Origin: Nitrospira sp.
GTDB taxonomy: Bacteria > Nitrospirota > Nitrospiria > Nitrospirales > Nitrospiraceae
Direction of reading: 5' to 3'
Length of the DNA: 64,000 bases
Assembly: GCA_019636875.1 (NCBI GenBank)
Contig: JAHBWR010000004.1
Coordinates: 1-64,000, forward strand
Under the pieces are notes generated by a model, which saw only the letters and a list, made by a program, of their open reading frames with translations, was not told where the DNA came from and ran no database searches. Both the position numbers and the translations under genes were made by a program. Below are positions 1 to 64,000 of the stretch, one piece after another. Numbering within the stretch: position 1 is the stretch's first letter; the number at the start of each line of letters is the position of its first letter.

Positions 1-205
1 GGCCAAGGTCACGATCGATCAGGCCATCAAGACGGCTTCGGGGAAAGTGTCGGGCAAGGTTGTCGAGGCCGAATTGGAGAAAAAGCACAACACGCTCATC
101 TGGGAAGTCGAGATCGTTACGTCCGACAAGAAATTAATGGAGGTTCACATCGATGCCGCAACCGGCGCGGTGATTGACGTGGAGGAGGAGAAGTCTGTGA
201 AGTAA
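1..205 (+). CDS. PepSY-domain protein, C-terminal part (start lies outside the window)
   Basis: An open frame enters from the left edge (first whole codon at base 2) and stops at 203-205. The 67 visible residues have the PepSY pattern: a helix with conserved Ala and Lys, then two strands with a Trp-Glu-Val core, and the closing element IDAATGAVIDVEEE. PepSY domains are usually exported and are thought to act as inhibitory or protein-binding modules, often as small periplasmic proteins in pairs. Nothing can be said of the signal peptide or total length because the 5' end is missing. The next gene starts about 120 bases downstream on the same strand. The family assignment is good; the specific role is unknown. 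Confidence 0.75.
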   Translation, partial: AKVTIDQAIKTASGKVSGKVVEAELEKKHNTLIWEVEIVTSDKKLMEVHIDAATGAVIDVEEEKSVK

Positions 206-267
206 TGGGAGTACAAGCGGAAGCGCAACGCCGGGAATCTCACGCTGTCAATGGAGCGGATAGAACA

Positions 268-286
268 GTCACACTGGTGGTCACAC
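268..286. promoter_or_regulatory. Short direct repeat upstream of the HtrA-type gene
   Basis: GTCACAC occurs at 268-274 and again at 280-286, a 12-base period, about 40 bases before the proposed start of the protease gene. Such spacing fits tandem regulator half-sites, but no regulator can be named and the repeat is short enough to be chance. Confidence 0.2.
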
Positions 287-324
287 GGTAGTCTGACTTG
301 GTTGAACGATGTGGGCAAGGCTGG

Positions 325-1476
325 ATGGGTGTATTCAAAGAATCGGTGCGTTCGACACAGAGGTCGGGAGTCGCCTTCCTCGTCGTGTTGGCTATGTTGG
401 TCGCATTCGTCGTTGTGTTGTCATCGAGAGGTAACCGGGAACAATCGGCAGGACCGAGTTCTGATGGTCCCGAGGTGCAGACCCGTGCGGTGACAGCCTC
501 TCCGGCGCTCGAGAGTGATGAGCTTGCGACCATCGGGGTATTTGAACAGGCGAGTCCGTCGGTGGCCTTTATCATCAACAGGGCCGTCGGACGGGATTTC
601 TTCTCACTGAACCCGATTGAAGTCCCGCAAGGGTCGGGGTCCGGTGTTGTTTGGGACGAGTCAGGTCATATCATCACGAATTTCCACGTGGTGTACCGGG
701 CGGATGCCATTCTGGTCGTCCTCGGCGAACACGAGGAGTACGAAGCACGGGTGGTCGGCGTCGATCCCGACCATGATCTCGCGGTGCTGCGTATCCGGGC
801 GCCGAAGGACAAGTTGGTTCCGCTTCCGATCGGCAGCGCACATGATCTGCTGGTCGGTCAGAAGGTGCTCGCCATCGGGAACCCGTTCGGCCTCGACCAT
901 ACACTGACGACCGGGATCGTGAGCGCCATCGGACGAACGATCAAATCCATGACGGGTCGAACAATCGAGGGTGTGATTCAGACGGATGCGGCGATCAATC
1001 CGGGAAACTCGGGGGGGCCGCTCCTGGACAGTTCCGGGCGACTGATCGGCATCAATACTCAGATTGTCAGTTCGAGTGGGGCGTTTTCCGGCATCGGATT
1101 CGCGGTACCGGTTGATATGGTCAACCGGGTCGTCCCCCAGTTGATCACACATGGGAAAGTCATCAGGGCGGGCATCGGGGTATCGGTCGTCTCCGATCCG
1201 ATTGCCTCGCGGTTGGGGATACAGGGAGTGGTCATTCGGGAGGTGACGTTGGGTGGACCTGCTGAACGCGCCGGGATCGAGGGGCTTCGTTCCAGAGGTG
1301 GAAGGCAGATCTCGCTAGGAGATGTCGTGACGGCGATCGACGGCGAAGCGGTTCGGACGGTCGATGACCTATTGACCATCCTCGATCGTCACAAGGTCGG
1401 CGACAGTGTGAAGCTTGTAGTCGAACGGGAGGGGGCCTCGCGCACCGTGATGCTGACGCTGCAGGAGGTGGGCTGA
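325..1476 (+). CDS. HtrA/DegP-type serine protease with one PDZ domain, membrane anchored
   Basis: Trypsin-like periplasmic quality-control protease of 383 aa from the ATG at 325. A TTG 27 bases upstream would add 9 residues, but the ATG puts the anchor at the N terminus and has AAGG upstream. Residues 14-32 form one hydrophobic segment, so the protein is probably tethered with its catalytic part in the periplasm. The triad is visible: His121 (TNFHVV), Asp151 (DHDLAVL) and Ser229 (GNSGGPLL). One PDZ domain follows from about residue 280, with the usual GDVVTAIDGE element near 332-341. The length suits a one-PDZ DegS/HtrA-like protein rather than two-PDZ DegP. The family is expected to degrade or sense misfolded envelope proteins; which of these applies here is not shown by sequence. 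Confidence 0.92.
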   Translation: MGVFKESVRSTQRSGVAFLVVLAMLVAFVVVLSSRGNREQSAGPSSDGPEVQTRAVTASPALESDELATIGVFEQASPSVAFIINRAVGRDFFSLNPIEVPQGSGSGVVWDESGHIITNFHVVYRADAILVVLGEHEEYEARVVGVDPDHDLAVLRIRAPKDKLVPLPIGSAHDLLVGQKVLAIGNPFGLDHTLTTGIVSAIGRTIKSMTGRTIEGVIQTDAAINPGNSGGPLLDSSGRLIGINTQIVSSSGAFSGIGFAVPVDMVNRVVPQLITHGKVIRAGIGVSVVSDPIASRLGIQGVVIREVTLGGPAERAGIEGLRSRGGRQISLGDVVTAIDGEAVRTVDDLLTILDRHKVGDSVKLVVEREGASRTVMLTLQEVG

Positions 1477-1538
1477 GCGTCTGAGGCCTCTGTGTGAAAA
1501 TCATCAACGCACCGGAGAAGGAACGAGAGGAGGAAATC

Positions 1539-1763
1539 ATGCGAGAGGATTGTCGTTGTGGTGAGATGGCAGTTATGTTTCTGGCCGGATTGACGATCGG
1601 CACGATGACCGGATTATTGCTCGCTCCGCATTCAGGGGCCTACACAAGGCGGCAACTCCAGAACCTGGCGGAGGACGTGAAGGACCAGGCATCCGCTTTG
1701 GCGTCTGAGACCAAGCATGCCGTCGAAAACGTCGTGGAACAGGGAAAGCGGATCGTGAGCTGA
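1539..1763 (+). CDS. YtxH-like small membrane-associated protein (74 aa)
   Basis: The ATG at 1539 follows a strong AGAGGAGGAAATC ribosome site; a GTG at 1494 in the same frame lacks one. The protein has a short Cys-containing head (MREDCRCGE), one glycine-rich hydrophobic segment (about 10-29, ending LLLAPHSG) and an amphipathic Lys/Glu-rich helix ending KRIVS. This is the YtxH layout: a single membrane helix followed by a long charged helix. YtxH proteins are linked to general stress in several bacteria but have no defined biochemical role. Two paralogues sit at 59195 and 62119 and share the APxSG-xxTRRx segment. Confidence 0.8.
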   Translation: MREDCRCGEMAVMFLAGLTIGTMTGLLLAPHSGAYTRRQLQNLAEDVKDQASALASETKHAVENVVEQGKRIVS

Positions 1764-1785
1764 TCAATTACAAAGGGGAGGGGGC

Positions 1786-2367
1786 ATGAACAGGATTTTT
1801 CTTATCATCCTGACCATCGCCATACCGGCGATAGTGGGCGGCTGCACTCATTACTATACGGGTAAGCGCGACAATACAGTGCGGGGCTACGCGACGATCG
1901 TCGGAGAAGGGATCACGGGCGAAGCGGACTTGTACGAAGAGTACGAAGGCCGGGTCAGGATCAAGCTGAAGCTCGAAGGGACTGCGGCGAGCAAGCTGAC
2001 TCCCGGGCGCCACGCGATCCATATTCACGAAACCGGATTGTGCAACCCGTTATCGGCGGCGAAGGGTCACTATGACGGCAACCTCGATGCGCTGGTCAAC
2101 CCCGAGGCGAACGTCAGCCCGGGATTGGGGAATCATCCCTATCACCTGGGGGACCTCCCGAACCTCAAGGTGAGCGAAGACCGGAAAGGTTCACTCTATA
2201 CCATTACCAGCCGGGTGACGTTGTCGGATGGCTTGAATACACTCTTCGATCAGGACGGGAGCGCCTTGATCGTGCATGAGTTGGAAGACCAGTATCTCCC
2301 CGATCCACCGACGACAGACGGGCCAGGCGGACCCCGGATCGCCTGCGGCGTGATTGTGAAGAGATAG
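1786..2367 (+). CDS. sodC: Cu/Zn superoxide dismutase, lipoprotein
   Basis: 193 aa with a lipoprotein signal (hydrophobic 4-18, lipobox IVGGC, lipidated Cys20), so it should be anchored in the periplasm. It dismutates superoxide to oxygen and peroxide. Metal ligands fit the SodC pattern: His79 and His81 (HIHETG), His95 as likely bridging His, His117, His120 and Asp123 (HLGDLPNL) for zinc, and His164 (IVHELED) for copper. Cys86 and Cys187 are placed for the conserved disulphide. The C-terminal GGPRIACGVI matches the family. It lies 14 bases ahead of the GAPDH gene on the same strand and could be co-transcribed with it. The lysine-rich 54-72 stretch is less typical but the core is intact. Confidence 0.9.
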   Translation: MNRIFLIILTIAIPAIVGGCTHYYTGKRDNTVRGYATIVGEGITGEADLYEEYEGRVRIKLKLEGTAASKLTPGRHAIHIHETGLCNPLSAAKGHYDGNLDALVNPEANVSPGLGNHPYHLGDLPNLKVSEDRKGSLYTITSRVTLSDGLNTLFDQDGSALIVHELEDQYLPDPPTTDGPGGPRIACGVIVKR

Positions 2368-2381
2368 CAAGGAGGAAGACG

Positions 2382-3380
2382 ATGCCTAACGTCGCCATCA
2401 ATGGATTCGGACGTATCGGCCGAGCGGTGTTCAAAATTCTACGTGAGTCGTCGGACGTACGCGTCGTCGCGGTCAACGACTTGGCTCCGATCGAGAACTT
2501 GGCCTATCTGCTCCGGTACGACACGGTGTATGGACGGTACGGCAAGAGGGTTACGACGGAGAACGACACGTTACTCGTCGATGGGACCAGGTATCCCTTT
2601 TACAGCGAAACCGATCCCGCCCGACTACCTTGGCGGCAGGCCGGTGTGGACCTTGTGTTCGAATGCACCGGGGTCTTCAACAAGCGGCCCCAACTAGAGC
2701 CTCATCTCAAAGCCGGGGCACAATACGTCTTATTGTCGGCTCCTGGGAAAGATGAGGAGATCGTGACGGTCGTCCATGGTGTCAATCGGCCGCCGGACGG
2801 ACAGAATCGAATCGTCTCCTGTGCGAGTTGCACGACCAACTGCATCACACCCGTCATTGAAATCCTCGGACGACGGATCGGGCTCCGAAAGGCCGTCATG
2901 ACCACCGTGCATGGCTACACAGCCTCTCAATCGACCGTTGACGCGCCCAAGAGGAAAATCCGAAGTGGACGAGCCGCGGCCGCGAACCTGATTCCGGCGA
3001 CGACCGGGGCGGCGGTCGCCACGACGAAGGCGCTTCCCCAGTATCGCGGAAAATTCGATGGTGTGGCGGTGCGTGTGCCTGTGCCGGACGGCTCCCTCGC
3101 GGATATTGTGTTGGTCTCAACCAAGTCGACGACCGTCGAGGAAGTGAATGGCGTATTGAAGGAAGAATCGGAGAGCGAGCGCTATCGGGGCATTGTCGCG
3201 GTCACCGAAGACCCCGTAGTGTCCTCCGACATCATTCGCGAACCCTATGCGGCTATCGTCGATCTGGCGCTCACGCAGGTCATCGACGGGGATCTTGTGA
3301 AAGTTATGTGCTGGTATGACAACGAATGGGGGTATGCCAACCAGATGGTGCGCGAGGCTCGCCGCCTCCTGCATCTCTAA
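2382..3380 (+). CDS. gap: Glyceraldehyde-3-phosphate dehydrogenase, type I
   Basis: Cytoplasmic NAD(P)-dependent oxidation of glyceraldehyde-3-phosphate to 1,3-bisphosphoglycerate, or the reverse in gluconeogenesis. 332 aa is the normal length. The Rossmann start GFGRIGR is at 8-14, Asp33 after AVN suggests NAD preference, the catalytic Cys150 lies in SCASCTTNC and its partner His177 in TTVHGYT. The C-terminal WYDNEWGYANQMV is diagnostic. The ATG follows AAGGAGGA. It sits between sodC and a CysQ-like gene, away from any pgk, so this may be a second or dedicated GAPDH; the rest of the genome is needed to tell. Confidence 0.96.
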   Translation: MPNVAINGFGRIGRAVFKILRESSDVRVVAVNDLAPIENLAYLLRYDTVYGRYGKRVTTENDTLLVDGTRYPFYSETDPARLPWRQAGVDLVFECTGVFNKRPQLEPHLKAGAQYVLLSAPGKDEEIVTVVHGVNRPPDGQNRIVSCASCTTNCITPVIEILGRRIGLRKAVMTTVHGYTASQSTVDAPKRKIRSGRAAAANLIPATTGAAVATTKALPQYRGKFDGVAVRVPVPDGSLADIVLVSTKSTTVEEVNGVLKEESESERYRGIVAVTEDPVVSSDIIREPYAAIVDLALTQVIDGDLVKVMCWYDNEWGYANQMVREARRLLHL

Positions 3381-3389
3381 CAGGGTTTT

Positions 3390-4223
3390 GTGAGCGCTTC
3401 CATGGGTGATGGGTATACGAGAGAGCAGGAAGTCATAGCGGATCTTGCAAGGATTGCCGGCCAAGCGATCCTCGAAGTCTACGCTTCCAGTTTCGAAGTC
3501 CGTTATAAGGGGCCGGACGATCCGGTGACGGATGCCGATCTGAGAGCAGAGGAGATCATCGTCTCATGTCTCTCACGAGGATTTCCCGCGGATGGAATCG
3601 TGTCGGAGGAACGTCCGGTATCGGAAGAAGCCCGTCGGAAAACACGCGTCTGGTACGTCGATCCCCTCGACGGGACCGGCGAGTTCGTTGCTCGCACGGG
3701 AGAGTTTGCCGTGATCATTGGATTGCTGGAACAGGGGGTGTCGAAATTCGGAGTCATCTATCGTCCTGTCGATGATGTGCTGTACGCGGGCATCCGCGAT
3801 GAGAGCGCGTGGATCATCACAGGGGGTGAACGAAGACGAACCAGAGTTTCTGAGGCGGCCCCACCGCATCCGTTGCGTCTGGCGGTTTCGCGATCCCATC
3901 GCCACCAGACGATGGACCGCATCAAAGCTCGATTAGGAACGGCGGTGACGGAAGTCTCTTGCGGAAGCGTCGGGGCCAAGATCGGGTTGCTCCTGTCCGG
4001 TCTGGCCGATGTTTATGTGGAACCGTCACCCTATACGAGCAAGTGGGATGTCTGCGGGGTCGAGGCGATTTTGCGCGGCGCAGACGGATGTCTGAGCGAT
4101 ATGGCGGGAGGGCCGATAGAGTATGATGGGCCCGACGTGAGGAACCGACGAGGATTTGTCGCGACGAACCGCGCCTGTCATAACGATGTGCTGGCTGCGA
4201 TCTCTGCGTCAGGTTTGACATGA
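3390..4223 (+). CDS. cysQ: Inositol-monophosphatase-family phosphatase, CysQ-like (3'(2'),5'-bisphosphate nucleotidase)
   Basis: 277 aa from GTG 3390; an ATG at 3402 is an alternative but has no ribosome site. Family metal-binding motifs are present: DPVTDADLRAE near 44-54, SEERP near 72-76, the DPLDGTGEF signature at 91-99 and WDVCGVEAIL near residue 220. Mg2+-dependent, Li+-sensitive enzymes of this family hydrolyse PAP/PAPS, inositol phosphates or fructose-1,6-bisphosphate. The LDGTGEF form and the overall length favour CysQ over FBPase. Because it is 9 bases behind gap, a sugar-phosphate substrate in gluconeogenesis cannot be ruled out from sequence. Confidence 0.8.
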   Translation: MSASMGDGYTREQEVIADLARIAGQAILEVYASSFEVRYKGPDDPVTDADLRAEEIIVSCLSRGFPADGIVSEERPVSEEARRKTRVWYVDPLDGTGEFVARTGEFAVIIGLLEQGVSKFGVIYRPVDDVLYAGIRDESAWIITGGERRRTRVSEAAPPHPLRLAVSRSHRHQTMDRIKARLGTAVTEVSCGSVGAKIGLLLSGLADVYVEPSPYTSKWDVCGVEAILRGADGCLSDMAGGPIEYDGPDVRNRRGFVATNRACHNDVLAAISASGLT

Positions 4224-4264
4224 GAGCAGCAGACTCGACCCACGGACCATCATTGTGAGGAGTC

Positions 4265-6199
4265 ATGAGGCAACAACAGTACCCTATTCCTGATGAGTTT
4301 CGAAAACATGCCCATATCACCGAGGAACGGTATCAGGAGCTGTATCGACGTTCGATCGATGATTCCGAAGGGTTCTGGAGCGAGCAGGCCGACCAGTTTG
4401 TGAGCTGGTCTGCACGCTGGAACAAGGTGCTCGATTGGGATTTCTTGAAAGGGCATGTCCGTTGGTTTGAAGGAGGGCGGCTGAACGCCTGTTTCAACTG
4501 TGTCGACCGCCATCTGGCGACGTGTGGCGCTCGGACGGCGATCATTTGGGAGGGAAATGAGCCTGGTGAGAGTCGTACGATCACCTATCGCGAATTGCAT
4601 GAACAGGTCTGCCGACTGGCGAACGTGCTCAAGGATCGTGGCATCGGTAAGGGCGACCGGGTATGCCTCTACATGCCGATGGTTCCCGAAGCCGTCTTTG
4701 CCATGCTCGCCTGCGCCCGCATCGGCGCGATCCATTCAGTCGTGTTTGCCGGGTTTTCAGCCGAGGCTTTCAAACATCGTGTTCAGGACAGTGCGTGCCG
4801 TGTGGTCATTACCGTCGACGGCTATCGGCATGGCAACAAGGCCATCGATCACAAGGCGAAGACGGATCAGGCGTTAAGAGAGTGCCCAGGCGTCAAAACG
4901 GTCTTGGTCGTCAAACGGCTCGGTGGGGAGATCACCTGGGATCGCTCGCGCGATGCCTGGTACCACGAGGCGATGGCCGCCAGTTCGTCCGAATGCCCGG
5001 TGGTGGAGATGGACGCCGAGGATCCGCTGTTTATCCTCTATACCTCCGGCTCCACGGGGAAACCGAAGGGCGTTGTCCATACAACCGGCGGCTATCTGTT
5101 GTTCGCCGCCATGTCACATCGCTATGCCTTCGATTACCATGATGGTGAGGTGTACTGGTGTACGGCGGATATCGGCTGGGTGACCGGCCATACCTATACC
5201 GTCTATGGACCGTTGACCAACGGGGCGATTACGCTGCTCTTTGAAGGAGTTCCAAGTTATCCCGACCACTCTCGTCTGTGGCAGCTGGTGGACAAGCACC
5301 AGGTCGCGATTTTCTATACGGCGCCCACGGCGATCCGTTCTTTGATGGCGCAAGGTGATGATCCGGTGAAGAAAACCAGCCGCCGGAGCCTGCGCATGCT
5401 GGGTAGCGTCGGGGAACCGATCGATCCCAAGTCATGGGACTGGTTCCATCGCGTCGTCGGCGAGCAGCGCTGCCCCATTGCCGACACCTGGTGGCAAACG
5501 GAAACCGGCGGGTTGTTATTGACTCCCTTGCCGGGGGCCATGCCGTTGAAACCCGGTTCGGTCGCAAAACCGTTTTTCGGCGTGGTCCCGGCCATCGTGG
5601 ATGAGAAAGGGCACATTCTCGAGGGAGAAGCCCAAGGCCGCCTGGTCATGACCAAGCCTTGGCCTGCACTGGCGCGCACGATTCACGGAAGCCATGAGCG
5701 GTATCTCAAGACTTATTTCAGTCGATTCCCTGGGCTTTATGACACCGAAGACGGCGCTCGGCGCGACGCCGATGGGTATTATTGGATCACAGGACGAATC
5801 GACGACGTCTTGAACGTGTCCGGTCACCGCATGGGGACGGCCGAGTTGGAAAGTGCGCTGGCGAAACATCCGGATGTGGCTGAAGCCTCCGTCGTCGGGT
5901 TTCCCCATGAGATCAAAGGCCAGGGGATTTATGCCTACGTGGTGCCGAAGCAAGGGGTGACGCCATCGGAAACGTTGCGCGCTGGACTTCTCGAACAGAT
6001 ACGGCAGGAAATCGGCCCGATCGCCAAACCTGACTACATCCAATGGACTGAGGCGCTTCCCAAGACTCGCTCGGGGAAAATTATGCGGCGCATCCTGCGC
6101 AAGATTGCGGCGAACGAGTTGGGTGATCTGGGAGATACTTCGACCTTGGCTGATCCCTCGGTTGTTGATGCCTTGATCGCCAATCGCAAGAAGGTCTGA
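4265..6199 (+). CDS. acs: Acetyl-CoA synthetase (AMP-forming)
   Basis: Converts acetate, ATP and CoA to acetyl-CoA through acetyl-AMP in the cytoplasm. 644 aa is the family length. The N-terminal Acs extension is followed by the adenylation core: phosphate loop [11 protein letters not shown] from residue 259, TWWQTETGG near 410-420, [13 protein letters not shown] around 520, and the catalytic/acetylatable Lys605 in [10 protein letters not shown]. The ATG sits directly behind GAGGAG. With the downstream oxoacid:ferredoxin oxidoreductase it could feed acetate carbon to pyruvate. No acetyltransferase or deacetylase gene lies next to it, so control by lysine acetylation is possible but not shown. 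Confidence 0.97.
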
Positions 6200-6307
6200 T
6201 CACACGCGTAGACGACACCACTCGTGTGCTGATAGCCATGAATGAGCCGGATCAGTCGACTGTGGAAGGTCTCTTGACTGGATATGCTTGATCGAAAGGA
6301 GGACGTG

Positions 6308-6889
6308 ATGCCATCGAGGAAGGCGCTTGCTGGATTGTTGGGCCTTATGCTGTGCCTATTCGTAGCGTGGGGGTCGGGTTGGGCCGGCAAGGACTCGGCC
6401 ATGGTACCCGCGGAAACCGTCGTGGATTACATTTATGCCGTGTTGGCCTCCGACCGGACTTTTTACACCGTCCATGTTGTGGAGCGGATGCAACAGCGTG
6501 GAGTGATCGAATCCTCCGAACGCTGGCGTTCGGAAAGCGCATTGCCGTTACCCGCACAGTTTGTGCAGGAGTCATCGAGCTTAGCGGCGCTCACCGGGGT
6601 CAAGGTGCGGTACGGTCTGATCAGCCTCAACCCCATCAACAAATTGAGCGGACCTGCGACCGAGTTTGAGAAAAAGGGGATGGAGGCCATCATGGCGGAA
6701 CCGGATCGTCCCTATAAGGGGTTTGTGATGGAAGGAGGAGAACGACGGTTTGAAGCCTTGTACGCTGACCGGGCGGTCTCGCCTGTCTGCGTCACATGCC
6801 ATAACGCGCACCCGCAAAGCCCCAAGCGAGATTATCAACTTAACGATGTGCTGGGAGTGGTCTCAATTTCCATCCCGGTTCCTGGTTGA
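6308..6889 (+). CDS. Exported c-type haem protein, DUF3365/Tll0287-like
   Basis: 193 aa from the ATG at 6308, placed behind AAAGGAGG; an upstream in-frame ATG at 6284 would put the signal peptide internally. Signal peptide about 1-27 (hydrophobic LLGLMLCLFVAW, likely cut after GWAG). The fold carries a single CxxCH haem site (VCVTCHNAHP) near residue 165, followed by the DVLGVVSISIPV strand typical of DUF3365 domains, which occur alone or as sensor inputs. Here there is no kinase or cyclase part, so it is a free periplasmic haem protein, perhaps a redox sensor or small electron carrier. Its 3' end overlaps the convergent TPR gene by 27 bases. Confidence 0.78.
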   Translation: MPSRKALAGLLGLMLCLFVAWGSGWAGKDSAMVPAETVVDYIYAVLASDRTFYTVHVVERMQQRGVIESSERWRSESALPLPAQFVQESSSLAALTGVKVRYGLISLNPINKLSGPATEFEKKGMEAIMAEPDRPYKGFVMEGGERRFEALYADRAVSPVCVTCHNAHPQSPKRDYQLNDVLGVVSISIPVPG

Positions 6890-8557
6890 GTGGAGCGTTT
6901 GGTCAAGGCCTTGCTGAGACCAGAGGTTTTTTGGGAAACGTCCCAGATCTTCACGAAATGCCTGCTCGGCTTCATCGAGGCGTCCAGCCTTGACCAACAG
7001 TATGCCGAGTTCTTGTCTCACCGGCACCGTCCACTCCGGCGGCTCGCCGTACACGAGCGTGTCTTCAAGACTCGCGGCTTCTCGGAGATGATCGATTGCT
7101 TGAGATAGATTGCCTTTGGCGGCAGCGATGTGGCCGGCAAGCACCTCTTCGGCGATTTTCAGTACGGCCCCGACGGTGTTGAATTCAAGGTGCAGTGACT
7201 TCACGTTGGAATCCTGAGCGATGGTGCGCAGTTGGATCTGCGTGGCGTCGGCGGCTTTGATGTGGCCACGTGCTGCCAGCGCTCGACCATGGGCGTAGAG
7301 CCAGATCGCACGGGCGTGCGGCAGATCCTGTGCAGGCTCATCTGCTGCCAGTAATTCGTCCCAGCGTCCGAACCGCACACGCATCTGTAGATGGCGAGTC
7401 TGGTGGTGCTGGAGAAAGACCATCCCTGGCTCGCGCAGCAGCTCCTTGGGTACCAGAGAGGCCATCTTATCGGCGGAGTCGATGGCCTGCTTCTCACGGC
7501 CGATCATGCTCGCCGCGAATGCCAAGAAGTCATAATTATGCGGGTAGTACCCAAGCACATAGATGCCGGCCGCAGGACTTTGGTCGCGAATGTAGGATTC
7601 ATCGGCATGCACCGCATGTTCGTTGGCCTTGATGGCATCCTCGTACCGGCCGACTCGAATGTAGATATGGCCAGGCATATGGACGAGGTGCCCCGCTCCC
7701 GGCATCAGGCCCGCGAGGCGCTCGGCTACCTTGACCGCTCGTTCCGGGTGGACCGCCTCGACCGCATGAATGTACAAGTGGTTGGCCCCCGGGTGGTTGG
7801 GATTTGCGGCTAAGACCTGCTCGAGTTGTGACAAGAGCTTGACCGTATGTGCCTTTGGATTGCCCTCACTGCTCCAGTAGTCCCATGGGCTTAAGTCCAT
7901 CAGCGATTCCGCATACAAGGTCTTAGCTTCCATGTCGTCCGGGAACCGGAGGACGACATCCCTCATTGCGCGCGCATAGGCGATATCTAGTTGGTCGCGA
8001 TCGCTCGGTGGTTCAGCTGCGTATCGCGTCGCGAGTGCCCGGATCATGGCATGTTCACGCGCGCTCACCTTTTTCTCAAGCTTGAGCGCCGGCTGAAGTG
8101 CACGATACGCGAGACGGCTGCTGGCGCCATCCATCGGCGCATTGATATTGGGACCGTAGGCAAGCGCGATACCCCAATAGCACATGGCGCAGTCGGGATC
8201 GATCTGAGTCCCCTGCTCGAAGGACCGGATGGCTTCCTGGTGGTTGAACGCGTAGTACAACCGTAACCCTTGATCAAAGTACTGCTGCGCGAGCGGTCGG
8301 TCGGTCGTGATCCGATAATGATGCCCACCCAGGTCTTGATACAGCGGCACCTGAGTTGACTCAGTTGCCTCAACCCCAGCGCCGCCGTGTTCCGGCGCGG
8401 CTTGCACGCCAGCGACTTCAAACAGGAGCAGGGCAGCCAGTACTGTCAGGTGTTGCGCCAGTATCCAGCCCGAGCTGTTGGGGCGAACCGAAGACGAGAA
8501 GATTGTCGTCAAGGCCTGTCGATCAGCCTGAAGCTCGGTCCGGTCATCATGTTTCAT
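6863..8557 (-). CDS. Tetratricopeptide-repeat protein, probably exported
   Basis: 564 aa. The ATG at 8557 follows TGAGGT. Residues 1-31 are polar, then 32-52 are hydrophobic and end in VQAAPEHGG, so it is an exported protein with a long n-region, or the true start is further in. From about residue 85 there are repeated TPR helices (YFDQGLRLYYAFNHQEAI; MCYWGIALAYGPNIN; GRYEDAIKANEHAV; GRLDEAEQAF). Such proteins are scaffolds; this one resembles uncharacterised 60-kDa TPR proteins of environmental bacteria, and no partner can be named. It overlaps the haem-protein gene tail to tail and lies 22 bases ahead of nothing else on its strand except the site-2 protease upstream. Confidence 0.8.
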   Translation of the reverse strand: MKHDDRTELQADRQALTTIFSSSVRPNSSGWILAQHLTVLAALLLFEVAGVQAAPEHGGAGVEATESTQVPLYQDLGGHHYRITTDRPLAQQYFDQGLRLYYAFNHQEAIRSFEQGTQIDPDCAMCYWGIALAYGPNINAPMDGASSRLAYRALQPALKLEKKVSAREHAMIRALATRYAAEPPSDRDQLDIAYARAMRDVVLRFPDDMEAKTLYAESLMDLSPWDYWSSEGNPKAHTVKLLSQLEQVLAANPNHPGANHLYIHAVEAVHPERAVKVAERLAGLMPGAGHLVHMPGHIYIRVGRYEDAIKANEHAVHADESYIRDQSPAAGIYVLGYYPHNYDFLAFAASMIGREKQAIDSADKMASLVPKELLREPGMVFLQHHQTRHLQMRVRFGRWDELLAADEPAQDLPHARAIWLYAHGRALAARGHIKAADATQIQLRTIAQDSNVKSLHLEFNTVGAVLKIAEEVLAGHIAAAKGNLSQAIDHLREAASLEDTLVYGEPPEWTVPVRQELGILLVKAGRLDEAEQAFREDLGRFPKNLWSQQGLDQTLHSTRNRDGN

Positions 8558-8579
8558 GGTGGTACCTCACAGAATGAAA

Positions 8580-9713
8580 TTATGAGACGCCTTCCAGATC
8601 TAATTTCAATGCGAGCAATTTCAGCAGGTCTTTGAGCGTCACGATTCCGGCGAGACGATCTCCATCCACGACCAAGAGTTGGCTATTGCCGGTCCGGTTC
8701 ATCAGCGCCAGAGCGGCTAGCACGCCGGTCTCCATGTCGACCGTGTTGTCCTTTGTGCAGGGCAGGGCGATATCGCGTACCAAGAGTTGGCTCCATCGGT
8801 CACGCGGAATCCCGGAGATTTGCTTCGAGTTGATACAGCCGACCAAACGGGTCTCATCGACAACCGGGTACATGGTGTGAAGGCTTCGATAGAAATGGTC
8901 TTCGACCAACTTTTCCACGGAGAGATCAGAGGAGACCGTTACCGGGTTGGGCGTCATGAATCGCTGAATCGGCTCCCCGCCCAGCATCGTTCGGGCCACC
9001 ACTTGATAGTACGAGGTCGCCGCCGCTCCTCGAAGGTACAAGCCGACGATGAACCACCACATACCCGCAATGAAATTGCCGGTGATCACATACGCCAAGC
9101 CCGACAGGATGAGCAGAAGGCCGAAGATCGACCCGGCCCGTGAGGCCCACTGGGTGGCACGGCGAAAATCCTTTCTCCAGTGCCATAAACCGGCCCGCAG
9201 AGCGCGCCCACCGTCAAGCGGAAACGCCGGAATTAAATTAAATCCGCCGAGCAGACTGTTAGCGGCTGCCAGGCAGCCGAGCACTCCTAAGGCAGGAAGG
9301 GGAAGGTGAGCCTGATACCCGACTTCGAACGCCAGATATAAGCTGCCGCTCAAGGCGAAGCTGGAGAGAGGACCGGCGATCGCCATGAGCGCCTCCGCTT
9401 TTGGGCTCGGCGGTTCCTTGTCCATCTGTTCCACGCCGCCGAAGATGAACAGCGTGATGTTGCTGATAGGCATGTCATAGCGCCTCGCGACCCATGCGTG
9501 GGCGAACTCGTGGACGACGAGAGACCCGAATACACCCGTCATTGCCACGATGCCCATCCACCAATAGGTCGAATCCGAAAGGCCGAGATAATACTCAGGA
9601 AAGTAGCCGCGTACGAGCGACCAGGTGGCCAAGACTGCCAGGAAGATCCAACTCACATGGAGCCGGACCTTGAATCCCAAAATGTCACAGAGGGTCACTT
9701 GTCGGTTGAACAT
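8580..9713 (-). CDS. Site-2-type membrane metalloprotease with C-terminal CBS pair
   Basis: 377 aa from the ATG at 9713; a GTG directly before it is an alternative. This is an intramembrane zinc protease of the M50 group: HEFAH at about residues 68-72 and the third ligand in AFPLDGGRAL near 167, set among about six membrane helices. Two CBS motifs follow from about 248 (MTPNPVTVSSDLSVEKL ... ALMNRTGNSQLLVVDGD), which normally bind adenine nucleotides and regulate activity. Members cut membrane-bound anti-sigma factors or other small membrane proteins. No anti-sigma factor is adjacent, so the substrate is unknown. It lies upstream of, and in the same direction as, the TPR gene, 22 bases apart. 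Confidence 0.9.
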   Translation of the reverse strand: MFNRQVTLCDILGFKVRLHVSWIFLAVLATWSLVRGYFPEYYLGLSDSTYWWMGIVAMTGVFGSLVVHEFAHAWVARRYDMPISNITLFIFGGVEQMDKEPPSPKAEALMAIAGPLSSFALSGSLYLAFEVGYQAHLPLPALGVLGCLAAANSLLGGFNLIPAFPLDGGRALRAGLWHWRKDFRRATQWASRAGSIFGLLLILSGLAYVITGNFIAGMWWFIVGLYLRGAAATSYYQVVARTMLGGEPIQRFMTPNPVTVSSDLSVEKLVEDHFYRSLHTMYPVVDETRLVGCINSKQISGIPRDRWSQLLVRDIALPCTKDNTVDMETGVLAALALMNRTGNSQLLVVDGDRLAGIVTLKDLLKLLALKLDLEGVS

Positions 9714-10092
9714 CACGGTCTCTCTATCATCGCGTCATCTGGAAAGCCACAACAATTCCCAGGTTCGGGCGGTCGCATTGTACTCGATCGTCGTATGGAG
9801 AATGGAGATGCAGGGCAGCCACTCCACGGTTTTCCACGTCTGTAGCACTTTGCGACAGTGGCCGAGATCTGTGTGGGGTCTTTTGCCTGATAAGCAGGGA
9901 ACGATCTTTTAACACCGCGCCTCTTTCAGGCGATTTGAGCCATGCCCTGCACAGACCCATTTCGGATGAAATGGCATGATGATTGCGCAGATGTAAGAGG
10001 GAATCAGGCGTACGGCGACATTCTTCCAAAGGAATAGGCATACACGGTTATACATACTAAGAGACTGAAGGCTCAAGGATGTATCGATCACT
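9714..10092. other. Divergent intergenic region between the site-2 protease and the por operon
   Basis: About 380 bases without a convincing gene on either strand. It holds a sigma-54-like promoter at 9972-9987 directed at the por genes. I see no stem followed by a T-run and no structured RNA family. Confidence 0.5.
9972..9987 (+). promoter_or_regulatory. Sigma-54 (-24/-12) type promoter ahead of the por operon
   Basis: TGGCATG-ATGA-TTGCG matches the consensus TGGCACG-N4-TTGCA in the invariant GG and GC with exactly ten bases between them. Transcription would start near 9998, about 95 bases before the first por gene. Sigma-54 promoters need an enhancer-binding activator; none is encoded in the window and no activator site was identified. 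Confidence 0.5.
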
Positions 10093-10695
10093 ATGGTGAC
10101 GGTTCGTATTCATGGTCGAGGTGGACAGGGGGTAGTCACGGCGGCGGAACTGCTCTCCACTGCCGCATTCGCGGCCGGACAACAGGCTCAGGCGTTCCCA
10201 AGTTTCGGGTCGGAACGCATGGGAGCGCCGGTGATGGCTTTCTGTCGTATCGCGCGACAGCCGATTCGAACCCGCGAAGCGGTGACCCATCCCGACGTCC
10301 TGATCGTTCAGGATCCGACCCTGCTCCATCAGGTTGAACTGTTCGCCGGGTTGTCACGTGAAGGCTACATCCTCATCAATTCGATCTTCTCGTTGGATGA
10401 ATTAGGGATCGGAGAATTTCTGAAGTCGATTCCAAGTGACCATGTCTGTGTCATCCCGGCATCGGACATCGGGATGAAACACATGAAGCGTCCCATCGTG
10501 AATACGCCCTTGCTGGGGGCATTTGCCGCGCTCACCGGTGTGATTGATCTGGCGTCGGTCCAGTCGGCCATGCGTCAGAAGTTTCCGGGATCTCTGGGCG
10601 AGGCCAACGCGGCCGCCGCGAAGGACGGCCATGACCATGTCATCACATATCGAGTCGGAGAAAGGAGCGACCAGCACCATGCTCGCGCAACGTGA
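10093..10695 (+). CDS. porC: 2-oxoacid:ferredoxin oxidoreductase, gamma subunit
   Basis: 200 aa, the usual size for a separate gamma subunit. The family start is clear: VRIHGRGGQGVVTAAELLS at 4-22, then FGSERMGAPVMAFCRI near 37-52. The gamma domain contributes to CoA binding and complex assembly in pyruvate or 2-oxoglutarate:ferredoxin oxidoreductases. It is the first gene of a run with alpha, beta and a ferredoxin-bearing flavoprotein, and the alpha gene starts inside its last 17 bases. Substrate cannot be fixed from gamma alone; pyruvate is favoured by the partners. Confidence 0.92.
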   Translation: MVTVRIHGRGGQGVVTAAELLSTAAFAAGQQAQAFPSFGSERMGAPVMAFCRIARQPIRTREAVTHPDVLIVQDPTLLHQVELFAGLSREGYILINSIFSLDELGIGEFLKSIPSDHVCVIPASDIGMKHMKRPIVNTPLLGAFAALTGVIDLASVQSAMRQKFPGSLGEANAAAAKDGHDHVITYRVGERSDQHHARAT

Positions 10696-11932
10696 AGGAT
10701 CGCAAGCCGTGGCCGAGGCCGTGGTCTTGTGCCGCCCTGAGGTCATTGCGGCCTATCCCATCTCACCCCAGACGCATATCGTCGAGCGGTTGTCGCGCAT
10801 GGTCAAGGGGGGCGATGCCGGCCGTTGCCAGTACCTGAATGCGGAATCCGAATTCGGAGCGCTGAGTGTTTTGATCGGAGCCTCGGCGACCGGTGCGCGG
10901 ACTTACACCGCGACGACGAGTCAGGGGCTTCTCTTCATGGCCGAGGCTGTCTACAACGCGGCGGGGCTGGGGTTGCCGATCGTCATGACGATCGCGAACC
11001 GTGCTGTCGGCGCACCGATCAACATCTGGAACGACCATTCCGACAGCATGGCCTTGCGCGATGCCGGATGGATTCAGTTGTATGCGGAAACCAATCAGGA
11101 AGCGGCGGATCTGCATATCCAGGCATTTCGATTGGCGGAGGAACTGAGCTGTCCGGTCATGGTGTGCATGGACGGGTACATTCTGACTCATGCCTACGAA
11201 CCGATCGATCTGCCTGACCAGTCTGAGGTCGATTCGTTTCTGCCTCCCTTCTCGCCCGTCCAACTACTGGATCCGAGTGATCCGATCTCCATCGGCGCCA
11301 TGGTGGGACCAGAAGCCTTCACCGAGGTGAAGTACCTGGCTCATCGGCAACACCTTCGGGCGCTGACGCTGGTGCCGGACATCGCCGACTCATTCCAACA
11401 ACAATTTCACCGTGAATCAGGAGGCCTCTACAGAACCTATCGAATGACTGACGCCGACACGGTCGTCGTTGCGCTCGGATCTGTCATCGGGACAATCAAA
11501 GACACCGTGGACGAGTTGCGTGATGAAGGCATCGCGATCGGCTGCCTGAAAGTCGGGTGTTACCGGCCGTTTCCGGCGATGCAGCTCCGTGCCGCATTGG
11601 AGGGTGTCACACGCGTGATCGTCGTCGAAAAAGATCTGGCGGTGGGAATCGGTGGCATCGTGTCCGCTGATGTCCGGATGGCGTTGAACGGCTTGCCCAT
11701 TCCAGTGCACACCGTCATTGCAGGATTGGGGGGACGGTCGATCTCCGCCGAATCGTTGAAACACATGGTTCGCGATGCTCGGGCCGAGCGTCTAAGCGAG
11801 CCGTACTTCCTAGACCTGAACATGAGGGTGGTTGACGAAGAACTTGCCAGAAGGCGGGAAGAACGACAGGCGGGGCCGCTCGCCGAGCAGCTGATTCGAG
11901 CGGTAAAGGCCATCGGAACGAAGGTTGTGTAG
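10679..11932 (+). CDS. porA: 2-oxoacid:ferredoxin oxidoreductase, alpha subunit
   Basis: 417 aa from the ATG at 10679 (AAAGGAGC 11 bases before); ATGs at 10631 and 10637 are alternatives that overlap porC more. The pyrimidine-binding domain begins at once (EAVVLCRPEVIAAYPISPQTHIVERL) and contains the TYTATTSQGLLFMAEAVYNAAGLGLPIV segment in two parts, typical of PorA. Domain II follows from about 270 with GSVIGTIKDTVDEL and a VEKDLAVGIGG element. With beta it forms the thiamine-diphosphate site that interconverts pyruvate and acetyl-CoA plus CO2. In an organism fixing carbon by the reductive TCA cycle it would run towards pyruvate. Confidence 0.93.
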   Translation: MLAQREGSQAVAEAVVLCRPEVIAAYPISPQTHIVERLSRMVKGGDAGRCQYLNAESEFGALSVLIGASATGARTYTATTSQGLLFMAEAVYNAAGLGLPIVMTIANRAVGAPINIWNDHSDSMALRDAGWIQLYAETNQEAADLHIQAFRLAEELSCPVMVCMDGYILTHAYEPIDLPDQSEVDSFLPPFSPVQLLDPSDPISIGAMVGPEAFTEVKYLAHRQHLRALTLVPDIADSFQQQFHRESGGLYRTYRMTDADTVVVALGSVIGTIKDTVDELRDEGIAIGCLKVGCYRPFPAMQLRAALEGVTRVIVVEKDLAVGIGGIVSADVRMALNGLPIPVHTVIAGLGGRSISAESLKHMVRDARAERLSEPYFLDLNMRVVDEELARRREERQAGPLAEQLIRAVKAIGTKVV

Positions 11933-11943
11933 CGGAGCATTCA

Positions 11944-12945
11944 ATGACGACTCAGCGTATCAAATTCTATCAGACCGGAACCTATACGGCGGGGAATCGC
12001 TTGCTGGACGATGAAGCCCGCACCGTGCAATCGCGACCGGATCGCACCAATTCCCTGAATTCCGGCCATCGCGCCTGTCAAGGATGTGGTGAAGCCCTGG
12101 GAGCCCGCTATGCCATAGACGCCGCGATGCGTGCTGCGCAGAAGCGACTGATCGCGATCAATGCGACCGGCTGTCTCGAGGTCTTTTCTAGTCCTTACCC
12201 CGAAAGTGCTTGGCAGATCCCGTGGATGCACTCGCTGTTCGGCAATGCCCCGGCGGTGGCGAGCGGGGTTGCGGCGGCATTGCGGGCCAAGGGGCGCGAT
12301 GACGTGAAGGTCGTCGCCCAGGGCGGCGACGGGGCAACGGTCGACATCGGGTTCGGGTGCCTTTCCGGGATGTTCGAACGAAACGATGAGGTCCTCTACA
12401 TCTGTTACGACAACGAAGCCTACATGAACACCGGCATTCAGCGGTCCGGGGCGACGCCTCCCTTCGCACGGACGAACACGACGCAGGCGGTCGGCGAAGC
12501 TCCCGGCAATCGTTTGGGTACCGGGAAGAATGTCCCCCGCATCGCCATGGCCCACGGCATTCCCTATGTCGCGACAGCCTCGGTGGCGGATCTCCATGAT
12601 CTGGAAGCCAAGGTTGCCACCGCCATGGGAATAAAGGGCGCACGGTACATTCACATCCACGTCCCCTGTCCGCTCGGCTGGGGGTCCGATCCCGCACACA
12701 CCATGAAAGTAGCGAGAATGGCGGTGGAATCCGGCCTCTTTCCATTGTTCGAAGCGCGAGCGGGACGTGTGGTGGATAGGACGAAGATCCGGCGAAAGGT
12801 TTCGGTGGAGCGGTACCTGGAGCTCCAAGCCAGATTCAAACATCTGTTCGCGCCACACAGGCAAGAGGAGGCGATCGCTGCCATCCAAGCCATTGCCGAC
12901 CAGAACATCGCGACGTATGGATTAACTGATTCGAGACTCCCATGA
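11944..12945 (+). CDS. porB: 2-oxoacid:ferredoxin oxidoreductase, beta subunit
   Basis: 333 aa. Cysteines for the proximal [4Fe-4S] cluster are visible in ACQGCGEALGARY, NATGCLEV and near the end in HVPCPLGWG. The thiamine-diphosphate/Mg2+ motif runs from GGDGATVDIGFG to YDNEAYMNTG. The PCPLGW segment resembles the PCPTGW of pyruvate-type enzymes, supporting pyruvate over 2-oxoglutarate; that is an inference. It starts 11 bases after porA and its stop overlaps the next start (ATGA), consistent with one translationally coupled complex. Confidence 0.94.
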   Translation: MTTQRIKFYQTGTYTAGNRLLDDEARTVQSRPDRTNSLNSGHRACQGCGEALGARYAIDAAMRAAQKRLIAINATGCLEVFSSPYPESAWQIPWMHSLFGNAPAVASGVAAALRAKGRDDVKVVAQGGDGATVDIGFGCLSGMFERNDEVLYICYDNEAYMNTGIQRSGATPPFARTNTTQAVGEAPGNRLGTGKNVPRIAMAHGIPYVATASVADLHDLEAKVATAMGIKGARYIHIHVPCPLGWGSDPAHTMKVARMAVESGLFPLFEARAGRVVDRTKIRRKVSVERYLELQARFKHLFAPHRQEEAIAAIQAIADQNIATYGLTDSRLP

Positions 12946-14567
12946 ACCATAAACCTTTTGCGATCACGCTCGATCCGAACAGTAGTCTCGCCAACCATAC
13001 GGGTAACTGGCGCACGATGAGACCGGTCTATGTCGATCGGCTGCCGCCCTGTAACCACGCGTGCCCTGCTGGGGAGAATATCCAAGCCTGGCTCTATCTC
13101 GCGGAAGAGAAGAACTATGAAGCCGCTTGGCGACGGATCATGGAAGACAATCCGATGCCGGCCATCCATGGGCGTGTCTGCTATCACCCCTGTGAGACTG
13201 CCTGTAATCGTGGTCAGCTGGATGAAGCCGTCAGCATCCGCGCCGTGGAGCGATTCTTGGGTGATCTGGCGATTAAGGAGCGATGGCAAGTCCCCTGCGC
13301 TCCTTCAACCGGGAAGAAGGTGTTGATCGTGGGTGCGGGCCCCAGCGGGCTGTCTGCGGCCTATCACCTGACGAGGATGGGTCACGCGGTCACGATCTAC
13401 GAGGCGTCGGATAAGGTTGGCGGGATGATGCGCTACGGCATTCCTTCCTACCGGCTCTCGCGTGATGTCGTCGATGCGGAGGTCGGACGGATAGAAGCGA
13501 TGGGCGTCACGATCCGACTCAAGACGAAAGTCGAGGATCTTGACGTGGCGATTCAGGAAGGAGGATTTCATGCCACGTTCCTTGCGGTCGGGGCCCACCT
13601 CGCCCGGCGCATCGACATTCCTGGTTTCGACGCTAAACGATTGCTCGACGCGGCGACGTTTCTGCGCGGTATGGAGAGCGCCTCGCCGATCAAGATCGGG
13701 AGGCGGGTGGCGGTCTATGGCGGGGGCAACACCGCGATCGATGTGGCCCGGACCGCCGAGCGTCTGGGCGCGGAGCCAGTGGTTATCTATCGACGGGACG
13801 AGGCCCATGCTCCTTCGTTCAAAGAGGAAGTCGCAGAAGCGCGCGAAGAAGGTGTGCAGTTCCAGTGGTTGCGACGCATTGCAAAGGGTGAGGAGAAACA
13901 CTTGACGCTCGAGGTCATGAAGTTGGACGAGCAGGGAAAACCGAAACCCACCGGTCGGGTTGAGACAGTTGAGGCCGATATGGTGGTGCTGGCTTTGGGA
14001 CAAAAGGCTGATACCGGGTTCTTGCGGAATGTGACGGGAGTGTATGTGCGGGACGACGGGACTATCGAGGTCGACGAACAGATGATGACCGGCCACCCGG
14101 GCCTATTTGCCGGAGGAGACATGGTGCCCGGCGAACAATCCGTGAGCATGGCGACCGGTCACGGGAAACTGGCTGCCCGTCACATCGATGCCTATTTGCG
14201 CGGGACTCCGTACGTGAGGGCTCAGGCCCATGCACTTGCCACGTTCGACCGGCTGAATCCCTGGTATTACACCGATGCGGAGCAGTCCAAGCAACCGGTG
14301 CTGGCCCTTGCGAGGCGGCGCGCGAGCTTCGAAGAAATGGTCGGAGCGTTGGATCAGGACACGGCCTTGCTGGAGGCGCGCCGCTGTTTGTCTTGCGGCA
14401 ATTGTTTCGAATGCGACAACTGCTACGCCGTCTGCCCGGACAATGCGGTGATCAAACTCGGGATAGGCAACCGGTTCGAGATCCATTACGACTACTGCAA
14501 GGGCTGCGGCCTGTGCGCCGAGGAATGTCCATGCGGAGCGATCGATATGGTCAAGGAAGTAAAGTAG
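12942..14567 (+). CDS. GltD-like NAD(P)H flavoprotein fused to a PorD-like 2x[4Fe-4S] ferredoxin
   Basis: 541 aa with three parts. Residues 25-90: Cys-rich Fe-S domain of the GltD family (CNHACPAGENIQ; CYHPCETACNR). Residues 120-450: FAD and NAD(P) Rossmann folds (VGAGPSGLSAAYHL; VYGGGNTAIDVARTAERLG; a GG-D FAD-closing motif GLFAGGDMVPGE). Residues 480-541: two ferredoxin clusters (CLSCGNCFECDNCYAVCP and CKGCGLCAEECPCGAIDM), equivalent to the delta subunit otherwise missing from this operon. The likely role is to pass electrons between NAD(P)H and the Por clusters. The family of GltD-like proteins also includes glutamate synthase small subunits and NfnB; no glutamate synthase large subunit is nearby. 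Confidence 0.85.
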   Translation: MNHKPFAITLDPNSSLANHTGNWRTMRPVYVDRLPPCNHACPAGENIQAWLYLAEEKNYEAAWRRIMEDNPMPAIHGRVCYHPCETACNRGQLDEAVSIRAVERFLGDLAIKERWQVPCAPSTGKKVLIVGAGPSGLSAAYHLTRMGHAVTIYEASDKVGGMMRYGIPSYRLSRDVVDAEVGRIEAMGVTIRLKTKVEDLDVAIQEGGFHATFLAVGAHLARRIDIPGFDAKRLLDAATFLRGMESASPIKIGRRVAVYGGGNTAIDVARTAERLGAEPVVIYRRDEAHAPSFKEEVAEAREEGVQFQWLRRIAKGEEKHLTLEVMKLDEQGKPKPTGRVETVEADMVVLALGQKADTGFLRNVTGVYVRDDGTIEVDEQMMTGHPGLFAGGDMVPGEQSVSMATGHGKLAARHIDAYLRGTPYVRAQAHALATFDRLNPWYYTDAEQSKQPVLALARRRASFEEMVGALDQDTALLEARRCLSCGNCFECDNCYAVCPDNAVIKLGIGNRFEIHYDYCKGCGLCAEECPCGAIDMVKEVK

Positions 14568-14585
14568 CACGGAGGGGAACGACAC

Positions 14586-15137
14586 ATGAGCACCAGAAAA
14601 GGCAAACGCTACACGACCTCGTACAAGGAAAAACAGCACCCCAAACAGGACCCCTATGCGATGTTCAAGGCGCCGAAGGGACCGGCGATGTGCCGAACAT
14701 GCAAAGCCATCTATGTGAACAAGCGGTGGTACATCGACAGCAGTGAAGCCAGCAAGCTGGCGGGAGCTTCCACCACCCAGAAACTTCTCTGCCCCGCCTG
14801 TCAGAAGATCACGGACGACTATCCGGAAGGGATCGTGACGTTGCAATGGTCGGACCTTCGTGAGCACGAAGATGAGATCAGGGGATTGATCGCCAATGTG
14901 GAAGCACGCGCCGTCTCCGTGAATCCCCTCGACCGAGTGATGAAGATCTCAAAGCGTAAAAAGGATTTGGAAGTCCAGACAACCAACGATCGGTTGGCGC
15001 ATCGGCTCGGACGTGCGCTGGTGCGGGCCTACAAAGGGAAGGCGGAGTACAAGTGGGCGCATCGCGACATGCTGGTCCGGGTGACGTGGCAGGGGCCGGA
15101 TGAAAACACGAAATCGAAATCGAAAGGAAAGAGATAA
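14586..15137 (+). CDS. Zinc-ribbon protein of unknown function (BCAM0308-like)
   Basis: 183 aa, basic, no signal or membrane segment. A zinc ribbon is formed by CRTC (37-40) and CPAC (about 63-66), with RWYID between them. The C-terminal half (QTTNDRLAHRLGRALVRAYKGKAEYKWAHRD in parts) looks like a compact alpha/beta RNA- or nucleotide-binding module, and the last residues are Lys/Ser rich. It resembles the uncharacterised proteins often labelled BCAM0308; this label is from memory. It follows the por flavoprotein by 18 bases and precedes atpD by 48, so it is likely part of the same transcript. Function not assigned. Confidence 0.6.
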   Translation: MSTRKGKRYTTSYKEKQHPKQDPYAMFKAPKGPAMCRTCKAIYVNKRWYIDSSEASKLAGASTTQKLLCPACQKITDDYPEGIVTLQWSDLREHEDEIRGLIANVEARAVSVNPLDRVMKISKRKKDLEVQTTNDRLAHRLGRALVRAYKGKAEYKWAHRDMLVRVTWQGPDENTKSKSKGKR

Positions 15138-15170
15138 CGAACAGGTAGTGAACCGGTCTTCTCTGCGTGA

Positions 15171-17010
<1,840 letters not shown>

Positions 17011-17014
<4 letters not shown>

Positions 17015-17283
17015 GTTTGGCCGACAATAAGCTCAAGGAACGCATCAGTCGGCAGACTCGTCGGATGAAGCAGGCCGAACGGGACCGCCCGACCCTACTG
17101 GGACAAACTGTCTATGTGGGAACACTTGGGTTACTGATGGTCATCCCCATCGTGGTCGGCGCCTATGTCGGACAATGGCTGGACAGTCTTGTGGAAGGAT
17201 ATTCGATACGGTGGACGATCGGCTTCATTCTGATCGGAGTGGTGATCGGGGCGGTGAATATCTACCTGTTCGTGAAAGAGTGA
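17011..17283 (+). CDS. atpQ: AtpQ/AtpI-like membrane subunit of the N-type ATPase
   Basis: 90 aa from GTG 17011, overlapping the atpC stop and preceded by GGGGAG; a GTG at 17002 is less well placed. A basic N-terminal 30 residues is followed by two membrane helices (VGTLGLLMVIPIVVGAYVG and IGFILIGVVIGAVNIYLF). This is the ATPase gene 1/AtpI pattern, called AtpQ in N-ATPase operons, and is thought to help assembly of the c ring. In the described gene order an atpR follows; here atpB starts only 3 bases later. Confidence 0.85.
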
Positions 17284-17286
17284 CCG

Positions 17287-17970
17287 ATGGAAGTGAATCC
17301 TGTCTTCTCTCTTGGTCCGATCGGGGTGACCGTACCAGTGGTGACCACCTGGGGGATCATGCTCGCCCTCGTCACGCTGTCATGGTTGGCGACCAGGTCT
17401 CTTCAGCAAAAGCCGGGACCGACGCAAGTCGTTCTTGAGGGTGTGATCGGCGCAATGGATCGTGCCGTTCGCGAGGTGTTGCCGAATGCTGCGACGCAAG
17501 TGCTGCCGTTCATCGGTACCCTCTGGGTCTTCGTGGTCGTGGCCAATCTTGTCGGTATCATTCCAGGCCTTCATTCGCCGACGGGAGCGTTGTCCACGAC
17601 GGCGGCTCTGGCGGTCCTTGTATTCATCTCGGTCCATTGGTTCGGCATCCGATCGGAAGGCATGAGCGCCTATCTCAAACACTACCTGGCACCGAACCCC
17701 ATCATGTTGCCGTTTCACCTCATGAGCGAGGTCACGAGAACTATTGCGTTGGCCATTCGGCTCTTCGGAAACATCATGAGTCTGGAAATGACGGCGATGC
17801 TGGTGTTGCTGGTTGCTGGCTTTCTGGTTCCGGTGCCGCTTTTGATGTTGCACGTAATCGAAGCACTGATTCAGGCCTACATCCTCGGGATGCTTGCATT
17901 GATCTATATCGCCGGTGCGATTCAGTCGCAGCAACAGCGTCAATCTGAGAAGAGGGAACCTCATGCGTGA
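17287..17970 (+). CDS. atpB: N-type F1Fo-ATPase, a subunit
   Basis: 227 aa with about five to six hydrophobic helices. The essential stator arginine is Arg158 in IALAIRLFGNIMS. An upstream PFIGTLWVFVVVANLVGIIPG segment and the C-terminal EALIQAYILGMLALIYI helix are typical. It provides the half-channels for the translocated ion next to the c ring. The last bases overlap atpE by 8. Confidence 0.94.
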   Translation: MEVNPVFSLGPIGVTVPVVTTWGIMLALVTLSWLATRSLQQKPGPTQVVLEGVIGAMDRAVREVLPNAATQVLPFIGTLWVFVVVANLVGIIPGLHSPTGALSTTAALAVLVFISVHWFGIRSEGMSAYLKHYLAPNPIMLPFHLMSEVTRTIALAIRLFGNIMSLEMTAMLVLLVAGFLVPVPLLMLHVIEALIQAYILGMLALIYIAGAIQSQQQRQSEKREPHA

Positions 17971-18232
17971 TATCAGTTGGTTTGCGCTTGCTTCAACCGT
18001 GGTGGCCGCTTTGGCCATCGCGATCGGTACCATGATTCCGGCTCTGGCGATGGGGCGTGCGATCAGCCAAGCCTTGGAAGCGCTGGCAAGGCAGCCGGAG
18101 GCCGAACGGTCGATCATGCGGACACTGTTCATCGGATTGGCCATGATTGAATCGTTGGCGATCTACTGTCTCGTCATCGTTTTGATCATTCTCTTCCGCA
18201 ACCCATTGCTGGAATACTTCTTCAAGCCCTAA
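17963..18232 (+). CDS. atpE: N-type F1Fo-ATPase, c subunit
   Basis: 89 aa hairpin from the ATG at 17963 (GAGAAGAGGG upstream). The polar loop is ARQPEAE (42-48). Helix 2 carries the ion-binding Glu63 followed by Ser64 and Tyr68 (MIESLAIY), which fits the Na+-type ES..Y pattern except that Leu65 replaces Thr. In helix 1, aligning from the RQP loop, Pro26 is kept but position 30 is Met where Na+ rotors have Gln and many N-type rotors Glu. The ring should therefore bind its ion with fewer polar ligands, and H+ coupling is more likely than Na+; this is inference from an alignment made by eye. Confidence 0.93.
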   Translation: MRDISWFALASTVVAALAIAIGTMIPALAMGRAISQALEALARQPEAERSIMRTLFIGLAMIESLAIYCLVIVLIILFRNPLLEYFFKP

Positions 18233-18278
18233 TCGATTGGGTCTGGAATCGACGAGGGATTGCATCGAGGAGAGTACG

Positions 18279-19025
18279 GTGGAGCTGGATTGGTCGACGT
18301 TTTTGCTCGAAATCGTCAATGTGCTGGTCTTGGTGTGGCTTTTGAAACGGTTTCTGTACCGGCCGGTCATGACGGTGATTGAGGAGCGTAGGACGGCCGT
18401 CGAAAAGACGTTGGCGGATGCCCATCGGTTGCAGAGTGAGGGAAACTTGCTTCGGGACCGGTATGAGCAGCGGTTGGTCGAATGGGAGCGGGAAAAGGAA
18501 CGGGCGCGTGTCCGATTACAAGAGGAGATAGCGGAGGAACGGAAGCGGCGGCTCGCGACGCTCCAGACTGAGATTCAGCAAGAACGAGACCATGCGTCGT
18601 CCAGGGACCGTCATCGCACCAAAGAGATCGTTCGCCAGGCTGAGGCGACCGCGGTCCTTCAGGGCGCGCAGTTTGCCGCCGCGTTCCTTTCGCGTGTCGT
18701 CGGCCCAGACCTTGAGGCCAAGCTTGTCGATGCTGCACTGAAAGATTTGGCAACGCTTTCCCCTGACTCGGTGGAGCATCTACGGGCGACTCTTCCGGCG
18801 ACCGTGCAAGGCCGTATCACGACGGCGTTCGCGCTGGGACCCACACATCGGGGTCGGGTGACAAAACAAGTGGAAGGAGTCTTGGATCGGACGGTCGCGT
18901 GGGAATTCCTCGAGGACCCGGAGTTGATGGCCGGGTTGCGGGTCAGTCTCGGCGGATGGGTGTTGCGTGGAAATCTACGGGACGAATTGAAATTCTTTGC
19001 GGAGAGCGGAGCGAATGGCTGCTGA
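18279..19025 (+). CDS. atpF: N-type F1Fo-ATPase, b subunit with delta-like C-terminal extension
   Basis: 248 aa from GTG 18279, with GAGGAGA just upstream; a TTG at 18237 has none. A membrane helix at about 8-27 ([18 protein letters not shown]) is followed by a long charged coiled coil (about 45-140) and a C-terminal globular part (145-248) with [16 protein letters not shown] and [19 protein letters not shown], the pattern of the delta subunit. Ordinary b subunits are about 160 aa. N-ATPase operons have no atpH, and the extension explains how this one can connect to F1. Overlaps atpA by 11 bases. Confidence 0.88.
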
Positions 19026-20517
19026 ACGTTCAGCAGCGGAGTCCGTTCTCGAACGGCGCGCTGCCTGGCTACGGACCTATCGGTTTGAGCTTCGGGTCGT
19101 CGAACAGGGAACCGTGGTATCGGTCGGAGATGGCATCGCATGGATCGAGGGGTTGCCCTCTGCCGCAATGGACGATGTGCTTGACTTCGAGGATGGCAGC
19201 CGGGGCCTGGTGGTTGTCTTGGCGCGGCGTCAGGTGGGGGTCATCTTGCTTCACGCGACAGCAGGCTTGACGGCCGGCACTGCGGTTCAGGTCTCGAAGC
19301 GAACGCTGACTATTCCCGTCGGCGATGCTCTGCTCGGGCGCGTCATCGACCCCTTGGGAAACCCTCTCGACGGCCTTGAGCGACCGGATTGTCATGCGTC
19401 GCGGCCATTGGATGTCCTGTCCCCTTCCATCGCGGAGCGGGATCGCGTACGGAAACCTCTCTACACGGGCAACAAGGTTGTTGATACGCTGATCCCCATC
19501 GGCAAAGGACAGCGGCAGCTGATCATCGGTGATAACGGACTGGGGAAAAGTTCGTTGGCCATCGATACGGTGATGAATCAGCGCGGAAAGGATGTCCTGT
19601 GTGTCTATACGTTGATCGGACAAAAACGCACAACGGTGGTCAATACGATCGAGATGCTTCGACGGTTCGGTGCCATCGATCATACGGTCGTGGTCGTGGC
19701 CGAGGCGACCGCGCTACCAGGTCTCACCTTCCTCGCTCCCTTTGCCGGCTGTGCGGTGGCAGAAGCATGGATGAGGCGCGGAAAAGATTCTCTGGTGGTC
19801 TATGATGATCTGACGACGCATGCGCAGGCCTACCGGGAGCTCTCCCTGTTGCTTCGACGCCCACCGGGCCGTGAGGCCTATCCGGGGGATATCTTCTATC
19901 TTCATGCTCGCTTGTTGGAGCGGAGCACCTGCCTGGTCGCGAACGGTGGCGGCAGCATGACGGCCCTGCCGATCGTTGAAACCAAGGAAGGTGATATCGC
20001 GAGCTACATTCCGACGAATCTCATCTCGATCACAGACGGGCAGATTTATGTGGATCGCCGTCTCTTTACCGCCGGTATTATGCCGGCCATCGACGTGACC
20101 AAGTCCGTTTCGCGGGTCGGTGGGAAGAGTCAACATCCGCGAATCAAAGAAAAGGCGGGTCGGGTGAAGCTGGATTTTTTGCAGTTCTTGGAGCTGGAAG
20201 CCTTTACACGATTTGGAACGAAACTTGAGGCCTCAATGGAAGCAAAGATCGCCCGCGGCCGAGTCCTGCGCGAGTTGCTGAAGCAGGATCGCCTCTCGCC
20301 GCTGTCCATCGAAGGCAATCTGGCGTGGCTCATCGCCTATAATCTCGGCTTGTTTGATACGGTTCCCAAAGACAGACTCCCTGGACTGATGGAGGGGCTT
20401 GCCGCGAAGGTTTCAGCCAGCGGGCTCACCCTCGATGATGGGGAGGAGCGGTGGCGGCAGAGCGTCACGGCATGGTGCGAGGAATGGACTGCTCATGAGC
20501 AAACGGCGGGAGCTTGA
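19015..20517 (+). CDS. atpA: N-type F1Fo-ATPase, alpha subunit
   Basis: 500 aa from the ATG at 19015, a few bases after GCGGAG. Non-catalytic nucleotide-binding P-loop GDNGLGKS at 172-179; the usual form in F-type alpha is GDRQTGKT, so the middle of the loop differs. Also visible: [48 protein letters not shown] in parts, and the C-terminal [17 protein letters not shown]. Forms the hexamer with beta. It overlaps atpG by 23 bases. Confidence 0.95.
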
Positions 20518-21346
20518 AGAGCATGTGCGGACCCTCGGGGAGATCGAGGGGATTATGGGGGCGATGAAGAATCTCGCCCTGATGGAGAGTCATAAGCTGA
20601 ATCGACTTCTCAACACGCAACAACGCGTCGTCAGCGACATCGAGACCGCCGGGCGGGATTTCTTGTCGTTCTACCCGGGCTTCTTGCCGAGCCTGTCCGG
20701 ACATGAGCTCTATCTGGTTATCGGAACCGAACGAGGATTCTGCGGTGAGTTCAACGAGCGGCTACTCTCGGCGTTGGATCGTCATGTTCGAACAGTCGAT
20801 GACAGAAATCCGTCGATCTTCGTTGTCGGGCGTAAGCTCTTCCAACGGGCTGAGCAACGATATCGTCTGGTGGAATCCGTGGAGGGAGCGACTGTTGCCG
20901 AAGAGGTTCCGTCGATCTTGGGCCGTGTGATCGATCAGGTGAGAGCGATCTCCTCGCGGCAGTTTCCGAAGGGAAGTGTACCGGTGACCGTCGTCGCGCA
21001 CGATGCGTCGACGGAGGCGGTCGTTGTGCGATCGCTACGGCCGTTCCATGCTGATTCGACTGCCGCGGACACCAAACCATTCCCGCCACGACTGACTCTT
21101 CCACCGGCTGACTTCTTCGCGCAGCTGGTCGATCTCTATCTCTTTTCGATTCTGAACGAGATATTCTACAGCGCGCTCATGGCCGAAAGCCGAGCGCGTC
21201 TTGCACATCTGGAGGCAGCCCTACGACGTCTTGAAGGAACTCGTGCCGAGATGCTGCGCAAGCGGAACCTGCTTCGGCAGGAAGAGATTACCGAAGAGAT
21301 TGAAGTGTTGATGCTGAGTACGCTGGAGACATCGCATCGACAGTAA
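20495..21346 (+). CDS. atpG: N-type F1Fo-ATPase, gamma subunit
   Basis: 283 aa from the ATG at 20495 inside the end of atpA. The N-terminal helix ([25 protein letters not shown] in parts) and C-terminal helix ([37 protein letters not shown] in parts) that form the rotor coiled coil are clear, with a Rossmann-like middle ([14 protein letters not shown]). Last gene of the ATPase cluster; the next gene begins 125 bases further on with its own possible promoter. Confidence 0.93.
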
Positions 21347-21372
21347 TGGTGTGCTCGACAGATTCATCGGTA

Positions 21373-21403
21373 TGGCCGGCGGCACTATATAATCACCCGG
21401 CCA
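21373..21403 (+). promoter_or_regulatory. Candidate promoter enclosed by an inverted repeat, upstream of the dihydrolipoamide dehydrogenase-like gene
   Basis: TGGCCGG (21373-21379) and CCGGCCA (21397-21403) are perfect inverted copies, and the loop holds a perfect -10 box TATAAT at 21388-21393. No good -35 box lies 16-18 bases ahead, as in promoters that need an activator. CTCGACAG also occurs on both sides, at 21354-21361 and 21404-21411. Confidence 0.4.
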
Positions 21404-21470
21404 CTCGACAGCCGGACCGTGCTCGATGGGGCGGTCTAGAGAAATCGTGAGACAGAGGAAGCAAACGAAC

Positions 21471-22886
21471 ATGAATCAAGATGTCGATGTCGCTATCATT
21501 GGGGCCGGTAGCGCAGGCCTCTCCGCACTGCAAGAGGTTCGGCGACACACGGAGAACGTTGTGCTCATCAACGACGGAGCATATGGCACGACCTGCGCGC
21601 GCGTCGGCTGCATGCCGTCGAAAGCGTTGATCGAGGCGGCCAACGCCTTCCACCATCGGCATCGGCTCCTGGAAATGGGTATCTCCGGCGGAGACCGGTT
21701 GACCCTGGACCGTGCAGCCGTGTTGCGTCGCGTGCGAAAGTTGCGCGATGCATTTGTCGCGTACGTTCTGGAGCGAATAAAGGGCCTCGGTGAACGCAAC
21801 ATCATGGGTCGTGCCAGATTCGTCGCGCCGGACGTTCTTGAGGTGAACGGCCAACGGGTGAAGGCCCGGAGCGTGGTCATTGCAACCGGATCCCGACCCA
21901 TCGTTCCAGCGGCATGGAAAGCGCTTCGGGAATGCGTCATTACAAGCGACGACCTCTTCGAACTAGAGACGCTGCCTTCACGCATGGCGGTCCTGGGTCT
22001 GGGCAGCGTGGGCGCCGAAATGGCACAGGCACTCAGCCGTCTTGGTATTGAGGTTACCGCATTTGATGGTGTCGAACAGGTAGCTGGTTTGACCGATCCC
22101 ATCGTTAATCGAGCCGCCGTCGCGATCCTGAGGGAGGAGTTTCCCCTCTATTTGGGAACCAACGCGGTGGTTGACGCCGACGGGGCCTCTGTAAGAGTCA
22201 GCGCGGGCGCCAATGCGGTGATCGTGGACAAGGTCCTTGTCGCTCTCGGAAGGCGACCAAACGTGGAAGGACTCGGTCTCGAGCAGATCGGTGCCGAGTT
22301 GGATGGAAACGGCATTCCTTGTTTCAATCCGCGGACGATGCAAGTCGGCGACCTACCTATCTATATAGCTGGTGACGTCAACGGGCATCGGCCGTTGCTC
22401 CATGAGGCTATCGATGAAGGACACATCGCCGGCTACAATGCGTCATCTAAGAGGCCGGAATGTTTTCAGCGCCGCACGCCGCTGTCTATCGTGTTCACCG
22501 ATCCTAACATTGCCGCTGTCGGGCAACTGTTCGGGGAGCGCCATGAGAGGGAGATCGTGATTGGTGAGTTCGATTTCTCTGAGCAAGGCCGCGCGCTGAT
22601 GGCGAACGAGAATCACGGGTGGTTACGCGTGTACGCAGACCGGAATAATGGGCGATTGGTCGGCGCCGAACTGTGCGCGCCCCGCGGCGAACACCTCGCA
22701 CACATGCTTGTCTGTGCGATCCACGCGCGCATGACGGCACAGGAATTCTTGAGGCTGCCGTTTTATCATCCCACGGTGGAAGAGGGTGTGGAGTCAGCGG
22801 TGCGGAGTATCGCTAAGATGCTGCCTTGCGCATTGGGTCCCGACCTCGCGACGTGCGAGTCGATCTGGAATGAGACTCAGGACTAG
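21471..22886 (+). CDS. lpd: Dihydrolipoamide dehydrogenase-like pyridine nucleotide-disulphide oxidoreductase
   Basis: 471 aa from the ATG at 21471 behind GAGGAAGC; an ATG at 21426 in frame lacks the site. FAD fold GAGSAGLSALQEV at 11-23, redox-active Cys42/Cys47 in TCARVGCMPSK, central NAD-binding fold GLGSVGAEMAQAL near 180, FAD-closing IYIAGDVNG near 300, and the C-terminal HPTVEEGVESAV providing the catalytic His. The enzyme oxidises dihydrolipoyl groups with NAD+ in oxoacid dehydrogenase or glycine cleavage complexes; no E1, E2 or H-protein gene is nearby, so another disulphide substrate is possible. The helical segment after the redox Cys pair fits the Lpd/MerA-type subgroup. Confidence 0.82.
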   Translation: MNQDVDVAIIGAGSAGLSALQEVRRHTENVVLINDGAYGTTCARVGCMPSKALIEAANAFHHRHRLLEMGISGGDRLTLDRAAVLRRVRKLRDAFVAYVLERIKGLGERNIMGRARFVAPDVLEVNGQRVKARSVVIATGSRPIVPAAWKALRECVITSDDLFELETLPSRMAVLGLGSVGAEMAQALSRLGIEVTAFDGVEQVAGLTDPIVNRAAVAILREEFPLYLGTNAVVDADGASVRVSAGANAVIVDKVLVALGRRPNVEGLGLEQIGAELDGNGIPCFNPRTMQVGDLPIYIAGDVNGHRPLLHEAIDEGHIAGYNASSKRPECFQRRTPLSIVFTDPNIAAVGQLFGERHEREIVIGEFDFSEQGRALMANENHGWLRVYADRNNGRLVGAELCAPRGEHLAHMLVCAIHARMTAQEFLRLPFYHPTVEEGVESAVRSIAKMLPCALGPDLATCESIWNETQD

Positions 22887-23004
22887 GCGGTACCTTTGAT
22901 GGAAGATCCTGTCTGGCAGATGGAAGCGAATAGGTGGGGTGCCAGAGGTGTCGCACGAGACGGAGCTTCCGGACCGGTCGATTCAACCTGGGAGGTAACC
23001 AGGC

Positions 23005-24030
23005 ATGTCCATAATCCGGCAAGACCCCACGACGAGGGAGTGGGTCATCATTGCTGCGGAGCGGAACAGACGCCCGCATGAACATCCCCGACCTGTTCGT
23101 ACTGGCTCGCAACCACCTGATACCGGTTTCTGCCCATTCTGTCCCGGGCATGAAGCATCGACGCCGGACGAAGTATTGAGGGTGCCCGACTCCGGTGGAA
23201 CCGGCTGGGCTGTGCGGGTGATCTCGAACAAATTTCCCGCATTGGGTGTTGGGGGTGGACTGGAACGAAGGGAACCGGGTCCGTTGTTCCGTGAGATGGA
23301 CGGGGTGGGGACGCACGAGGTCGTGATTGAGACGCCCTCTCACGAGAGAAGCTTACCCTTGATGACGGACCGTGAGGTGGCGCATGTTCTGCGCGCCTAT
23401 CAGGCGCGATACCGGTCGTTGCGGAGAGACCCGCGTCTCAAATACATCATCATTTTCAAGAACCATGGCGAAGCAGCGGGGACGTCGCTGGCACATCCTC
23501 ATTCCCAATTGGTTGCGACGCCGGTCCCGCCCATGTTGCTCCGCAGAAAGTACGAAGTCGCCGTCGCCCACTATGACGACACGGGCCGGTGCTTGTATTG
23601 CGATATTGCGGAGGAAGAACGAAAGGCGAAGAGCCGGGTCGTCTTGGAAACCGACCGGTTCCTGGTCTTCCATCCGTTTGCCTCGCGAGTGCCGTTCGAG
23701 ACGTGGATTACACCCAAACGGCATCAACCGTCGTTCGGACAGGTGAGCGAGGAGGATCTTCGTGAATTGGCGCCGGTGCTACGGCGAACGCTGCGGGCTT
23801 TATACGACAGGCTGGGTGATCCGGATTTCAACTACATCATCCACAGTGCGCCGGCGGAAGATGAAAACAAGGACTACTACCTCTGGCACATCCAAATTCT
23901 TCCTCGGCTGACGACCATTGCCGGATTCGAACTGGGATCGGGCATTTACGTGTCGACCATGCGACCTGAAGATTCGGCAGCCGTGATTAGAGACCATGAG
24001 CAGGCGACAGCTGTACAAGGATCCGCCTGA
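23005..24030 (+). CDS. galT: Galactose-1-phosphate uridylyltransferase family protein
   Basis: 341 aa. The catalytic HPHSQ motif lies at 164-168, with His166 as the uridylylated residue; zinc ligands begin with Cys43 and Cys46 (FCPFCPGHE). A second C-x2-C (CLYCDIAEEER) near 198 and WITPKRHQPSF near 233 complete the two HIT-like halves. Canonical activity exchanges UMP between UDP-glucose and galactose-1-phosphate. No galK or galE is near; the next gene is a TreT-like synthase that uses nucleotide-glucose, so the enzyme may interconvert sugar-1-phosphates and UDP- or ADP-sugars for that pathway, as an inference. Its ribosome site sits in the loop of a small hairpin. Confidence 0.88.
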   Translation: MSIIRQDPTTREWVIIAAERNRRPHEHPRPVRTGSQPPDTGFCPFCPGHEASTPDEVLRVPDSGGTGWAVRVISNKFPALGVGGGLERREPGPLFREMDGVGTHEVVIETPSHERSLPLMTDREVAHVLRAYQARYRSLRRDPRLKYIIIFKNHGEAAGTSLAHPHSQLVATPVPPMLLRRKYEVAVAHYDDTGRCLYCDIAEEERKAKSRVVLETDRFLVFHPFASRVPFETWITPKRHQPSFGQVSEEDLRELAPVLRRTLRALYDRLGDPDFNYIIHSAPAEDENKDYYLWHIQILPRLTTIAGFELGSGIYVSTMRPEDSAAVIRDHEQATAVQGSA

Positions 24031-24044
24031 TGAAAGGAGCCACG

Positions 24045-25298
24045 ATGCTTCCGAAAATCTCCGTGAGTCGACGGTGCGGGGCGATCTTAGCCAATGTTCA
24101 GCGGTACCGTATGCTCATCAGCGACGAACTCAGCGAGGAACTCTCGCAGTTGGCGCGCGAGTTGAGAGATGTACGGATTTGCCATCTGAACTCGACCGCC
24201 TTCGGCGGCGGCGTCGCCGAACTGCTCTCCAGATACCTGCCGATGCTGCAAGCTTTGGGCATTTCTGCCGACTGGCGCTTGATCCACGGCCAACCGGAAT
24301 TCTTCACCGTCACGAAGGCTTTTCACAACGCGCTGCAGGGCGGACATTACTCATTGGGTGAACCGGAACGGAACCTGTATCTCGAGGTGAATGAACGAAG
24401 CGCGGAAGCGCTGGGGGACGACTACGACGTCTATATCGTACATGATCCTCAACCGGCGGCGCTGCGACATTTCACCGGGCCTCGTCACGCGAAATGGATC
24501 TGGCGTTGCCACATCGATAGTTCATCGCCGGACAAGCAGGTGAGTGGATTCTTGCTGCCCTACCTCGAGGAATATGATGCCGTGGTCTTCACGATGTCCG
24601 AGTTCCTCCTGCCTGGTCTCAGGGCTCAACGAGCGGCGTTCATTGCGCCGGCCATCGATCCATTGGCGACCAAGAACATGGAGCTCTCCCAGGATCTGTG
24701 CCGCCGCGCCATTGCAGACTCCGGCGTCGATCCGAGTAAATCGTTGCTCGTGCAAGTGTCACGGTTCGATCCTTGGAAAGACCCCTTAGGCGTTATCGAA
24801 GCCTACCGGTTGGTCAAGAAGGACATTCCCGACGTGCAGCTTGCCTTGATCGGCGCGATGGCCGGGGATGATCCAGAGGGCTGGGAGCTGCTCGACCGGG
24901 TGGAAGAGGAAGCCTCCGGAGATCCGGACATGTTCGTGTTTACGAATCTGGCTGGGGTCGGCAGCATGGAGGTCAACGTGTTTCAGCGAGGCTGCGACGT
25001 CGTCATTCAAAAATCGCTTCGCGAGGGATTTGGACTTGTCGTCTCGGAAGCGTTCTGGAAGGAGAAGGCCGTCGTGGCGGGACAGGCAGGAGGAATTCCG
25101 ATGCAGTATCCTGAAGGATTCGAGGCCAATCTGGTTCACAGCGTCGAAGCCTGTGCGGAACGCATCGTCCATCTGTTGCGTCATCCCGGTGAGCGGGGTT
25201 CGTTTGGGCGGGCCGGCCGCGAGCACGTGCGTAAGAACTTCCTCCTGCCTCGACTGGTTCGTGACGAGCTTCGATTGATCAAGCAACTGGTCGGTTGA
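24045..25298 (+). CDS. treT: Trehalose synthase, TreT-type GT4 glycosyltransferase
   Basis: 417 aa from the ATG at 24045 behind AAAGGAG; an ATG at 24030 overlapping the galT stop is possible. The first domain has HLNSTAFGGGVAELLS (substrate loop of trehalose-synthase-type GT4 enzymes), WRLIHGQPEFF and a WIWRCHIDSSSP segment. The second has VQVSRFDPWKDPLGVI, the donor-site start of GT4, and EGFGLVVSEAFWKEKAVV with the conserved Glu pair. TreT makes trehalose from NDP-glucose and glucose, or the reverse. The alternative trehalose phosphorylase of the same family cannot be excluded. Adjacent galT and downstream ppsA suggest a sugar-nucleotide and gluconeogenic context. Confidence 0.85.
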   Translation: MLPKISVSRRCGAILANVQRYRMLISDELSEELSQLARELRDVRICHLNSTAFGGGVAELLSRYLPMLQALGISADWRLIHGQPEFFTVTKAFHNALQGGHYSLGEPERNLYLEVNERSAEALGDDYDVYIVHDPQPAALRHFTGPRHAKWIWRCHIDSSSPDKQVSGFLLPYLEEYDAVVFTMSEFLLPGLRAQRAAFIAPAIDPLATKNMELSQDLCRRAIADSGVDPSKSLLVQVSRFDPWKDPLGVIEAYRLVKKDIPDVQLALIGAMAGDDPEGWELLDRVEEEASGDPDMFVFTNLAGVGSMEVNVFQRGCDVVIQKSLREGFGLVVSEAFWKEKAVVAGQAGGIPMQYPEGFEANLVHSVEACAERIVHLLRHPGERGSFGRAGREHVRKNFLLPRLVRDELRLIKQLVG

Positions 25299-25381
25299 GG
25301 TTCGAGGATGGTCCTACAACCCGTTGCATAAGAGGCTGGCTGCGTACAAGATCAATAACATGATCCAGACAAGGAGCACCC

Positions 25382-27799
25382 ATGGGCAGAGTCACACAGA
25401 GTCTTGAATTGGTGAAATGGTTCGAAGAGCTGAGCATTGAAGATGTGCCGGCTGTCGGAGGGAAGAACGCGTCGTTGGGCGAAATGTATCGTGAGCTGGC
25501 CGCCAAAGGCGTGAAGGTGCCCAACGGGTTCGCCGTCACCGCGGACGCGTACCGCGCTTTCTTGAAAGGAGCAAAGCTCGATAGCACGATCAGGACCATT
25601 CTCACAGACCTCGACACCCACAATCTGGAGAATCTGCGCCAGCGTGGGAGACAAGTGCGACAGGCGATTCTGGGCGCGGTCTTGCCGCTCGAGTTGTCCG
25701 AGGCAATCAGCGATGCGTACGATCGATTGAGCGGCAGCCATGCAGAACCGGTCGATGTTGCCGTGCGGAGCAGTGCGACGGCTGAGGATCTTCCCGACGC
25801 CAGTTTCGCCGGTCAACAGGAAACCTATCTGAATGTGCAGGGACATCTCGCATTATTGGAATATTGTAAACGCTGCTTCGCGTCGCTGTTCACCGACCGG
25901 GCCATTTCGTACCGGGCCGACAAAGGGTTTGATCATTTCAAGATCGCGCTCTCCATCGGCGTGCAACGGATGGTGCGCTCCGACCTGGCGACGTCCGGCG
26001 TGATGTTTTCGATCGATACGGAAACCGGCTTTCGTGACGTGGTGCTGATCAATGCGGCCTATGGTCTCGGTGAAAACGTCGTGCAGGGGGCAGTGAATCC
26101 GGACGAGTACTATGTCTTCAAGCCGACATTGAAACAGGGACATCGCCCCATTCTACAGAAAATAATCGGCACCAAAGAATTCAAACTGGTGTATGACATC
26201 GGCGGCGGCAAGATGGTCAAGAATCTACCGGTCCCTCCGGGCGAGAGGGCAAAGTTCGCTGTGACGGACGAGGACATTCTGACGCTTGCCCGCTGGGCCT
26301 GCACCATTGAAGATCATTACAGCGCAAAGCGCGGAGCTCCAAGCCCGATGGACATGGAATGGGCCAAGGACGGCCTGACGGGGGAACTCTTCATCGTGCA
26401 GGCTCGCCCCGAAACCGTGCAATCGTTGAAAAAGGGACAGGTACTGGAGACCTATCGACTCAAACAACGAGGGCGGGTCTTGGTCGAGGGGCGGAGTATC
26501 GGGGACAAGATCGCGCAGGGACCGGTACGGGTCATCAAATCCGTTCAGCAGATTGACGAATTTCGAGGTGGCGAAGTCTTGGTCACGGATAAGACGGATC
26601 CGGACTGGGAACCGGTCATGAAGAAAGCGCAGGCGATCGTGACCAATCGGGGAGGACGGACCTGCCATGCCGCCATCGTCAGCCGCGAATTAGGATTACC
26701 AGCCATCGTCGGGACGGAACATGCGACTGACTTGCTCCACGATGGACAACTCGTCACTGTGTCCTGTGCGGAAGGCGATAAGGGTTTCGTGTACGAGGGG
26801 AAAATTCCCTTTCACGTCGAGAAGCTGGACGTGAAAGAGATCCGCAGGCCAAAGACCAAGATCATGATGAACGTCGGAAACCCACAAGAAGCCTTCGGGC
26901 TCTCCTCCATCCCGAATGACGGCGTCGGCTTGGCAAGGGAAGAATTCATCATCAGTACCTATATCAAAGTGCATCCGCTGGCGCTCCTCGAGTTCGACCG
27001 ACTGGACGATCAGGCCCTGAGGGCTGAGATCAACCGAGTCACGGAGGGGTATTCGGACAAGGCCGAGTTCTTCGTCGATAAGTTGGCGCAGGGCGTCGGG
27101 ATGATCGGGGCGGCGTTCTATCCGAAGGATGTCATCGTCCGGCTCAGCGACTTTAAGAGCAATGAGTACGCCGATCTGATCGGAGGCCGGCGCTACGAGC
27201 CGCAGGAAGAGAACCCGATGTTGGGGTTCCGAGGGGCGTCGCGCTATTACGATCCGCGCTATCGCGAGGGCTTCGCATTGGAATGCCGGGCGATGAAACA
27301 GGTGCGGGATGTGATGGGCCTGATGAACCTGAAACTCATGGTCCCGTTTTGCCGTACGGTCGAAGAAGGGAGACTCGTTCTGGCAGAGATGGAGCGGCAT
27401 GGGTTGAAGCGGGGTGAGAAGGGGCTCGAAGTCTACGTCATGTGTGAAATTCCGAGCAACGTGATTTTGGCGGAAGAATTTGCCGACATCTTCGATGGCT
27501 TTTCGATCGGCTCCAATGACCTCACGCAACTGGTGCTCGGCGTGGATCGTGATTCCGAAATCGTGGCCCATCTGTTCGACGAGCGAAACGAGGCGGTTAA
27601 GAGAATGGTGGCGAGCGTGATCAAGGCCGCCAAGGCGAAGGGACGGAAGATCGGCATTTGCGGGCAGGCGCCAAGCGACTATCCGGAGTTCGCCCAGTTT
27701 CTCGTCGAACAGGGGATTGAGAGCATGTCATTGAACCCTGACGCGGTCATCCGAACGACGATGGCCGTGCTGGAACAGGAGAAACAGCGTTCACGATGA
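25382..27799 (+). CDS. ppsA: Phosphoenolpyruvate synthase
   Basis: 805 aa, full length, from an ATG directly after AAGGAGCACCC. ATP + pyruvate + water gives PEP + AMP + phosphate in the cytoplasm. The N-terminal ATP-grasp part has VGGKNASLGEMYREL and VAVRSSATAEDLPDASFAGQQ in parts; the swivelling phosphohistidine is His429 in GGRTCHAAIVSRELG; the C-terminal PEP-binding part has FSIGSNDLTQLVLGVDRDS in parts and Cys760 (GICGQAPS). It takes pyruvate from the oxoacid oxidoreductase into gluconeogenesis. No PSRP regulator gene (ppsR) is adjacent. Confidence 0.97.
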   Translation: MGRVTQSLELVKWFEELSIEDVPAVGGKNASLGEMYRELAAKGVKVPNGFAVTADAYRAFLKGAKLDSTIRTILTDLDTHNLENLRQRGRQVRQAILGAVLPLELSEAISDAYDRLSGSHAEPVDVAVRSSATAEDLPDASFAGQQETYLNVQGHLALLEYCKRCFASLFTDRAISYRADKGFDHFKIALSIGVQRMVRSDLATSGVMFSIDTETGFRDVVLINAAYGLGENVVQGAVNPDEYYVFKPTLKQGHRPILQKIIGTKEFKLVYDIGGGKMVKNLPVPPGERAKFAVTDEDILTLARWACTIEDHYSAKRGAPSPMDMEWAKDGLTGELFIVQARPETVQSLKKGQVLETYRLKQRGRVLVEGRSIGDKIAQGPVRVIKSVQQIDEFRGGEVLVTDKTDPDWEPVMKKAQAIVTNRGGRTCHAAIVSRELGLPAIVGTEHATDLLHDGQLVTVSCAEGDKGFVYEGKIPFHVEKLDVKEIRRPKTKIMMNVGNPQEAFGLSSIPNDGVGLAREEFIISTYIKVHPLALLEFDRLDDQALRAEINRVTEGYSDKAEFFVDKLAQGVGMIGAAFYPKDVIVRLSDFKSNEYADLIGGRRYEPQEENPMLGFRGASRYYDPRYREGFALECRAMKQVRDVMGLMNLKLMVPFCRTVEEGRLVLAEMERHGLKRGEKGLEVYVMCEIPSNVILAEEFADIFDGFSIGSNDLTQLVLGVDRDSEIVAHLFDERNEAVKRMVASVIKAAKAKGRKIGICGQAPSDYPEFAQFLVEQGIESMSLNPDAVIRTTMAVLEQEKQRSR

Positions 27800-27851
27800 G
27801 TCTGGGAGATGAAACCGGATCGGAAAAATGTGAGCAGAGGGAAGCGAGGGG

Positions 27852-28877
27852 ATGGTAGGCCCGATGTTCACCGCCTGGGCGATCTTCTTTGGGAGTGCCG
27901 CCGTCATCGTCTACGCCGGCACGAAACTGTCCCGATACGGGGACCAGATCGCGGATCTGACAGGGTTAGGCGGACTCTGGATCGGTGTCGTGCTGATGGC
28001 GGGGGCCACGTCGTTACCGGAAGTCTTCACGACCGTCAGCGCGAGTCTTCTCGATGCGCCGGACCTCGCAGCCGGCGATTTGTTCGGGGCCTGTATGACC
28101 AATATGCTCACGCTCGGACTTATCGATTTGATGCACCGGCAGAAACGGGTGTGGCAGCAGGCGGCCTTCGAACATGCCTTGAGCGCAGGATTGGCGATGT
28201 TTTTGACGGGTCTGGCGGCGTTTTTCATCCTTCTCGGACAGGATATCAAACATGTCGGCATTGGATCGGGTAGCATGCTCCTACTCGTGATCTATATCCT
28301 CGGCATGCGCGTCATTTTTAGGCAGGAGTCCGTCAAACGGCGTCAGCGTGAGCAAGAAAAAGTCGTGGAGGGCCAAGCGCGTGAGGAGGATCAGGGACCA
28401 AGCAAGCGCGATGGGCTGAAACGAGCCGCACTCGGGTTCGGATTCGCTGCACTCGGTCTTTTGATCGCCGCGCCCTTTCTCGCTAGCTCCGCGAACGAGA
28501 TCGCCGAACGATCCGGTGTCTCAGCGACGTTTATCGGCACCTCGCTCGTGGCGATTACGACCTCGCTGCCCGAACTCGTCACGGCGTTTGCCGCTGTCCG
28601 CCTTGGGGCCTTTGATCTGGCAGTTGGCAATCTATTTGGAAGCAACGCCTTCAACATGGCGGCCTTCTTCTTTGTGGATGCCGCCTATCGAAGCGGCCCA
28701 TTGCTCAACGCGGTGTCGGACGCCCACGCGATGACCGCTCTTTGGAGTATCTTGTTGATGAGCACGGCACTGATGGGCATCATTTACCGGGTTGAAAAAC
28801 GCTATATGCTGATCGAACCGGACAGTTTCGTCATTATCTTAGGCTACTGTCTCGGGCTCTGGCTCCTATTTCAATGA
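27852..28877 (+). CDS. Ca2+/cation antiporter of the CaCA family (YrbG-like)
   Basis: 341 aa membrane protein with two inverted halves of about five helices. The alpha repeats are visible: MAGATSLPEVFTTVSA followed by AAGDLFGACMTNML in the first, and ITTSLPELVTAFAAVRLG with AVGNLFGSNAFNMAAFF in the second. The second repeat has the classical GNxxGSNxxN; the first reads GDxxGACxTN, a departure that may alter ion specificity. A charged cytoplasmic loop (about 160-185) separates the halves. It exchanges Ca2+ or another cation against Na+, H+ or K+. Its stop overlaps the start of the P-type ATPase gene. Confidence 0.88.
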   Translation: MVGPMFTAWAIFFGSAAVIVYAGTKLSRYGDQIADLTGLGGLWIGVVLMAGATSLPEVFTTVSASLLDAPDLAAGDLFGACMTNMLTLGLIDLMHRQKRVWQQAAFEHALSAGLAMFLTGLAAFFILLGQDIKHVGIGSGSMLLLVIYILGMRVIFRQESVKRRQREQEKVVEGQAREEDQGPSKRDGLKRAALGFGFAALGLLIAAPFLASSANEIAERSGVSATFIGTSLVAITTSLPELVTAFAAVRLGAFDLAVGNLFGSNAFNMAAFFFVDAAYRSGPLLNAVSDAHAMTALWSILLMSTALMGIIYRVEKRYMLIEPDSFVIILGYCLGLWLLFQ

Positions 28878-31621
28878 TTCCATCGAGCACACCACAGCTA
28901 GCAAAGGATCAGCCAAATGCGGAGATCTGGCGGTTCTCCGCAGCAGACATAGCTCGGCATATGGAGGCCGATACCGAGCATGGTCTCGCTGCCGAGGAAG
29001 CCCGGCGGCGCCTGGATAGTCATGGTGCCAATGAACTGCCGGAAAACCCTCCCCCATCGCTTCTCTCATTATTCCTGTCTCAGTTCACCAGCGTCATCGT
29101 GTGGGTGCTGATCGGTGCGGCAGTCGTGTCCGGGTTATTAGAAGACTGGGTCGACTCTGCGGCGATTTTGGCCATTGTGTTGTTGAACGGCATCCTTGGA
29201 TTCGTGCAGGAATTCCGTGCGGAGCGATCCTTGGCTGCGTTGCGGCGCATGTCGATTGCCACAGGAAGAGTTGTACGTGACGGAACTCTGCTCATGATTC
29301 CAGCGCGAGAGGTTGTGTCAGGCGATGTCATTCTCCTGGAAGCGGGAGACCGCATTCCGGCGGATGCCAGGTTGGTCTATACGACGAACTTTCATACACA
29401 AGAAGCCTCGCTCACCGGTGAATCCACGCCGGTGCAGAAGGGGGAACAGGTGATCGATCGTCCAGACGTTCCTCTGGCCGATCGATCCAATATGGTCTTC
29501 ATGGGCACGGTAGCCGTATCCGGCAAGGCCCGCGGGGTGGTGACGGCCACGGGGTTGAGAACCGAACTGGGGCACATCGCCACCATGATTCAGAAGGCGG
29601 CAGAAGCGGAGCGGACTGAGACGCCTCTCCAGCGGCGGCTTGAGCAATTTGGCTACACCTTGTTGTGGCTGGCGTTGGGAGTGGTGAGCGTTGTGTTCCT
29701 TTTAGGGTACTTGCGAGGAGAGTCGGTGGTGACCATGTTCCTCACCTCCGTGAGTTTGGCTGTCGCGGCGGTGCCGGAGGGATTGCCGGCTGTGGTGACG
29801 ATTACCCTGGCGCTGGGTGTGACGAGAATGGTGCAGCGCAATGCCCTCATCCGCAAGTTACCGGCTGTGGAAACCCTTGGCTCCGCGACCGTGATTTGTT
29901 CCGATAAGACCGGCACACTCACGAAAAACGAAATGACGGTGACAAAGATCTTTGTGGGGGATCAGGTATGTGACGTGACCGGAGAAGGGTATGAGCCGGC
30001 AGGCGAAATTCGTGAAGTGTCAGATGTGAAGGGTGAAGCGATGGAGCCCTCATCCCTCACGGCGGGGGTCCGCGATCTCTTAACCGCCGCCGTGCTGTGC
30101 AACGGTGCGACACTCAAGCAGGAGGAGGGGGGCTGGAGGATTCTGGGTGATCCGACAGAGGGAGCTCTCCTCGTCGCAGCTGCCAAGGCCGGACTTCGGA
30201 TGGAAGAACTTGAGCCAAGGCACCATTTTCTTGGAGAGATTCCGTTCGATCCTGAGCGCAAGATGATGACGATCGTGCGGCGATCGTCGGACGCTCCGGT
30301 TGCCTATGTCAAGGGTGCCCCCGATGTCCTCCTCGCCAGATGCACCCATCGCCTTGGGGCCAACGGGACGCTCGAGCCTCTTTCGGACTCCACCCGCGCC
30401 GCGATCCTGGATGTGAATGCGCAGTTCGCCCATCATGCCCTTCGTGTATTGGGCCTCGCATACCGCCGATTGTCCGAGGACCCTGACTCATACCACCCGG
30501 CGGAGCTTGAACAACGGCTGGTCTTTCTGGGACTGGCAGCCATGAAAGATCCGCTGCGACCTGAGGCGAAGGTCGCCGTACAAGCCTGCCATGATGCCGG
30601 GATCAAGACCGTGATGATCACGGGGGATCATAAGGATACGGCCGTGGCGATCGCAGAAGAATTGGGATCGCGGAATGGGACGGTGCAAGCGTTGACGGGA
30701 ATGGAGCTGGATCGCCTCTCTGAGGAAGCATTGAGGAAACAGGTCGACCGATTTTCGGTCTATGCACGCGTGTCGGCGGAACATAAGCTCCGAATCGTCA
30801 AGGCCTGGAAGTCCGGCGGTGCGATCGTGGCGATGACGGGTGACGGTGTGAACGATGCCCCGGCGGTGAAGGCGGCCGACATCGGGGTGGCGATGGGGAT
30901 CACGGGAACCGATGTCACGAAAGAAGCGTCCGATATGGTCGTCACGGACGATAACTTCGCGTCCATTGCCGCTGCGGTCGAGGAAGGCCGCGGAATCTTC
31001 GATAACATCAGGAAGACCGTTCATTTCCTGCTTTCGTGTAACGTGAGTGAGGTGCTGGTGATGCTGTTTGCCACGCTGTTGGGATTGCCGCTCCCGTTGC
31101 TCCCAATCCAGATTCTCTGGATGAATCTGGTGACGGATGGGTTTCCTGCCCTGGCCTTGGCGGTTGACCCAAAGGCTCCGGACTTGATGAAGCGTCGTCC
31201 ACGAAGGCCGGATGCACGATTGTTGGACCGAGCCAGATTGGTAGCGATCGGCCTCGAAGGGTTGATGTTGAGTGCGGTCGCCTTGGGCGCGTTCACCTAT
31301 AGTCTGTACGGTCTCCACCAAGATGTTGAACAAGCCAGGACCGTCGCGTTCACGGTACTGGTGATCAATCAGTTGGTGCATGCGTTCAACTGCCGAAGCG
31401 ATCGCTGGTCCCTGTTTCAAGTCGGCGTGGGAACGAATCGTCCGTTGCTCCTTGCCGTTGGGCTTTCGCTTGGCATCCAAGTCGCCGTATTGACTATTCC
31501 ACCGGTGGCGTCGATTTTTAAGGTTGCCGCACTGCCGATCGAGGATTGGGTGCTGATGGGGGCTACCGGTATTCTCCCGTTTGCCGTCATGGAAGCGGTG
31601 AAACTGTGGCGACGGTCCTGA
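28874..31621 (+). CDS. P2-type cation-transporting ATPase (Ca2+-ATPase-like)
   Basis: 915 aa, full length. Order: N-terminal cation-ATPase domain ([21 protein letters not shown] in parts), actuator TGES near 185, helix 4 PEGLPAVV, phosphorylation site SDKTGTL with Asp344, nucleotide-binding [11 protein letters not shown], hinge [10 protein letters not shown], helix 6 [16 protein letters not shown], and four C-terminal helices. The PEGL in helix 4 and N..TD in helix 6 fit P2A/P2B Ca2+ or Mn2+ pumps better than K+ or heavy-metal pumps. Coupled by ATGA overlap to the antiporter, so the pair probably exports the same ion by two energy sources. Confidence 0.92.
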
Positions 31622-31692
31622 AGGTTTCGAGGGGTGAGTTGCGAACCGGGTGGAAGTCACCGTGTGGTGTCGATCGATGGGGGACCGGTCCT

Positions 31693-31712
31693 GGAGGGTT
31701 GGATCAACCTCC
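31693..31712 (+). terminator. Candidate terminator after the P-type ATPase
   Basis: GGAGGGTTG (31693-31701), loop GAT, then CAACCTCC (31705-31712): an eight-pair stem with one bulged G. A TTTT run follows seven bases after the stem, which is further than in a classical terminator. Confidence 0.35.
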
Positions 31713-31803
31713 CACGACCTTTTCCGAATATTGCTGCTGTCTAGTAGCCAGGTTTCTTGTGGGGATCCACCTGACTGGGTGAAGCGAGCGATCTGGTATA
31801 GTG

Positions 31804-31832
31804 TTGCATAAGCAGTTGGCTGACACTATAAA
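31804..31832 (+). promoter_or_regulatory. Sigma-70-type promoter upstream of the cupredoxin-like genes
   Basis: TTGCAT (31804-31809), 17 bases, TATAAA (31827-31832). Both boxes are near consensus and the spacing is ideal. The first gene starts about 300 bases downstream, so the leader would be long. The -35 side closely resembles a segment ahead of ppsA at 25323. Confidence 0.5.
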
Positions 31833-32140
31833 TAGGTTGTATGTGTACAAATTCAGGGAGCGGGTCACGGCTTGTTGTCTGGCGAACATTGAACGCCGTC
31901 GAATGCCGTATTCGCACCTCTTTTCAAGGGCAGAGCGTCTTGCATAACGGTTCCCTTCGACATGGCTATGATCCTCCGCGAGCCCGCTGAGTTTCTCTGC
32001 TCCTTGTGAAACGATAGTCGGCACTGTGCACCCGGCATCATGGATGCAGGGGGAAAGAATCCGTTTCGGCCACGCGGTGAACGGATGTCGTTGTGGCCAT
32101 CAAGTCTGCGCGCGATAGATGTGCAGACAAGGACATACAT

Positions 32141-32566
32141 ATGTTGAAAGATACAAGCCTAGGCGGTCTCCTCTTCATCTTGGTCATATTGACCGGCTGC
32201 AGTGTATTTTCAAAAGTGGACACGCCCACGCGAGTTCATGACATCTATATCAACGGCCAGGATTCGATTACGCCTCTTGAGCTGTATGCCGCGGTGGGAG
32301 AAGAAATCCGGTGGCACAACCAACTCGCGGTGCCGATTCATCTTGGATTGCTCGGGGTGAAGCCGATCGAGGAGGCACGCTGCGACAAGGGGTTCAAAAC
32401 ATGGTTTGGGACGATTAGGGATATAATCCCGATCTCAGCAGGGGATTTTGTCAGCGTCTGTTTTCTGCACGCTCGACCGGTCCGATACAATGTGTGGACG
32501 GATATCACCGACCCCTTCCATTCAATGAGTCCGACGGCAATTATTCATCTGGATGAGGCCGGATGA
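32141..32566 (+). CDS. Small cupredoxin-like lipoprotein
   Basis: 141 aa from the ATG at 32141. Lipoprotein signal: hydrophobic GGLLFILVILTGC with lipidated Cys21. The mature part has alternating strands (IYINGQDSI; GEEIRWHNQLAVPIHLGLLG; GDFVSVCFLHARPVRYNVW) reminiscent of a cupredoxin Greek key, with His residues in the WHN and PIHLG segments and CFLH later. A full type-1 copper ligand set is not obvious. It is followed by a second cupredoxin-like exported protein 43 bases later, presumably in one operon. Function unknown. Confidence 0.6.
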   Translation: MLKDTSLGGLLFILVILTGCSVFSKVDTPTRVHDIYINGQDSITPLELYAAVGEEIRWHNQLAVPIHLGLLGVKPIEEARCDKGFKTWFGTIRDIIPISAGDFVSVCFLHARPVRYNVWTDITDPFHSMSPTAIIHLDEAG

Positions 32567-32609
32567 TGGGAAGGGAGACCTATTGTCAACATGGTGTAAG
32601 GAGGAAGCG

Positions 32610-33560
32610 ATGAGGACGCTCGTGCGCCAAATTGTGATCGTCGCCTGTGCCTATGGGATCAGTCTTGGCTCGGTACCGGACATTGAGGCTTATGAGGAGA
32701 TTTCTCTTTCCGAGAGCGGATCACTCTCGGGGGCTGTCAATCTCGACGGCAAAGTGCCGATGCCGAAGGGGTACAATCTCACCACCGTGCCGGATCCGGT
32801 CTATTGTGGGCGGATTTCCGATGGGCGAGGGTGGAGATTGCTGCAGCCTTTTGACGTCGGCTCAAAGGGGGAGTTTCGTAACGTTGTCGTGTATCTTGAC
32901 GGGATCGAAAAGGGAAAGTCTTTCGGTGAGTATACACCTCCGAGAATCGAAGCCGTGGACTGTCGCTTTATGCCGTTTATCAACGTCGTGCGCGATCTCC
33001 ACGATGTCGTCGTCATCAACATGGATCCTGCCTTTCACGACATTCAAGCCTACGAGACCTCGAATCTGGGGCCTCGCGTCTTATTTAATGTGCCGTTGCC
33101 GATCAGCAAACGATATCCTCGTGAGGCCGGGTTGAGCGCAAATTTCCACAAGCACTACGAAGGGGCCACCGTGACTCAATCGGTCAAAATGACGAGAGAC
33201 CGAAAGATTTTTACGATGCAATGTGGCTTCCATCCCTATATGGAAAGCTGGGCATTGGTCGCCGACCATCCCTATTATGCCGTGGCCGACGACGAGGGAC
33301 GGTTCGAGTTCACCGACATTCCACCCGGCACCTACAAGGTGAAGGTCTGGCACCCGTACATCAGGGATGAGATCGAGCAGACGATCACGATTGAGCCGAA
33401 AAAGCAGACGAGCGTGAATTTGACGGTTGAGGCGCCGACCGGTCGGCTCTATGCTAACCAAATGGTTGAGAACGCCTATGTTCGGTACACGATTACCGAG
33501 GACGTACAGAGTCAAATCGTGCCGACGTTGGAAAAACAAAGTATTGCTGCACCGCAGTGA
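32610..33560 (+). CDS. Exported cupredoxin and carboxypeptidase-regulatory-like domain protein
   Basis: 316 aa from the ATG at 32610 behind AAGGAGGA. Signal peptide about 1-26, likely ending IEAYE. Residues 35-205 form a strand-rich domain with AFHDIQAYE, providing a His, and QCGFHPYM near 207-214. The C-x2-H-x2-M spacing equals that of the type-1 copper protein amicyanin. From about 232 (GRFEFTDIPPGTYKVKVWHPY in parts) there is a carboxypeptidase-regulatory-like beta sandwich. The role may be periplasmic electron transfer or copper binding attached to a surface module; neither is shown. Likely co-transcribed with the lipoprotein upstream. Confidence 0.68.
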   Translation: MRTLVRQIVIVACAYGISLGSVPDIEAYEEISLSESGSLSGAVNLDGKVPMPKGYNLTTVPDPVYCGRISDGRGWRLLQPFDVGSKGEFRNVVVYLDGIEKGKSFGEYTPPRIEAVDCRFMPFINVVRDLHDVVVINMDPAFHDIQAYETSNLGPRVLFNVPLPISKRYPREAGLSANFHKHYEGATVTQSVKMTRDRKIFTMQCGFHPYMESWALVADHPYYAVADDEGRFEFTDIPPGTYKVKVWHPYIRDEIEQTITIEPKKQTSVNLTVEAPTGRLYANQMVENAYVRYTITEDVQSQIVPTLEKQSIAAPQ

Positions 33561-33636
33561 TACCGGCCTCGTGGTTCAATGTACGAAGCACCGAACGCTG
33601 GAGTATGACGGTAACGGTTCGGCACATGAGCAACGC

Positions 33637-33694
33637 GGCTCGCGACCCGTGGACTAGAATCAGAGGTGATTCCGGAGTCCTTGCGTCGCGAGCC
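33637..33694. repeat. 58-base compound hairpin in a convergent intergenic region
   Basis: Outer arms GGCTCGCGAC (33637-33646) and GTCGCGAGCC (33685-33694) are perfectly complementary. Inside, GGACT pairs with AGTCC and GAATCA pairs with TGATTC, closed by GAGG. In all 21 pairs with two small internal loops. It lies between two genes that converge, where a two-way terminator or a REP-like palindrome is expected, but no T-run follows on either strand. Confidence 0.6.
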
Positions 33695-33723
33695 CTGTAA
33701 ACATCGGTCTGTTCCAACGGATC

Positions 33724-34578
33724 TCATCCTAACAAGGACAGAACGGCCCGATTCCACCCGAGAGGGCCTGGACCCGGCGCAAGGACCAACTTGGGAAGCG
33801 AGATGGCCGTTTCATACAAACCGTTAGGTTGTTGAACAAGGACGGGTTGCTCCACGGCTTGAAGCATCGGCAGGTCGTTCAGGCTGTTTCCAATCCCAAC
33901 CGTGATGAGCCGGTCTGGATCATGGTCAGCCAGACGGCGATAGCAGTCGATGAGGTAGTGCACGGCTTGACCCTTGTCTTGAACGCCCATCAAGTGATGA
34001 AAGCGATCTCCCTTCGTCCAGCGCAGGCCACGGGCTGTGATGGCGTGTGTGAGTGTTTCCAACGGGCACGGCTCATCCTCCACCACGAACGGCTCATCAT
34101 AGTGACGTTGCATGGCTAGTTGTGCGTCCGGCCGAGGAAGCCCTGTCCGTCTGACCACCTCGTCGATGGACATATCCCCATACCCTCTCAGCTCCACCCC
34201 AAGTTCTTGTTCAATTTCCTTCAGGGCCTGGCGAAGGACAGCATAGGAGGTGCCCAGCTCGACAAGGGCATACTGGTTATGATTCGTCGCAGCAGGGAGT
34301 TGGAACGGGAAGTAGGACGATGGAATCACCACGGCGCCTCCGTTCTCGACGATAAACGGGTGCTCATTGCCGAGGCCGGTCCGTAGGGGTTCAATCTCCG
34401 CCTGGGTCTTGCTCGAGACAATGATAAGGGGAATCGAACGGACATGGAGCTGATCCAGTGCTTCTCGCGCAGCTTCGAACGAGTAGGTTGAACTGTCGAG
34501 GAGGGTGCCGTCCAAGTCTGTGAAGATGACCATGGTCCCCGAGCCCCCTTTGAGGGTCAATGTGTCTGATCGAATCAT
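33724..34578 (-). CDS. Mannosyl/glucosyl-3-phosphoglycerate phosphatase (HAD family)
   Basis: 284 aa from the ATG at 34578, four bases behind GGAGGA. A start at 34533 would put FTDLDGTLLD at the N terminus, as in most MpgP proteins, and remains possible. HAD motifs: DLDGTLLD (nucleophile Asp), SSKTQAE (motif II Ser/Lys), and GIGNSLNDLPML with the metal-binding Asp. VENGGAVVIP and LRWTKGDRFHHLMG are typical of the MpgP/GpgP branch. It removes phosphate from glucosyl- or mannosyl-3-phosphoglycerate to give the compatible solute. It is transcribed away from the GpgS-like gene, with about 260 bases between the starts. Confidence 0.85.
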   Translation of the reverse strand: MIRSDTLTLKGGSGTMVIFTDLDGTLLDSSTYSFEAAREALDQLHVRSIPLIIVSSKTQAEIEPLRTGLGNEHPFIVENGGAVVIPSSYFPFQLPAATNHNQYALVELGTSYAVLRQALKEIEQELGVELRGYGDMSIDEVVRRTGLPRPDAQLAMQRHYDEPFVVEDEPCPLETLTHAITARGLRWTKGDRFHHLMGVQDKGQAVHYLIDCYRRLADHDPDRLITVGIGNSLNDLPMLQAVEQPVLVQQPNGLYETAISLPKLVLAPGPGPLGWNRAVLSLLG

Positions 34579-34839
34579 CATTCCTCCGGATACATCCTGG
34601 ACCGAGTGCAGCGGGTTCAATCCTAAACGAACCTCACGGCGTGCGAAAGCTGGAACAGTGGAGGCTGTTCATGACCTCGCCGCAATGGAGGCATGCCCCA
34701 TCCATGCCACAACAATTCATGAATTTCCATCTGGGATTCATCGCTCATCTGTGCGATGCTGGGGCCTTATCTGGCTGTGGCGGACGCAACGTAGAGACAG
34801 CGGAGCGATCGCCGCGCTGACTTCGGGAGGAGTATCATC

Positions 34840-36084
34840 ATGTCGGATTTCTTCCAGAACGGGGTGGTGAGTGTTCTGCATCGCCTCGGATCGTCCAACC
34901 TGGAACAGCTGGAGCGGGAGCTCGAGCAGTATCGCCATGTCAACCCAATCGCATTGGTCTTGCCCTGCCTCTATTCGGAACTCGAAGGTCCGGCCTTAGC
35001 CGGCATCGTTGATGAACTGAAGCGAGTCAAATATCTGAATGAGATCGTCGTCGCGCTCGGGCATGCATCGGCCCTTGAATTTCGGCGTGCGAAAGACTAT
35101 TTCAAGGCCCTTCCGCAACATGTGCGGCTCGTTTGGGTGGATGGTGCTCCGGTACAAGACATCCTCAAGACCTTGGTCGAACGGGAGGTTGATGTGGGGT
35201 TGCCTGGAAAAGGCCAATCCTGCTGGCTCGCATTCGGCTATGTCTTGGCCCGGCAGCAAAGCCAGGTCATTGTGCTGCATGATTGCGATATTGTGAGCTA
35301 CCACCGAGAATATCTGGCCCGGCTCTGTTATCCGCTCGGCAACCCGAATCTCGGCTATGAGTTTTGTAAGGGCTATTACAGTCGTGTCACGGACCAGCTG
35401 CACGGGCGTGTCACCAGGTTGTTCATCACTCCTCTCATACGTTCCTTGCAGCAACTCGTCGGGAGCCATAACTTGTTGACTTTTCTTGACAGTTTTCGGT
35501 ACCCCCTGGCAGGAGAATTTGCGATGGTTCGCGATCTGGCCTGGGTCAATCGTATTCCGGGAGACTGGGGATTGGAGGTCGGTATTCTGGCGGAAGTGTA
35601 CCGCAACTGCGCCTTGCGCCGTGTGTGCCAAGCCGACATCGCCGATGCGTATGAGCACAAACATCAGGCATTGTCTTCGGACGATCCGGAAAAGGGATTG
35701 CTCAAGATGACGGTGGATATCGCGAAATCTCTGTTCCGCCATCTGGCCAGCGAAGGGTTGGTGCTCGGTGATCCGGAGCTCAAGACCTTGCGAGCCACGT
35801 ATCTTCGTATCGCCGAGGAGGCTATCCGTCGGTATGAAGACAGTGCGGCGATCAATAGTCTGAAATTCGATCGACATGCGGAGCGGACTGCCGTCGAGAC
35901 TTTTCTCAAGGGCATCAGGCTCGCATCGGAGGTCTTCCAGAAAGATCCGTTAGGAGTGCCGATGATTTCAAACTGGAGCCGCGTGGCCGCAGCGGTTCCG
36001 GATGTCTTCGACCGTCTCGTGCGAGCCGTAGAGGAGGATCATCAGTGGGACCCGACGAAAGAACCACGCCAAGCTCAGAAGTGA
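34840..36084 (+). CDS. Glucosyl-3-phosphoglycerate synthase-like glycosyltransferase
   Basis: 414 aa. A GT-A fold with LPCLYSELEGPALAGIVDEL early, GKGQSCWLAFGYVL, the metal-binding HDCDIVSYHREYL near 146-158 and AGEFAMVRDLAWVN, followed by VEVGILAEVYRN-like GLEVGILAEVY. These match GpgS (GT81), which transfers glucose from NDP-glucose to 3-phosphoglycerate; MpgS of GT78 is the alternative. The ATG follows GGGAGGAG. It is followed, with a 40-base overlap, by a second glycosyltransferase. Next to the phosphatase this points to glucosylglycerate or mannosylglucosylglycerate synthesis for osmoprotection; the exact sugar is inferred. Confidence 0.82.
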   Translation: MSDFFQNGVVSVLHRLGSSNLEQLERELEQYRHVNPIALVLPCLYSELEGPALAGIVDELKRVKYLNEIVVALGHASALEFRRAKDYFKALPQHVRLVWVDGAPVQDILKTLVEREVDVGLPGKGQSCWLAFGYVLARQQSQVIVLHDCDIVSYHREYLARLCYPLGNPNLGYEFCKGYYSRVTDQLHGRVTRLFITPLIRSLQQLVGSHNLLTFLDSFRYPLAGEFAMVRDLAWVNRIPGDWGLEVGILAEVYRNCALRRVCQADIADAYEHKHQALSSDDPEKGLLKMTVDIAKSLFRHLASEGLVLGDPELKTLRATYLRIAEEAIRRYEDSAAINSLKFDRHAERTAVETFLKGIRLASEVFQKDPLGVPMISNWSRVAAAVPDVFDRLVRAVEEDHQWDPTKEPRQAQK

Positions 36085-37358
36085 GCAAACCATCCGTCGC
36101 GTTGACGGCCGAAACCGAGGCGTCCCTTGATACGATCGGCAGCGTAGACATCCTCGTCGGCATTCCGAGCTACAACAACGCCGATACCATCGAGCATGTG
36201 GTCCGTGCCGTGAGTGTCGGGCTCGCGAAATATTTTCCCAAGCATCGGGCCGTGTTGGTGAACTCTGACGGAGGCTCGTCAGACGGGACCGCCGAGGCAG
36301 TCTCGAGAGCGGTGGTCGATTACGACGGATTGCTCATCAGTGATCAACAGAGCCAGCTTCAGAAGATCATCACGCCCTATCATGGGATTCCCGGTAAGGG
36401 GAGTGCGTTCCGAACGATTTTCGAGATCGCGCGGCGGTTGAATGCCAGGGCCTGTGCCGTTGTGGATTCGGACCTCCGGAGTATCACACCGGAGTGGATC
36501 GAGCTGTTGTTGCGTCCGATCCTCGACGATCATTACGATTACGTGGCTCCCTATTATCTGCGTCATAAGTATGACGGCACGATTACGAACAGTATCGTCT
36601 ATCCGCTTACGCGGACGCTCTATGGGCAACGGATCAGGCAGCCGATCGGGGGTGATTTCGGATTTGCCGGACATCTGTCCGAACATTATCTGGATCAACA
36701 TGTCTGGGAGTCGGATGTGGCACGATTTGGGATCGATATTTGGATGACCACGGAAGCCATCGCGAGCGGTGCCCGGGTCTGCCAAAGTTTTCTCGGGGCG
36801 AAGATTCATAATCCAAAGGATCCGGCCGCGGATTTGGCCGGCATGCTCATGCAAGTGTTAGGTGCGGTCTTTGCCTTGATGGAGTCCCACCATAGTGTCT
36901 GGGCGACGGTGCAAGGGTCGAAGGCGGTCAAGCTCTTTGGCTTTCAGTATGAGGTGGGTGTCGAGCCCGTCAACGTCAATGTGGAGCGCATGATCGCTGT
37001 GTTTCAACAAGGCCTGGCCGATCTGACACCCATTTGGGAACAGGCGTTGGGCAAGGAGATTGTGGGAGAACTCACGGCGGCGGGAGCGACTGCTGCCTCG
37101 GATTTTCGAATTTCCGATGACTTGTGGGTTCGTGTGGTATTTGAAGCCGCGCTGGCGTACCGTGAACATCGCATGGCTCGAGAGCATTTACTGAAAGCCT
37201 TGACGCCCCTCTATCTTGGGCGGACGGCGACCTTTGTGTTGGAAACACAGGCGCTGACGACGAAGGAAGCTGAAAGGCGGGTCGAACAACTCTGTGACGT
37301 GTTCGAGTCGAAGAAATCTTACTTGGTCGAACGGTGGAACCCTGAACCGCAAGCATAA
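36045..37358 (+). CDS. Family-2-like glycosyltransferase, second of the solute cluster
   Basis: 437 aa from GTG 36045, which has GAGGAGGA six bases before it; this start gives a 40-base overlap with the upstream gene. After a low-complexity polar head, the GT-A core runs VDILVGIPSYNNADTIEHVV, SDGGSSDGT, GKGSAFRTIFEIA, and the DxD-like VDSDLRSITPEW near 140-150. A GGDFGFAGHLSEHYL acceptor loop and an extended helical C terminus follow. It resembles GpgS-like or mannosylglucosylglycerate synthase-type enzymes. In this context it may add a second sugar, or act as an alternative synthase; no sequence feature decides. Confidence 0.72.
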   Translation: MGPDERTTPSSEVSKPSVALTAETEASLDTIGSVDILVGIPSYNNADTIEHVVRAVSVGLAKYFPKHRAVLVNSDGGSSDGTAEAVSRAVVDYDGLLISDQQSQLQKIITPYHGIPGKGSAFRTIFEIARRLNARACAVVDSDLRSITPEWIELLLRPILDDHYDYVAPYYLRHKYDGTITNSIVYPLTRTLYGQRIRQPIGGDFGFAGHLSEHYLDQHVWESDVARFGIDIWMTTEAIASGARVCQSFLGAKIHNPKDPAADLAGMLMQVLGAVFALMESHHSVWATVQGSKAVKLFGFQYEVGVEPVNVNVERMIAVFQQGLADLTPIWEQALGKEIVGELTAAGATAASDFRISDDLWVRVVFEAALAYREHRMAREHLLKALTPLYLGRTATFVLETQALTTKEAERRVEQLCDVFESKKSYLVERWNPEPQA

Positions 37359-37393
37359 GTGAGAGTGCCGGCGGAGAATGGGGGGAGGTGGGT

Positions 37394-38104
37394 ATGACGA
37401 CAGACTTTTTTCGCACTGCGCTCCTCGCGCCATTGGAGCAACTAGGCCGGCAGGTCTTGGATGTATTACCGAATGTGTTGGCCATGCTCATCATCATCGG
37501 GGTGGGTTTCCTGGTGGCCCGTGCGTTGGCCCATGTGGTCGAGCGCCTCTTGCGTGTGGTGCGTCTCGACCATCTGTGCGATCGGCTTGAGATCAATGCC
37601 GCACTCTTGCGAGGGGGCGTGAAGGCCGATCCCTCCCATATCGTCGGGCAGGCCGTTTATTGGGCTGTCGTTGCCTTTTCCGTGATCGCCGGGTTGGGGG
37701 CGTTGAATCTCCAGCCGATCAACCAGTTTGCCAATTCGCTCTTGGCGTATATTCCTCACGTGTTGGTCGCAGGGTTGATCTTGGTCAGCGGATACCTGCT
37801 CTCCAATTTCATCGCACAGGGCGTGTTGATCGCGGGTGTGAACGCCGGGCTACCACCGGCACGGTTGTTTGCGAATATGTCACGTTGGGGCATCCAACTC
37901 TTTGCGTTGGCCATGGCAGCCGAGGAATTGGGTATCGCGGCAAGCGTGGTCCTGGTGGGCTTTGGGATTACCTTTGGAGGCATTGTGTTCGCCACCTGTT
38001 TGGCGTTCGGACTCGGGGCCAAGGATTTGGCCAAGGATTATCTTGAGCGGACGTTCTGGAGTCGAGGGCGTGATCGCGCTCCGGACGATCTGCGGCATCT
38101 ATGA
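37394..38104 (+). CDS. Membrane protein with conserved TM-helix repeats (MscS-related, no beta domain)
   Basis: 236 aa from the ATG at 37394 behind GGGAGGTG. About five hydrophobic helices, with ANVLAMLIIIGVGFLVARALA-type and IPHVLVAGLILVSGYLLSNFIAQG-type repeats found in TM-helix proteins such as CmpX. The end, VGFGITFGGIVFATCLAFGLG-AKDLAKDYLE, resembles the pore helix of MscS, but the cytoplasmic beta domain is absent. It may be a small channel or a channel partner for osmotic adjustment. It lies between the solute synthases and the ABC importer, and its stop overlaps the importer start. Confidence 0.7.
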   Translation: MTTDFFRTALLAPLEQLGRQVLDVLPNVLAMLIIIGVGFLVARALAHVVERLLRVVRLDHLCDRLEINAALLRGGVKADPSHIVGQAVYWAVVAFSVIAGLGALNLQPINQFANSLLAYIPHVLVAGLILVSGYLLSNFIAQGVLIAGVNAGLPPARLFANMSRWGIQLFALAMAAEELGIAASVVLVGFGITFGGIVFATCLAFGLGAKDLAKDYLERTFWSRGRDRAPDDLRHL

Positions 38105-39378
38105 TGATTGGGGTGTTCCTCTTACTCTGGCTGGCAGCGGCGATTGGGTGCACGCAGAGCGGAGAAGGGACGGATCGTGTGCCTACCGTTCTCGTGTTCA
38201 AGCACGGGAAATTATCCGGTGATGGCCGGGTGCTGTCTGACCTGCTGAGAGATTTTGAACGACAGCATGAAGGGGTCACGGTTCGAGAAGAGCTCTTACC
38301 GTCCGATTCAGATCGACAACATCAATACTATGCGATGAATTTGGACGGAGGAAAGGCTCCGTTCGATTTGCTGGGGATCGATACGATCTGGGCGCAGGAA
38401 TTCGCCAAGGCCGGATGGATTGCCCCGCTGGACGGACTCCTGACTCCGGCTGAGCAGGAGGAGTTCTTTCCTGGTCCGATCGAGGCCGCGACCTTTAATG
38501 GCCGCCTGTATGCAGTGCCGTGGTACGTCGACGCAGGAGTTCTCTACTACCGGCGTGACTTATTGGATCGTCACGGCCTTGAACCGCCCCGCACATGGCA
38601 TGAGCTAGCTCAGACCGCCAAGCTGATTCTGGATGCGGAACGGGACTCTCGCTTAGCCGGATTTGTGTGGCAGGGGAAACAATACGAAGGTCTGATGTGC
38701 GTCACGCTTGAGGTGCTCCGGAGTAACGGAACGGATCTCTGGAGCGGCGATCAAGACCGTGCGGAATCTGGCCTGCGTTTCTTGCGAGAGACCATCTCGA
38801 CGCATGGTATTACCCCACTGTCCACCAGCATGGCCGATGAAGAATCCACGCGGTGGATGTTCGGTGAAGGCCACGCGCTGTTCATGCGAAATTGGCCCTA
38901 TGCCTGGTCCCTGCTGCAACAGGAGGGCTCGCCGGTTCGCGGGAAGGTGGGAGTCGTTTCTCTGCCGGCCTTTTCCGGATTTGCCAGCGCGCCGGTTCTC
39001 GGAGGGTGGATGCTCGCCATCCCGAACAGTTCCACCCATCAAGAGATGGTGGGCGAGCTGATCACATTCTTGACCTCTCCAGAGACGCAACGCAAGGTCG
39101 CAGTGGAATTGGGGTATAACCCGGTTCGGCGAGCCCTCTATTCTGATGAGTCATTGCTGGAGGTGCGCCCTCTCTTGAAGGATCTCCATCCGATCCTGTT
39201 GGAAGCCAGGCCGCGTCCGGTCACACCATATTATCTTCTCATTTCTCAGGCGGTACAGCCGGAAGTCAGCGCGGTCGTCGTGGGGCGAAAGTCGCCGAAA
39301 GATGCCCTGGAGGCAATCAGACGCCGAGTCGATCAGATCATGGGTGAACAACGCGTAATGGCCGCGAGGGAACGATGA
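38101..39378 (+). CDS. ABC importer, sugar-binding lipoprotein
   Basis: 425 aa. Lipoprotein signal MMIGVFLLLWLAAAIGC with Cys17 lipidated. Type-1 extracellular solute-binding fold: LLRDFERQHEGVTVREELLP, DLLGIDTIWAQEFAKAGW, YAVPWYVDAGVLYYRRDLL, and ALFMRNWPYAW near 260, all typical of the maltose/trehalose/glycerol-phosphate family. Binds its ligand in the periplasm and passes it to the two permeases downstream. Given the neighbours, trehalose, glucosylglycerate or a similar solute are candidates. Confidence 0.88.
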   Translation: MMIGVFLLLWLAAAIGCTQSGEGTDRVPTVLVFKHGKLSGDGRVLSDLLRDFERQHEGVTVREELLPSDSDRQHQYYAMNLDGGKAPFDLLGIDTIWAQEFAKAGWIAPLDGLLTPAEQEEFFPGPIEAATFNGRLYAVPWYVDAGVLYYRRDLLDRHGLEPPRTWHELAQTAKLILDAERDSRLAGFVWQGKQYEGLMCVTLEVLRSNGTDLWSGDQDRAESGLRFLRETISTHGITPLSTSMADEESTRWMFGEGHALFMRNWPYAWSLLQQEGSPVRGKVGVVSLPAFSGFASAPVLGGWMLAIPNSSTHQEMVGELITFLTSPETQRKVAVELGYNPVRRALYSDESLLEVRPLLKDLHPILLEARPRPVTPYYLLISQAVQPEVSAVVVGRKSPKDALEAIRRRVDQIMGEQRVMAARER

Positions 39379-39418
39379 AGAGCGATCAGTCGCTCGCGGA
39401 GAGAAAGAGGGCAACCGG

Positions 39419-40315
39419 ATGATCCGTTTGTCCGAGCGCGCATGGGGATATGTATTCGCCGGTCCTGCGTTCGTACTGGTGAGTCTGATTGCGCTCGCTC
39501 CGATTGCCGCGGCCTTATGGCTCAGTCTGCGTCAGCAGTTGCCGATCTTTGGAATCGATGAATTCGTCGGCGCCAGGAACTATCTCCAACTGTGGGGGGA
39601 TGACCGGTTCTGGGCCGCCTGCCGGACGACGTTGTATTTCACGGCCCTCTCCGTATCGGCCGAGCTGCTGTTGGGGTTCGGGTTTGCCCTGCTCCTGAAC
39701 CGTCTGTCGAACGGAGCGGGCAAGGGACTCCGGTGGGCCCATGTCATGATCATTCTTCCGTGGGCGATTCCCACCGTCGTGTCAGCCCAGATCTGGGCCT
39801 GGCTCTATCAACCGGACTACGGCCTGCTCAATTATGTGCTGGCTGCCGCAGGGCTGACCGAAGGGCCCATCGATTGGCTGGCTGATCCCGATTGGGCGAT
39901 CCACGCGGCGGTCGTGATGGATGTGTGGAAAACCACGCCGTTCGCGGCACTGTTGCTCCTGGCCGGATTGAAGACTGTGCCGCAGGAACTCTACGCGGCA
40001 GCACGAGTTGATGGGGCTGGAGCGTGGGAACAATTTCGTCGGATTACCCTGCCACTTCTGATGCCTGTCGTCGTCATCGTGCTGGTCTTTCGTACGATGG
40101 ACGCGGTCCGCGTATTTGATGCGGTCTTTGTGCTCACAGGTGGAGGCCCGGGTAACAGCACGGAGACCCTCTCGATCTACGCGTACAAGACGCTCTTCCA
40201 AACCTTACAGTTCGGATATGGATCCGCGCTGGCTACGGCGATGTTTGTGCTCGCCGCACTCCTTTCGATGTTATACCTGATGCTGCTCCGTCGGCATGTG
40301 CAAGGGGGTGCCTGA
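39419..40315 (+). CDS. ABC importer permease, MalF/UgpA-like
   Basis: 298 aa with six membrane helices and no large periplasmic insertion. The cytoplasmic coupling motif is AARVDGAGAWEQFRRITLPLL (about 196-216), the EAA loop of sugar permeases. The start ATG follows GAGGGCAACCGG. The stop overlaps the next permease start by one base. Forms the heteromeric channel with that protein. Confidence 0.9.
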   Translation: MIRLSERAWGYVFAGPAFVLVSLIALAPIAAALWLSLRQQLPIFGIDEFVGARNYLQLWGDDRFWAACRTTLYFTALSVSAELLLGFGFALLLNRLSNGAGKGLRWAHVMIILPWAIPTVVSAQIWAWLYQPDYGLLNYVLAAAGLTEGPIDWLADPDWAIHAAVVMDVWKTTPFAALLLLAGLKTVPQELYAAARVDGAGAWEQFRRITLPLLMPVVVIVLVFRTMDAVRVFDAVFVLTGGGPGNSTETLSIYAYKTLFQTLQFGYGSALATAMFVLAALLSMLYLMLLRRHVQGGA

Positions 40316-41175
40316 TGGAGCGCCATACCGATCAGGCCTGGTCACCCATGATGAACGGGCTTCGGGCTCACGGCCTTACGGTCGGTGTGCTTTTGGTGGT
40401 CGGGTTGTTCTGTCTCGGACCGGTGCTCTGGCAGGCGGTCACATCGATCAAGCTCGATCAGGATCTCGTGCGCCTGCCTCCTCTCATCCCAGAGCACGTG
40501 ACAAGCGTGCACTATGATCGGGTCTTGCTCAAATCGTCACTGCCACGGTCGCTCGTGAACAGCATGATCGTGGCCGCAAGTGCGACGGTGACTGCCATCG
40601 TGGTGGGTGCATTTTGCGCCTTTGCGCTCGCACGGCTCCCGATCACCGGCAAGTCGGTCATACTTGGGGTGGCGCTGGTCACGTCGATGTTCCCGCCTAT
40701 CGCAGTCATCAGTCCGTTGTACCTCCTGATGAGGGAGCTAGGGTTGAGGGATACCCTCGTCGCTGTGGGATTGACCCATGCGGTGTATTCACTGCCGCTC
40801 GCCGTATGGCTGCTGACGAGTTTCTTTCAGCAGCTTCCCAAGGAGCTCTACCAGGCTGCGCGTATCGACGGTTGCACCCCGTTACAGGCCTTGCTGACGG
40901 TGATGTTCCCTCTTGCGAGACCCGGGCTCGCTGTTGCGGCGCTCTTGGTCTTCATCTTTTCGTGGAACGAGTTCATGTTCGCCCTGACGCTGACCGCCAG
41001 CGATAGCACTCGCACTGCGCCGGTTGCCGTCGCACTGTTCCCAGGACTGTACGAAATTCCTTGGGGTGACTTGGCCGCCGCGTCTCTGGTAGTGACTCTT
41101 CCCGTTGCCGGTCTTGCGCTGGCATTTCAACGGCACATCATTGCCGGTCTGACGGCCGGCAGTGTGAAAGGATAG
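40315..41175 (+). CDS. ABC importer permease, MalG/UgpE-like
   Basis: 286 aa, six membrane helices. EAA loop at AARIDGCTPLQALLTVMFPLA (about 182-202), then VFIFSWNEFMFALTLT, a segment characteristic of MalG-type permeases. An ATG at 40348 is another possible start; the 40315 ATG gives an ATGA-like coupling to the first permease. Works with the preceding permease and the ATPase downstream. Confidence 0.9.
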   Translation: MERHTDQAWSPMMNGLRAHGLTVGVLLVVGLFCLGPVLWQAVTSIKLDQDLVRLPPLIPEHVTSVHYDRVLLKSSLPRSLVNSMIVAASATVTAIVVGAFCAFALARLPITGKSVILGVALVTSMFPPIAVISPLYLLMRELGLRDTLVAVGLTHAVYSLPLAVWLLTSFFQQLPKELYQAARIDGCTPLQALLTVMFPLARPGLAVAALLVFIFSWNEFMFALTLTASDSTRTAPVAVALFPGLYEIPWGDLAAASLVVTLPVAGLALAFQRHIIAGLTAGSVKG

Positions 41176-41179
41176 GGGC

Positions 41180-42286
41180 ATGGCTGAAGTCCGGATCGAG
41201 TTGATCGAGAAGCGTATCGGGCAAAAAACCATTCTTCCCCCGCTCACGCTGACGGTACAGGACGGTGAGTTCTTCGTGCTGGTGGGGCCTTCAGGCTGTG
41301 GGAAATCGACATTGCTGAGTCTCCTTGCAGGTCTTGACCAACCGACTGCCGGTCGTATTCTATTCGACGGGGTTGATGTGACCGATTTAGAACCGCGGGA
41401 GCGCGATGTGGCATTGGTGTTTCAAAGCTACGCGTTGTATCCCCACATGACGGTTCGCGAGAATATGGCCTTTCCCTTGACCGTGGTCCCCCGCGCCAGG
41501 CGCCTGGATCGAACGCGCATCGAGGAAGAAGTGGACCGGGTGGCAGGGTTTCTTGGGCTGTCGGCATTGCTCGATCGACGACCGCGGGAACTCTCCGGCG
41601 GGCAACGGCAGCGGGTTGCCTTGGGGCGGGCCCTCATCAGGAAACCACGCTTGTTTCTGTTGGACGAGCCGCTGTCGAACCTTGATGCGCAGTTGCGGGC
41701 CTCCATGCGCGCGGAATTGCTCCGGCTCCACAAAGAATTACAGGTCACCACCATTTACGTGACTCACGATCAAACAGAGGCCATGACTTTGGGCGACCGG
41801 CTGGCAGCCCTCAACCAAGGACGGGTTCAACAGATCGGGCGGCCTCACGATATCTATGCCGCTCCCGCTAATCTCTTCGTCGCAGGTTTCATGGGGTATC
41901 CCCCGATGAACTTGCTCTCTGCGGAGCTGGGAATGGACCGCATTCAAGCTGGGCCGCTGCATCTCAAGAAGCCTGCGGATGTGCCGCCCGGTGACCAAGT
42001 GCAGAGGGTGACCGTAGGGCTCAGACCAGAGGACATCAGCGTGGGGCCTGCCAATGAGTCAGAAGACAACGTCGGAGGATGTGGTGTCGTTCGCCTCACC
42101 GAGCCGTCAGGGCCGACTTTGTGGGTTACGGTTGAGCTTCAAGGCAACAACGAGGCGATCACCATTATCGGTTCTGCAAAGGCAGGGTTTACTCCAAAGA
42201 TTGGAAATCGCGTCGCCGTCTCAGCACCACGAGCGACACCCCATCTGTTCAATACCGACACAGGCCAACGATTGGGGCTTCACTGA
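41180..42286 (+). CDS. ABC importer ATP-binding subunit, MalK/UgpC-like
   Basis: 368 aa. Walker A GPSGCGKST at about 37-45, Q-loop VFQSYALYPHM, signature LSGGQRQRVALGRAL, Walker B LFLLDEPLSNLD and switch His in THDQTEAM. After about 235 comes the regulatory TOBE-type domain (VGLRPEDISVGP). This is the subunit type shared by maltose, trehalose and glycerol-phosphate importers. Its presence makes the four-gene transport system complete. Confidence 0.94.
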   Translation: MAEVRIELIEKRIGQKTILPPLTLTVQDGEFFVLVGPSGCGKSTLLSLLAGLDQPTAGRILFDGVDVTDLEPRERDVALVFQSYALYPHMTVRENMAFPLTVVPRARRLDRTRIEEEVDRVAGFLGLSALLDRRPRELSGGQRQRVALGRALIRKPRLFLLDEPLSNLDAQLRASMRAELLRLHKELQVTTIYVTHDQTEAMTLGDRLAALNQGRVQQIGRPHDIYAAPANLFVAGFMGYPPMNLLSAELGMDRIQAGPLHLKKPADVPPGDQVQRVTVGLRPEDISVGPANESEDNVGGCGVVRLTEPSGPTLWVTVELQGNNEAITIIGSAKAGFTPKIGNRVAVSAPRATPHLFNTDTGQRLGLH

Positions 42287-42392
42287 AATCCCCGTGTATG
42301 GGTTGGCCTCTAGAGGTCGTGCGGTCACCATCACCCTTCGATGTCGTGTTCAGTATGCTTCCCACACAGATTGATTGCGGAGAGAGAGCCGT

Positions 42393-43427
42393 ATGGCAAG
42401 TAGTGTCTTAACCTGGATCGGAATCATCATCTGCCTCAGTCAATCGGCCTTAATGTCGGGATTGAATTTGGCGGTGTTCAGTCTCGGTCGGCTGCGTCTG
42501 GAGGCGGAAGCGGCGAGCGGAAATTACGACGCGCAAAAAGTATTGCGACTGCGCGAGCATCCTAACGATATCCTCGCGACGATTCTCTGGGGCAACGTCG
42601 GCATCAACGTGCTTCTCACGCTGTTGTCGAACTCAGTGATGGCCGGCGTCACCGCATTCCTGTTTTCCACCTTCTTTATCACGATCTTCGGGGAAATTAT
42701 CCCGCAGGCTTACTTTTCCAGACGTGCGGTCCGGATGGCGGCCCTCTTCTCGAAATGGTTGCGGGTGTACCGTGTCGTCTTGTTCCCGGTCGTCAAACCT
42801 TCAGCCATGTTGTTGGATGTGTGGCTGGGGAAGGAAGCGATCGCCTATCTTCGCGAGGCGGAGCTCAAAGAGTTGCTGCGTCGTCATATGGAAGATGAGA
42901 AATCGGAAGTCGGCCGTATCGAAGCGATCGGGGCACTCAATTTCTTGACCATCGACGATATTCCGGTCGATCAGGAAGGAGTGCCGGTCGACCCGAGCAG
43001 TATCATCAGACTCCCTGTTCATAACGGCGTCCCGCTATTTCCTGATTTCCAGCGGTCGCCGGACGACCCATTCCTGCAACAAGTGAATGCCTCGGACAAG
43101 GCATGGGTCGTCATCACGGATGAGAGCAATGAACCTGCCTGCATCATGGACGCCGACGGCTTTCTTCGCCACACCTTCTTTATCGGGCAGCATACAGACC
43201 CCCATGCCTATTGCCATCGGCCTGTGATCGTACGAAACCGACACGAACCGCTTGGGAAGGTTTTGGCACAGCTCACCTACGATCCGGACTCACCGGGTGA
43301 CCATATCATCAGCTATGACACGGTGCTCTTATGGGTGGAACAGCCGCGGTTGATTACCGGCGCGGACTTGTTGGGCCGGTTATTGCGAGGAATCGTCCAG
43401 CGGTCACGAAAAAATCAAAGTGGCTGA
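42393..43427 (+). CDS. CNNM/DUF21-domain membrane protein, probable Mg2+ or cation transport
   Basis: 344 aa from the ATG at 42393 behind GGAGAGAG. The CNNM transmembrane domain is clear: SGLNLAVFSLGRLRLEAEAASGN in parts, LREHPNDILATILWGNVGINVLLTLLSN in parts and FITIFGEIIPQAYFSRRAV. Typical family members continue into two CBS motifs and a CorC domain. Here the C-terminal half (about 200-344) is a divergent region with IMDADGFLRHTFF and GKVLAQL segments that are at most degenerate CBS motifs. It ends 38 bases from the convergent mgtE, which also fits Mg2+ handling. Confidence 0.78.
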   Translation: MASSVLTWIGIIICLSQSALMSGLNLAVFSLGRLRLEAEAASGNYDAQKVLRLREHPNDILATILWGNVGINVLLTLLSNSVMAGVTAFLFSTFFITIFGEIIPQAYFSRRAVRMAALFSKWLRVYRVVLFPVVKPSAMLLDVWLGKEAIAYLREAELKELLRRHMEDEKSEVGRIEAIGALNFLTIDDIPVDQEGVPVDPSSIIRLPVHNGVPLFPDFQRSPDDPFLQQVNASDKAWVVITDESNEPACIMDADGFLRHTFFIGQHTDPHAYCHRPVIVRNRHEPLGKVLAQLTYDPDSPGDHIISYDTVLLWVEQPRLITGADLLGRLLRGIVQRSRKNQSG

Positions 43428-43465
43428 TGTCGACGGTCTCACAACGGGTGATGTTCGTGGAGTGT

Positions 43466-44761
43466 TCACACCAGGAGATGGGCAAAGATGGTCGCCAGCC
43501 CAAGAAAACTGAAAAACCCGACGACATCGGTGACGGTCGTTAAAATGATCGAGGAGGATTGCGCAGGGTCCTGGTTCAGTGATCTCAGAATGATGGGAAT
43601 GACGGCGCCGGAGAAGCCTGCGATGCACATCGAGGCTACCATAGAAACCCCGATCACCATCGTGAGACCTGTAGAGCCGCTCCACCAGTAGACTGCGGCA
43701 CAGGTGGTTGCGGCCACCGCAAGGCCGTTCAGCAACGCCACGCCGAGTTCTTTGGAGACGACTGGGAACCATTGGGCAGGCCTGATGTCACGAAGGGCGA
43801 GCCCTCGCATGACGACCGCCAAGGATTGCGCGCCCGTGTTGCCTGATTGCCCGGCCACGACCGGCAGCAAGACGGCGAGGGCTGTGAATTGCGCAATGAC
43901 ATCCTCGAACATCCCGACCACGAACGCGGCGAGAAATGCCGTGATCAGGTTGACCTGCAGCCAACCCAGCCGTTTCCGAACCGAAAACAAGAGAGGAGAA
44001 AGAGCCCGCTCGTCTTTGCTGGCCCCGACCATCGTCTGAAGGTCGGCGGTGGCGTCCTCCTGGCTGGCCTTGACGATATCTTCGTTCTTGATCACCCCCA
44101 GCAATCGTCCATCGAGATCCACGACGGGAATCGTCAGCAACCGCCGTCCGGCAAAGAGGTCGACGATTTCTTCGCGATTCTCCATAGGGTGAATGGTCGG
44201 CACGTCACGCCGCATGATGGACTGCAATCGTTCTGTTGGATTAAGTAGCAATAGGTCTCGAACCGACAACATGCCGACGAGATACCGACGTCGGTCGATG
44301 ACATAGATGTCATGTAGGTCTTTAGGCGCCCTGATCCGTACCTGTGTCACGGCTTCTTCGACCGTGAGATCCTCGGACAATGCAAATACTCCCGCATCCA
44401 TCAGACTGCCGACTGATTCGGCGGGATACTCCATGAACAGGCGAATCTCTTTCGCAAGCGGGCGGGCGAGTCGCCGGATGATCGCCTTCCGTCGGTCTCG
44501 TTCCAATCGCGCCAGCAGTCCCGCTGCGTCTCCAGGAGAGGTTTCGCGCACGACAAGAATCGCCAGTTCCTCGGGTAGTGCCGCCAACGTTTCCGCAGCG
44601 ACGGCGGGATTCATGGATGAAAGAAGCACTGCGATAGAATTCGGTGGAATGGATTCGATTAGCCGGATGATCTCGCCGATCTCGAAGGACTCTAAGAGGG
44701 GGCCGGCCTCTGCGGGATGGTCGATGATGAACGTTTCATGGAGTTTCCTGGGAAGTGACAT
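43466..44761 (-). CDS. mgtE: Magnesium transporter MgtE
   Basis: 431 aa from the ATG at 44761, with AAGGAGGG and AAGGAA upstream. N domain of helical repeats (EIIRLIESIPPNSIAVLLSSMNPAVAAETLAALPEELA in parts), two CBS motifs (about 130-250, MRRDVPTIHPMENREEIVDLFAGRRLLTIPVVD in parts) and five C-terminal membrane helices with the pore segment PVVAGQSGNTGAQSLAVVMRGLAL in parts. Mg2+-gated Mg2+ uptake channel of the inner membrane. Third gene of an operon with the CBS protein and the MscS-like gene upstream, overlapping the CBS gene by 26 bases. Confidence 0.94.
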   Translation of the reverse strand: MSLPRKLHETFIIDHPAEAGPLLESFEIGEIIRLIESIPPNSIAVLLSSMNPAVAAETLAALPEELAILVVRETSPGDAAGLLARLERDRRKAIIRRLARPLAKEIRLFMEYPAESVGSLMDAGVFALSEDLTVEEAVTQVRIRAPKDLHDIYVIDRRRYLVGMLSVRDLLLLNPTERLQSIMRRDVPTIHPMENREEIVDLFAGRRLLTIPVVDLDGRLLGVIKNEDIVKASQEDATADLQTMVGASKDERALSPLLFSVRKRLGWLQVNLITAFLAAFVVGMFEDVIAQFTALAVLLPVVAGQSGNTGAQSLAVVMRGLALRDIRPAQWFPVVSKELGVALLNGLAVAATTCAAVYWWSGSTGLTMVIGVSMVASMCIAGFSGAVIPIILRSLNQDPAQSSSIILTTVTDVVGFFSFLGLATIFAHLLV

Positions 44762-45629
44762 CGGTTTCCTTGCCCTCCTTCGGGAGCGGTGGCTTCTGTT
44801 CCGAAATACTCGCATCGACCGCTTGGGCGAGATCGGTCATGATGTGAAGACCGATCATGGCGTACGCCTCCCACATCTGCACCAAGGCCTGTGGCAGCGG
44901 GCCTGCCGTCGGTTTTACCTCGAACTGCGCTTCGACGCGACGTAAGGTCCGATAGCGCAGTGCGCCGAGAAAGTATCCCTGTCGATCGACGACCGGCAAC
45001 GTGTGGTACAGACGCCAGTGTGGGTTTTGAAGTAATTCCCCCTCGGTCGCCTCTGCAGCGACCGTCGCAATGTGCCCATTCATGATTGTGGCGGTGAGCT
45101 GGTCCGGGGACGCGGCCAGGAGCTCCTTCGTGGTCACCAAACCGGCAAGGATTCCGTCCCGTTTGACGACATAGTGATAGTAGGTCGCGTGGGCCGCATC
45201 CCGCTTGATGCGTTGCAACGCAGCTGAAACGGTGATGTCGGGAGGGAGAATCGCCACTCGGGGATCAGCCAGGCTGGCGGCGGTCCCATCAGGATAGGCC
45301 ATGCTGAGCCGAAGGCTCGGACCCACAGATTGGTCAAGACGAGCAAAGACCTCCTGCTGGACAGAGGGGTTGCATTGCCGCAGGATTCCGACCGCCGGGG
45401 CGGTTGGAAGGAGAGTCACAACGTCAGTTGTCTTATCCAGGGTGAGATGTTCGAGGATCCGAGCGGCCTGCGACGGCGAGATGTGTTCGAGGACGATCGC
45501 GATGTCCTGTGGAGTATACGGCGTCATGATCATGGCCACATCCGCCGGGGGCCACGATTCAAGTTGCCTGGAGACTTCGAGTGGGTGGGACTTGAGGTAG
45601 GCCAGAGTCAAACGGGATTCTGCGTCCAT
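44736..45629 (-). CDS. Soluble MgtE-N/CBS protein without a membrane domain
   Basis: 297 aa. Residues 1-115 are MgtE-N-like helical repeats (VAMIMTPYTPQDIAIVLEHIS, ILEHLTLDKTTDVVTLLP) and about 125-250 a pair of CBS motifs (ADPRVAILPPDITVSAALQ; NPHWRLYHTLPVVDRQGYFLG). The C terminus (255-297) is a predicted helix and a polar tail; there is no membrane segment. It is therefore the regulatory half of MgtE made as a separate protein, and it sits directly before mgtE (26-base overlap) and 2 bases after the MscS-like gene. It may bind Mg2+ or nucleotides and modulate the channel; that is inference. Confidence 0.82.
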   Translation of the reverse strand: MDAESRLTLAYLKSHPLEVSRQLESWPPADVAMIMTPYTPQDIAIVLEHISPSQAARILEHLTLDKTTDVVTLLPTAPAVGILRQCNPSVQQEVFARLDQSVGPSLRLSMAYPDGTAASLADPRVAILPPDITVSAALQRIKRDAAHATYYHYVVKRDGILAGLVTTKELLAASPDQLTATIMNGHIATVAAEATEGELLQNPHWRLYHTLPVVDRQGYFLGALRYRTLRRVEAQFEVKPTAGPLPQALVQMWEAYAMIGLHIMTDLAQAVDASISEQKPPLPKEGKETDVTSQETP

Positions 45630-45631
45630 GG

Positions 45632-46462
45632 TCAGACGGACTTCTCGATTGTCGCACTCGATTCCTGGAAGCGTGATGCCGGGATGAAGACTCGGCCGTC
45701 CGGTGTCTCCAACACGATCGCAATGGGAGTCAAGGCCACGATCGTCCCATGAATGTCGCCGACGCGGATCGTCTGCCCGACTCGAAAGAGCGGTTGGAGA
45801 TAGTGGGAGGCGATCAGGTTGGCTACGGTGACACGGGCGCCCAGTCCGAAAGACAGGGCCGCACCTGCGATGAGACCTCCGAAGCCGATCATGAGCGTGC
45901 TGTTTAAGAGGGTGGTATCGATCCCCAGCTCATTGACCGCCGTCACAAAGACCACGAGGATCGCGGCAACATAGAACGTTTGCGCTACAATTGTTCCTTG
46001 AGAAATACCGGCCGACGCGCAAGCCAAGCTGATCAGGTCTTTGATATAACTCGCAGCCATCATCCCCAGGACAATAATCAAGACGGCGAGTCCTACCTTC
46101 GGAAGGTAACGGGCGAAGTCGGTCAATGTGGCCGAAAGAGCCGGGAGGCCGAGCATATCGGTGGCAGTGATTCCGAAGAGGAGGAAGATCAACCAGAAGA
46201 TCAGCAGCCCGAGGATATCGGATCCGGTCTTCGAGGAGCCCCCCCTGTTGAACAGGGTGTGGAGAGGCGTTTTGGCAAGCAGGCGATCCAGGCCGATCAG
46301 TTTGACCAGCCCTGCCGTGGCAGCACCCACCATGCGGGCCAGCAGATAACCTGCCAACACCAGCAGGAGGGCGCCGAGGAGCTTGGGGACATAGGAGACG
46401 GTGAGGGAGACGGTCGACTCCGCAGACTCTTTTATCGTCTCCAGCCAGTCTTTCAGGATCAT
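45632..46462 (-). CDS. Mechanosensitive-channel-like protein, small conductance family
   Basis: 276 aa from the ATG at 46462 behind AAGGAG. About five membrane helices with TM-helix repeats (YVPKLLGALLLVLAGYLLARMVG; YLPKVGLAVLIIVLGMMAASYIKDL in parts), then an MscS pore-like segment (IGFGGLIAGAALSFGLGARVTVANLIASHYL in parts) and a short beta domain (VGQTIRVGDIHGTIVALTPIAIVLETPDGRVFIPAS in parts). The C-terminal alpha/beta cage of full MscS is missing. Releases solutes on hypo-osmotic shock if functional. First gene of the operon with the CBS protein and mgtE. Confidence 0.82.
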   Translation of the reverse strand: MILKDWLETIKESAESTVSLTVSYVPKLLGALLLVLAGYLLARMVGAATAGLVKLIGLDRLLAKTPLHTLFNRGGSSKTGSDILGLLIFWLIFLLFGITATDMLGLPALSATLTDFARYLPKVGLAVLIIVLGMMAASYIKDLISLACASAGISQGTIVAQTFYVAAILVVFVTAVNELGIDTTLLNSTLMIGFGGLIAGAALSFGLGARVTVANLIASHYLQPLFRVGQTIRVGDIHGTIVALTPIAIVLETPDGRVFIPASRFQESSATIEKSV

Positions 46463-46483
46463 GCGCGCTCCTTAGCTATGTGT

Positions 46484-46501
46484 AGAACGAAGGGTCGTTC
46501 T
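46484..46501. promoter_or_regulatory. Short hairpin ahead of the MscS-like gene
   Basis: AGAACGA (46484-46490), AGGG, TCGTTCT (46495-46501): a perfect seven-pair stem 22-39 bases upstream of the MscS-like start on the minus strand. It could be an operator or a leader hairpin; there is no T-run to make it a terminator of the distant glgX. Confidence 0.3.
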
Positions 46502-46624
46502 CGGGGAACATCGGCCCACGGAATCAATTGGATGAGAGGCCATGACCACATCATCGCGACGGACGAGCCATGATCAGCATTTCAAACTTAGATGGGTCAT
46601 CTGTACCAGCCAAGGTCAGGATGA

Positions 46625-48766
46625 TTAGTGCTCATGCTTTCCATTAAGGCGCAGCACGGCGATCGATCGAGCTTCCATCTCGTACTGTTCGCCTCCCTTG
46701 AAGCCCGTGACCTGCTTCCCGTTCTCTCCTGGGAGTGCGGTGTCCAGCACTGGGTGCCAACGGATGCCACGCTTGTGGGCCGGTAACGTAAAGGCCATCG
46801 GAGTGTGGTGGGCATTGAGGATCACCAGCAGTGTGTCGTCGACGATCGGACGTCCTTTTTGGTCGCGCTCAGCGATGGCGTCGCCCGCGAGTCTGAGTAC
46901 GAGCGATTTCGCGTAGCCGGCATTCCAGTCGTCGTCGGTCATCTCTTTGCCGTCAGGCCGGAACCACGCGAGATCTTTGACTTCGGATCCTCGGATATGG
47001 CGCCCTTGGAAGAATCGACGTCGTCGAAGAACCGGGTGTTTTTTCCGGAACGCGATGAGGTCTTTAACGAACGCGAGGAAGTCTTGTTGTGCGCGATCCA
47101 GGTTCCAGTCGAACCAGCTGATCTCGCTGTCCTGACAATAGGCGTTATTATTGCCCTTCTGTGTCCGCCCGATCTCGTCCCCGCCGCAGAGCATCGGAAC
47201 GCCTTGCGAAAGAAACAGAAGGGTTAAAAAATTTCGTTTCTGCCGTTCTCGCAGCTCAAGAATCGCGGGATCGTTGCTTGGACCTTCGACGCCGCAATTC
47301 CAGCTGTCATTATCGTTGGTGCCGTCTTGGTTGTTCTCTCCGTTGGCCTCATTATGCTTGCCGCTGTATGACACGAGGTCGTGGAGTGTGAATCCGTCGT
47401 GTGCCGTGACGAAGTTGACACTGGCAAAGGGCCGGCGCCCGCTTGTGCTGTAGAGGTCGCTGCTGCCGGTCAGGCGATAGGCGAGCTCTGCCATCTGACC
47501 TCCGTCTCCTTTGATGTATCGTCGGATCGTGTCCCGATACTTACCGTTCCATTCGGCCCAGCCAACCGGAAAATTGCCGACTTGATAGCCTCCTTCACCG
47601 ACGTCCCAGGGCTCTGCGATCAGTTTGGTTTGGGAGAGGATGGGGTCTTGGTGCAGGATGTCGAAGAAGGCGCTCAGCCGGTCGACGGCATGTAATTCTC
47701 TGGCGAGGGTGGAAGCCAGGTCGAATCGAAACCCATCGACATGCATTTCTGTGACCCAGTACCGCAAACTGTCCATGATGAGCTGAAGCGTTCGTGGGTG
47801 CGAGACATTGAGCGTGTTTCCGCAGCCGGTGTAGTCCATGTAGTAGCGTCGATCATTGTCGATCAAGCGGTAATAGGCGGAATTATCGATCCCTCTGAAT
47901 GAGAGTGTGGGGCCGAGCTGGTTACCTTCGGCCGTATGGTTGTAGACCACGTCGAGAATGACTTCAATGCCGGCGCTGTGGAGTGTCTTCACCATCGTTT
48001 TAAACTCACGGACACCTCGTCCACGAACGGGCGAGACGGTATAGCGGATATCGGGCGCAAAAAAACCGATGGTGTTGTAACCCCAATAGTTGGTCAAGCC
48101 ACGATCCGCTAGGTGCTTATCACGGACGAAGTGATGCACCGGTAACAATTCAACGGCGGTGACGCCTAGCTCCAACAGATGGTCGATGGCCGCAGGCGTC
48201 GTCAGACCGGAATAGGTGCCCCGCATGTGATCCGGTATGTCCGGGTGGCGTGCCGTGAATCCCTTGACGTGAATTTCTGAGATGACCGTCCTATCCCATG
48301 GAGTTTTGAGCAACCGATCGCCTCCCCAGGTGAAGGCCTGATCGATGACGACAGACTTGGGGATGTTGGAGGCATTATTACGGGTGTCAAAGGAGAGATC
48401 TGCTTTGGGGTCGCCCATCCGATATCCGAACATCGCGTCCGACCACTCGACGGTGCCCGCGATCGCTTTGGCATAGGGATCGATCAAGAGTTTGTGGTGA
48501 TTGAACCGATGGCCTTCTTGGGGAGCATAGGGGCCATGGACTCGATATCCATAGTGTTGTCCTGGCCAGAGCCCCGGGATGTACACGTGCCAGACTTGAT
48601 CGGTCCGTTCTTCAAGGCGGATCCGGTGGGACTCCTCGGTTGCTTCAGGCCCATCGAACAGACAGAGCTCAACCGCCGTAGCATGTTCCGAAAAAATGGC
48701 GAAGTTCACGCCTTCGCCGTCCCATGTTGCCCCCAACGGATACGGTTGCCCTGGCCAAACCCTCAT
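46625..48766 (-). CDS. glgX: Glycogen debranching enzyme GlgX (isoamylase-type, GH13)
   Basis: 713 aa. N-terminal CBM48 ([21 protein letters not shown]), then the GH13 barrel with [13 protein letters not shown], nucleophile in DGFRFDLAS, acid Glu in LIAEPWDVG and the third acid in VTAHDGFTL. The DETLNNNED-type region [25 protein letters not shown] (in parts) is typical of GlgX/TreX. Hydrolyses alpha-1,6 branches of glycogen, giving linear chains. Divergent from treZ with 148 bases between starts, so the pair may share regulation. TreX of trehalose pathways is the same family; the neighbours make that a good alternative name. Confidence 0.93.
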
Positions 48767-48914
48767 CCTCGCCTCCGTTCTGATCGATTTCTTCGCGTCG
48801 GTTCGTTGTGTGCGTTGTCAGGAATGGCCGGATTGTATCAAAAGCGAGACAAAAATACTTAGCGGGCTTGGTTACGGCCGATGAATTCTGCACAATAGGC
48901 GAGAGGAGGGCAAG

Positions 48915-50798
48915 ATGAATATGACGATGATACCTGACGAGAAGTGGTCGCTTGATATCGGAGCGACACCGAGAAGCGGGGATGCGGTGAAATTTCGTGT
49001 CTGGGCCCCCTATGCCAAGTCCGTCGCCGTGCAACTGGTTGATCAGGATCGAGTCATGGTGCCGATGCAACGGGATGAACGGGGGTATTTTGAAACAGTG
49101 GTGACCGGAGTTGTGCCGCGATCTCGCTATCGCTATGTGCTGGATGGGGGAAAGGAACGGCCTGATCCTGCCTCTCGCTTTCAATCTGATGGGGTGCACG
49201 GCCCGTCCGTCGTGGTTGATCCGACCTCATTCCGTTGGACGGATGTGGAATGGAAGGGCAAGGCGCTGGAAGAATACATCATTTATGAGTTGCACGTCGG
49301 GACCTTCACAAAAGAAGGGACCTTCGAGGCGATTATTCCGCACTTGTCCTATCTGAGGGACAGCGTCGGGATTACGGCGATCGAACTCATGCCGGTGGCA
49401 GAGTTTCCGGGTCGGCGCAATTGGGGCTACGATGGAGTCCACCCCTTCGCTCCACAATCAAGTTACGGAGGCCCTCAGGGCCTAAAACGGCTCGTCGATG
49501 CCTGTCATGCAGCCGGACTCGCGGTGATTCTTGATGTGGTGTACAACCACTTAGGACCAGAGGGAAACTATCTGAACGACTTTGGCCCCTATTTTACGGA
49601 TCGGTACAGGACTCCCTGGGGATCGGCGATCAATTATGATGGGCCGGATAGCGACGAAGTCAGGCAATACGTCGTCGACAACGCGTTGTATTGGGTGACG
49701 GAGTATCACATTGACGGGCTTAGGTTGGATGCGATCCATGGCATCTTCGATTTCAGTGCGCAGCATGTCCTCAAGGATCTTGCGTCCGCCGTCCATAGTC
49801 AGGCTCAACGCCTTGGGCGACAGGTGAACGTGATCGCAGAGAGTGACTTGAACGACTCACGGGTAATCGATCCTCCGTCGGTCGGGGGTTATGGACTCGA
49901 CGGCCAATGGAACGACGATTTCCACCATGCCTTGCGCGTCGTGGTTGCGGATGAGCGGAAAGGATACTATGAGGATTTTCACGGGCTTGTTGATCTGGCC
50001 GCAGCGGTTCGTGAGGGATTCGTCTACCACGCGCGGTACTCGGCCTACCGGCGACGCCGACATGGGAACTCCTCTCGACATTGCCGGCCATCTCAGTTTG
50101 TCGTGTTTTCACAGAATCATGATCAAATCGGGAATCGTGCGGTCGGTGATCGATTGAGCACCCAACTTCCATGGGATGCGCTCAAGGCCATCCAGGCTCT
50201 CGTCCTCCTGTCTCCCAATATCCCATTGCTCTTCATGGGAGAGGAGTATGGGGAAACAGCACCGTTTCAGTACTTCATCGAACACGGGGACCCTGACTTG
50301 GTCCAAGCGGTCAGGCAAGGCCGTCGGCGGGAATTCGCACATTTCGGTTGGAACCCGGAAGATATTCCAGACCCTCAGGCCGTAGCGACCTTCGAGCGGA
50401 GTCGGCTGAATCGGGAACGACTCGACGATCGGCAAACAGCCCTGTTGCGATGGAGCCAAGCCCTGATCCAGCTCAGAAAAAAGGAGCCGTCGTTGGGCGC
50501 CGGAGACGGCACGATTCGGATCCATCGGACGTGGGTGTTTGATGACGAACGGGTTCTGGTGATGCATCGGTGGACCAGAGACAATACCGCCTCGCTGGTG
50601 GTGTGTGGCTTCAATACGTCGCCGACTACGGTACAGTTGGTCGAGCCGCAAGGCACATGGTTGCGGAGGCTTGATGCTATGGACAAAGAATTCGGCGGGA
50701 GTGGTCAAGGTTCAATGCCGACGCAGCTCTCTATCTCACCTGAAGGAGCGTCAGTGTCGATTCCCGCCTATGGTGCGGCCGTGTTCATAGCTTCCTAA
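48915..50798 (+). CDS. treZ: Malto-oligosyltrehalose trehalohydrolase
   Basis: 627 aa. N-terminal CBM48-like domain (VKFRVWAPYAKSVAVQL), then GH13 motifs: [28 protein letters not shown] with the nucleophile, VNVIAESDLND with the acid, and VFSQNHDQIGNR. The NHLGPEGNYL and AESDLND sequences separate TreZ from branching and debranching enzymes. It releases trehalose from maltooligosyltrehalose. The partner TreY is not in this window. ATG follows GAGGAGGGCAAG. Confidence 0.93.
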   Translation: MNMTMIPDEKWSLDIGATPRSGDAVKFRVWAPYAKSVAVQLVDQDRVMVPMQRDERGYFETVVTGVVPRSRYRYVLDGGKERPDPASRFQSDGVHGPSVVVDPTSFRWTDVEWKGKALEEYIIYELHVGTFTKEGTFEAIIPHLSYLRDSVGITAIELMPVAEFPGRRNWGYDGVHPFAPQSSYGGPQGLKRLVDACHAAGLAVILDVVYNHLGPEGNYLNDFGPYFTDRYRTPWGSAINYDGPDSDEVRQYVVDNALYWVTEYHIDGLRLDAIHGIFDFSAQHVLKDLASAVHSQAQRLGRQVNVIAESDLNDSRVIDPPSVGGYGLDGQWNDDFHHALRVVVADERKGYYEDFHGLVDLAAAVREGFVYHARYSAYRRRRHGNSSRHCRPSQFVVFSQNHDQIGNRAVGDRLSTQLPWDALKAIQALVLLSPNIPLLFMGEEYGETAPFQYFIEHGDPDLVQAVRQGRRREFAHFGWNPEDIPDPQAVATFERSRLNRERLDDRQTALLRWSQALIQLRKKEPSLGAGDGTIRIHRTWVFDDERVLVMHRWTRDNTASLVVCGFNTSPTTVQLVEPQGTWLRRLDAMDKEFGGSGQGSMPTQLSISPEGASVSIPAYGAAVFIAS

Positions 50799-50867
50799 TG
50801 CAGAACGGCCTGCGACGCCGAGCAGTGAGCGTGCCCGAATGGGACTTTTAATGCGAGGAGGTTGGTA

Positions 50868-51782
50868 ATGCCGGATTCGTACGTAGCGAGTTTCTTGGAA
50901 CGATGGTTCGAATGGTCGACGACGTCTGGCTTGCGAGTCCTGATCATTTCCGTCGTGATGGTGATGGGACTCGCCATTATCAAACGGGCGATGGACCGAT
51001 TCCAAAAGGTGTACGAAGGGACGTTGCCGACTGAAGGGCAGATCAAGCGGGCGACGACGCTGACCCATGTGATTCGTGACGTAGGTCGTGTGGTGATCCT
51101 TGCCATGGGAGGCATGATGATCATGTCGGAGGTCGGAGTCGATCTGAAGCCGATCTTGGCGGCGGCCGGCCTCGGAGGATTGGCGATCGGCTTCGGCGCC
51201 CAAAGTTTGGTGAAAGATGTGATTACGGGCTTTTTCATCCTGCTCGAAGATTCGATCCGAGTCGGTGATGTCGTGGAGATCGCGGGGGTCGGAGGGGTAG
51301 TCGAGGAGGTGAAACTCAGGACCGTGACGCTGCGCGACCTGTCCGGGAATGTGCATGTGGTGCCGAACGGGGTTATCGACAAGGTTAAGAATATGACCAA
51401 GGTCTATGCCTTTTACCTTTTCGAAGTCGGAATTGCCTATCGAGAAGATGTCGACGAAGTCATGGGCGTCCTGCACGATATCGCGGAGGAGTTGCGGCGA
51501 GATCCGCAGTTTGCCGAAGATATTCTCGAGCCGTTGGAAATGTTGGGTGTCGATCAATTCGCCGATTCGGCCGTGATCATCAAGTGCCGGATCAAGACTC
51601 GGCCGATCAAGCAATGGCGTGTGGGACGAGAGATGAATCGCCGGATCAAGAAGACTTTCGACGCGAAGGGGATCGAAATCCCGTTCCCGCATCAAACCAT
51701 CTACTGGGGTGAACCGAAACAGGGAACACCGCCTCCGCTGTATGTCGCGGGAATGGAGCCGAGCCAACAGGCTTCACATTGA
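50868..51782 (+). CDS. mscS: Small-conductance mechanosensitive channel, MscS family
   Basis: 304 aa from the ATG at 50868 behind GAGGAGG. Two or three N-terminal helices, then the pore helix and beta domain AAGLGGLAIGFGAQSLVKDVITGFFILLEDSIRVGDVVEI (in parts), GNVHVVPNGVIDKVKN, and a C-terminal alpha/beta domain ending FPHQTIYWGEP. Complete MscS architecture without extra domains. Releases solutes on sudden drop in osmolarity. Followed 11 bases later by the metallopeptidase gene. Confidence 0.92.
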   Translation: MPDSYVASFLERWFEWSTTSGLRVLIISVVMVMGLAIIKRAMDRFQKVYEGTLPTEGQIKRATTLTHVIRDVGRVVILAMGGMMIMSEVGVDLKPILAAAGLGGLAIGFGAQSLVKDVITGFFILLEDSIRVGDVVEIAGVGGVVEEVKLRTVTLRDLSGNVHVVPNGVIDKVKNMTKVYAFYLFEVGIAYREDVDEVMGVLHDIAEELRRDPQFAEDILEPLEMLGVDQFADSAVIIKCRIKTRPIKQWRVGREMNRRIKKTFDAKGIEIPFPHQTIYWGEPKQGTPPPLYVAGMEPSQQASH

Positions 51783-51793
51783 AAGGGGTTTGC

Positions 51794-52831
51794 GTGGTCG
51801 GCAAGGCGAGAACAGAGCAGGAAGCGGCGTGGGTCAGTTGGTCTGATGAAAAACTTCTCGACTTACGCTTCTGTGACCTCAACGTGACGATGGAGCGAAG
51901 TCAGGTCACCGACCAAATTGCGCAATTATCCAAAGAATTAGGCGATCGAGGCCTCCTCTTCCGCCCGCATTTCTGGTTTTCCAACGAGTGGTTCACTCCG
52001 GATGGGGTTCCTGGCATTGCCGTGCCCTTTTACCTGGCACACCCACGGTTGGCTCAACTGGAACTGTCGCAGATGTTGGAGGTGGAGGGGGGCACCCCGG
52101 AATGGTGCATGCGCATTCTTCGGCATGAAGCCGGGCATGCGGTGGAAAATGCCTATGGGATCCGTCGCCGTCGCGATCGGCAGGCGATCTTCGGAAGGTC
52201 GACCCAACCCTATCCCAAGTTCTACACCCCGAAACCATACAGCAAAAGCTACGTCCTTCATTTAGATATGTGGTATGCGCAGAGCCATCCAGACGAAGAC
52301 TTTGCGGAGACCTTTGCAGTGTGGCTGAATCCACAGTCGTTGTGGAGGGAACGGTATGCCGGTTGGCCGGCGATCAAAAAGTTGGAATACATGGACCGGT
52401 TGATGGACTCGTTGGTCGATGCACGACCGATGGTCACGACCAAGCAACATGTGGACTCGCTGCCTCGCCTTCGTCGGACTTTACGGAAGCACTATGAGCA
52501 GAAGCATGCCCACTACGGAACGCCTCATCCGACATTCTATGATCGCGATTTGGGTCGTATTTTTTCTGCTGCCTCTGAGTATCGAGATAATCTCTCGGCG
52601 GTGCAGTTTCTCACGCGTATTCGCCGGGACGTGTGTCGGGAGGTCGCGGCCTGGACCGGAGAATACCAATACACGATCGACCGCGTGTTTGAAGATATCG
52701 TGACGCGCTGTCGCGAACAACGCCTTAGGCTGGCCATTCCGGAGGGGAAGGCGACACTCGATGTCACAATTCTGTTGACGGTTCAAACAATGAACTATCT
52801 GCACAGCGGGCATCATCGGGTGGCGTTATGA
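51794..52831 (+). CDS. Putative zinc metallopeptidase (HEAGH) of unknown substrate
   Basis: 345 aa from GTG 51794 (AAAGGGG five bases before); TTG 51779 overlapping the mscS stop is the alternative. No signal peptide. Zinc motif HEAGH in MRILRHEAGHAVENAYG (about residue 110 on), with a downstream acidic EDFAETFAVWL as the likely third ligand, as in gluzincins. HPRLAQLELSQML precedes. The rest is helical and basic. Its stop overlaps the start of an ATP-grasp ligase gene (ATGA). The family is known from environmental genomes as a putative zinc-binding metallopeptidase; neither target nor function is established. Confidence 0.7.
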   Translation: MVGKARTEQEAAWVSWSDEKLLDLRFCDLNVTMERSQVTDQIAQLSKELGDRGLLFRPHFWFSNEWFTPDGVPGIAVPFYLAHPRLAQLELSQMLEVEGGTPEWCMRILRHEAGHAVENAYGIRRRRDRQAIFGRSTQPYPKFYTPKPYSKSYVLHLDMWYAQSHPDEDFAETFAVWLNPQSLWRERYAGWPAIKKLEYMDRLMDSLVDARPMVTTKQHVDSLPRLRRTLRKHYEQKHAHYGTPHPTFYDRDLGRIFSAASEYRDNLSAVQFLTRIRRDVCREVAAWTGEYQYTIDRVFEDIVTRCREQRLRLAIPEGKATLDVTILLTVQTMNYLHSGHHRVAL

Positions 52832-53913
52832 AACCATTACGCGTTCTCGTCCTGGTCCACGAAGACCTCGTTCCGCCGGATACGGTCGAGGGAGTTGACC
52901 TCAGCATGGCTGGGTGGAGGACGGAATACGAAGTCGTCCACACGCTTCGAGAGATCGGACATGAGGTGCGTCCGCTTGGTGTTCAACACGAACTCGCCGT
53001 GATCCGCCAAGCAGTCGATGACTGGAAGCCGCACATCGCCTTCAATTTGCTGGAGGAGTTCAGCGGGGTAGCCATCTATGATCAAAACGTGGTGTCGTAT
53101 CTCGAATTACTCAAGGTGCCGTACACGGGGTGCAATCCTAGAGGATTAATGTTGGCGCGCGATAAAGGATTGGCCAAAAAAATTCTCTACTATCACCGAA
53201 TTCCGATTCCGGAGTTCATCACGGTCCCATTAGGTCGTTTGGTTAAACGACCCAAAGAGCTGGCATTCCCGTTGATCGTGAAATCCGTCTCGGAAGAAGC
53301 CTCGCTGGGCATTTCCCAGGCCTCGATTGTGGATGATGACGACAAGTTGCAAGAGCGAGTCAGGTTTATCCATCAGAGCCTCGGTACGGGTGCGTTAGTG
53401 GAACGATACATCGAAGGACGTGAATTGTATGTTGGAGTGATGGGCAATCATCGCCTGCAAGTGTTTCCCGTGTGGGAGTTGGATATGAGCCGATTACCGG
53501 AAGAAACCAGAAAGATCGCCACGGCGCGCGTGAAGTGGAGTCGAGCCTACCAGCAGAAATACGGGCTCCGCTCGAATGCAGCCGGTGATCTCACGGAATC
53601 GCAACGACAGCTGTTTCAGAGTCTCGCCAAGCGGGTCTACCGTAGCCTGGGACTCAGCGGGTACGCGAGGATTGACTTTCGACTTGATCCGACGGGACAG
53701 GTCTATGTCCTCGAAGCGAACCCAAATCCTCACATCGGCACGATCGAGGATTTTGCCTCCTCCGCCGTCGGCGCGGAACTTCCATACGCTGCTCTGCTGC
53801 AACGGATTGTCGATCTAGGCCTGCGGTGGCATCCGCACGTCACACCGTCCGACAGAACGACTCCGGTTCCGAGCCGGGTCGGCGAAGGACAGGACGGCGT
53901 CACCCCGCCTTGA
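52828..53913 (+). CDS. ATP-grasp ligase, D-alanine-D-alanine ligase-like
   Basis: 361 aa. ATP-grasp elements: PYTGCNPRGLMLARDKGLAKKIL (about 95-115), PLIVKSVSEEASLGISQ with nucleotide-binding Lys, LVERYIEGRELYVGVMG, and metal ligands in ARIDFRLDP and VLEANPNPHIG. The early FNLLEEF and the DDL-like core place it near D-Ala-D-Ala ligases and their relatives, but the expected Ddl substrate-binding residues cannot be confirmed by eye. Coupled to the metallopeptidase gene by a 4-base overlap, suggesting one makes a peptide-like bond that the other cuts. Overlaps the convergent glgB by 14 bases. Confidence 0.78.
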   Translation: MKPLRVLVLVHEDLVPPDTVEGVDLSMAGWRTEYEVVHTLREIGHEVRPLGVQHELAVIRQAVDDWKPHIAFNLLEEFSGVAIYDQNVVSYLELLKVPYTGCNPRGLMLARDKGLAKKILYYHRIPIPEFITVPLGRLVKRPKELAFPLIVKSVSEEASLGISQASIVDDDDKLQERVRFIHQSLGTGALVERYIEGRELYVGVMGNHRLQVFPVWELDMSRLPEETRKIATARVKWSRAYQQKYGLRSNAAGDLTESQRQLFQSLAKRVYRSLGLSGYARIDFRLDPTGQVYVLEANPNPHIGTIEDFASSAVGAELPYAALLQRIVDLGLRWHPHVTPSDRTTPVPSRVGEGQDGVTPP

Positions 53914-56101
53914 AGTAGAGCACCGACAGCGGCGGTAGGGTGAGGGTAACAGAATTCGGAAAACCGTGTGCGGCGACCGGTTCGGCCATCACGCCGCCCC
54001 CATTCCCCAGGTTGCTCCCACCATAGGTTTCGGCGTCGCTGTTCAAGAGTTCCCGATACTGACCTAACGTAGGCACGCCGACTCGGTAGTTGTGGCGCGG
54101 AACCGGCGTGAAGTTGCACACACAGACGACTTGATTGTTAGAATCTCTGGCCTTGCGGAGAAAGGAGATGACCGAATTCTCCGTGTCATTGATGTCGATC
54201 CACTGGAATCCGGTCCAATCGTAATCAATCTCGTACAGCGCCGGCTCGTTCCGATAGAGCCAGTTGAGATCCCGGACGTACCGTTGTAGGCCCACATGCG
54301 GTTCATGCTGGCAGAGATGCCACTGAAGACTGTCGTCATGGTTCCACTCCCACCACTGACCGAATTCTCCTCCCATGAAGAGCATGTTCTTTCCTGGATG
54401 ACCATACATGTAACCGTAGAGGGCACGCAGGTTGGCAAAGCGCTGCCAGTTGTCGCCCGGCATCTTGTCGAGCAAGGCCTTCTTCCCGTGCACCACTTCA
54501 TCATGGGACAGCACGAGAACGAAATTTTCCTGAAACGCATACAGTAAGCTGAATGTAATCAGACTCTGGTGATGCTTGCGATGGACCGGGTCCTTGGAAA
54601 AATACTCGAGCATGTCATGCATCCAGCCCATGTTCCATTTGAAGGTAAACCCCAATCCGCCCGTATAGGTCGGTTTCGACACACCAGGCCAGGCCGTCGA
54701 TTCTTCGGCAATCGTGACGGCTCCGGAGTGCTCTTGGTGGACAAGGATGTTGAGTTCTTTTAGGAATGAGACGGCCGCTAAGTTTTCGTTTCCCCCGAAC
54801 TGGTTGGGGATCCATTCGCCGGCTTTTCTGCCATAGTCCAAGTACAACATCGAGGCGACTGCATCTACGCGAAGCCCATCGATGTGGTACTTGTCCAGCC
54901 AGAAGAGCGCACTGTTCTGGAGAAAATTCTTTACCTCCACGCGGCCGTAGTTGAAGATGCGGCTCTTCCATTCCGGATGATAGCCGAGACGCTCGTCTTC
55001 GTGGTCATAGAGATGCGTGCCGTCGAACCAGGCCAAGCCATAGGCATCGTCGGGGAAATGCGCCGGTGCCCAATCCATGATGATGCCGATTCCCGCTTGA
55101 TGCGCGGCATCGACGAAGGCCATGAATTCTTCCGGTGAGCCGAATCGGCTGGTAGCGGAAAAGTAGCCGGTGGCCTGGTAGCCCCACGATCCGTCGAAAG
55201 GATGTTCGGTGACCGGCATCAGTTCAATATGGGTGTAACCCATGTATTTGACATAGTGAATGAGTTTGTCGGCCAGCTCACGATAGGTCAGCCAGCGATT
55301 CTCCTCTTCGGGCACCCGCATCCAGGATCCCAGATGCACCTCGTAGATGGACATGGGGGCGGTCAGCGGATCACGAGTGGCGCGGGCATCCATCCAAGCT
55401 CGATCGTTCCACCGGTAGCTGGAGAGATTGTGAACGATTGATGCTGTACGAGGACGCAGCTCAGCCGAGAATGCATAGGGGTCGGCCTTGGTGAAGGGTG
55501 CGGCCGTATGGTGAGAGCGAACTTCGTACTTATAAATCGTTCTTTCAGGGATGCCCGGGATAAACAATTCCCAGAGGCCGGTTGATCCACGCCCCACCAT
55601 CTGATGGCAGCGACCGTCCCAACGATTAAAGTCGCCGACGACACTCACTCGAATGGCGTTCGGAGCCCAGACAACAAAATGAACGCCGGCGACGCCATCG
55701 ACGGTTGTGAGATGGGCGCCCAATCTCTCGTAGCCTTTGAACAGTTTTCCTTCTGAAAACAGGTGCAGATCATGGTCGGTGATCATGGGAGAGAACGCAT
55801 AGGGATCGTGGCGTTCTGTAACGGTTCCTTCAGAACCGGTGATTCGGGTTCGGTATTTCAACGTCCCTTTCGGTGCGTCTAGCACCGCCTCGAATAAGCC
55901 TGATTCATGGATGCGTTTCATCTGTACCGGATTGCGGCCAGGCGTATCGGGAATAATCTGTGCTTCGCTCGCGTCCGGTGCGTAGGCTCGGATTGTGACA
56001 ACCTCTTTACCATCTATGGCTGTGCGATGCGGGCCCAATAACTCACGCGGATCCCAAAGTTCAGCATTGACGAGACGTTCAATGTGTTCGAGCTGCACCA
56101 T
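53900..56101 (-). CDS. glgB: 1,4-alpha-glucan branching enzyme
   Basis: 733 aa from the ATG at 56101 with AAGGAGGG upstream; a longer frame to 56176 would add 25 basic residues not found in the family. Two N-terminal CBM48-type domains, then the GH13 catalytic part: GIIMDWAPAHFPDDAYGLAWFDG (in parts), nucleophile in GLRVDAVASMLYLDY, acid in TIAEESTAWPGV, and LVLSHDEVVHGK. The C-terminal beta domain ends LPPLSVLYFKAG. Adds alpha-1,6 branches to glycogen. GlgA and GlgC are not in this window. Confidence 0.96.
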   Translation of the reverse strand: MVQLEHIERLVNAELWDPRELLGPHRTAIDGKEVVTIRAYAPDASEAQIIPDTPGRNPVQMKRIHESGLFEAVLDAPKGTLKYRTRITGSEGTVTERHDPYAFSPMITDHDLHLFSEGKLFKGYERLGAHLTTVDGVAGVHFVVWAPNAIRVSVVGDFNRWDGRCHQMVGRGSTGLWELFIPGIPERTIYKYEVRSHHTAAPFTKADPYAFSAELRPRTASIVHNLSSYRWNDRAWMDARATRDPLTAPMSIYEVHLGSWMRVPEEENRWLTYRELADKLIHYVKYMGYTHIELMPVTEHPFDGSWGYQATGYFSATSRFGSPEEFMAFVDAAHQAGIGIIMDWAPAHFPDDAYGLAWFDGTHLYDHEDERLGYHPEWKSRIFNYGRVEVKNFLQNSALFWLDKYHIDGLRVDAVASMLYLDYGRKAGEWIPNQFGGNENLAAVSFLKELNILVHQEHSGAVTIAEESTAWPGVSKPTYTGGLGFTFKWNMGWMHDMLEYFSKDPVHRKHHQSLITFSLLYAFQENFVLVLSHDEVVHGKKALLDKMPGDNWQRFANLRALYGYMYGHPGKNMLFMGGEFGQWWEWNHDDSLQWHLCQHEPHVGLQRYVRDLNWLYRNEPALYEIDYDWTGFQWIDINDTENSVISFLRKARDSNNQVVCVCNFTPVPRHNYRVGVPTLGQYRELLNSDAETYGGSNLGNGGGVMAEPVAAHGFPNSVTLTLPPLSVLYFKAG

Positions 56102-56360
56102 AGATCTCACCCTCCTTGGCCATTGGTCAGTGATCCCTATCCTAAGCCAGTCGCTCATGCTAAGAAAGGGGGGCAAGAGAATGAGCGAGCCTCATGGGGT
56201 GAAATCATCAATTCACGCGTTGTCGATTGATGACGAGGCTGGACGAAGCACGGTCGGGTGCCTATGATGGCACGAACCATCAATTCAGAAAGAACTTGAG
56301 CTTGAGCAGGTCGCTTCTCCCTGCAAGTATGGTTGCAGTACCTGATCGGAAGTCATCCTC

Positions 56361-57452
56361 ATGAGTGAAGAGGGGAAGAAGACGCTCGACTCAACCGCTC
56401 GCCTGGCGACCCTCATTTTTTTGGTCGGCTTAGGCTATTTGCTCTTTGCCACGTTTCGTCCCTATTTCCCCGCGCTGATCTGGTCTGCCGTTCTCTCCTA
56501 CGGGCTCTATCCGCAGTATTGCAAAATCGTGAAGTGGACCGGTGACCGCCGCTCGCTGAGCGCGTTGGTTATGAGTATTGCAGTCACGGTCGGCGTGATC
56601 CTCCCTCTGGCGTACTTGTCCTTCCTGATCGGAAAAGAATTGGCACGGACCTACTTGACGGTCGTCTCAGCGTTGGAGCAGGGACCGGGAGTGATCGATC
56701 AATGGCGCGTCCATCCCTGGGCGACGGTGATCTTAGAGCAGCTTCAGGAATTCCAACGGATGACCGGCACCGATTTACGTGCTGTCTTAGTCGATAACTT
56801 GGCTCAACTTGGGAGTGCGCTCGTGGAACAATTGACCCAGGTTGCGAAGAATGTGCTGGTCGCCTTGATGGAGCTCAGCATCATCCTGCTCTGCACGTTT
56901 TACTTTTTTCGCGACGGCAAGCGCATGGTGGATTCATTGAGAGTTGTTCTACCCCTCGATGAACCGCATCAACGGTTGGTCGTCCAGCGATTCGGGGAAG
57001 TGGTGAGGGGCGCCGTCCTCGGCAACACGCTTGTGGCTGCACTCGAAGGCATCGTTGGTGGCTTCGCATTTTGGTTTGCCGGGATTCCGGTCCCTCTGCT
57101 GTGGGGTGCCGTGATGGGGATCTTGGCGTACTTGCCTCTCGTCGGAGCCGGGATCGTGTGGTTGCCGGTCGCCCTGTATTCATTCATCCAGGGCGATGTT
57201 GCAGCCGGGGTGATCCTTTGCGTCTCAGGAGTCATCATCGCGGTCCTCGATTATGTAGTTCGGACCATCGTCGTCGGCGAAGCCTCGAAGTTACACACGA
57301 TGTTGACGTTCTTTGCGGTCTTAGGTGGCATCCAGTTCTTCGGATTAGTGGGCATCGTGGCCGGCCCTCTCGTCGTTGCCATCAGTTTTGCCCTCCTGGA
57401 CAGCTATCGAACGCAACGGGCCGGTGTGGTGTTCGGACACGTCGAGTCATGA
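56361..57452 (+). CDS. AI-2E family transporter-like membrane protein
   Basis: 363 aa with about eight membrane segments, including LFATFRPYFPALIWSAVLSYGLYP, FWFAGIPVPLLWGAVMGILAYLPLVGAGIVWLP (in parts) and the C-terminal GGIQFFGLVGIVAGPLVVA. The GxxxGPxxxAL-type end is diagnostic for the UPF0118/AI-2E family, whose members export various solutes, e.g. AI-2 or Na+. Translationally coupled (ATGA) to the next membrane protein. The substrate is unknown. Confidence 0.88.
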   Translation: MSEEGKKTLDSTARLATLIFLVGLGYLLFATFRPYFPALIWSAVLSYGLYPQYCKIVKWTGDRRSLSALVMSIAVTVGVILPLAYLSFLIGKELARTYLTVVSALEQGPGVIDQWRVHPWATVILEQLQEFQRMTGTDLRAVLVDNLAQLGSALVEQLTQVAKNVLVALMELSIILLCTFYFFRDGKRMVDSLRVVLPLDEPHQRLVVQRFGEVVRGAVLGNTLVAALEGIVGGFAFWFAGIPVPLLWGAVMGILAYLPLVGAGIVWLPVALYSFIQGDVAAGVILCVSGVIIAVLDYVVRTIVVGEASKLHTMLTFFAVLGGIQFFGLVGIVAGPLVVAISFALLDSYRTQRAGVVFGHVES

Positions 57453-58318
57453 TCCTATTGTGGCGCCAGTGGGCCGGTCATGCCTGGGGATTCTTCCGAT
57501 CCGTCGCGGAGAAGTTCTTGGCGGACAACGGGTTCTTTCTCACGAGCGCTCTCGCCTTTAACCTGCTTCTGTATTTCGTCCCGCTGTCGCTCTTGATGGT
57601 TTCGATGCTCGGGTACACGGTGCTGGATTCTGAGCGCGCGATGAACGAAGTCCGTTCGGTGTTGCGCGCCTTTCTTCCTCAGTCCCAGCAGGCGCTGGCG
57701 GAAAACTTGGCGGCGGTTGTCACCGGCCGCGGGCTGCTGGGCCTTGTCGGGGTCGTTTCGTTTATCGTATTCAGCAGTTTTCTCTTCGGGTCGGTCCGGA
57801 TCGTACTCAATCAGGTATTTCGTGCGCAGCAGACCCGCACGTTCATCAGGGGGATGGGGATTGATCTGCTCATCACCCTGCTGGTGGCCGTGTTGCTGCT
57901 TGTCGTCGTGGTCAACACGTCGTTCGTGGCGATCGCATGGACGGCCGCAGAGGGCTACCCATCATTGACGCCGGTGTTCATCCCTGCATTGACGGTGCTG
58001 GACCGAGTGCTCGGATTTGTTGGGACGGTCACGCTGTTCTACGTGTTGTATCGTGTGGCTCCCGCCGTTACGCTGCGCTCGGAAGCGCTGCTGGTTGGTG
58101 CCTTGAGCGCGACGTTGTTGTTCCAGTTGGCACGCTGGGGATTTGCCTGGTATGTCTCCATGGCCCAAGAGTCCCTCGTGTTGTACGGCACCCTGGGTGG
58201 CCTGATGTTCTTCTTCATGTGGCTCTACTATGCCTCTCTCGTCTTTATTCTTGGAGCCGAGGTTGCGTGGTTCTGGACCATGCGACTGGATACGCATAAA
58301 AAGATCTCGCCTGCATGA
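57449..58318 (+). CDS. YihY/BrkB-family inner-membrane protein
   Basis: 289 aa from the ATG at 57449 overlapping the AI-2E-type stop. Six predicted membrane helices; conserved ADNGFFLTSALAFNLLLYFVPLSLLMVSMLGY (in parts), GLVGVVSFIVFSSFLFGSVRIVLNQVF (in parts), LYGTLGGLMFFFMWLYYASLVFILGAEVAW (in parts). The family was once annotated ribonuclease BN in error; it is probably a membrane transport or assembly protein. Function unknown here. Confidence 0.87.
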   Translation: MILLWRQWAGHAWGFFRSVAEKFLADNGFFLTSALAFNLLLYFVPLSLLMVSMLGYTVLDSERAMNEVRSVLRAFLPQSQQALAENLAAVVTGRGLLGLVGVVSFIVFSSFLFGSVRIVLNQVFRAQQTRTFIRGMGIDLLITLLVAVLLLVVVVNTSFVAIAWTAAEGYPSLTPVFIPALTVLDRVLGFVGTVTLFYVLYRVAPAVTLRSEALLVGALSATLLFQLARWGFAWYVSMAQESLVLYGTLGGLMFFFMWLYYASLVFILGAEVAWFWTMRLDTHKKISPA

Positions 58319-58399
58319 TTTCCGACTGTGACCGGGGTTTCACAGAGCCTGAGCTGATCTACAATTAATACGGTACGTGCAGGTGGTGGAGCTTTAGGA

Positions 58400-58681
58400 T
58401 TATGGCATGTCACGGACGCGCCGTTCCAAGGCAGCAATCCGCTTTCGTTCCTCTTCCAAGGTCGCGAGCAGCGCGCGTGTTTCGCGCGTGTGGCGCCAGC
58501 GTGTTCCCAATGAGGCGAGGGCACTGAGTGCAGCGCCAATGGCGGTCGATGAGAGAATCACCAGAACCAATGAGGTTTCGTACTCCCAGATGAGAAACTG
58601 AACCGTGACGGGAAAGGTATTTTGTAAGGCAAACACCGCGATGAGAATCGCTAATCCGAGTGCCACAAATAGCGAAGTCAT
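58400..58681 (-). CDS. LapA-domain (DUF1049) small membrane protein
   Basis: 93 aa. Two membrane helices (LFVALGLAILIAVFALQN and LVLVILSSTAIGAALSALASL) joined by TFPVTVQFLIWEYETSL, the LapA domain, then a coiled C-terminal tail (RALLATLEEERKRIAALERRV in parts). LapA/LapB proteins assist lipopolysaccharide assembly in proteobacteria; whether this is so here is not known. Converges with the BrkB-type gene 80 bases away. Confidence 0.82.
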   Translation of the reverse strand: MTSLFVALGLAILIAVFALQNTFPVTVQFLIWEYETSLVLVILSSTAIGAALSALASLGTRWRHTRETRALLATLEEERKRIAALERRVRDMP

Positions 58682-59069
58682 AGAGTTCTACCCTCGTAAA
58701 TCGGCCTAGGCTAACTTCCGGGCCAACCGTTTGAAATGCGTCACCCTGCTGACACCAGTTCTAGCAGCTGGCCTGCCAATATTGCCCGAGTGATGGACGG
58801 TACGCAAGTTGTCTCACCCCGGGTGATGGGTCAAGAGGGTCCATAAAAATGCTGCATTTTCCCACAATGTGAACGTATATCCTGCCCCAAATAGCTACAG
58901 GCGTGTCGAAGCGTTTATGGTTGATATGACCTCGAATGTGACGATCCCGGAAGTGACATTCCTTCACCAACTGTTTCGTAGCGATGACCTTGGTGGGGCT
59001 ATGGGGACCACGGCCAAGTGGTTTGTGTGGCTGATGGATAAAACTCGAGTAACGGCAATGGACAGAAGC

Positions 59070-59098
59070 TTGACGTAAGCAAGTAGGAATGCTAAATT
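59070..59098 (+). promoter_or_regulatory. Sigma-70-type promoter of the YtxH/DUF4398/OmpA block
   Basis: TTGACG (59070-59075), 17 bases, TAAATT (59093-59098). Transcription would begin near 59105, about 90 bases before the YtxH start, and could run on through the DUF4398 and OmpA genes. Confidence 0.55.
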
Positions 59099-59116
59099 AA
59101 GGAAAAAGTGACCAGA

Positions 59117-59150
59117 CAGTCATATATGGTCTTAGGGTCGAATATGACTG
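59117..59150 (+). promoter_or_regulatory. Inverted repeat in the leader of the YtxH gene
   Basis: CAGTCATAT (59117-59125) and ATATGACTG (59142-59150) are perfect inverted copies 16 bases apart, 12-45 bases after the predicted transcription start. It could be an operator or a leader hairpin. The half-site ATGACTGG resembles ATGACCGG beside the promoter at 61332. Confidence 0.45.
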
Positions 59151-59194
59151 GATAGGCGGATTAGTCATTCATACAGTTGAAAGGGAGGTGCATT

Positions 59195-59425
59195 ATGGCG
59201 AATGGAGGATGTGGATTAATGGGGTTAGGGTTGTCGTTCATGATGGGGTCCTTAATTGGTGGCGCCGGCGGGTTACTCTATGCTCCACAGTCAGGAGTTC
59301 GAACTCGTGGTCGGATCGCTGAGTTAGCAGAGAATGTCCGAGATGAGGCAGGAACTGTGACGGAGGAGGCGACCGAAAAGTTCCACCAAGCCATTGTGCG
59401 AGGCCGCCGTCTCGTCAGGGGATAA
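59195..59425 (+). CDS. YtxH-like small membrane protein (76 aa)
   Basis: ATG at 59195 behind AAAGGGAGGT. Glycine-rich membrane segment (GLGLSFMMGSLIGGAGGLLYAPQSG) in parts at 10-34, then RTRGRIAELAENVRDEAG and a TEEATEKFHQAI helix. Closest in the window to the protein at 62119, which has the same YAPQSGxRTR, VRDxAG, TEKF and GR elements. A stress-linked small envelope protein by family; no biochemical role known. Confidence 0.85.
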   Translation: MANGGCGLMGLGLSFMMGSLIGGAGGLLYAPQSGVRTRGRIAELAENVRDEAGTVTEEATEKFHQAIVRGRRLVRG

Positions 59426-59494
59426 GTGGCTCACAAAACTACGTGGAGTCACGTTTGTGGGGGAGTAATCACACAAGATGAAAAGGAGTTCCCT

Positions 59495-59881
59495 ATGAGG
59501 AAGGTTATTGGACCGACATTGTTGCTTGCACTGTCTTTCATTGCGATCGGCTGCGCATCGAGTGTGAAGCCGGTCACCCCGGCGGAGCTGGCAGAAACCG
59601 AAGCGACGATCCGGAGTGCTGAATCGGCCGGCGCGTTTGATCGCGCTCCGGATCTGTTGCAGAAATCCAGGCAGGCACTAGGTGCAGCCCAACAGGCTTC
59701 AGGGAAGGGTGATCACGCGGTGGCACGCGAGCGGCTTCTTGAAACGACCAGCTACGCCGAAGCGGCGCGCGCTCGGGCTGAGGCCGAACAGAAGAAAGGT
59801 GAGTCCTCCATGCTGCGGCAGCAAGCGGACGAATTGGAGGCCAAAGCCACACAACTCAAGAAGCAGCTCCAGAACCCATAG
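59495..59881 (+). CDS. DUF4398-domain lipoprotein (128 aa)
   Basis: ATG at 59495 behind AAAAGGAG. Lipoprotein signal LLLALSFIAIGC, Cys19 lipidated. The mature part is almost entirely helical: AELAETEATIRSAESAGAFDRAPDLLQKSRQALGAAQQ (in parts) is the DUF4398 helix pair, followed by a coiled coil (LRQQADELEAKATQLKKQL in parts). Alanine-rich heptads suggest oligomerisation in the periplasm. The next gene carries the same domain joined to OmpA, so the two may interact. Confidence 0.8.
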   Translation: MRKVIGPTLLLALSFIAIGCASSVKPVTPAELAETEATIRSAESAGAFDRAPDLLQKSRQALGAAQQASGKGDHAVARERLLETTSYAEAARARAEAEQKKGESSMLRQQADELEAKATQLKKQLQNP

Positions 59882-59936
59882 GCTGAGTCTGCGATGAAGA
59901 CGGAGGAACGAATAACCGAAAAAAGGAGATGCGATT

Positions 59937-61028
59937 ATGCACCATAGAATTTGGGGTGTGAGCAGTGCTCTCTTGGGCGTACTGACGATCGCGGCCTGTG
60001 CGACACCGCCTTCGCCGCCACAACAGTTGCTTGATGCACGACTGGCTCTCCAGGATGCCAAGGCTGCGAATGCGGACACGCGCGCAACACGTTCTTACGA
60101 CTCTGCAGCAGCCAACCTGGATATCGCCAACAAGTCCTGGGATAAAGATCATGATGAGGCGGCTATTCTTCACCAGGCACGGTTGGCGGAGGCGGAGGCG
60201 AGGAAAGCCCAGTATGCAGCAGAAACTCAGGCAGCCGAGGAAACCATCCGTCGTGAAACGAATCGGAAGAATCGGCATGAATTGGCGTTGCGTGATGCCG
60301 AGCTGCTCCTGATCAGGCAAAAAGGACAGGAAGCGGAGCTTGAACGGATGAAGGCTCTGTCCAGAGAACAGGAGCGAGCCCTGCTTGCTGCCAAAGAAAA
60401 GCTTGCTGCTGAGCGGGCGCTCGCGGAGCAGGAGGTCGCACGACTTCGCGAGGAACAGGAAAAACTTGCATTAGCGGGTGAACAGGCCCGGGCAGCGGAG
60501 GAGGCGGCACGACTTCGTGACGAACAGGACAAGCTTGCAGCACTGGCGGCTGAGCAAGCCCGTGCGGAACAGGCGGAACGTGAGCTCGCACGGCTTCGTG
60601 AGGAGAATGAACAATCGCGGGCGGAGTTGACGGCTACATTGTCCCGTCTGGCGAAGGTGCGGGAGGACGCCCGTGGAGTGATCGTGACGTTGCCTGGGAA
60701 CATCTATTTCAACTTTAACAAGGCGGACGTGAAGCCGGCGATGCAACTACAGCTGACAAAGATTGCAAAAGCTCTGGCTGCCGTGCCGAACCAAACTCTG
60801 CTGATTGAGGGCCATACGGATTCGATTGGGTCGAACGAGTACAACCTGTCCCTCTCTGAGTCGCGTGCGCAATCGGTTCAAAAGATTCTTCTCGACGGAG
60901 GGATTGCAGCAGAACGGATGGAAATCAAGGGGTATGGGGAAAGTAAACCGATCGCGGACAATGCCACGCCATCCGGTCAGGCCCAGAATCGACGGGTGGA
61001 GATCGTGCTGGTGCCGACAAAACAGTGA
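59937..61028 (+). CDS. DUF4398-OmpA lipoprotein with long coiled coil
   Basis: 363 aa. Lipoprotein signal with lipobox TIAAC near residue 22. Residues 27-100 are DUF4398-like helices; 100-235 a highly charged coiled coil rich in Ala/Glu/Arg with repeated ARLREEQEKLAL-type units; about 245-363 an OmpA peptidoglycan-binding domain (NFNKADVKP, LLIEGHTDSIGSNEYN, LSESRAQSV, NRRVEIVL). The coiled coil could span the periplasm from the outer membrane to the cell wall. Two copies of ARLRxEQxKLAxL-like units hint at internal duplication. Confidence 0.9.
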   Translation: MHHRIWGVSSALLGVLTIAACATPPSPPQQLLDARLALQDAKAANADTRATRSYDSAAANLDIANKSWDKDHDEAAILHQARLAEAEARKAQYAAETQAAEETIRRETNRKNRHELALRDAELLLIRQKGQEAELERMKALSREQERALLAAKEKLAAERALAEQEVARLREEQEKLALAGEQARAAEEAARLRDEQDKLAALAAEQARAEQAERELARLREENEQSRAELTATLSRLAKVREDARGVIVTLPGNIYFNFNKADVKPAMQLQLTKIAKALAAVPNQTLLIEGHTDSIGSNEYNLSLSESRAQSVQKILLDGGIAAERMEIKGYGESKPIADNATPSGQAQNRRVEIVLVPTKQ

Positions 61029-61331
61029 GTGTTCGATGCTCAGAACGGTCGAACCAAGAGTTCTGGCGCTCGACACAATCCGAAGTGGCGTGAAGAGCGC
61101 TGAGGAGGAACTGGTGAACCGAACACGTTTCAATCTAGGGGCGCCCTAGTCGGGTAGCAATGTGGTCGCCACCAGCTCGATGTCAGGTCGGTAGTCTGGT
61201 GGCGATCCGAGAAACGCCGTTATTTGGTGCATGGCGAATGTGCTTTGTAGACCCCTGCCGAAGGCTGTCCTGCCTGGCTGGGAACGTGATTCACACCTTT
61301 TTCAAGTACCTTGATTATGTGGGTGAATGGC

Positions 61332-61361
61332 TTGACAGGAGATAAAGCCGAGCGGTATATT
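61332..61361 (+). promoter_or_regulatory. Strong sigma-70-type promoter of the PilZ-like gene
   Basis: TTGACA (61332-61337), 18 bases, TATATT (61356-61361): a perfect -35 and a near-perfect -10. The start would fall near 61368, just ahead of the inverted repeat at 61373, giving a leader of about 58 bases. Confidence 0.65.
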
Positions 61362-61372
61362 ATGACCGGTAA

Positions 61373-61402
61373 GTCACTTATGGATATAAAGTCATAAGTG
61401 AC
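61373..61402 (+). promoter_or_regulatory. Perfect inverted repeat just downstream of the PilZ-gene promoter
   Basis: GTCACTTATG (61373-61382) and CATAAGTGAC (61393-61402) with a ten-base spacer. Centred about 20 bases after the predicted start, it is placed as an operator for a dimeric repressor or as a leader hairpin. No adjacent regulator gene. Confidence 0.6.
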
Positions 61403-61425
61403 CTGTTTTGCTGGAGGTGGTTCAA

Positions 61426-61908
61426 GTGTTGACGGCGATAGTCGGGACAAGCGGCGGTCAGCAGGAGAGGCGATCTGGTGATCGTCGAAAGTCGGAAGAA
61501 AGGATAGCTGGTGGATCAGGTGTCAACCCGGTGCTGCCGGATAGTCTGAAGAGGAGCAGATCCTCCGTGAACGCAGAAAGCCATCGCGAGGAAGGAAAGC
61601 ACCATCGGAAGCTTTTGGTGTGGGACCAGGATGGGAACTGTCGCGAGGGAAAAACGCCATGCGTCGGAAATACCACGATGTTTGTTGAATCGACCTGGCT
61701 GGGGCCCATTGGTTCAGGCATCACGATCAGCTTCGTTCCTGGCGAAGAAGATGCTGTGGGGCAAGAGCTCGCCCGCGGGATGGTCGTGTGGCACTGTCCG
61801 CGGGACGACGAATTTGGGAATCAAGCGGGATTTGGCATTCTCTTCCAGCGGGAGTGGATGCAATCATCTGGTCCAGACAGCGCAATCGGCCGGAAGGAGG
61901 GGGCATGA
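61426..61908 (+). CDS. PilZ-like domain protein
   Basis: 160 aa from GTG 61426, eight bases behind GGAGGT; a TTG at 61408 would place that site inside the gene. After a low-complexity head, RRSGDRRKSEER provides an RxxxR-like start, and from about 85 a six-strand barrel is suggested by TTMFVESTWLGPIGSGITISFVPG (in parts), GMVVWHCPRDD and GFGILF. The second half of the c-di-GMP motif ([D/N]xSxxG) is only approximate here (VESTWLG), so it may have lost nucleotide binding. Confidence 0.55.
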   Translation: MLTAIVGTSGGQQERRSGDRRKSEERIAGGSGVNPVLPDSLKRSRSSVNAESHREEGKHHRKLLVWDQDGNCREGKTPCVGNTTMFVESTWLGPIGSGITISFVPGEEDAVGQELARGMVVWHCPRDDEFGNQAGFGILFQREWMQSSGPDSAIGRKEGA

Positions 61909-62075
61909 GGACGATACGCGGACCTGTCGCGGCCGTCAGACGTCAGGAGGGTAGAATCGGTCGTGCATGGCGAAGAGTCTCCAAGTCGGCCACCCCAATG
62001 ATTATGAAGCGAGGAGCGTCGTCTCACGAGGATCTCATCCGGTGTGTCACGGTAACGACAGGCAACAAGGGGTGA
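61905..62075 (+). CDS. Possible small basic protein (56 aa), uncertain
   Basis: The ATG at 61905 overlaps the PilZ-like stop and has a strong GGAAGGAGGGGG directly before it. The product is basic (about 11 Arg or Lys in the first 35 residues), with no signal, membrane helix or recognised motif. The ribosome-site-like purine run is also coding sequence of the upstream gene, so it may be chance. Confidence 0.25.
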   Translation: MRTIRGPVAAVRRQEGRIGRAWRRVSKSATPMIMKRGASSHEDLIRCVTVTTGNKG

Positions 62076-62118
62076 GATCAGTCACGATCACATTTTTCAC
62101 ACAAGGAAAGGGAGGTAC

Positions 62119-62418
62119 ATGATGGAAAACGGACGGTATGGATCGATGGGGTTGCTGTTGACATTTATGGCGGGGTGCGTGGTCGGCGGGACTGCAGGGT
62201 TGCTATATGCTCCTCAATCAGGAACTCGAACCCGCCGTCGAATCGCGGATTTCGCGGAGGATGTTCGGGATAAGGCGGGAGACGTCACCGAGCAAGCGAC
62301 CGAAAAGTTTCAGCAAGCCACGGAGCAAGCGACGGAGAAGTTCCAGCAGGCAACCGAACAAGCAACGGAGAAATTCCAAAAGGCTATTGAACGGGGTCGC
62401 AACCTTATCAACGTATGA
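62119..62418 (+). CDS. YtxH-like protein with tandem 11-residue repeats (99 aa)
   Basis: ATG at 62119 (a second ATG follows at once) behind AAAGGGAGGT. Membrane segment LLLTFMAGCVVGGTAGLLYA at about 11-30, then PQSGTRTRRRIADFAEDVRD in parts. The tail contains three successive copies of TEQATEKFQQA (about 57-89) and ends KAIERGRNLINV. Eleven-residue repeats are compatible with a long amphipathic helix as in LEA-type or apolipoprotein-like proteins. The paralogue at 59195 has a single TEEATEKFHQA unit. Confidence 0.85.
   Translation: MMENGRYGSMGLLLTFMAGCVVGGTAGLLYAPQSGTRTRRRIADFAEDVRDKAGDVTEQATEKFQQATEQATEKFQQATEQATEKFQKAIERGRNLINV
62287..62385 (+). repeat. Three tandem 33-base repeats inside the YtxH-like gene
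   Basis: Three in-frame 33-base units, each coding for an 11-residue T-E-Q-A-T-E-K-F-Q-x-A block. They differ mostly at third codon positions (for example GAGCAAGCG, GAGCAAGCG, GAACAAGCA), so the duplication has been kept at protein level. Confidence 0.85.
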
Positions 62419-62485
62419 GTTCGGTATTGAAAGGTGACGCTCTCTTGGCAAGTGGATCGGTCAAGAGTTCGAAGGAGGACGGCTT

Positions 62486-62725
62486 ATGAGATGCCAACGT
62501 TGCAGGGGGTGCTTAATTCGGGATTCTTTCGAAGACCTGCGGGATGACACCGGACATCTCCAATTTGAAGGGTGGCGCTGTATTAATTGCGGCGAAGTCG
62601 TCGACCCCGTGGTGCTCACGCACCGGACGGCTGTTCCCCCCAAACCCTATCGAGGGCAAACGAGGGATCGCCGTACATGGGAACGAATCGTGCCGGGCAC
62701 CTTTGAACGTTGTTCGGCGGCGTGA
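62486..62725 (+). CDS. Small zinc-ribbon protein (79 aa)
   Basis: ATG at 62486 behind AAGGAGGA. Two Cys pairs, CQRC(RGC) at 3-8 and CINC at about 32-35, enclose DSFEDLRDDTGHLQFEGWR, forming a zinc ribbon of the kind seen in many small environmental proteins. The C-terminal half (PPKPYRGQTRDRRTWERIVPG in parts) is basic and could bind nucleic acid. No function assigned. Confidence 0.6.
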   Translation: MRCQRCRGCLIRDSFEDLRDDTGHLQFEGWRCINCGEVVDPVVLTHRTAVPPKPYRGQTRDRRTWERIVPGTFERCSAA

Positions 62726-62837
62726 GCCTGCGGTGCGGGGTCGTGAGGTTTTGACAACGGAAGTCAGCAACCATACTGCGAGGTAAACGAAGAAGGCTTA
62801 GAATTCAACGGCGGTTGCGAGCGAAAGGAGGGAACGA

Positions 62838-63812
62838 ATGACCATCCCAACTCCAGAAAAATGGAAGATGCGAAAGGATGTGGATGTCATTCCTCACCTC
62901 TGGTCGATTGTCTTGGCCGGTGGAGAGGGAACGAGGTTGGCTCCGATGATCAAACAGTGGCTCGGAGAGGATCGTCCGAAACAATATTGCACCTTTACCG
63001 GAACAAGATCCATGCTGCAACACACGGTGGATCGGGCGGACATCCTCGCGGATCCAGCGCAGAGGGTAACCGTTGTCGGTTCGAGTCAGGAAGAGACTGC
63101 ACGTGGTCAATTGCATGATCGAGGTGGGGTTCTTGTGGTGCAACCAGCTAATCGTGATACCGCACCGGGAGTTTTTCTGCCTCTCACCTATGTTCGAGCT
63201 GCCGATCCTGAGGCGACGGTCGTGATCTATCCATCCGACCACTTCGTCCACCCCGAGGCGCAATTGGTTGAGGCGGTCAGACATGCCGTCCGTGCGATCG
63301 ATTTGCTGGAGGATCGGTTGATTCTCTTGGGCATCCAACCCGATGGAATCGATCTCGATTATGGGTATATTCAGCTGGATCGGTATGTGGGAGGGTACGG
63401 ACCCCATTCCCTATGGCACGTGGGGCGGTTTGTTGAGAAACCGAAACGACAGCTGGCCAAGTCCTTGGTGGAGGGACAGGTGCTTTGGAATACGATGATC
63501 ATCGTGGCAAAGGTCAACACCCTCTGGAAACTGGGAACCAAAGTCTTGCCGTCGATGATGAACCTGTTTGAAACCCTCCTGCCGACCGTCGGTGGGGCGA
63601 AGGAAGCGCAGGTGCTGAAACAGCTCTATGAAGTGATGCCGAAACAGAACTTCTCGATGGATTTTCTCGAGCATGTGTTCAACAAGGCGTCGGTACTGGA
63701 TGTCAAGAACGTGCTCTGGTGTGATTGGGGGAGACCGAAACGGATTGCTCAAGGCCTCCGTAAAATTGGGAAGGTTCCAGCCTTTCCGGCCGAAGTTGTG
63801 GGGGTTGCATAA
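62838..63812 (+). CDS. Mannose-1-phosphate guanylyltransferase-like nucleotidyltransferase
   Basis: 324 aa. The nucleotide loop is SIVLAGGEGTRLAPM at about 24-38, with the activating Lys in DRPKQYC near 52-57, as in ManC/RfbM. VIYPSDHFVHPE and HVGRFVEKPKRQLA match sugar-nucleotide binding strands. The C-terminal cupin isomerase domain of bifunctional ManC (about 470 aa) is absent, so only guanylyltransferase activity is expected. GDP-mannose could serve glycan or mannosylated-solute synthesis. ATG follows AAAGGAGGG. Confidence 0.8.
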   Translation: MTIPTPEKWKMRKDVDVIPHLWSIVLAGGEGTRLAPMIKQWLGEDRPKQYCTFTGTRSMLQHTVDRADILADPAQRVTVVGSSQEETARGQLHDRGGVLVVQPANRDTAPGVFLPLTYVRAADPEATVVIYPSDHFVHPEAQLVEAVRHAVRAIDLLEDRLILLGIQPDGIDLDYGYIQLDRYVGGYGPHSLWHVGRFVEKPKRQLAKSLVEGQVLWNTMIIVAKVNTLWKLGTKVLPSMMNLFETLLPTVGGAKEAQVLKQLYEVMPKQNFSMDFLEHVFNKASVLDVKNVLWCDWGRPKRIAQGLRKIGKVPAFPAEVVGVA

Positions 63813-63914
63813 GGGGGCATTGAACGTGAAAAATGAGGCCGTTCAGGAGACGACCTCCCCCTCGATCTCTCGGTGCAACATGAATCGCAATGCATGGATG
63901 CTAAGGAGGAATGA

Positions 63915-64000
63915 ATGAAAGAGCCAGTGAAGAAAAAGTCTTCGTCGCCTCGCCCTGCCCGTGCACCAAAAGGACCCAAGAAAGAATCGGTCTTGTTTGA
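63915..64000 (+). CDS. Start of an unidentified gene, cut by the window edge
   Basis: ATG at 63915, four bases behind AAGGAGGA. The 28 visible residues are Lys/Pro/Ser/Arg-rich (MKEPVKKKSSSPRPARAPK), like the disordered basic heads of some cytoplasmic carbohydrate enzymes. Nothing more can be said. A competing ATG at 63911 in another frame meets a stop at the last base. Confidence 0.45.
   Translation, partial: MKEPVKKKSSSPRPARAPKGPKKESVLF

What the first reader, a model, noticed from the sequence alone, without database searches (positions are those of the whole stretch)
17963..18232. N-ATPase c subunit with Met30 in place of the helix-1 Gln/Glu ion ligand
Alignment through the RQP loop places Met30 where Na+ rotors have Gln and many N-type rotors Glu, while helix 2 keeps Glu63-Ser64 and Tyr68. 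The usual Na+ set is thus incomplete and ion specificity may have shifted to H+. N-ATPases are often assumed to pump Na+, so this matters for energy models.
Basis: partly seen in the sequence, partly recalled or inferred. Interest (0 to 1): 0.6.

Follow-up and report, generated by a model that had tools for sequence, protein, structure and literature searches.

The report
Proton-type N-ATPase rotor, Met-30 clade
This Nitrospira gene encodes the rotor subunit of a second ATPase whose sodium-binding Gln/Glu is replaced by methionine; the same swap is fixed in a large bacterial clade and very probably means the machine moves protons, much as a 2025 paper already proposed for this bacterial family.

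Summary
In a gapless alignment the window's c subunit has Met30 where Na+ rotors have Gln32/Glu32, and it keeps Glu63, Ser64 and Tyr68. A second Na+ element is also lost: Thr67 is Leu65. This is not a local oddity. Met30 is invariant in all 54 clusters (representatives under 75% a-subunit identity) of a clade found in Nitrospirota, Gamma-, Beta- and "Delta"-proteobacteria; a related clade, including anammox planctomycetes, has Leu there. All these operons lack atpR. Their a subunits all carry a His at the E. coli aHis245 site, which the Glu-type, AtpR-bearing N-ATPases never do. In 128 dereplicated loci the three traits agree in 125, but they trace to only one or two evolutionary changes. The best reading is an H+-coupled N-ATPase held beside an ordinary F-type enzyme. 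The 2025 Nitrospirales comparison (PMC12342949) already reports loss of E32, T67 to L and loss of atpR in Nitrospiraceae, and predicts H+. I add the breadth of the clade, the a-subunit match, the fixed identity of the Met, and genomes that carry both types. No ion specificity was measured. B. pseudomallei shows that an N-ATPase can be H+-specific even with Glu at this site.

The parts
15186..16610 (+). atpD, beta subunit (first gene, N-ATPase order)
   Evidence: TIGR03305 alternate F1F0 beta 599 bits, top NCBIfam hit
16607..17014 (+). atpC, epsilon subunit
   Evidence: PF02823 and TIGR03166
17002..17283 (+). atpQ (PF09527, AtpZ/AtpI-like); followed directly by atpB, no atpR between
   Evidence: PF09527 46.9 bits; start of a lies 4 nt after the end of Q
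17287..17970 (+). atpB, a subunit, with Arg210, Asn214, Glu219, His245, Gln252 equivalents (E. coli numbering) and an extra Glu at 248
   Evidence: NF009954/PRK13420 352 bits; alignment to E. coli AtpB
17963..18232 (+). atpE, c subunit; Met30 at the helix-1 ligand site, Glu63-Ser64-Leu65..Tyr68 in helix 2
18279..19025 (+). atpF, b subunit with C-terminal OSCP/delta-like part (N-type hallmark)
   Evidence: PF00430 plus PF00213 in one protein; TIGR03321
18997..20517 (+). atpA, alpha subunit
   Evidence: NF009884 703 bits, TIGR03324 570 bits
20495..21346 (+). atpG, gamma subunit
   Evidence: PF00231, TIGR03323

Best explanation
The window carries a complete N-ATPase operon (atpDCQBEFAG, no atpR, no separate delta gene) in a Nitrospira-type genome that also has an ordinary F-type ATP synthase. 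It belongs to a large N-ATPase subclade whose rotor binds its ion with one carboxylate (Glu63) in a pocket made more hydrophobic by Met30 and Leu65. I infer that protons, not Na+, load onto Glu63 and that the a subunit supplies an E. coli-like proton half-channel (Glu219/His245/Asn214/Gln252 equivalents). Shown: the residues, the register, the operon, the clade-wide fixation, the absence of AtpR, and the a-subunit residues. Inferred: H+ specificity; use as an ATP-driven H+ pump or as a second H+-ATP synthase under certain conditions; and that a c subunit without a helix-1 carboxylate no longer needs AtpR.
For: (1) Two Na+-site elements are lost together: the residue-32 side-chain ligand and Thr67, which holds the bound water (PMC3692424). 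The same paper says H+ sites are simpler and mainly hydrophobic. (2) E. coli c has Ile28 at this site (placed by the RQP loop), and the genome's own F-type c has Ile (L002). (3) In subunit a the His245 equivalent is present in 136/136 Met-type and 16/16 Leu-type loci without AtpR and in 0/99 Glu-type loci with AtpR; the 219 site is Glu/Gln/Asp in the Met type but mostly Ala/Thr/Val/Ser in the Glu type. Both residues lie on the modelled E. coli proton path (PMC10532555). (4) The operon is intact and syntenic in most of 20 wider neighbourhoods, and Met30 is invariant in 54/54 clusters. (5) G980 and G1066 each hold a Glu-type operon with AtpR and a Met-type operon without it; each genome's single AtpR lies next to the Glu-type a gene. 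(6) PMC12342949 reached the same ion prediction for Nitrospiraceae.
Against: No Met-type rotor has had its ion measured in anything I could read. Ser64, Tyr68, Glu63 and a backbone carbonyl remain, so weak Na+ binding is possible. B. pseudomallei shows that residue 32 does not by itself predict the ion. aAsp119 of the E. coli path is Gly here. The three-trait agreement rests on one or two evolutionary changes.
Confidence: 0.85

Rival explanations
1. The rotor still uses Na+: Glu63, Ser64, the Met61 backbone carbonyl and water coordinate Na+ without a helix-1 ligand.
For: Glu63, Ser64 and Tyr68 are invariant in the clade; N-ATPases were originally predicted to be mostly Na+-selective (cited in PMC5376962); some host genera are marine (Microbulbifer, Marinobacter, Vibrio).
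Against: The residue-32 ligand and the Thr67 water contact are both gone; the a subunit has the E. coli-type Glu/His pair; soil, groundwater and freshwater hosts are common; no measured Na+ ring lacks a Gln or Glu here, to my knowledge.
Confidence: 0.1
2. The operon is a degenerate N-ATPase, as suggested for Nitrosococcus halophilus copies that lack atpR (PMC4154653).
For: AtpR is missing and gamma is poorly conserved.
Against: All eight subunit genes are open; Glu63, aArg210 and Met30 are invariant across classes and phyla; the same AtpR-less layout recurs in every one of about 136 Met-clade loci.
Confidence: 0.04
3. The link between helix-1 carboxylate, AtpR and aHis245 is not functional; the traits simply descend together from one ancestral split. 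(This rival concerns the AtpR link only and can be true together with the best explanation.)
For: One clade for all AtpR-less Met/Leu loci is not rejected (AU p 0.598); fewest changes are 3, 4 and 2; one lineage (L234/L235) has Met and keeps AtpR.
Against: The best tree puts Glu+AtpR loci L082-L084 beside the Leu clade, which would make two joint changes; L234/L235 show His218-Glu219 in subunit a, as if also re-tuned.
Confidence: 0.5

Closest known systems
Nitrospiraceae N-type ATPases lacking E32 and atpR (ISME J 2025, PMC12342949)
   Same: Same bacterial family, same c-subunit changes (E32 lost, T67 to Leu), same missing atpR, same H+ prediction.
   Different: The passage I read does not mention that the residue is always Met, the a-subunit residues, or the spread through proteobacteria; I could not see its supplementary figures.
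Burkholderia pseudomallei N-type ATPase, c17 ring (PMC5376962)
   Same: N-ATPase gene order; ring measured as H+-specific.
   Different: Has Glu30 at the helix-1 site, a Glu-Thr-Met..Tyr motif, and atpR in the operon.
Na+-type N-ATPases of haloalkalitolerant Nitrospira (Ca. N. alkalitolerans, PMC7784846)
   Same: N-ATPase in Nitrospira beside an F-type enzyme.
   Different: That c has the typical Na+ motifs; Glu-type Nitrospira operons here carry AtpR and lack aHis245.
Methylacidiphilum N-type ATPase with ESLxxY (PMC9543262)
   Same: ESLxxY in c; order atpDCZBEFAG with no atpR listed; proposed proton export.
   Different: Verrucomicrobia; the helix-1 residue was not stated and I did not fetch it.
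Ilyobacter/Fusobacterium Na+ F-type c-rings (1yce, 3zk1)
   Same: Hairpin fold; Glu-Ser..Tyr in helix 2.
   Different: Gln32 or Glu32 and Thr67 instead of Met30 and Leu65.

Membership tests
N-ATPase (Dibrova type) | Gene order with atpD-atpC before atpB, atpA-atpG last | tested here: met
   atpD C Q B E F A G at 15186-21346
N-ATPase (Dibrova type) | No separate delta gene; long C-terminal extension of b | tested here: met
   b protein carries a PF00213 match after PF00430; no gene between b and alpha
N-ATPase (Dibrova type) | atpQ (PF09527) present | tested here: met
   PF09527 46.9 bits at 17002-17283
N-ATPase (Dibrova type) | atpR (PF12966) present | tested here: not met
   No PF12966 match in G000; no room between Q and a. 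The whole Met clade lacks it, so it is filed as an AtpR-less sister group or subclade of N-ATPases on phylogeny and the other features, not as a canonical AtpR-bearing N-ATPase
N-ATPase (Dibrova type) | Exists beside an F-type or A-type ATP synthase | tested here: met
   Second, F-type c and a at G000:C140
N-ATPase (Dibrova type) | a-subunit phylogeny groups with N-ATPases | tested here: met
   In the a-subunit tree it sits inside the N-type group, apart from the F-type rows; the fork is starred (SH-aLRT 97) but drawn open
Na+-coupled c-ring | Gln or Glu at position 32 (I. tartaricus numbering) | tested here: not met
   Met30
Na+-coupled c-ring | Glu65, Ser66 and Tyr70 | tested here: met
   Glu63, Ser64, Tyr68
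Na+-coupled c-ring | Thr67 or another polar residue holding the bound water | tested here: not met
   Leu65
Na+-coupled c-ring | Na+ protects against DCCD/NCD-4 | not testable with these tools
   needs purified protein

The most novel reading that the evidence does not exclude
N-ATPases fall into two integrated kinds. In one, a c subunit with two carboxylates (or Gln) needs AtpR for assembly and works with an a half-channel without His245. In the other, a one-carboxylate c (Met or Leu at 32) needs no AtpR and works with an E. coli-like Glu219/His245 channel. AtpR would then be a helper for inserting the helix-1 carboxylate, and its absence a genomic marker of H+-coupled N-ATPases.
Probability: 0.3. 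Interest if true: 0.55.

Novelty: already known. Interest (0 to 1): 0.32.

Why it matters
Many genome papers read 'N-ATPase' as 'Na+ pump'. A large subclade, recognisable by Met or Leu at c-32, ESL/ESI, no atpR and aHis245, is better read as H+-coupled; this changes energy models for Nitrospira, anammox bacteria, methanotrophs and many gammaproteobacteria. Genomes that carry both types (G980, G1066) would allow a clean test of what AtpR is for.

Tried and rejected
Register shift: rejected by the alignments with solved c-rings. Odd single gene: rejected, the Met is fixed in a clade. Claim of several independent co-losses of the acid and AtpR: not supported; the AU test does not reject a single clade and independent pairs number 2-3. 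A first AtpR scan missed divergent copies in L177, L179 and L180; Pfam and a domain-position scan corrected this. Conserved neighbours as a clue to function: neighbours outside the operon vary widely, so no pathway link is claimed. Dibrova 2010 is not in the library, so statements about it are second-hand. I did not predict a structure: a single-chain model would not show the inter-subunit ion site. The careful tree did not finish; the quick tree was used.

Full report
What is there. Window 17963-18232 encodes an 89-residue c subunit inside an operon atpD-C-Q-B-E-F-A-G. The b protein carries an OSCP-like tail, there is no separate delta gene, and atpQ (PF09527) is present. AtpR (PF12966) is absent from the operon and from the held genome, which is about 84% complete. 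The same genome has a second, F-type c and a (G000:C140). The genome belongs to the genus group that includes MAGs titled Nitrospira sp.: G059's 35,644-bp contig matches L099 in length and a-gene placement.

The residue. Alignment to solved c-rings is gapless from Pro26 through RQP to Glu63 and puts Met30 on Gln29 of the Spirulina ring, and on Gln in the chloroplast and A. woodii rings. Against I. tartaricus (1yce, verified) the site reads M30/M61/E63/S64/L65/Y68 for Q32/V63/E65/S66/T67/Y70. In F. nucleatum, Na+ is bound by residue 32, Glu65, Ser66, the Val63 carbonyl and a water held by Thr67 (PMC3692424). So the window protein lacks the residue-32 ligand and the Thr contact. E. coli c has Ile28 at the same place, and this genome's own F-type c has Ile.

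How common it is. I collected about 290 loci: Nitrospirota genomes, the 80 nearest named genomes, plasmids and samples of Planctomycetota, Gammaproteobacteria, a deltaproteobacterial phylum and Burkholderiales relatives found by N-type a-subunit models. These samples are not prevalence estimates, and raw counts include some loci fetched twice. Met at this site occurs in 138 N-type loci: the Nitrospirota Met clade, Microbulbifer, Marinobacter, Vibrio, Photobacterium, Legionella, Methylobacter, Acidithiobacillus, Nitrosomonas, Accumulibacter, several deltaproteobacterial MAGs and one Chloroflexi MAG that may be misbinned. A related clade (Brocadia, other planctomycetes, some Nitrospirota) has Leu. 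After dereplication Met30 is invariant in 54/54 clusters, one of 27 invariant positions, with c identity down to 61%.

AtpR. With a position-aware profile scan, Glu at the site goes with AtpR in 99 loci and Gln in 3. Met goes with no AtpR in 136 and Leu in 16. Exceptions: L234/L235 (Met with AtpR); L201 and L232 (Glu without adjacent AtpR; L232's genome has an AtpR on another contig). L174's AtpR lies farther upstream. G980 and G1066 hold one operon of each kind, with their only AtpR beside the Glu-type a gene.

Subunit a. In E. coli numbering, His245 is present in every Met and Leu locus that lacks AtpR and in none of the 99 Glu loci with AtpR. Position 219 is Glu/Gln/Asp in the former and mostly Ala/Thr/Val/Ser in the latter. 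Arg210, Asn214 and Gln252 are universal. The Met clade has its own Glu at 248. The exceptional L233-L235 have His218-Glu219. In E. coli models protons pass Glu219, Asp119, His245, Asn214 and Gln252 to cAsp61 (PMC10532555). Asp119 is Gly here, so the path is not identical.

Phylogeny. On an a-subunit tree built without the trait columns, the Met clade is well supported. Glu+AtpR loci L082-L084 fall beside the Leu clade. The three traits agree in 125 of 128 dereplicated loci. But a single clade of all AtpR-less Met/Leu loci is not rejected (p 0.598). So this is one or two joint changes, not repeated coevolution, and a functional link to AtpR is a hypothesis.

Mechanism and role. The most likely mechanism is H+ transport on Glu63 in a hydrophobic pocket, with an E. 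coli-like half-channel in subunit a. Pumping versus synthesis is not decided by sequence. The window's neighbours (pyruvate:ferredoxin oxidoreductase genes, a BCAM0308-family protein, trehalose synthase, PEP synthase-like enzyme, Na/Ca exchanger, P-type cation ATPase) hint at low-energy or low-oxygen conditions, but they are not conserved in other carriers.

What is known. PMC12342949 states that most Nitrospiraceae N-type c subunits lack E32, have Leu for T67, lack atpR and may move H+. PMC9543262 reports ESLxxY in acidophilic Verrucomicrobia. PMC4154653 noted AtpR-less copies in Nitrosococcus and suspected degeneration, and relays the suggestion that AtpR aids c-ring assembly. B. pseudomallei, with Glu at the site, was measured as H+-specific, so residue 32 is not a sufficient predictor. 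The finding is correct but its core is already published. What I add is the breadth of the clade, the fixed identity of the Met, the a-subunit match and the within-genome pairs.

Noticed in passing
L046 (G137:C78) and L049 (G140:C142), order Nitrospirales, family code f3: The N-type atpE is a fused tandem of two c hairpins (216- and 228-aa open frames), both with a helix-1 Glu and helix-2 Glu-Ser; AtpR is weak (58-60 bits). A four-helix c subunit in an N-ATPase.
   Followed up: partly
L234 (G835) and L235 (G798), deltaproteobacterial phylum of G465: A separate lineage with Met at the c-32 site that keeps AtpR; subunit a there has His218-Glu219 and Gly245, and its relative L233 has Gln at c-32.
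   Followed up: partly
L080, L081, L086, L282, L284 and Brocadia loci L087-L092: Leu at c-32 with ESIxxY and no AtpR; nearby Glu-type relatives L082-L085 keep AtpR, and L083/L085 show no detectable AtpQ.
   Followed up: partly
window 10093-15137 and 21426-31621: The N-ATPase operon lies between pyruvate:ferredoxin oxidoreductase genes with a BCAM0308-family protein (named after the Burkholderia low-oxygen-activated locus) and genes for dihydrolipoyl dehydrogenase-like, GalT, trehalose synthase, PEP synthase-like, Na/Ca exchanger and P-type cation ATPase.
   Followed up: partly
L003-L005, L007, L008, L011, L012, L038: Several Nitrospirota genomes also carry V/A-type c subunits.
   Followed up: no
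subunit a, position 248 (E. coli numbering), window a protein: A Glu at this site is nearly fixed in the Met clade (135 of 136 loci) and absent from the Leu and Glu types; function unknown.
   Followed up: no
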